From: a virus
IMG/VR virus record: IMGVR_UViG_3300032561_000141
Location: 1-22,691 of that record
Length of the DNA stretch: 22,691 bases
Strand: one strand, 5' to 3'
The notes beneath the pieces were generated by a model that saw only the letters and a list, made by a program, of their open reading frames with translations, made no database searches and was not told where the DNA came from. Each line of letters begins with the position of its first letter. Position 1 is the stretch's first letter. Positions 1 through 22,691 of this stretch are shown here, in pieces. Both the position numbers and the translations under genes were made by a program.

Positions 1-1092
1 ACTATCAGCAGCAGCAGCACTATCAGCTGCTGTTCCAGTATCACTTGATGCTGTATCAGAAGGACCAGGACTGTCAGCTGCTGTTCCAGTATCACTGGTT
101 GTATCAGATGTAGCACTGGTTGTATCAGATGTAGCACTGGTTGTATCAGATGTAGCACTGGTTGTATCGGATGTATCACTGGTTGTATCGGATGGTCCTG
201 TAGCTTCGGAAGAAGCTGTAGTGCCTTCTGCTGTTCCTGAACTACCACCAGGACCAGAACTTGGACCATCACTTCCAGGTCCAGGACTATCTGCTGCACC
301 ACCACCATCGCCACCACCTGCACCTGCTTGATAAGCAATAGCTGCTTGATGAGCAGCAGCGGCAGCAGCGGCAGCTTGTTGTGCAGGGCTTTTACCTGCA
401 GCGGCAGCAGCGGCTGCAGCAGCAGCAGCGGCAGATGTATAGGTAGTATATCCAGGGACTGATAATGCCGCTCCCGGAGTTACAACAGGTGGTTTTGCAA
501 CTTCATTTAATGTTGCACCAAATTGTTGGGCTGCACCACCAGGGGCAAATACACCAGGATTTCCAGGAATGGCTGGTGCTGCCGGTAGTAATGGCACATT
601 ATTAGTATAAACATCATATCCTGGAACCGGAACAACGGGACCGGTAGTAATAGGAATGTGTCCTTGAGCATATTGTTCAAATTGATAAGGGGTATTTAAT
701 TGTGATGGAGTTATTAAACCAGTTCCGTTTACTGTGCCTACTGGATTTGTAGGACCATATTGTTGGCCGGATCCCTGCATACCCCAGGCATAATAATTTT
801 GACCTGGACCTGTTGTGGCAAATGCTGCACCTGGTGCAATAAAACCGGGATTGATACCAGGAATATAAACAGCAGGCACAGGTGCAAATAAAGGACCAGA
901 TGGAGCTACAGGACCAGGTGCAGCGGTATCTGTAGCTGCTATAGGAGTGGTAACTCCACCACCACCACCATCACCATCACCACCATCACCATCACCGCCA
1001 TCACCACCATCTCCCCAAACTTTAAGAGGAAGACCTGGACGACCTATAAAGGCCTTTAAGGGTAGCATAGATTCAATATGTTTATATCGCAT
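1..1092 (-). CDS. Low-complexity Gly/Ala/Pro/Ser-Thr-rich protein, partial (continues past left edge)
   Basis: An open minus-strand frame begins at ATG 1092 and stays open for 364 codons to base 1, so the C-terminus lies outside the window. Upstream is an A-rich AAGAAGAAAGAA, a weak ribosome site, and the preceding gene ends 30 bases earlier. Residues 1-26 are ordinary sequence (MRYKHIESMLPLKAFIGRPG). Then come a Gly-Asp tract (about 27-43), a Pro/Gly/Ala-rich middle with many PG and APG turns (about 45-220), two alanine runs (about 220-255), and a Ser/Thr/Asp tail containing the 7-residue repeat ATSDTTS. I recognise no domain. Its place after the fibre and chaperone-like genes, and its composition, suggest a virion or tail-associated, largely disordered protein; that is inference. 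No signal peptide or membrane segment is visible. The unbroken frame over 1.09 kb and the lack of any competing gene support it as coding. Confidence 0.8.
   Translation of the reverse strand, partial: MRYKHIESMLPLKAFIGRPGLPLKVWGDGGDGGDGDGGDGDGGGGGVTTPIAATDTAAPGPVAPSGPLFAPVPAVYIPGINPGFIAPGAAFATTGPGQNYYAWGMQGSGQQYGPTNPVGTVNGTGLITPSQLNTPYQFEQYAQGHIPITTGPVVPVPGYDVYTNNVPLLPAAPAIPGNPGVFAPGGAAQQFGATLNEVAKPPVVTPGAALSVPGYTTYTSAAAAAAAAAAAAGKSPAQQAAAAAAAAHQAAIAYQAGAGGGDGGGAADSPGPGSDGPSSGPGGSSGTAEGTTASSEATGPSDTTSDTSDTTSATSDTTSATSDTTSATSDTTSDTGTAADSPGPSDTASSDTGTAADSAAAADS
23..96 (-). repeat. Pair of identical 23-bp direct repeats
   Basis: Bases 23-45 and 74-96 are identical over 23 bases, with starts 51 bases (17 codons) apart. 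Both lie in frame in the Ser/Thr/Asp-rich tail of the protein that runs off the left edge, and the second copy abuts the 21-bp tandem array. Confidence 0.85.
94..193 (-). repeat. 21-bp tandem repeat (7-aa unit ATSDTTS), about 4.7 copies
   Basis: Units start at 94, 115, 136, 157 and 178 (the last is partial). The first three are identical at 21 bases; the fourth and fifth differ by one or two substitutions. The unit length is a multiple of three, so copy-number change would keep the frame of the surrounding low-complexity protein. Confidence 0.9.
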
Positions 1093-1122
1093 TTCTTTCT
1101 TCTTTAATGTTTTACTTATCGT

Positions 1123-1560
1123 CTATAGCCAATTGGGACAATTTGGCCATTGAATTTCAGAAGGAAATCCATTCTGTTGTGGCACATCTAAAAGAGCTTG
1201 TCTATATGCGGCCAATTCCGTTTGTTGTTGTTGATTTAAACTGGCATACCATACAGGATTAACACGATCTATAGTCTGTTGCAACAATTGATTTCTTGTA
1301 TTTCTCGCTGTGGATTCTGTAAAATCTGCTACCAATAACCAGGTCTTAGTAGAATAATCAAAATTATAAAGTTTGTTTTCGTTGCTGGGATTATCTTCTT
1401 TGGCTATTGCTTGACCAGCTTCTATGTAATATCGATCTGATAGATATTCGCCTTCGATATATGATTTATTTCGTAGGTTTAGTTCAGCGATATAATCATC
1501 ACTGAAGTTTAATATAGATTCAATCTGGCCAGTAGAAGGATTATATACAGTATATTTCAT
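1123..1560 (-). CDS. Putative tail fibre assembly chaperone-like protein
   Basis: A 145-aa protein. The last 60 residues (from about RNQLLQQTIDRVNPVWYASL through AYRQALLDVPQ to the final WPNCPNWL) have the pattern of phage tail-assembly-chaperone domains: an R-x-x-LL start, 'W....L...Q...L..YRQAL.D.P.Q.GFP..I.WP' and a tryptophan-proline ending. That family usually sits beside fibre genes and helps fold or attach them. The N-terminal half (MKYTVYNPSTGQIES) resembles the beta-rich leader often found in these proteins. Its ATG overlaps the stop of the preceding hexapeptide-repeat fibre gene by four bases (ATGA), so the two are probably translationally coupled, which fits a fibre-chaperone pair. 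Family call is from pattern memory, not a search. Confidence 0.65.
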   Translation of the reverse strand: MKYTVYNPSTGQIESILNFSDDYIAELNLRNKSYIEGEYLSDRYYIEAGQAIAKEDNPSNENKLYNFDYSTKTWLLVADFTESTARNTRNQLLQQTIDRVNPVWYASLNQQQQTELAAYRQALLDVPQQNGFPSEIQWPNCPNWL

Positions 1561-3836
1561 CGTTTAAGTGTTTGAAAAACAAAATAATAATTACAAGTCA
1601 AAGAATTAAACAAACTGGTTGGTGGATTAGTTGTTGGAAATACTCCAATTTCCACATACCACTGATAGATATGTCCAGTAGTTAAAACAGGAGATCCATA
1701 ATTTAATCCTGCTATGGTCAAGTTAAACTGTCCAGGATTCCAACTGGTAGTATAAGGATTGACCGATGTAGTTTGTGTTTGAATAATAGTATTTCCACCT
1801 GTAGTTTGATCCACTGCTCTGACACGAACTGTAATCGAAGTAGGAGGACTATATCCACTACCTGCTTGCACAGGCACAAGACTTCCACTATAGATAGTTC
1901 CATTCAAATAGACAATTTCGTTAGGATCACTAAAAGGAATAACAACACCATTTACCAATGTATAATAAAAATAAGGATTCACATTGGTAAATGTTGCACC
2001 AGTGTTAGTAGCACCTTGTGCTTGACTAACACTATTATAGGCCATAGTAGAAGTAAAAACTGTGTTGGCTAATAAATTACCTGCTGTGACTAATCCTGAT
2101 ACTGTAAGATTACCGCCAATGGTGGCATTATTGCCTACTGCAAGATTGCTACCGATATTGGCATAGCTACCTACTGTAAGATTACCGCCAATGGTGGCAA
2201 AACTTCCTATGTTAAGTGAATTGGCTATTGAAGCATTATTACCTATGGTAAGACTATTACCGATATGTGTATTATTACCTATAGTAACAGTGTCTCCAAC
2301 TGTAACTGTATTGCCTATTTTAACATTATTGCCTATAGTGACATTATTACCTACAGATAAATTGTTGCCAATGCTGACAATATTACCAAATCTGGCAACA
2401 CCGGATGTTCCATCTAACCAAAAACCTGGACTTGATAAATTGCCTAATACAGCACCTGTAGATACTACTGTGTTGGCCACAATACCATTGGCCACTAACT
2501 TGTCTGCAGTGATACTATTACCTAAAATAATATTACCATTAATAGTGTTAGCCACAAACTTATCTGTTGTTATAGATCCGGGAACAATTTGTGTTGTATT
2601 AACTGTGTTAGAATTTAATGTTCCTAAGGTTATTAAATTACCTACTGTAAGATTAGTTCCTATGGTGGCATTGGCACCTATTGTGGCATTGTTGCCAACC
2701 ACAAGATTACCACCTATTGTGGCATTACTGCCTACTGTTAAGTTTGTTCCAATTGCAGCACTGCTGCCTATGTTGGATCCCGAACCAATGGTTAAACTAT
2801 TACCAATTGATACTGCATTACCAAAACGAGCATTGCCTGTTGTGCCATCTAACCAAAAACCTGCACTGTTAAAATCATCTAACACAGCACCTGTAGATAC
2901 CACTGTATTGGCCACAATGCCATTGGCTACCAGTTTATCAGCAGTGATACTGTTGCTGCTGATAATATTCCCACTGATGGTATTGGCAGTGAAAAGATTG
3001 GTAGTCAATGTGCCGGACAAGATGTTATAAGCTGCAATAGTATTGGCAGCTATGGCATTACCTGATATTGTGCCATTGACTAAAAGATTACCAGCAATGA
3101 CCTGTCCAATAACAGCTACCCAAGTAGATCCATTATAGGTATAAGTAGCCGAAGGTTGCGTAGCACCTGCTGCATAGATAAAGTTGGCAGTGTCGCCTGT
3201 AACAGGATATAGTCCTGTTCCTATAGGTGCAGTAGGACTATTTCTTGGACTTTGGAACCATAGTGTTAAAGTAGCACTGGTAGCTAAATTAGGATCACTG
3301 GGTGTGACAATATAGGCCATAGCCAAAGGACCACGCGGACCTGGAGCACCATTGGCACTGCTGACTATGTTTAAATCAATGGCCACATTGGCAGTAGATT
3401 CTGCATACAATGGACTGGGACTTGAATTGGCCACTTGAAATGTGATCTGTCGTCCGCCATTGGTTTGATAATACAAATGATTGGCAGTGCCAAATCCACC
3501 AGATACACCAAACCATTGATAATCGCTGGGATTACTGCTGGGAGTTGAACTGGTGCTGTTATACACACCAAAGTAATTGGCATTACCTGGATTTACACTA
3601 AAACCACTGGATCCATCTGCTGCATTAGCATAACGAATGTTGACAAATTCATAAAGATAACTATAGGGATTACTGGAGTTGCCTGCTTGAGTGACCACAC
3701 CTGTAGAAGTATTGGCCACTAACACGTTGCCAGGAATAGTGATATTACCAGATACATTGCCCTGTCCTAAATTGCTTAAGGCATAGTTCAATGCACCGAT
3801 TATATCATTACTGTTAGTTACTGCAAATGTTGCCAT
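1557..3836 (-). CDS. Tail fibre / tip protein with hexapeptide-repeat (left-handed beta-helix-like) region
   Basis: A 759-aa protein. I place the start at ATG 3836 (MATFAVTNSNDIIGALNYAL), one base after the stop of the upstream gene; an earlier in-frame start at 3923 would need an 86-base overlap with a clearly coding gene. Residues 1-270 are beta-rich with a short GAPGPRGP turn near 170. After that comes a GN-type segment, then a module ITADKLVANGIVANTVVSTG...GFWLDG...ARFGN present twice (about residues 282-339 and 425-480), the kind of module seen in C-terminal regions of siphophage tip proteins. Each module is followed by an array of IGNN-x-[TS] six-residue steps (about 340-420 and 480-590), matching the left-handed beta-helix hexapeptide pattern. 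A C-terminal beta domain of about 110 residues could be receptor-facing. The next gene downstream is chaperone-like. Confidence 0.8.
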   Translation of the reverse strand: MATFAVTNSNDIIGALNYALSNLGQGNVSGNITIPGNVLVANTSTGVVTQAGNSSNPYSYLYEFVNIRYANAADGSSGFSVNPGNANYFGVYNSTSSTPSSNPSDYQWFGVSGGFGTANHLYYQTNGGRQITFQVANSSPSPLYAESTANVAIDLNIVSSANGAPGPRGPLAMAYIVTPSDPNLATSATLTLWFQSPRNSPTAPIGTGLYPVTGDTANFIYAAGATQPSATYTYNGSTWVAVIGQVIAGNLLVNGTISGNAIAANTIAAYNILSGTLTTNLFTANTISGNIISSNSITADKLVANGIVANTVVSTGAVLDDFNSAGFWLDGTTGNARFGNAVSIGNSLTIGSGSNIGSSAAIGTNLTVGSNATIGGNLVVGNNATIGANATIGTNLTVGNLITLGTLNSNTVNTTQIVPGSITTDKFVANTINGNIILGNSITADKLVANGIVANTVVSTGAVLGNLSSPGFWLDGTSGVARFGNIVSIGNNLSVGNNVTIGNNVKIGNTVTVGDTVTIGNNTHIGNSLTIGNNASIANSLNIGSFATIGGNLTVGSYANIGSNLAVGNNATIGGNLTVSGLVTAGNLLANTVFTSTMAYNSVSQAQGATNTGATFTNVNPYFYYTLVNGVVIPFSDPNEIVYLNGTIYSGSLVPVQAGSGYSPPTSITVRVRAVDQTTGGNTIIQTQTTSVNPYTTSWNPGQFNLTIAGLNYGSPVLTTGHIYQWYVEIGVFPTTNPPTSLFNSLTCNYYFVFQTLKR
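2395..2990 (-). repeat. Duplicated ~165-bp module inside the fibre gene
   Basis: Two diverged copies, about 2395-2560 and 2820-2990, encode the ITADKLVANGIVANTVVSTGAVL..GFWLDG.....RFGN.VSIGN module. The best-conserved DNA stretch begins with the bases encoding GFWLDG. About 260 bases of six-residue-periodic sequence separate the copies, so the duplicated unit probably includes module plus helix array. Confidence 0.75.
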
Positions 3837-3837
3837 A

Positions 3838-5505
3838 TTATCTGCTGTCCTGCGTAGCTGTGTATTGCCAACTAATACTATTGACCATCCAAGTGTCGGT
3901 CGAACTGGTATTAGATATCTCAATACTATTTACTCGATAGACGTTTTGATTGATCTGAGTCCAGGGATTCACAGTATTGATTGGTATGGTCACAGCAGGC
4001 AAGAATGTGGCAGCAGCACCAACACTATCCGCACCACCTATGGTTATGGTTATATTACCAACTGATGTAGTGGGAACACCAGCTGAATCCAAATTATTGA
4101 CTTCAGGTAAGATACGATGAACCAATAGCTGTTGGCTATAGTTAGGCAATAGATGTAGATTATCTCTGCGGAACTGTGTTGATATAGGTTGATTACCTAT
4201 AAAGGTTGTGCCTTTATCTTTTTGCACCAAAGGCACTGTCCCAGTTGCACTGCTATAGACCACAGTTCTTGAAGCGTCATTGTGTGTCCAAGTATTACCT
4301 ACAAAGCTAAAGATAGGACTTTCTACTGCCATTGATGCAGTAGTGACCTGTCGAGGAGGATTAAATGCATCCAAATCATAACGATAGGCCAACATCTGAT
4401 TACAATATCCTGTGGAATTTAAATCAGGATAATAGATTTCAAATTGATTTTTACTGGTATTGTTAATTACAAATACACGATTGGTATAAGCAGGATTTAA
4501 GTTTTCATAAAAGTAATTCTTTACACGTTGATTGCCTAAACTTTTAAAATTACTACCATCAAATGACCAGATATCTCTGGCATCTAAACCATATACTGTA
4601 TTGTCTGCATTGGCCCAGCAGTTGTTGTTTAATAGTCCACGTCCTACGTTGAATAGGCTAACACCAATAACCGGAGCAGATGTAGATTGATAATTGATAG
4701 GACTAAAAATTACTGTGTCCCAATAGCTGCAAAGGAAAAAGTTATTGCCGCAGGGAAATCCATCTACTACAGGACCACGAACAGGAATTTCTAATTGGTT
4801 AGCAATGTTAGTAATAGTAGGTGCCCAGGTGGTAGGTCCAGAATTAAGACCAAAGGCCTGACTCCATTGCACAGTGGTAGGATGTGTTTCAATGATACCA
4901 GACGCAGCTTGAACTGCTGTTAAATTACCGGCTATTAAAATTGATCCCACATTGGGTGTTGCCCATAATCTTACAAAACCTGCTGTTAAACTGGACCAAG
5001 CAGGATTATAATTCCAAACATAAGTGTTGGGATCAGGAGGAGTTGGATTATTACTATATTGAATAAACTGTGTTCCAGTGGCTGTAAGATACATAGGAGG
5101 ATTTAAGCTGTCGTTTATAAACAACACAGTTCCATTCCAAGAATCTGTAATTTTAGTTCCAGCCACATATGATCCTAAACTTGCATTGGGATTAGATACA
5201 GGATCATAACCCGGAGTAAGATTAGTAGCAACACCTACTGCATCAATTCCAAACCATTGTCCTTGACTGTTAGCAGCTATAAACCAATATACACCATTGT
5301 CGCGATATCCTGCTGTGAGATAGACCACTGTGCCAGGTATGTTGCCCAAGATGTATTGGTCACCTAATACCGATCTGATACCGCGAATATCTGTTTCTAC
5401 ATTATATCCAGCATTGTATTCATTGGGTCCTAATGCACTACTGGGCACATCAGGAGTAAATGACATTTTGGTAAAAGGTGTTTTTACTTCTGTAAATGTT
5501 GCCAC
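3838..5505 (-). CDS. Tail hub/nozzle-like structural protein (DNA stabilisation type)
   Basis: A 555-aa protein starting at GTG 5505, seven bases after GAGGA, with the preceding stop at 5510; no ATG gives a better start. The N-terminus (TPDVPSSALGPNEYNAGYNV ... GIRSVLGD) has the layout of podovirus nozzle or DNA-stabilising proteins: a proline-rich opening, a statement of genome-wide 'nodes', then repeated beta-strand blocks with aromatic-rich loops (YRDNGVYWFIAANSQGQWFG, NNFFLCSYWDTVIFSPI, VYGLDARDIWSFDGSNF). This suggests a beta-propeller-like fold closing the tail after DNA packaging. No signal peptide or membrane segment is seen. It lies between fibre-type genes downstream of the adaptor. 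The specific assignment rests on overall pattern; a general 'virion structural protein' is certain enough, the nozzle role is inference. Confidence 0.6.
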   Translation of the reverse strand: MATFTEVKTPFTKMSFTPDVPSSALGPNEYNAGYNVETDIRGIRSVLGDQYILGNIPGTVVYLTAGYRDNGVYWFIAANSQGQWFGIDAVGVATNLTPGYDPVSNPNASLGSYVAGTKITDSWNGTVLFINDSLNPPMYLTATGTQFIQYSNNPTPPDPNTYVWNYNPAWSSLTAGFVRLWATPNVGSILIAGNLTAVQAASGIIETHPTTVQWSQAFGLNSGPTTWAPTITNIANQLEIPVRGPVVDGFPCGNNFFLCSYWDTVIFSPINYQSTSAPVIGVSLFNVGRGLLNNNCWANADNTVYGLDARDIWSFDGSNFKSLGNQRVKNYFYENLNPAYTNRVFVINNTSKNQFEIYYPDLNSTGYCNQMLAYRYDLDAFNPPRQVTTASMAVESPIFSFVGNTWTHNDASRTVVYSSATGTVPLVQKDKGTTFIGNQPISTQFRRDNLHLLPNYSQQLLVHRILPEVNNLDSAGVPTTSVGNITITIGGADSVGAAATFLPAVTIPINTVNPWTQINQNVYRVNSIEISNTSSTDTWMVNSISWQYTATQDSR

Positions 5506-5509
5506 GTTA

Positions 5510-5860
5510 TTATCCTCGAATTCCTATTACCCAATTGTTTTCTGTATCGCTCCAGACATAGATCTGTCCATCTGTTGGATATGGAACTGGAGCTTCCCAT
5601 AGCCCTGTGTCTGTGTTTAATTGCCAACTGCTGTGCTGACGTGGTGGAATAAAAGCGTCTAAATCTGGATCATAACTAAAACCTATGCCAGCAAAGTTTT
5701 TACGCAAGGGAGTTCCTCCCAATAGATGAACACCACCACGAGTGTTATAACTGGTCTGAATCCAACGACCAGGACCAGGTGGCAGACTATCAATATGTTC
5801 TTGTTCTGCTGGTATAACTTTTTCTACTCGATTATCTTTTACATATGCAAAATGTGTCAT
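5510..5860 (-). CDS. Conserved cyanophage-type small protein, fibre-associated
   Basis: A 116-aa protein (MTHFAYVKDNRVEKVIPAEQ). The segments WIQTSYNTRGGVH, GGTPLRKNFAGIGFSYDPD, DAFIPPRQ, SW and APVPYP form a pattern I recognise from small proteins widespread in T4-like marine cyanophages and pelagic phages, usually next to tail fibre genes. Its function is unknown. The opening 'HFAYV..NRVEKVI.AEQ' resembles the N-terminal half of such proteins, and the end (YVWSDTENNWV) repeats a tryptophan-centred strand. AGGAATAGACA precedes the ATG and overlaps the stop of the upstream glycine-rich gene; five bases separate its own stop from the next GTG start. A role in fibre assembly or as a short fibre component is inferred from position only. 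Confidence 0.75.
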   Translation of the reverse strand: MTHFAYVKDNRVEKVIPAEQEHIDSLPPGPGRWIQTSYNTRGGVHLLGGTPLRKNFAGIGFSYDPDLDAFIPPRQHSSWQLNTDTGLWEAPVPYPTDGQIYVWSDTENNWVIGIRG

Positions 5861-5869
5861 TGTCTATTC

Positions 5870-6823
5870 CTATGTTGGGTAGCTGATAATAACAATACCG
5901 GATCCGCCATTACCACCAGCTGCATTTTGATCATTATAAAATCCGCCACCACCACCGCCACCGCCAGTATTGATTCCGCCATTATCTCCTGGTGTATTAA
6001 TGGTATAAGCATTACCACCACCACCTGATCCGCCTGTGGCTGCTGTTTGACTGGCACCTGCTGCACCTGCTCCACCGCCTGCATAGTAGTTAGCAGTTCC
6101 ATTGATAGATAATTGAAGTCCTATGCCGCCATTACCTGGGTTTGCTGTTCCACCTGATATAGAGACAGGAGAACCTGCTGCACCTGCACCACCACCACCT
6201 GCACCAGCATAACCAAATCCCTCTCCTGAATTACCGGTTGGACCTGCACCGCCTGCATTACCTTGTCCTGATGTAGCAGTTCCTCCGGGTTCTGCGGTGC
6301 CAGTGCCATTACTTTGACCGCCGCCACCGGATCCACCTGATGTAGGTGCAGTGACACCATTTGAACCGGTAGCACCACCACCGCCGCCACCGCTGGCAGT
6401 TATACTAACGCCACCACCTATAAAACTACTGTCATTGCCTGCTGTTCCGCCATATGCAGAATATCCGCCCAAGACTGCTGCACCACCTGCACCACCTGCA
6501 CCAATAGTCACTGTATATGAATTAGGACTAACAGCCACGTTGGCATTATAATAAAGCAGTCCACCTGCACCGCCGCCACCACCGCCGCGTGTTCCTCCAC
6601 CGCCGCCAGCGGCAACAACTAATATACTGATATTTCCGGAACCTGCTGTAACAGTAAAAGTGCCTGCTGTGGTAAAGGTATGAACAGTATTGCTACCAGA
6701 ATAGGTTATAGTTCCACCTGTGGCAGTTAAACCAGTATGTGGCAGAGGATTATATGATTGCAGTTGGCTTAAGCGTTTGAATCCATTGGTCAAATCACTG
6801 GCACTGGCATAATCTATGGTCAT
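5870..6823 (-). CDS. Glycine-rich adhesin-like tail protein
   Basis: A 317-aa protein. Residues 1-33 form a short helical or linker head (MTIDYASASDLTNGFKRLSQ). Residues 34-75 are a beta segment (GTITYSGSNTVHTFTTAGTF). From about 70 onward it is dominated by runs of glycine (VVAAGGGGG, GGGGGGAGG, several GSGGGG and GGGGGGGG runs) with spaced YY, Y and F residues, ending in SGIVIISYPT. This is the glycine-rich domain layout found in phage adhesins and tail proteins; polyglycine-sandwich receptor-binding tips such as T-even gp38 have a comparable composition. Receptor recognition is therefore plausible. The ATG overlaps the previous stop by four bases (ATGA). Frame-shifted minus and plus ORFs over the same bases are shadows of its GGN codons. 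Confidence 0.75.
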   Translation of the reverse strand: MTIDYASASDLTNGFKRLSQLQSYNPLPHTGLTATGGTITYSGSNTVHTFTTAGTFTVTAGSGNISILVVAAGGGGGTRGGGGGGAGGLLYYNANVAVSPNSYTVTIGAGGAGGAAVLGGYSAYGGTAGNDSSFIGGGVSITASGGGGGGATGSNGVTAPTSGGSGGGGQSNGTGTAEPGGTATSGQGNAGGAGPTGNSGEGFGYAGAGGGGAGAAGSPVSISGGTANPGNGGIGLQLSINGTANYYAGGGAGAAGASQTAATGGSGGGGNAYTINTPGDNGGINTGGGGGGGGFYNDQNAAGGNGGSGIVIISYPT

Positions 6824-7152
6824 ACTATTTGACTTCCAAATAAACTAAAACTTACGTTGCCTGTGTTAGCAGTAACAGAAACTATATCAGTTGTAGCCAA
6901 GGCAAAACCTACTGTTAGGAATATTGTATCGTTGCCTACCAAATTGGTTCCATTTACTACATAATTTTGTGTAGTCACTGATCCACCTCCGGGCACTACT
7001 GCTACGCTAACAGTGGCATTGGCTGCTCCTGTATTGCAGATAGACAATGTGCTGGCCACTGCTGATGTAGCACTGGGCACAGTATATAAAGTTGTTGCAG
7101 TATTGGCTGTGGGATTACTTTGACCTAATACTTTGTATGTTGTTGTTGTCAT
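6820..7152 (-). CDS. Small beta-rich virion protein (cyanophage-type family)
   Basis: A 110-aa protein. The pattern TATTLYTVPSATSAVASTLSICNTG, then VSVAVVPGG, NYVVNGTNLVGNDTIFLTVGFAL, and an ending SFSLFGSQIV matches a small beta-sandwich protein family I recognise from marine cyanophage and pelagiphage virion modules; it is thought to be a structural or decoration component. There are no cysteine pairs beyond one C and no signal peptide. AGGAATG precedes the ATG, overlapping the end of the GN-repeat fibre gene (stop four bases upstream). Its stop overlaps the next gene by four bases. The protein at 20930-21277 looks like the same type of small beta protein, but I did not detect convincing residue identity. 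Confidence 0.7.
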   Translation of the reverse strand: MTTTTYKVLGQSNPTANTATTLYTVPSATSAVASTLSICNTGAANATVSVAVVPGGGSVTTQNYVVNGTNLVGNDTIFLTVGFALATTDIVSVTANTGNVSFSLFGSQIV

Positions 7153-7155
7153 AAT

Positions 7156-10100
7156 TTACATTCCTGCTAATAAGAAAGGATTAAATGTTGCATCTGCCGA
7201 AGCAGTTGAGGTAATTGTCACTCGGTTGTTTGGTGCGTCTGTGGTAATAGTTATGTTAGTTCCTGCTACCAAGGTTAAAGTTCCGGAAGTATTTCCAGAG
7301 GCCACTGTGGTCTGTCCAGATACTGCTACATTACCAAATGCATTAATACCTGTTAAATTGCTACCAATACCTAATATGTTGCCACCTGAGATATTGCCTG
7401 CACTGGTGATATTACCTGTGGCACTGACTGTTCCACCAGTGGCAATATTACCACCTGTGATATTACCACCTGCACTAACAATAGTTCCGGCTTTGATACC
7501 TGCACCTGCTAAAACTGCTACTGTTGTGATTAAATTACCACCAGAGATATTGCCTGCACTGGTGATATTACCTGTGGCCGAAATTAATCCACCAGTTAAT
7601 AGGTTAGCACCTGTGATATTACCGCCTGCACTGACAGTTCCGCCTGTGGCCAAGTTGCCACCTGTGATAGTTCCTGTGCCGCTTACTGTGCCGCCTGTGG
7701 CCAAGTTGCCACCTGTCACTGTGCCAGTAGCACTAATAGAAGAAGCAGTTAAGGCACCTGCATAAGTTGGCAAATACGCAGCTACGTTGCTGTTGCCATA
7801 ACTTGATACAATGCCAGTTAGCAATGATCCATTACCAATATAATAATTGCCAGAGATGTTGCCTGCTGCTGTTATATTGCCAGTTGAACTTAACAATAGA
7901 CCCTGCACAGTGCCAGGAGTAGTTATGCTATTACTTGCATAAACTTGATAAGTGGCAGATACATTACTACCGTTGATATTATTGGCACCGCTGATATTAC
8001 CGTTGTTATTAAGGTTTATATTACCATTGGTAGAGATATTGCCAATAGCAGAGATAGTTCCGCCACTGGCTAAATTACCACCTGTTATGGTGCCAGTCCC
8101 ACTGATTGTTCCTGAGGCAGCGACATTACCTGTTGTAACAGTCCCAGTGACACTGGCGTTGGTTGCATAAGCAGTAGCCCAATAATTGGTTGCACCACCT
8201 AAATTATATACAGCATTGGCAGAGGGTGTAACAGCAATATTGCTCTGCCAAGAAACTGTTTGATTATCATAATACCAAGTGGCAATCGGCACACCTGATA
8301 CATTACCTGCTGCAATACCAGCATTTTGTAATGCTGTTCCAGTTGATACGTTGTTAGCAACTAAGATAGTTTTATCATTGGTCACTATTACGTTAGAGTT
8401 AATTGTAGTTGTTGTGCCATTGACAGTAAGGTTGCCTGTGATGACCTGATCACCATAGACAGTCACAGTTGAACTGACAATTTCTGGTGCATATACGTTG
8501 CCAGAAACAGTTAAATTGCCACCTGTGATATTGCCAGCAGCAGCAATGTTGCCTGCGGCACTGATATTTTTGCTGCTGTTAATATTACCTACAGCAGTGA
8601 CATAACCACCTGTTAGGACATTACCGCCTGTGACATTACCCGTGGCACTGATATTACCACCTGACACAGTGCCGGTAGTAGATATAGGATTACCATCAAA
8701 GCTGGCCAATAGTGTAACCACGTTGGCATTGCCATACATTCCAGTTAGTTGGCTACCATTACCGGAAATATATGCACCTGTTATGTTACCACCAGCAGAG
8801 ATATTACCTATTGCATTGACATAACCCGACGATTGAACATTACCTGCAATAACATTACCTGTTACACTGATATAACCGGATCCGGCATTACCTGCTGTAA
8901 CTGTTAAAATGTTAGAATTGATATAGTTTAATGTAGCAGAATTACCTGTGAGATTAGCACCTGTGATATTACCTGTTGCACTAATATATCCAGAATTGAC
9001 ATTGTTGATACTGTAAACAGTGATACCGGCTGCATTAACAGTGACCTGTTCGTTTAATGCAGTATTGTTGGCAATAAGGTTTTGTGTGGTGATGATATTA
9101 CCATTGCCGTTTATATTGCTATTGGTATTTAAATTACCTGTAATCGATTCAAATCCATTGACAGTTAAATTATTTCCTGTCAGATTGCCACCTGCATAGA
9201 TATCACGTTCTGCACGTATGTTAGATGTAATTTCTAAATTACCACCTGTGATATTACCAGCAAGACTGATATATCCGCCCAATGATACAGTAAATGCATA
9301 ACCTACATTAAGGTTGGATAAAGTATTGATATTACCTGCTTGAATATTACCTGTATAAGTTGGCAAGTAAGCAGCTACGTTGGCATTGCCATAACTTGAG
9401 GCAACACCTGTTAAGAAAGCACCATTACCTAAAATATAAGCACCAGTAATGTTTCCGCTGGCACTAATGGTATTGGGATTTAAATTACCTGTATAAGTTG
9501 GCAAGTAAGCAGCTACGTTGGCATTGCCATAACTTGTTGTAATGCCAGTCAATTGGCTACCATTACCTAAAATATAAGCACCAGTAATGTTGCCTGCTGC
9601 ACTGATAGATCCTGTATCAACTAAATTACCACCACGTATATTGCCAGTGACAGATAAATTACCACCCGATAAATTACCTGTATATGTAGGCAAATAAGCA
9701 GCTACGTTGGCATTGCCATAGCTTGAGGCAACACCTGTTAAGAAAACACCATTACCTAAGATATAAGCACCAGTGACATTACCTGTGGCACTGACAGCAT
9801 CAGAACTGTATACTTCTGAGACCTGGACCCTATAGGCACTGACAGTGGATGCGGAAACTAAGCCGCCTGGTGCAAATAAATTCTGTGCAGTGACATTACC
9901 TGTTGCACTGACTATATTGGGATTTAAATTACCTGTATATGTAGGCAAATAAGCGGCTACGTTGGCATTGCCATAGGTAGAACTGGAACCTCCAATAAAA
10001 GGAGCACCGTTGGCGTAAAAGTAATTGTTAGTAAAGATACCACTCAGTCCGTTGCCGACATTACCAATGTTTCCAGTGTAAGTGGGAAGGAATGCCGCTA

Positions 10101-10197
10101 CGTTGGCATTACCATATGGTTGTTGGACTGGTATAATAACATTACCTGAACTTCCGTATAGGCCAATGTTATTGTTTGGTAATATTGAATCGGTCAT
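7156..10197 (-). CDS. Giant GN-repeat tail fibre protein
   Basis: A 1013-aa protein composed almost wholly of short repeats. A block YGNANVAAYLPTYTGN occurs seven times (five near-identical, two diverged), separated by long runs of ISATGNITGGNL-type strands, giving a beta-solenoid-like fibre shaft. Near residues 545-660 lies a different module (VITGNLTVNGTTTTINSN ... TNDKTILVANN ... AVYNLGGATNYWATAYA) of the kind found in fibres of marine T4-like phages and other long fibres. The C-terminal 60 residues (TLTLVAGTNITITTDAP...FNPFLLAGM) resemble a capping beta segment. AGGAAAACTTT precedes the ATG. Function as a tail fibre or spike is inferred from repeats and position; no catalytic motif, collagen Gly-X-Y array or chaperone domain is seen. 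Confidence 0.8.
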   Translation of the reverse strand: MTDSILPNNNIGLYGSSGNVIIPVQQPYGNANVAAFLPTYTGNIGNVGNGLSGIFTNNYFYANGAPFIGGSSSTYGNANVAAYLPTYTGNLNPNIVSATGNVTAQNLFAPGGLVSASTVSAYRVQVSEVYSSDAVSATGNVTGAYILGNGVFLTGVASSYGNANVAAYLPTYTGNLSGGNLSVTGNIRGGNLVDTGSISAAGNITGAYILGNGSQLTGITTSYGNANVAAYLPTYTGNLNPNTISASGNITGAYILGNGAFLTGVASSYGNANVAAYLPTYTGNIQAGNINTLSNLNVGYAFTVSLGGYISLAGNITGGNLEITSNIRAERDIYAGGNLTGNNLTVNGFESITGNLNTNSNINGNGNIITTQNLIANNTALNEQVTVNAAGITVYSINNVNSGYISATGNITGANLTGNSATLNYINSNILTVTAGNAGSGYISVTGNVIAGNVQSSGYVNAIGNISAGGNITGAYISGNGSQLTGMYGNANVVTLLASFDGNPISTTGTVSGGNISATGNVTGGNVLTGGYVTAVGNINSSKNISAAGNIAAAGNITGGNLTVSGNVYAPEIVSSTVTVYGDQVITGNLTVNGTTTTINSNVIVTNDKTILVANNVSTGTALQNAGIAAGNVSGVPIATWYYDNQTVSWQSNIAVTPSANAVYNLGGATNYWATAYATNASVTGTVTTGNVAASGTISGTGTITGGNLASGGTISAIGNISTNGNINLNNNGNISGANNINGSNVSATYQVYASNSITTPGTVQGLLLSSTGNITAAGNISGNYYIGNGSLLTGIVSSYGNSNVAAYLPTYAGALTASSISATGTVTGGNLATGGTVSGTGTITGGNLATGGTVSAGGNITGANLLTGGLISATGNITSAGNISGGNLITTVAVLAGAGIKAGTIVSAGGNITGGNIATGGTVSATGNITSAGNISGGNILGIGSNLTGINAFGNVAVSGQTTVASGNTSGTLTLVAGTNITITTDAPNNRVTITSTASADATFNPFLLAGM
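9346..9780 (-). repeat. Direct repeats in the GN fibre gene (138-bp period, 53-bp identical stretch)
   Basis: Bases 9346-9398 and 9484-9536 are identical over 53 bases, and 9421-9453 matches 9559-9591 over 33 bases. Both pairs are offset by 138 bases, showing a 46-codon tandem duplication. A further diverged copy starts near 9673, with its own match to the 'AYILGNG' segment near 9748. All offsets are multiples of three. Confidence 0.9.
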
Positions 10198-10210
10198 AAA
10201 GTTTTCCTAA

Positions 10211-10960
10211 TTATTTTACAGCATAAGTGCGATCACGACGCGGCTGGAATATGCTGGTTAATCTTGTGCTGCCACCTGACCATTTACCTAAGTTGTTTTG
10301 GTTATTGACTGTTCTCCAAGCTTCATCGAATTTGGCTTTATAGATAGCAGCATCATCACTGCTGTGGCGTTTCAAATAGTATTCGTGTAGTGTTCCATAG
10401 ACATAACCTTCAGGCCAAGTCTGTAAAACTGGATTGGTTTCTACTATGCCAACTTGTGTATTTGTATCATCATAGATTGGAGTGAATAGCAAATTCCAAG
10501 CACGATAGTAGTAGAGATTGATCACAGTTCCTTCAGCCACATATGGCAAGAATTGATAGTTGCTACCTACTTCACTGAATTTGCCACGTATAACAGCCGG
10601 CACGTTAACAGGACTAAGATATAGTTGTGCTACCAAACCGTCGGCAATGATATCACGATCACCTACACGGTCAAACACAATCCAAGGTCCATATGTGCTT
10701 TCTTGACCGGAATTACCACTTGAACCCTGTTGGAAAAACAAGATAGGTTTATTCATATCGGCTGGAATAGGCATCAATTGATTGGCACCTACTACACCAA
10801 ATGTATTATAAGGATCGGTTCTGTTGGCCGGTAATTCAATATTACGCATAGCCAATTCAGCTTGGAAAATACACTGTTGAATTTCGCTTGTGTTAGTGGA
10901 TCCTGTCCAATCTAACAAATAACTTACTAATGTATCTGCGTCTGGGATTTGGAATGACAT
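10211..10960 (-). CDS. Head-tail adaptor-like protein
   Basis: A 249-aa protein. Early helices (DADTLVSYLLDWTGSTNTSEIQQCIFQAELAMRN...) and the segment MPIPADMNKPILFFQQ, then an array of beta strands (WIVFDRVGD, VIRGKFSEVG, VINLYYYRAWNLLF), and the C-terminal pattern WPEGYVYGTLHEYYLKR...DDAAIYKAKFDEAWRTVNNQN are typical of podovirus adaptor (gp4- or gp8-like, phage_adaptor) proteins that bind the portal ring and receive the tail. Position just after the capsid gene and before fibre genes agrees. The ATG has AAAGGA upstream, which lies inside the end of the previous gene (stop five bases before). The family assignment is from pattern recognition. Confidence 0.65.
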   Translation of the reverse strand: MSFQIPDADTLVSYLLDWTGSTNTSEIQQCIFQAELAMRNIELPANRTDPYNTFGVVGANQLMPIPADMNKPILFFQQGSSGNSGQESTYGPWIVFDRVGDRDIIADGLVAQLYLSPVNVPAVIRGKFSEVGSNYQFLPYVAEGTVINLYYYRAWNLLFTPIYDDTNTQVGIVETNPVLQTWPEGYVYGTLHEYYLKRHSSDDAAIYKAKFDEAWRTVNNQNNLGKWSGGSTRLTSIFQPRRDRTYAVK

Positions 10961-10964
10961 TTAA

Positions 10965-11546
10965 TTAAATTCCTTTAAAGAATCTCTGTTCGCCTACTTT
11001 ACGTGGATAAGGAACATCGATTGGTATAGGCAACCGTCCGCCTGGGTAACAAACATACTGAGGATACTCTTGTTGCACTACACGATAAAATTGTGCTTTT
11101 AATGTGCGATCGTGTTTGATAACCTGCCAAGGCATACCACCAAAATATTGATCACTGATACGAATAGCAACCACATCTGGCAAGTCCATCCATTTGTATC
11201 CTAACTTACCATCAGGCATAAGTGGTGCAAGAGGATCAGGAACACCAGCTTCGGCTAATCGGCGATATTCTGCACATTTTTGTGCAATATAATCGGTGTT
11301 CATTTGTTCGCGACGAATATAAAACTTACCATCTTCGCGTCCTGTTGTAGTAAGAATGTTTTTATTACCATTCCAACCTGCACGTTGCCAATCGCCTTTC
11401 ATTTCTTTATATAGACGATCATTTTTTAGTAGTCGATCTGCTACACCATTATGGTTAGTGACCATACCACCTGCATCTTGTCGCAGGAAATTGTAATCTA
11501 TATTGAGATCACCATCCAGGTGTTCGGGTTTGTTATTATCGCTCAT
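10965..11546 (-). CDS. Unrecognised 193-aa virion-region protein
   Basis: I do not recognise it with confidence. The start is ATG 11546 (MSDNNKPEHLDGDLNID); an upstream in-frame TTG at 11567 lacks a ribosome site and would overlap the promoter motif. No Shine-Dalgarno sequence precedes ATG; instead CTAAATAA lies four bases upstream. The protein is soluble, without signal or membrane segments. It has a basic-aromatic stretch (RLYKEMKGDWQRAGWNGNKN), a middle with repeated aromatic-proline turns (PDPLAPLMPDGKLGYKWMDLP) and an end with PYPRKVGEQRFFKGI. Placement between capsid and adaptor genes, behind a terminator, suggests a head or head-completion role. Confidence 0.65.
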   Translation of the reverse strand: MSDNNKPEHLDGDLNIDYNFLRQDAGGMVTNHNGVADRLLKNDRLYKEMKGDWQRAGWNGNKNILTTTGREDGKFYIRREQMNTDYIAQKCAEYRRLAEAGVPDPLAPLMPDGKLGYKWMDLPDVVAIRISDQYFGGMPWQVIKHDRTLKAQFYRVVQQEYPQYVCYPGGRLPIPIDVPYPRKVGEQRFFKGI

Positions 11547-11550
11547 AAGT

Positions 11551-11558
11551 TTATTTAG
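11551..11558 (-). promoter_or_regulatory. CTAAATAA late-promoter-like motif upstream of 10965-11546
   Basis: The minus strand reads CTAAATAA at 11558 down to 11551. It follows the capsid terminator by about 33 bases and sits 4 nt before ATG 11546. The core TAAATA is shared with the T4 late box TATAAATA. Promoter function is inferred. Confidence 0.55.
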
Positions 11559-11587
11559 CCGGGGCAAGCATTAAAGGGTTTTACAAA

Positions 11588-11613
11588 TAACAAAAGCCCC
11601 GACGGGGCTTTTG
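11588..11613 (-). terminator. Intrinsic terminator after the major capsid gene
   Basis: Arms 11591-11600 and 11604-11613 are perfectly complementary over 10 bp (CAAAAGCCCC / GGGGCTTTTG) with a 3-base loop. On the minus strand the stem ends in TTTTG and is followed by TTATTTG, giving a U-rich tail. The stem begins 28 bases beyond the capsid stop (11641). Its A/T-rich flanks could also make it act in the plus direction, but no plus-strand gene needs it. Confidence 0.85.
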
Positions 11614-11640
11614 TATTGAACAACACTAATATTTTTACAA

Positions 11641-12804
11641 TTAGTAGGTATTCGCAGCACGTTGAACAAATGCACTTGGACGTGCAGTTGTAGGTGTGTT
11701 GCTGCCGTTGGCCACAGCGATCTGGTTTAGAACACCAACACCAGCTGGGTTACGAACGATCAAGGTTCCTTCCATAATGAACTGATCTAAACTTGCGTCA
11801 GCGTTCGAGAACACTTCGTTGTTTGGACCAAGATCACGCAAGGCACCCCATTGTAGCACTTCTTCGTTCAGGAAGTAAATGCTGTTGCTCATACCAGACT
11901 GATCCATAATCCACGAATCAAAGATTTCGTATGTATAGTTGAAGTCGCCTTCATAAGTCTGGATTGTATCACCACGTTCAACGTTACGACGGTTGATCGA
12001 AGTGTTACTTGTGCCAATCAAATCACTGATGCTGGTGCGTAGTGAAGTTGGAGCAACCATAGTGCGGATTTTAGCGTTATAACGCTGTTCAGCTACAGTC
12101 ACTAACTGTTTGTAAGTGATTGGGCTGAATGCCTGGTTAGCTGCATCGCTAATTGTATAGAAGTTTGAACCGTTTGCACCGATAACCAAATTACCAACAT
12201 TGCTTGAAGCACTGTCAGTTGTTTCGTTGTTAGTCCAAGTTGTTACGTTAGAGATATTACCTGATGCACTGTTAAATGATTGTGTGCCGGCAAAAGCTGC
12301 TAACGAACCCATACGACGACCAGTTTGTCCTGATGGTAGGCCCGAAGCTGAACCGTTTTGACCACCGTATTTTGTTCCGATTTGATCATTACGAACCAAT
12401 TGTTGTTCAACGTCGAACATCAATTCGATCAACTGCTTGACTTCTTGGTAAGCCTGTGGATCACCACCCGACTGCATAACTGCACGGGCTGTTCCAGAAG
12501 CAGCAACTACTGTGCTGAAAATCTGGGTATAGTTACCCAAGTTGTAACGCTGGTTGTTTTCTGCTTGAGCAGTAGAAACAGTAGCACCTTCAACTTGTGC
12601 TTGAACTGCAGGCAAGCGATAGATATCGTCTGTCCACAATGGTAAAGTTGAATTAACTTTACGCTTTTTAGTCATAGCCATATTAAGAACTGGGGTATCG
12701 TCTTTAACACGGTTAGATACATCTAAGTCTAAGTCTTTGACAACGATGTCAGCACCGTATGCTGTTGTTCCGTTACCAATCGAACTTGTTGTGATTTCTG
12801 CCAT
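11641..12804 (-). CDS. Major capsid protein (SU10/phiEco32-like, DUF5309 type)
   Basis: A 387-aa protein. The N-terminal pattern AEITTSSIGNGTTAYGADIVVKDLDLDVS...DDTPVLNMA...KKRK, followed by a WTDDIYRLPAVQAQVEGAT segment, IFSTVVAASGTARAVMQSGG, and the C-terminal QFIMEGTLIVRNPAGVGVLNQIAV, fits the HK97-fold major capsid protein family of SU10 and phiEco32-type podoviruses (DUF5309). HK97 fold is known for that family, not visible here. A strong AAGGAG precedes the ATG by eight bases and an exact TATAAATA box lies 36 bases before it. Codons here include more C-ending and CGT-type forms than in neighbouring fibre genes, as expected for a highly expressed virion protein. A strong terminator follows. 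The scaffold-like gene immediately upstream supports the call. Confidence 0.85.
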   Translation of the reverse strand: MAEITTSSIGNGTTAYGADIVVKDLDLDVSNRVKDDTPVLNMAMTKKRKVNSTLPLWTDDIYRLPAVQAQVEGATVSTAQAENNQRYNLGNYTQIFSTVVAASGTARAVMQSGGDPQAYQEVKQLIELMFDVEQQLVRNDQIGTKYGGQNGSASGLPSGQTGRRMGSLAAFAGTQSFNSASGNISNVTTWTNNETTDSASSNVGNLVIGANGSNFYTISDAANQAFSPITYKQLVTVAEQRYNAKIRTMVAPTSLRTSISDLIGTSNTSINRRNVERGDTIQTYEGDFNYTYEIFDSWIMDQSGMSNSIYFLNEEVLQWGALRDLGPNNEVFSNADASLDQFIMEGTLIVRNPAGVGVLNQIAVANGSNTPTTARPSAFVQRAANTY

Positions 12805-12835
12805 TTTATTCTCCTTGAATATTATGTAGGCTGTA

Positions 12836-12851
12836 GTTTATATTTATAAAC
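12836..12851 (-). promoter_or_regulatory. TATAAATA late promoter within an inverted repeat, upstream of major capsid gene
   Basis: The minus strand carries TATAAATA at 12848 down to 12841, identical to the T4 late promoter box. It lies inside a perfect 7-2-7 inverted repeat (12836-12842 and 12845-12851), directly after the scaffold stop, and 36 nt before the capsid ATG. A start 5-7 nt downstream would leave a leader of about 30 nt with AAGGAG. Confidence 0.65.
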
Positions 12852-14042
12852 TTAACGACCGTTTCGGGCTGCTCTCAAACGAGAAAGCTGTGCCACTAAA
12901 AGGTTGTCTGCGGCTTTTTTATCGCCGCCCTTGGCTGCTTCACGAAGCTTAGAAATCTGATCTTCTGGTCCACGAGTGTTAGGAACAGATCCCTGACGAC
13001 GCCCACTTAATGCAGCAATGCTGGCACCTGCGGACTGTTGTTTAGGACGATCGCGAAACTTTAATCCATCCCGTAATAGACCCAATAGGGTTTCATCACT
13101 GGATAATAAATCAATGTTTTTGATCCCTGGCAATATTTCATTTGCACTGCCTGCCCAAGTCTTAGATAATTTGTCACGTAATTCATTATAGATGTATTCG
13201 TTTTTCAACTCTTTATCTGTAAAACTTTTACGTTGGCGTTCTAATGTTTCAGTTACTTGTTGTCTACGAATGTCATAAAAAGTATCCAAAGCTGGTTTCA
13301 ATTGATTGACCAATTGTCCCTGTTGCTGCAAATATCTTTCATTTTGCTGCATATTAGCCTGTATTCTTGCACGGGCTGCAGGATCTTGGGTCTGTGCCAA
13401 TTGCTGCTGAAAAGCAGTTTGATAACCTTGAACCCGGATAATTTCATCATAGGCTTTTTGTAACTGCGGCTGCACTGTAAATTCCATTGCCAGCGTTAAA
13501 CCTTCTTGACGTTCCCTTTGTGATTTTTGGAATTCGTCAAACTCGGCCTTTTCGATCTTTAATTGTCTGGCTTCTTCGTGTATTGCTCCACCTTGACCTA
13601 ATATAGCAGCAGCTTTTTTAGCATCAATAACTACTTCTTTACCATTGCGAACAAACTTAAACTTAGCGTTAGGGTTTGTTTCTGCAAAATCGATAAAGTC
13701 GATTAGTTCTTCAGCTTGTGTGTCTGATCCATCATCTTCGCTTACTGGTTCAGTGTTGGCTGCGTCCAGGGCTGGTATTTCTTCAGTGCTGTCTGGTATA
13801 TCTGTATCGCTGGTTTCAGCAACTTCTGGCTCGGCTGGTATGCCTTCTGGTGCCACAGGGCTGGATACTTCACTTGCCTCAGTATCTGGACCTGTTGCGG
13901 CTGGTTCGGTTGCACGTAATTGATTACGCTGCGTGTGTTCACGCATAGCGGTCATTTTCTGTGCAATTGATTCCAAACTGGGAACCGCTGCTTGATCAGT
14001 GGCCGCAGCTGGTGTGCTGTTAGGCGTGATTGTTTCTGTCAT
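12852..14042 (-). CDS. Putative capsid scaffolding protein
   Basis: A 396-aa protein. Residues 1-115 are a disordered acidic head rich in E, T, S, P and A. Residues 120-150 carry a short folded strand (DFIDFAETNPNAKFKFVRNG). About 155-290 is a long Gln/Glu/Arg-rich helical or coiled-coil region (QARTRIQ-like runs, QQNERYLQQQGQLVNQLK). The last 60 residues are basic (RGPEDQISKLREAAKGGDKKA...ARNGR). An acidic head, helical centre and basic C-terminus are typical for scaffolding proteins, whose C-terminus contacts the coat protein. The gene lies directly upstream of the capsid gene and overlaps the previous stop by four bases (ATGA). Scaffold sequences are poorly conserved, so this rests mainly on position and composition. 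Confidence 0.75.
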   Translation of the reverse strand: MTETITPNSTPAAATDQAAVPSLESIAQKMTAMREHTQRNQLRATEPAATGPDTEASEVSSPVAPEGIPAEPEVAETSDTDIPDSTEEIPALDAANTEPVSEDDGSDTQAEELIDFIDFAETNPNAKFKFVRNGKEVVIDAKKAAAILGQGGAIHEEARQLKIEKAEFDEFQKSQRERQEGLTLAMEFTVQPQLQKAYDEIIRVQGYQTAFQQQLAQTQDPAARARIQANMQQNERYLQQQGQLVNQLKPALDTFYDIRRQQVTETLERQRKSFTDKELKNEYIYNELRDKLSKTWAGSANEILPGIKNIDLLSSDETLLGLLRDGLKFRDRPKQQSAGASIAALSGRRQGSVPNTRGPEDQISKLREAAKGGDKKAADNLLVAQLSRLRAARNGR

Positions 14043-14398
14043 AAGACTTCCTCTGGGTTAGGTATGGGAGTTGTCTGCAACTTTACCACACGGTTTTTGT
14101 AATACACTGCACGTTGCAATGCGGCTACAAACTGGTCAATGCCGGTCAATTGATTGCTTAAGGCAATCCTGCGGCTATTGTCGTCACTTGAGTGTCCCTG
14201 AATACCACTCAACTGATCTAATATATCAAACTTAACTGCGTGTATGTAATAGGCCAAATCGCGATTCTTTAACAGTGCTTCAGCTTGGCTACCCTGGGTC
14301 TTAACCTGGTCCTGCTGTGCTACAGTTAAATCTTTTATACTGTTAGGATTAAGAGTAATCCTGTTATTAAACGCATCTATGGCTTCACGACTGATCAT
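14039..14398 (-). CDS. Unrecognised 119-aa protein between portal and scaffold
   Basis: I do not recognise the family. The sequence (MISREAIDAFNNRITLNPNS...) is mostly helical and Gln-rich, with segments DLAYYIHAVKFDILDQLSG and LTGIDQFVAALQRAVYYKNR, and a proline-rich tail TTPIPNPEEVL. No signal or membrane segments. The ATG shares one base with the portal stop (TAATG), and its stop overlaps the scaffold start by four bases, so it is locked into the portal-scaffold-capsid unit. A head-assembly role, for instance as a scaffold partner, is inferred from position only. Confidence 0.7.
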   Translation of the reverse strand: MISREAIDAFNNRITLNPNSIKDLTVAQQDQVKTQGSQAEALLKNRDLAYYIHAVKFDILDQLSGIQGHSSDDNSRRIALSNQLTGIDQFVAALQRAVYYKNRVVKLQTTPIPNPEEVL

Positions 14399-16668
14399 TA
14401 CTTGGCTATTCCTGCTGCACTATGTCCGGCAGCTACATTCATATACTCTAACTGACTCTGTGCAGTTTGACCTGTCATTGAGGCAGTGATTTCTTCTGCT
14501 CGGGCACTATCCAATCGAGCCTTGGCAATTTGACTTTGCTCTTGTGGAGTAGGCTGTTTATTCTTTGCTGCTGCCTGTCCCTGTTGAATCATTTTTACAA
14601 CTTCATCATCGGTGGGCAAATAAGTATTGGAATCTTTTACACCTAACACATATAATGTATCTGCATAAGGCTTTTTAATTTTACGATACATTTCTGGAGT
14701 TAAAGTTCCTGCTACAACCATAGCTTCTACTGTTTGATAAAGCTGTGTTTGGCATTGTGTAATTATGCGTTGTCTTTGAATACGATTTTCTTCCGACATC
14801 ATTCCTAAAGCCAAGTCAATGTGCATTAGTTTACGTTCACAGAAATTCATATCATCCCAGGCTTGATAGTCTAAGAACACAGGTTTGCGATCTGGATGGA
14901 ACATACTGGCCAATTTTTTAACACCATAGTCATCACCGTATTGAATCAAAGTTCTCCAGACTAACCAAATGGCTTCTTTTAATCCATCGGCTGCATTACG
15001 AACAGCATTGTCTTGTATGATCTGATTAGGACCTAAAGCCATTGCTAATTTTTCACCGGAATTACCTGCTGCCATAACTTCAGGATTGAATACATCCTGT
15101 GGTTGTGTCATACCAATAATGGCCATTGTATCCTGTTGAATACGATTCATAGCCAAGTCCATAAAACCTAAATTACCTGCTGGAGGTGGCACTGGATAAA
15201 CGTCTGTCTGTGGATCAAACTTTTCATCTAAGATAAAAATAGCAGCTTCGCCATCTTGTAGCATTTCAAAATCTACTTTGTCAGGTTTAACACCTAAACG
15301 TGGAGTAGCTGTCAGTAGTCCTAACTGTATTTCTGCACGGTGTCCTGCTGTGGCATATTCCTGCATAGGCACAACAGATTCTGCAATGCTCATACCAAAG
15401 AAGTTGCCAGGCAATGGTTTAGGACACATATTGGCCACAGGAATAAATTCTACTTCCTTAGCTGAAATAATGTATTGACCAGAGAAAACAATTTCTACTA
15501 ATTCTAATTCACCATCGCCGTCTATATCATAACGATCCCATACTGTTAAGATTGTGATCTGACGACTGTCTGGGTCCGCACCAACTCCGGATTCTACTGG
15601 TATGCCCATTACTGGCACACTATCACGAGCGTGGATAGCCAAATTGTTTAAGACCGAGCCGGCTTGATACGCACCATTTTGATTATACTCTGCGTGTTCC
15701 CGGAATTCCTCCATATGGTCTTGCAATTGTGGATACATTTGCACAGCTTCCTGTATGGACATTGGGTCATAGAAACCACAGAATGCCTGATCCTTCATTT
15801 GTTGAACAGTAGGATCACAGATCCAGTAATGTTGTGCAATATTGCGGAACTTGATATTCAAACTGTAGCCAGTTAGTTTATATCGGGCTGTGTAAATGGT
15901 ATTGCGATTGATAGCATCACGTAGCATATCCTCGCCCGATTCTAATTCAATGTTGGGAGTTTCTGACTGATCTGGATGTTGGCCTGCATCTAATGCATCA
16001 ATGCGACTTTGTAATTCTGCAGATCTCTGTTGTTCAGGTAGATTCTGCATAAATTGTTGTGTTTCTTTAAGAACCTGTTCCATATCAACTGATTTTTTAC
16101 GACGATTTTGACGTAGATAAGTTAAACCTGATTCTTCTGCCTGTTGTTCAAATGCACGTAATTGATCTAAGGTGCCTTGTGTTTCTACATAACGCACAAT
16201 AGTATCACGCTGTGGTAAAACCATTAGCATACCATTCTTGTGCAGCACAGCATCCATAATCCAACGTTGTAATATAAAATGTGGATCATTTTCCTCATTT
16301 AAAACACGGCTGACCATATTGGTAGCTTGATGTGCTGCTACAGAATCATCATCAGTGTCGGCTACAAATTCAAAATTGATTTCACCGTCTGGAGCAAGGC
16401 CTTTAGCAATAACCGCAGTGACATAATCTACACTGGGTTTAACCACAGGATGAATATAGTCAATGCCATTTACAGGTGCGGTAGAATCTGTTACTGCCAA
16501 ACATAGATAATGATAATCGCTGGCACGATTTACTGCGTTTTTAGTGCCCAGGTAGCGTAGGTAGCTGGCACACTTAGTATCCAATTGGCCTTTTAGTTTG
16601 ACGAAACGTGCCAACTGTGGATTGTTGGTATTCAGTTGCATCAAAACGGAGTTTTTAATGTTTAGCAT
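14398..16668 (-). CDS. Portal protein
   Basis: A 756-aa protein. The segments HPVVKPSVDYVTAVIAKGLA, HQATNMVSRVLNEENDPHFI, WIMDAVLHKNGMLMVLPQ (clip/wing-like helices and strands), a tail helix-rich region (EYATAGHRAEIQLGLLTATP...IFILDEKFDP) and a C-terminal alpha-helical, Gln-rich arm (GQAAAKNKQPTPQEQSQIAK) fit the large portal proteins of P22- and phiEco32-type podoviruses, which form the dodecameric DNA-entry ring. Length is typical for that group. It sits directly after TerL and a 40-aa protein, as expected. AAGGA lies upstream of ATG and a CTAAATAA motif 21 bases before it. No protease or fusion domain is seen. Confidence 0.85.
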   Translation of the reverse strand: MLNIKNSVLMQLNTNNPQLARFVKLKGQLDTKCASYLRYLGTKNAVNRASDYHYLCLAVTDSTAPVNGIDYIHPVVKPSVDYVTAVIAKGLAPDGEINFEFVADTDDDSVAAHQATNMVSRVLNEENDPHFILQRWIMDAVLHKNGMLMVLPQRDTIVRYVETQGTLDQLRAFEQQAEESGLTYLRQNRRKKSVDMEQVLKETQQFMQNLPEQQRSAELQSRIDALDAGQHPDQSETPNIELESGEDMLRDAINRNTIYTARYKLTGYSLNIKFRNIAQHYWICDPTVQQMKDQAFCGFYDPMSIQEAVQMYPQLQDHMEEFREHAEYNQNGAYQAGSVLNNLAIHARDSVPVMGIPVESGVGADPDSRQITILTVWDRYDIDGDGELELVEIVFSGQYIISAKEVEFIPVANMCPKPLPGNFFGMSIAESVVPMQEYATAGHRAEIQLGLLTATPRLGVKPDKVDFEMLQDGEAAIFILDEKFDPQTDVYPVPPPAGNLGFMDLAMNRIQQDTMAIIGMTQPQDVFNPEVMAAGNSGEKLAMALGPNQIIQDNAVRNAADGLKEAIWLVWRTLIQYGDDYGVKKLASMFHPDRKPVFLDYQAWDDMNFCERKLMHIDLALGMMSEENRIQRQRIITQCQTQLYQTVEAMVVAGTLTPEMYRKIKKPYADTLYVLGVKDSNTYLPTDDEVVKMIQQGQAAAKNKQPTPQEQSQIAKARLDSARAEEITASMTGQTAQSQLEYMNVAAGHSAAGIAK

Positions 16669-16689
16669 TCGAGGCTTGTCCTTATAGAC

Positions 16690-16697
16690 TTATTTAG
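16690..16697 (-). promoter_or_regulatory. CTAAATAA late-promoter-like motif upstream of portal
   Basis: CTAAATAA at 16697-16690 on the minus strand, 21 nt before the portal ATG. It contains the TAA stop of the preceding 40-aa gene. A start 5-7 nt downstream would leave a short leader with AAGGA. Promoter activity is inferred from the TAAATA core shared with four other sites. Confidence 0.5.
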
Positions 16698-16812
16698 TCT
16701 TAGGTGCAGGTATAGGTTCAGTTGGCTTTTTAGGTTTGAATATCCTATCCCAAGCTTCATCATATTGTTTAGCGGGTATCTGTTGTGGTCTTCTTGTGCT
16801 GCCTTTGCTCAT
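16690..16812 (-). CDS. Conserved 40-aa basic protein between TerL and portal
   Basis: Read directly: ATG at 16812, stop TAA at 16692-16690, 40 codons, starting MSKGSTRRPQQIPAKQYDEA and containing W-D-R-I-F then a Lys/Pro tail. AGGATAAAACA provides a ribosome site that overlaps the TerL stop. The 'MSKGS.RRPQ...Y...WDRIF' pattern resembles small proteins I have seen beside terminase or portal genes in podoviruses; I cannot name a function. It is basic with a Pro-Lys tail and could bind DNA or the terminase, which is inference. The frame fills the only gap between two large genes, and its stop lies in the CTAAATAA motif. Confidence 0.75.
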   Translation of the reverse strand: MSKGSTRRPQQIPAKQYDEAWDRIFKPKKPTEPIPAPKTK

Positions 16813-16816
16813 TGTT

Positions 16817-18424
16817 TTATCCTGGATTAAATGTTTTCTTCCACTCGGAATGTGGTTGACGAGGTGCTACATAACGATCACGCTGTGCCAACATACGCTG
16901 TCTGCGTGTGCGGTTGTCCCAAGGTTCTGCTATGCCCTGTAAACAGGCCAATAGGGCATAACGTGCAGAATCTATACAGTCATCAGGATCACTAAAACGA
17001 CCCTGTTCATCTACATAATAGTTCTGTGCTTCACGTAGAAAATCCACACAGTTTTCATTGACCATTAAAGTAGAAAATTCCAACATCTGACGCATTTGGT
17101 TTATGCCATAACTTTTATGATTGGTCACACGACCTTGACTGTCGGGAGGATTCATTATGGCCTTTTCATATACATTAAGTTCATAGTTTTCAAACAGTTC
17201 TCTTATGCTGGTTGAACTCATTGTATAACGACCCGGTGTAGAAGCATCTGATGGTAATACTATAGGTGTGCCAAATACTTCGGGTCTTAATAAATGGTTG
17301 ATATACTGTGTAGGCACAGCTTCTTCAATGCCCTGCACACAGATCTGGCGATGTAGATAAGCTCGGCTTTCATAAGGATCCCAATACATTAATGTGATCA
17401 CAGTTCTATCATTTACTAAACCCAAGTCTAATGCAATAACACGCTGTATGTTAGGCATTTCTTTAAAGTTATAATCTGCTGTGCGATATAAAGGCCATTC
17501 AGCCAATTGGAATACAGCACCTTTACCCATTACAGGCTTACCTGCAATACGTGCTTCACGTTCGTGTGGCAAGTAGTCACGTTCTAATTGTCTGCGTGTT
17601 TCCATCAATAGGAAAGGTTCGCCCCAGGGATCATATTCTGGCACATCGGACCAGGCCACACGTATAAAGTCATATCCGGATTCTCGATTCCAAAACTTAC
17701 TGACCAAGCCATTGAGGCCTTTAAGCGGTGTAAAACTACACATAACAATACCTTGTGTAGTTGCAGTTCGTGTTACTATTTCACTAAAGAAATCATCTGG
17801 TGGTTGTTCATCAAACACAGCCAAGTTTAATTTAAAACCCTGCATCTGTCGAACTTCTTGTGTATAGTTGGCAAACAGCAGATAACTTTTCTGACCCGAT
17901 GTGTGACGTATTTCTACACCCATACAGTTGGCACCATCATTACGCATAGTTTCAGTTATGATAGCCGACTTAGGAATAGCACCTGTGCCTAATTGTTCTG
18001 TTATCTTGACATCCTGTGTGCCTAACAATTCATTTTGTAAAACCATTGCTACCTGGCTCCAGCCTTCGCCAGCTACCATTGCTGTAATAGGATGATTGAA
18101 TTTGTGTCCAGTCCACCAGTCTGGATACAGACCTGTTAAATGCATAGCAGTTTCATAACAGGTAGAAACTGTTTTACCAATTCGGTTAGCAGCAAGAATA
18201 CCTCGTCGCATACTGTTTTTGGTATCGAAAAATTGTCGTTGATGTTCAAATGGTCTGAAATAGCGTAATTGATTATAGACCATATCCTCAGATACAGCAA
18301 TGGCTAATTCTCTGAAACGATCCTGTGTTTCGTGATCTAACATAGCAAGACTTTCAGGTTTAAGATCGTGTTGATCACATACCCAAGTAACAGCACGACG
18401 CATAAGAACATTAGGATCTATCAT
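16817..18424 (-). CDS. terL: Terminase large subunit
   Basis: A 535-aa packaging motor protein. The ATPase domain carries the Walker A AANRIGKT (about residues 78-85) and Walker B LAVFDEQP (acidic pair at about 205-206), and a coupling-type segment MCSFTPLKGLNG. The nuclease half begins with VIALDLGLVNDRT (first catalytic Asp at the 'ALD' position) and ends in DDCIDSARYA, where DD...D supplies a late acidic residue. This is the normal terL architecture: ATP-driven DNA translocation followed by headful or site cutting, acting at the portal vertex. Length is typical. AGGA lies upstream of ATG. TerL sits directly before the 40-aa protein and portal, and downstream of the methyltransferase remnant. 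The NRxGKT form resembles the P22/Sf6 and C3-podovirus groups. Confidence 0.95.
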   Translation of the reverse strand: MIDPNVLMRRAVTWVCDQHDLKPESLAMLDHETQDRFRELAIAVSEDMVYNQLRYFRPFEHQRQFFDTKNSMRRGILAANRIGKTVSTCYETAMHLTGLYPDWWTGHKFNHPITAMVAGEGWSQVAMVLQNELLGTQDVKITEQLGTGAIPKSAIITETMRNDGANCMGVEIRHTSGQKSYLLFANYTQEVRQMQGFKLNLAVFDEQPPDDFFSEIVTRTATTQGIVMCSFTPLKGLNGLVSKFWNRESGYDFIRVAWSDVPEYDPWGEPFLLMETRRQLERDYLPHEREARIAGKPVMGKGAVFQLAEWPLYRTADYNFKEMPNIQRVIALDLGLVNDRTVITLMYWDPYESRAYLHRQICVQGIEEAVPTQYINHLLRPEVFGTPIVLPSDASTPGRYTMSSTSIRELFENYELNVYEKAIMNPPDSQGRVTNHKSYGINQMRQMLEFSTLMVNENCVDFLREAQNYYVDEQGRFSDPDDCIDSARYALLACLQGIAEPWDNRTRRQRMLAQRDRYVAPRQPHSEWKKTFNPG

Positions 18425-18434
18425 TGATCATATC

Positions 18435-18689
18435 CTATACAACAGATTCAAATAATCGACTAAAGGTAGTAGTGTGTGTATGTTCATACCACGCTGCTAT
18501 TCTTTGATTAGATATTTTTACATAGACAGGATCTAATTCAATGCCTATATAATCATAATCCAATTCTATTGCTGCACAACCAGTTGATCCAGAACCATTA
18601 AATGGATCTGTAACTATTGAATCAAAGTGATTATCGGGAAATGTTTTGAGCACATCAATATTATTGCCCTGTAGTATCTGATAGGTCAT
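18435..18689 (-). CDS. DNA methyltransferase remnant with internal deletion (84 aa)
   Basis: The N-terminus (YQILQGNNIDVLKTFPDNHF) followed by DSIVTDP is the standard start of beta-class amino-methyltransferases, where TDP-P-Y is the catalytic motif IV. Here TDP runs straight into FNGSGSTGCAA, the SAM-binding motif I that normally lies about 150-200 residues later, followed by IGIELDPVYVKISNQRI. The two motifs share DP, so an in-frame deletion at DP has removed the catalytic PY, the target-recognition region and the rest of the core. The family is about 230-300 aa; this has 84. The ATG lies inside the previous gene (29-base overlap); upstream sequence is weakly purine-rich. Catalytic activity is unlikely; a SAM-binding or regulatory role, or simple decay, is possible. 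Confidence 0.75.
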   Translation of the reverse strand: MTYQILQGNNIDVLKTFPDNHFDSIVTDPFNGSGSTGCAAIELDYDYIGIELDPVYVKISNQRIAAWYEHTHTTTFSRLFESVV

Positions 18690-18969
18690 TGTGTATTTGA
18701 TATAGGTTATATAAAGCCCGACTAAGATGATCTACTGATTCATCTGTAATTGGATCTGGTTGATCCTTGCGTAGGCCCTGTTGCAAGCGTTCAGCAATTA
18801 GTCTTAATATATGTTCTATTTGACCTGGAAACTTTTGTTTAAAAGCAACACGGTGAGCAGCATTGACCTTTTGCATTATGCGTGTTTCTTCGGCACGTTG
18901 AAGTTCACGATGTTGACGTGCCGTATCAATCATTTGATCACGCGGATTTTCTCTGTCCAGGTCTATCAT
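18661..18969 (-). CDS. Helical 102-aa protein upstream of TerL
   Basis: I do not recognise a family. The protein (MIDLDRENPRDQMIDTARQH...) is charged and almost wholly helical in pattern: RELQRAEETRIMQKVNAA, FKQKFPGQIEHILRLIAERL, ESVDHLSRALYNLYQIHNDL. No signal or membrane segments. Its ATG overlaps the SOD stop by four bases (ATGA), and its 3' end overlaps the methyltransferase remnant by 29 bases. A small, helical, charged protein two genes before TerL could be a small terminase partner, so it is an alternative candidate for TerS; the N-terminal GARPGAGRPKG gene at 22223-22576 is the stronger one. Confidence 0.6.
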   Translation of the reverse strand: MIDLDRENPRDQMIDTARQHRELQRAEETRIMQKVNAAHRVAFKQKFPGQIEHILRLIAERLQQGLRKDQPDPITDESVDHLSRALYNLYQIHNDLSDTTGQ

Positions 18970-19499
18970 AAAGTAGCCAATCGAGCATCAATATGATCCC
19001 AATCCATTAGTGACCAAATGCGATCAAAATATTCTTTTTTACGCCATTGATAATCTGGATTCCAAGCGTGTTCCCACCAGTCAATTAAAAGCACTATGTC
19101 ATCGCGAATCTCGTGATTATGTATAGTTTTGATTTGACCTGTTCGACTCAGATAAATCCAACCTGATCCTTCTATCTTTATAGCTTCTTCTAACATTTCT
19201 TCTTTTAACACAGATAATCGACGATAAGGTTCTATTAAGGCCTTAAACACCGGTCCGGGCTGTGTAGTATTAGCGGCAGGCGGTGTAAATTGACTGTAAT
19301 AGATAGCGTGTAGGAAAGCACCTGCTTCATTGAAGCTACGATCGCCTTCATTTTTATTAAAACGATCTACATAACCACCATACAAGTGTTGGAAATGATA
19401 GATCATATTTTCTTTGCTTAACACAGGTTCTAAAGCATCTAATGCATATGGTAAACGAATCTGTTCTAATTTTCGATTGGTTGATTTGGGAAACTTCAT
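18966..19499 (-). CDS. Fe/Mn superoxide dismutase homologue
   Basis: A 177-aa protein. The start is ATG 19499 (MKFPKSTNR), overlapping the previous stop by four bases; an earlier TTG has no ribosome site. The sequence LPYALDALEPVLSKENMIYH aligns with the SOD N-terminus (LPYAxDALxPxIS..T..YH), NEAGAFLHAIYY with NNAAQVWNHTFYW, GSGWIYL with GSGWTWL, and IDWWEHAWNPDY with VDVWEHAYYIDY. All four metal ligands are present: H35, H64, D140, H144. Y43 (gateway Tyr34) and W114 are kept. The second-shell histidine or glutamine is replaced by a His at 129 (NHE), suggesting a His-type SOD; the His30 gate is Leu. The 25-residue hairpin between helices 1 and 2 is reduced. It would dismutate superoxide in the infected cell. 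The ATGA overlap links it to the upstream unknown gene. Confidence 0.85.
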   Translation of the reverse strand: MKFPKSTNRKLEQIRLPYALDALEPVLSKENMIYHFQHLYGGYVDRFNKNEGDRSFNEAGAFLHAIYYSQFTPPAANTTQPGPVFKALIEPYRRLSVLKEEMLEEAIKIEGSGWIYLSRTGQIKTIHNHEIRDDIVLLIDWWEHAWNPDYQWRKKEYFDRIWSLMDWDHIDARLATL

Positions 19500-20278
19500 T
19501 CTGGATCTACATCCCAAGGATTCTTTAAGCTGCCGCCTTCAATTTCTGCGAATTCACGATCAATCCAAACTTCCCAAGCTGAACTGTTATTCACACGAAA
19601 CTTCTGCATTATGCCACGCAGATTACGACCCATTGGAGTCAGTGTGCCATCACGTCGAACCATTATCTGTTCGCCTGTGCGTGGATCTATCCACTTGATA
19701 TATTCAGGACGTGTTCTACCATACTTGTCGATCTTTTCACCTACAGGCACAGTGTCCAGGGGTCCTATCACTTCATAACTGACCATACCATTCTTATACT
19801 TGCGGAAGATACAGCCAACTTTTTTATCTTGAGCACGGAAGTCATCATTGGGATGCGGAATAAAAGGACTGTAGAATGAGTTCTGTAATTGATCCATACT
19901 GGGCAATCCAGGATCTCTTGCAGGCACAGGTTTAAGATCCTCTTGTGGAATCATTTCTGTGCGATCTACATAAGGGTTTTCTGAACCTAAGAACTTGGGA
20001 TCTATATCCAGACCATTTAACACATCCATAGCCACTTGATATTTCAAACGATTAGCACGACCTTTTAGATTCAATACTATACCTGTTTCATCATAGACAA
20101 AACGTTCTAATTCTTTGGCAGTGGGAAAGTCTGTCATCAGACCTTCAATGTCAAATTGAACTGTTTCCACGTGAGGTTGAAGTTTCGCTACAGATTTTTT
20201 TGCCACTGTAACAGAGTCTGGTTCGACTGCAGAGACATCTTCTGTCCAGGGATTGTTTGATGTTGTTTCTTTTTTCAT
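19496..20278 (-). CDS. Unrecognised 260-aa protein
   Basis: I do not recognise a family. The first 35 residues are disordered (MKKETTSNNPWTEDVSAVEP). The middle has a helical stretch (GLMTDFPTAKELERFVYDET), a positively charged helix (KGRANRLKYQVAMDVLNGLD), then acidic, proline-rich linkers (NPYVDRTEMIPQEDLKPVP). The last 110 residues look folded: CIFRKYKNGMVSYEVIGPLD, KYGRTRPEYIKWIDPRTGEQ, MVRRDGTLTPMGRNLRGIMQ, WEVWIDREFAEIEGG. AAAGGAATAGAA gives a good ribosome site and the upstream gap (70 bases) holds a hairpin. The stop overlaps the SOD start by four bases. It probably belongs to the late, packaging or head region by position. Confidence 0.65.
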   Translation of the reverse strand: MKKETTSNNPWTEDVSAVEPDSVTVAKKSVAKLQPHVETVQFDIEGLMTDFPTAKELERFVYDETGIVLNLKGRANRLKYQVAMDVLNGLDIDPKFLGSENPYVDRTEMIPQEDLKPVPARDPGLPSMDQLQNSFYSPFIPHPNDDFRAQDKKVGCIFRKYKNGMVSYEVIGPLDTVPVGEKIDKYGRTRPEYIKWIDPRTGEQIMVRRDGTLTPMGRNLRGIMQKFRVNNSSAWEVWIDREFAEIEGGSLKNPWDVDPE

Positions 20279-20301
20279 TTCTATTCCTTTTCTATACTAC
20301 T

Positions 20302-20332
20302 GCAGGGGACAGGACTGACTGACTGCCCCTGC
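20302..20332 (-). other. Hairpin with CAGT-rich loop in the intergenic gap
   Basis: Arms 20302-20308 and 20326-20332 (GCAGGGG/CCCCTGC) pair over 7 bp. Three more bp (CAG/CTG) can form with one bulged base, leaving a GACTGACTGA-type loop that repeats CAGT. It lies 24 nt before the 19496-20278 ATG. There is no U-run after it, so it is not an intrinsic terminator; an mRNA processing or stability element is possible. Confidence 0.5.
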
Positions 20333-20348
20333 ATTACCGCAGATACCC

Positions 20349-20651
20349 TTATCCGCGTGTAATAGGTCTGCGATACTTACCGCTTAGTCTTGATCCATCC
20401 GCTGTAGGATTACGCTTAGGACCACGATTGGCATCCAATGGTTCTACACGTGGATCTACATAATCACCTGGATTACGAGCCTGCAATGCACGTATCACTT
20501 CATCTGCCAATGCTTGCTTTTCACCATCGGTCTTTGATTCTACAAATCGACGACGTTTTTCTGCATTGCCAGTATTACCCATACGAGGACCTTGATCGAC
20601 ATTATGACGACCTGAATCTTCTGGATTATAACTTTCTGGATTGCGTGCCAT
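20349..20651 (-). CDS. Charged, disordered 100-aa protein
   Basis: The start is ATG 20651 (MARNPESYN), with AAAGGT upstream in the end of the previous gene and one base after its stop; a GTG at 20678 has no such support. The sequence is rich in Arg, Lys, Asp, Glu and Gly (NPEDSGRHNVDQGPRMGNTG, AEKRRRFVESKTDGEKQALA), with a predicted helix around 40-60 (QALADEVIRALQARNPGDYV) and a basic end (RGPKRNPTADGSRLSGKYRR). I do not recognise it. Its composition resembles small nucleic-acid-binding or virion-internal proteins. The RNPTADGSR phrase is loosely similar to NPTAERTK in the protein at 21274-21681, which may reflect common composition. Confidence 0.65.
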   Translation of the reverse strand: MARNPESYNPEDSGRHNVDQGPRMGNTGNAEKRRRFVESKTDGEKQALADEVIRALQARNPGDYVDPRVEPLDANRGPKRNPTADGSRLSGKYRRPITRG

Positions 20652-20652
20652 A

Positions 20653-20919
20653 TTATTTTTTACCTTTGTGTAATCCACGTAGTGTTTCAGCTAAACGAGC
20701 ACGACGACCTTCTACACCAGGTTTCTTAGCTGCTGCTGTCAATTTCTTAGCAGGAATCTTTTCACCTTTTTTAACGTGTAATTCTTCGTGTAATGCACCA
20801 GGATACTTAATAGCTTCTTGAATCCACTTGTGTGCTTCTTCGTGATGCATTGCTGCTTGTTCGTGATGCCGAGCTGCTTTCTTCATTGCTGCGTGATGAC
20901 TGTGTTTTTTAGTTGCCAT
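20653..20919 (-). CDS. Histidine/lysine-rich small basic protein
   Basis: An 88-aa protein (MATKKHSHHAAMKKAARHHE...). The N-terminal third has HH pairs spaced seven residues apart (ARHHEQAAMHHEEAHKW), placing histidines on one face of a helix. The rest is lysine-rich with a middle WIQEAIKYPGALHEELHVKK and a basic, Ala/Lys/Arg-rich end (GEKIPAKKLTAAAKKPGV...GRRARLAETLRGLHKGKK), like histone H1 tails. AAAGGAAATAAA precedes ATG. Function is unknown: DNA condensation and divalent-metal binding are both plausible from composition. Confidence 0.7.
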   Translation of the reverse strand: MATKKHSHHAAMKKAARHHEQAAMHHEEAHKWIQEAIKYPGALHEELHVKKGEKIPAKKLTAAAKKPGVEGRRARLAETLRGLHKGKK

Positions 20920-20929
20920 TTTATTTCCT

Positions 20930-21277
20930 TTAAGGCTGGATCACTACTGGAGTGATATAGACATTAGCAGTGCCTGCTGATGTGATGCCAGCCACATAAA
21001 CTGTGTTGGCAGGATTATATACGTGGCCTTGATTTAAGCTGATATATTTTGTTTCGCCTACTGGCACTACCCAACCATTACCAGGTGTTCCTGTGGTAGC
21101 AATTGTAGCAGCAGTAGTGTTAGCATAACCAAAGTTTAAAATAGCCACATTAGGACCGGTATTATCAACCATAAAATCACCGATCTGGCCATTCCGAATT
21201 GACACGTTGGCCTGTTGGCTCGCAGTATTGGCTGCTACTAAAACAGTGCGTCCATTTACTTGGAAACTGATGCTCAT
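20930..21277 (-). CDS. Small beta-rich virion-type protein
   Basis: A 115-aa protein (MSISFQVNGRTVLVAANTAS...). It is beta-strand rich with alternating hydrophobic and polar residues, no cysteines and no signal peptide: NVSIRNGQIGDFMVDNTGPN, VAILNFGYANTTAATIATTG, NGWVVPVGETKYISLNQG, and an ending ANVYITPVVIQP. It looks like a small virion decoration protein, in the same general class as the one at 6820-7152, though residue identity is not clear. The ATG overlaps the previous stop by four bases. Its place among small charged proteins rather than beside the capsid gene is unusual. Confidence 0.65.
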   Translation of the reverse strand: MSISFQVNGRTVLVAANTASQQANVSIRNGQIGDFMVDNTGPNVAILNFGYANTTAATIATTGTPGNGWVVPVGETKYISLNQGHVYNPANTVYVAGITSAGTANVYITPVVIQP

Positions 21278-21681
21278 TTTAGAAAGGTCCTTGTTTTACG
21301 GCCACCTGTGTTGCCTGCATTAATACGATCTGGATCAGCAGGATATTCACGCTGGGCACCACCTAAGGTAGTGTTATTTTTGGAATCTTTTGCAGTTGCA
21401 GGTGGTTGTTTTGTTCGTTCTGCAGTAGGATTACCCTGACCCCGGAAAGTCATTGCCGGTGCAGCTTGATTACCCACGCGACCACCAGATCCATAGTTGG
21501 CACGGTCTTCTGCAGCAGGATTCTTTACACCGGACGCTTTTAAGAATTGATTTTCATAGTCTGCGTGTTTTCTCGAGATACTGGATCCATCGATACCATC
21601 AAAGTAATCATTACGATCACGTTGATTGGGTTTTGCGGCAAGGCCAGATAGGGCCTTTTCATTTTCTGGTCTCAGAGCCAT
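21274..21681 (-). CDS. Disordered charged 135-aa protein
   Basis: Starts MALRPENEKALSGLAAKPN, one base after the previous stop, with AAGGAAAA upstream. Rich in Asn, Arg, Lys, Gly, Pro and Ala, with short helical bits (DGIDGSSISRKHADYENQFL) and a basic end (GNTGGRKTRTFLK). No recognisable domain, signal or membrane segment. Its overlap of the next start by four bases and its composition suggest it belongs to a block of small late proteins, possibly internal virion components. Function unknown. Confidence 0.65.
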   Translation of the reverse strand: MALRPENEKALSGLAAKPNQRDRNDYFDGIDGSSISRKHADYENQFLKASGVKNPAAEDRANYGSGGRVGNQAAPAMTFRGQGNPTAERTKQPPATAKDSKNNTTLGGAQREYPADPDRINAGNTGGRKTRTFLK

Positions 21682-21682
21682 T

Positions 21683-21940
21683 TTAGTATTTTCCTTTGCA
21701 CATTTTTACAGCAGGATGATGATCTTCGTGTGTCTTACGTTCTCCGTGTCCGGCACGTAATGTTTGATTCTCTGGTCCACGATAGAAGCCAGGATGAACT
21801 TCACGTTCTTTTGCTGCTACTTCACGAGGTTCACGTAGTTCTGCAACTTCGCGATCACGTTGTTTTTGAGTGTCACGCAGGTCGGGTCTTTCTTCAGATT
21901 CACCTGCACGACTCTGACGGGTTTCTTTCATTTTACTCAT
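21683..21940 (-). CDS. Highly charged 85-aa protein ending in a HPAVKM motif
   Basis: Starts MSKMKETRQSRAGESEERPD, overlapping the previous gene by 8 bases (ATGAGTAA), with AAGGAAAG upstream. Nearly half the residues are R, K, E or D (RDTQKQRDREVAELREPREV), so a disordered or coiled-coil nature is likely. The end DHHPAVKMCKGKY matches DFHPAVRMSRMS near the end of the protein at 21933-22202. I do not recognise a family. Confidence 0.65.
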   Translation of the reverse strand: MSKMKETRQSRAGESEERPDLRDTQKQRDREVAELREPREVAAKEREVHPGFYRGPENQTLRAGHGERKTHEDHHPAVKMCKGKY

Positions 21941-22202
21941 CGTTGTAACTTTCCTTACTCATACGACTCATACGAACAGCGGGATGAAAGTCCGGCTTCT
22001 GACCTGAACTAACTGATTGTTCATAGGCACTGCCAAGTTCTTCAATGTGACTGCTGTGATGTGGAACAGATTTTTTAGCCTCAGCTGTGTGTCGTTCGCT
22101 ATAGGCAATGGCCACTGCTTGTTTTTGTGGTCGTCCAGCTGCCATTTCGGTCCGAACATTTTCACCAAAGGCTTTAGGGCTGGTAGATTTAATTAGAGGC
22201 AT
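21933..22202 (-). CDS. Small phage protein with RPQKQAVAIAYS motif
   Basis: An 89-aa protein (MPLIKSTSPKAFGENVRTEM...). The segment FGENVRTEMAAGRPQKQAVAIAYSERHTAE matches a motif I have seen in small conserved phage and phage-like proteins (A-x-G-[KR]-[PS]-x-[KR]QA[VI]A[IL]A), where it is thought to form a basic helix; the family function is unknown. The C-terminal DFHPAVRM is shared with the next gene. AAGGACAACGAG precedes the ATG, and a CTAAATAA motif 20 bases before it gives a short leader. It is the first gene after the terminase-small-like gene. Confidence 0.65.
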   Translation of the reverse strand: MPLIKSTSPKAFGENVRTEMAAGRPQKQAVAIAYSERHTAEAKKSVPHHSSHIEELGSAYEQSVSSGQKPDFHPAVRMSRMSKESYNDE

Positions 22203-22222
22203 CTCGTTGTCCTTGTTGTTGT

Positions 22223-22230
22223 TTATTTAG
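22223..22230 (-). promoter_or_regulatory. CTAAATAA late-promoter-like motif upstream of 21933-22202
   Basis: CTAAATAA at 22230-22223; it includes the TAA stop of the terminase-small-like gene. It lies 20 nt before ATG 22202, with AAGGA in between. Inferred promoter, same core as the other sites. Confidence 0.5.
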
Positions 22231-22576
22231 TCGAACTATCACCAGTCAATCTGGCCACTGCTTCTATAAAGGCCTGTTGTTTAGCTTCTACTGTGTCAGC
22301 AGAATCTTTTACTTCAACTTGATTCAATGTTGCTGCCACTTTGTTTAATATGAGATTGTGATACTTGGCAGCTAATTGTCGATCCGTGTTACGTGCTTCA
22401 ATAAAGTCTTCGGCCAACAATTCTACATAAGGTCTGCCATTGGCACGTGTTTGAACTGCTTGTAACAGTCCTTCTATGGTCACACGATCCACTGTGCCTT
22501 TGGGTCTGCCGGCTCCGGGTCTTGCACCACCACGGCCTGGTCCTTTTTGTGCTGGAATTTTTTCTGAATCTTTCAT
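22223..22576 (-). CDS. Putative terminase small subunit-like DNA-binding protein
   Basis: A 117-aa protein. I place the start at ATG 22576 (MKDSEKIPAQKGPGRGGARP): an earlier in-frame start at 22663 would put the strong intrinsic terminator inside the gene. The segment GPGRGGARPGAGRPKGTVDR is characteristic of N-termini of small terminase and related phage DNA-binding proteins. The rest is helical (VTIEGLLQAVQTRANG, VELLAEDFIEARNTDRQLAA, VEAKQQAFIEAVARLTG). The small subunit recognises phage DNA and recruits TerL, though here TerL is about 4 kb downstream, so a different DNA-binding role is possible. No Shine-Dalgarno sequence; CTAAATAA sits four bases before ATG. The stop is in another CTAAATAA. 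Confidence 0.6.
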   Translation of the reverse strand: MKDSEKIPAQKGPGRGGARPGAGRPKGTVDRVTIEGLLQAVQTRANGRPYVELLAEDFIEARNTDRQLAAKYHNLILNKVAATLNQVEVKDSADTVEAKQQAFIEAVARLTGDSSTK

Positions 22577-22580
22577 ATAC

Positions 22581-22588
22581 TTATTTAG
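22581..22588 (-). promoter_or_regulatory. CTAAATAA late-promoter-like motif, 4 nt before ATG 22576
   Basis: CTAAATAA at 22588-22581, right after the T-tract of the terminator, and 4 nt before the ATG of the terminase-small-like gene. If transcription began 5-7 nt downstream, as in T4 late promoters, the mRNA would start at or next to the ATG. Inference from one sequence. Confidence 0.55.
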
Positions 22589-22593
22589 TATCG

Positions 22594-22624
22594 AGAAAAA
22601 AAACCCACCTTTTTGGAGTGGGTT
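22594..22624 (-). terminator. Intrinsic terminator upstream of the terminase-small-like gene
   Basis: Arms 22602-22608 and 22618-22624 (AACCCAC/GTGGGTT on opposite sides) form 7 bp plus one or two more with a bulge, loop about 9 bases, followed on the minus strand by a run of eight T. It would end transcription from the gene to the right. Confidence 0.85.
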
Positions 22625-22659
22625 AAGGATAAGACAATTGTTTTTATTATTATAGTTAT

Positions 22660-22691
22660 TCAAACTCGTCGTTCGTAATATTCACGCACTA
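22660..22691 (-). CDS. Possible C-terminal end of an upstream gene, partial
   Basis: The frame with stop TGA at 22662-22660 reads VREYYERRV and is open to the right edge; one other frame is closed by TAG at the very end. Too short to name. The terminator 36 bases downstream supports a gene ending here. Confidence 0.3.
   Translation of the reverse strand, partial: VREYYERRV

Follow-up and report, generated by a model that had tools for sequence, protein, structure and literature searches.

A TAAATA-type box at two preferred distances from start codons in a clade of small uncultured phages: a putative late promoter with leaderless and Shine-Dalgarno-led layouts

The closest described systems are the T4-type late promoters, the gp36-type promoters of phage phiEco32, and leaderless phage mRNAs. 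The T4 late promoter (TATAAATA) is described as a single box of 8 bp that lies roughly one helical turn upstream of the transcription start, with no -35 element (PMC2988020). The box occupies positions -13 to -6 (PMC1524935), the start region is A/T-rich, and the promoter is read by gp55 together with gp33 and gp45. For phage Aeh1, the late promoter consensus is given as a/gCTAAATA (PMC2988020). The phiEco32 gp36-type promoter, tAATGTAtA, is also a single element, with transcription starting 6-8 bp downstream (PMC8948821). Leaderless phage mRNAs, among them lambda cI (PMC9031893) and giant-phage transcripts, are already in print, and one report describes phage transcripts as often leaderless (PMC5312081).

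In this work, a comparative genomics approach was applied to a box of the form [AG][CA]TAAATA in a phage contig and its relatives. As in the published descriptions of T4-type late promoters, this is a single 8-bp A/T box, here with a TAAATA core, in an A/T-rich start region and with no -35 element, and its placement matches the T4 late register if transcription starts where the anatomy of the sites suggests. The C form of the box has the same letters as the published Aeh1 consensus. With phiEco32, as described (PMC8948821), the clade shares a podovirus-like character and a one-element promoter-like site directly upstream of the presumed start point; however, the box is different, and phiEco32 encodes a recognisable sigma factor, whereas none was found in this clade. 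The sites differ from other leaderless phage mRNAs in that one box serves both leaderless and Shine-Dalgarno (SD)-led genes by spacing alone, and in that box use is conserved gene by gene across the clade. A literature search, mostly on titles and abstract openings, returned no description of this layout.

Box sites and gene layout in the window

The window, a 22,691-base IMG/VR phage contig analysed as a whole, has its main genes on the minus strand. The relevant genes and sites are the following:

22602..22624, minus strand: intrinsic-terminator-like hairpin and T run upstream of the 22576 gene (-10.3 kcal/mol, z -1.74)
22581..22588, minus strand: promoter-like box CTAAATAA, followed by GTAT and the ATG at 22576-22574; the core CTAAATA lies 5 nt before the ATG
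22223..22576, minus strand: 22576 gene, leaderless layout, 117 aa, with the GGARPGAGRPKG motif
22223..22230, minus strand: box CTAAATAA, overlapping the stop codon of the preceding gene, 20 nt before the SD-led 22202 gene
21933..22202, minus strand: 22202 gene, 89 aa, SD-led (AAGGA) in the window, in the leaderless layout in many relatives
16817-18424, minus strand: terminase large subunit (phrog_2)
16690..16697, minus strand: box CTAAATAA, overlapping a stop codon, upstream of the SD-led portal gene
14398..16668, minus strand: portal protein gene, leadered class (phrog_1216, E 6.4e-25)
12841..12848, minus strand: TATAAATA upstream of the SD-led major capsid gene, a doubtful promoter
11641-12804, minus strand: major head protein (major capsid gene), SD-led (phrog_1328)
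11590..11614, minus strand: intrinsic terminator in the interval between the capsid gene and the 11546 gene (-17 kcal/mol, z -5.19)
11551..11558, minus strand: promoter-like box CTAAATAA, followed by ACTT and the ATG at 11546-11544
10965..11546, minus strand: 11546 gene, leaderless layout, 193 aa, between the capsid and tail genes

The product of the 22576 gene, which we take to be small-terminase-like from its GGARPGAGRPKG motif and position, had no Pfam match. The predicted fold of the 193 aa protein of the 11546 gene (mean pLDDT 73.9) gave no convincing structural match. Elsewhere in the window, 7156-10197 and 1557-3923 encode very long proteins rich in repeats of the GNITGGNL and TIGNNLTVG types, which are probably tail fibres, and positions 1-330 encode a low-complexity tail rich in S, T and D.

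The first-pass annotation had described one layout at both 22576 and 11546, namely CTAAATAA, 4 nt and an ATG, with a terminator upstream and no SD sequence, and its coordinates check out. It had also argued that the match of two sites made chance less likely. This stood for the strict pattern CTAAATAA-N4-ATG, found twice in the window against 0.03 expected, with two copies reached in 0 of 100 shuffles; however, the looser [AC]TAAATA-N5-ATG, also found twice (0.26 expected), reached two copies in 4 of 100 shuffles, and the case from the window by itself is therefore suggestive, not decisive. The two remaining copies of CTAAATAA, of four in total, overlap stop codons and are followed by an SD sequence and an ATG. 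The TATAAATA site before the capsid gene was weighed as a further promoter and discarded for lack of conservation: a box lies within 60 nt of the start in 1 of 20 capsid genes, and all 20 have an SD sequence.

Conservation of the short-spacing layout

Relatives of the 193 aa protein were found at 74 loci in a search of viral contigs, of which 71 remained once three C-terminal fragments were left out. These relatives were chosen by peptide patterns, so the upstream DNA had no influence on the choice. All 71 carry [AC]TAAATA 4-7 nt before the ATG, at 4 nt in 9 loci, 5 nt in 37, 6 nt in 22 and 7 nt in 3; the first box base is C in 60 and A in 11, and an SD-like word is present within 18 nt before the ATG in a single homologue. 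This conservation settles that the layout is real. The comparison of related genomes proposed in the first-pass annotation thus found the spacing conserved and the ribosome site missing there too, and the interpretation offered in it is supported. The wording "exactly 4 nt" holds for both window sites, but in the relatives it gives way to a conserved [AC]TAAATA core at 4-7 nt, for which 5 nt is the mode (37/71) and not a fixed distance.

After removal of near-identical upstream sequences, 52 loci of the 11546 gene were left, and the box is present in every one of them. A perfect hairpin with a T run was detected by a simple test in 49 of the 52, the other three having imperfect hairpins as judged by eye. 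Little information is found outside the box and the ATG except for the terminator T runs, and positions 13-20 before the ATG hold at most about 0.25 bit; the loci belong to one clade and are non-independent, though the sequence around the box is almost randomised. The N termini of 46 members of the family align at this ATG.

For the 22576 gene, 80 loci were collected, from which 17 weak or partial matches and then 6 loci at contig edges were left out, leaving 57. In 36 of these relatives the box lies 3-8 nt before an in-frame ATG, which for 31 is the ATG nearest the expected start (21 of the 31 at 5 nt). The remaining 21 are without the box layout, some having ATAAGTA at about the same place and others being distant. 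An SD-like word stands just upstream of the box at 6 of the 36 leaderless-type starts, where it would be usable only if transcripts began further upstream.

ATAAGTA replaces ATAAATA near the same place in L134, L148, L152, L157, L162 and L181. As a clade-wide variant box it was rejected on nine further genomes: some of them have ATAAGTA before the 22576-type gene, but the other genes read there keep TAAATA, and ATAAGTA is therefore a variant of this site. A conserved gene of 160-230 aa runs divergently from the 22576-type gene (e.g. in G005, G010 and G013-G016). In about half of the genomes it is preceded by (G)TTAAATA some 22 nt before AAAGG and an ATG, so that the first box base can be T. 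Its product looks acetyltransferase-like by eye only, with no match in Pfam.

Box spacing and Shine-Dalgarno words across the clade

The layout extends well beyond the window, to a large group of small phages that are all uncultured. The main set of relatives comprised 19 contigs of 30-38.5 kb, of which seven carry direct terminal repeats and are therefore probably complete. The coding strands of these contigs hold 197 copies of [AC]TAAATA and the opposite strands 48. The coding-strand total is not above that of shuffled sequences (mean 200.9), and it is only the placement that is unusual: the box followed by 5 nt and an ATG was counted 43 times on the coding strand, against a mean of 3.7 and a largest value of 7 in 20 shuffles. 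When 15 letter orders of the box were compared, the real order topped the list for an ATG 3-8 nt downstream, with 61 of 197 occurrences against 20 of 121 for the runner-up.

For open frames of at least 50 codons, the distance from the box to the first ATG is bimodal, with one cluster of values at 4-6 nt and another at about 18-27 nt; 35 of 152 fall at 5 nt, and the second cluster peaks at 20-22 nt. Coding-strand boxes with a recognised start divide into 61 in the leaderless setting and 66 otherwise, and the 70 of 197 that precede no recognised start imply that many boxes are chance occurrences or serve something else. The same logo, [AG][CA]TAAATA, is common to 55 leaderless and 63 leadered nonredundant sites, and in both classes the 40 nt upstream of the box show no strong conservation, with no conserved -35 or other upstream element.

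The setting was also counted by gene family. The 11546 gene is leaderless by layout in 18 of 20 cases and the 22576 gene in 14 of 18, whereas the portal gene is leadered in 17 of 20, with the box within 60 nt of the start, as is another conserved gene family, fam10, in 17 of 19. In the nine further genomes, which had been selected because the DNA upstream of their 22576-type genes varies (for G022 and G028, the first 20,000 bases only), the layout of the 11546 gene held in all 8 where the gene is present, and the portal gene was leadered in 9 of 9.

Spacing and ribosome site go together. Among 28 genomes, SD-like words turned up in 80 of the 100 intervals in which box and first ATG are 14-30 nt apart and in 0 of the 76 intervals of 8 nt or less, the chance of such a word in 18 random nt being 0.119. 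An SD sequence precedes 1 of 39 leaderless-layout starts versus 301 of 396 other conserved starts; the latter figure is inflated, since simple start-calling rules favour SD and so overstate its use in other genes. For several of the short-spacing starts, the simple caller picked another codon. Both layouts occur within the 22202 family, in which the SD sequence comes and goes with the spacing. Its starts were found by sequence pattern, and 19 have a box within 40 nt (members lacking a box, such as the one in G027, were not counted): 13 SD-less starts at 5 nt, three SD-less starts at 8 nt, and three SD-led starts at 19-21 nt, the window's species included.

In the T4-like genomes of T4, Aeh1, Syn9, S-PM2 and P-SSM2, the leaderless layout occurs 1-8 times each per 169-252 kb, near the 1-5 occurrences of a reversed-pattern control. 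Leaderless placement is therefore no general habit of T4-like phages, unlike in the clade studied here, where about half of the boxes with a recognised start are so placed. At the gene starts read in the outgroup MW202484, with identities of 50% for the terminase and 59% for the head protein, boxes are absent, and the system accordingly appears to be clade-specific.

A putative late promoter and its reader

From the anatomy of these sites we infer that the box acts as a promoter, with its start point, its lateness and the leaderless translation of the short-spacing genes following from the same reading. Very probably, [AG][CA]TAAATA is a putative single-element late promoter, giving a leaderless mRNA in the short layout and an SD-containing leader in the long one. 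The box would work without a -35 element, as T4 and Aeh1 late promoters do, and RNA synthesis would begin about 6 nt past its last A. A box about 21 nt from the ATG would then yield a short leader carrying the SD sequence. With a box about 5 nt from the ATG, the modal spacing, the published T4 register would make the A of AUG the first transcribed base (+1), and the mRNA would thus be leaderless and need a leaderless translation route. Upstream of the 11546 gene, the terminator would end transcription of the capsid gene, so that the leaderless promoter would restart expression of the next gene.

The nearest competing account retains the promoter and has transcription begin 1-4 nt before the ATG, so that the mRNAs would carry very short leaders and not be strictly leaderless. 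The spacings of 6-7 nt in 25 of the 71 loci of the 11546 gene and of 8 nt at three 22202-family starts agree with it, but the mode of 5 nt places +1 on the A of the ATG in the T4 register, and we consider this account rather unlikely; leaders of 1-4 nt cannot hold an SD sequence either, so the biology would be nearly the same.

A translational role would require the message to start upstream and read through the terminator, with the box serving as an A/U-rich unstructured stretch that aids 30S binding in the manner of S1-type sites. The region before these ATGs is indeed A/T-rich and has no SD sequence. Against such a role, the same box with the same logo lies about 21 nt before SD-led genes, a position hard to reconcile with a function at the ATG; what is conserved is a strict 7-base word, beyond mere A/T-richness; and at the 11546 gene the terminator precedes the box in 49 of the 52 nonredundant loci. 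Together these observations make a translation element improbable. Least probable is a box with no function, left by common descent and by stop-codon use, in which TAAATAA-like words arise from overlapping stops and A/T-rich gaps. Two of the four CTAAATAA copies in the window do include the stop codon of the preceding gene, and the total box count does not exceed that of shuffles. However, the box persists in 52 of 52 nonredundant loci in which positions 13-20 before the ATG hold about 0.25 bit or less, the 11546 site lies downstream of a terminator and does not serve as a stop codon, placement relative to the ATG is bimodal, and boxes on the coding strand outnumber those on the other strand (197 to 48).

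If the putative promoter is what it appears to be, it would represent clade-wide, gene-specific leaderless initiation in phage late genes that is readable from sequence alone, and the 22202 family, with members in both layouts, would be a built-in natural experiment. Annotators would also gain a rule for placing start codons where SD-based gene finders would go wrong, and the system raises the question of what factor recognises a T4-like box in phages that lack gp55.

The first-pass annotation had compared the sites with T4 late promoters; the likeness of box and register stands, but gp55, gp33 and gp45 were not found in these 30-38 kb phages, and "as at T4 late promoters" is therefore an analogy. 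Profiles for gp55 (phrog_234 and phrog_12791) and for gp33 and gp45 (phrog_254 and phrog_223) had no match at E<=1 in any of the 19 relatives; the T4 control was recovered in both searches. The sigma-70 region 2 profile (PF04542) also matched 0 of 19 at E<=1, with the phiEco32 control found at 6.5e-5. Searching 6518 six-frame stretches by phmmer with gp55, gp33 and phiEco32 gp36 gave nothing below E 0.43, the best value, obtained with gp36. An hhalign comparison of gp55 with 55 of 259 families, those of up to 450 aa present in more than one genome, which very divergent factors could escape, reached a best probability of 4.1 (control Moby, 99.7). A 260 aa family present in all 19 contigs (window 19496-20278) was considered as possibly sigma-like; its predicted fold (mean pLDDT 73.3) had no PDB match below E 0.5. 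In the host search, a capsid alignment against genome contigs gave 39 pattern matches, none of them a relative. Tentatively, these viruses may form a widespread podovirus-like clade of about 35 kb that uses T4/Aeh1-style late boxes without a gp55-type factor. The reader would then be a new phage transcription factor, an unsuspected host sigma factor or late proteins supplied by a T4-like phage in the same cell, and box-to-ATG spacing alone would set the mode of translation of each gene.

Several further features of these genomes were observed. In G012 (29772 and 31584), G013 (8034), G014 (33368) and G015 (13436), the box leads directly into a short hairpin-like stretch with no gene behind it; recurring in several genomes, these sites possibly give rise to a small RNA from the same promoter, and the five sources searched had no match in Rfam. 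A family of 353-415 aa proteins, found in 6 of 19 genomes (e.g. L080:3556-4707, on contig G001 of the window's species), has by eye the look of a miniature polymerase, with the motifs YDI..A.PTL, K..IN.L..GA and EHDG, and gave no Pfam, PDB or phage match. Some other genomes encode a Prim-Pol and a VapE-like helicase (L102:5579-6535 and 4210-5586). A ferritin/Dps-like protein (L080:2106-2537; PF00210, E 5.4e-16) is encoded in all 19 genomes, an unusual universal gene for a phage.
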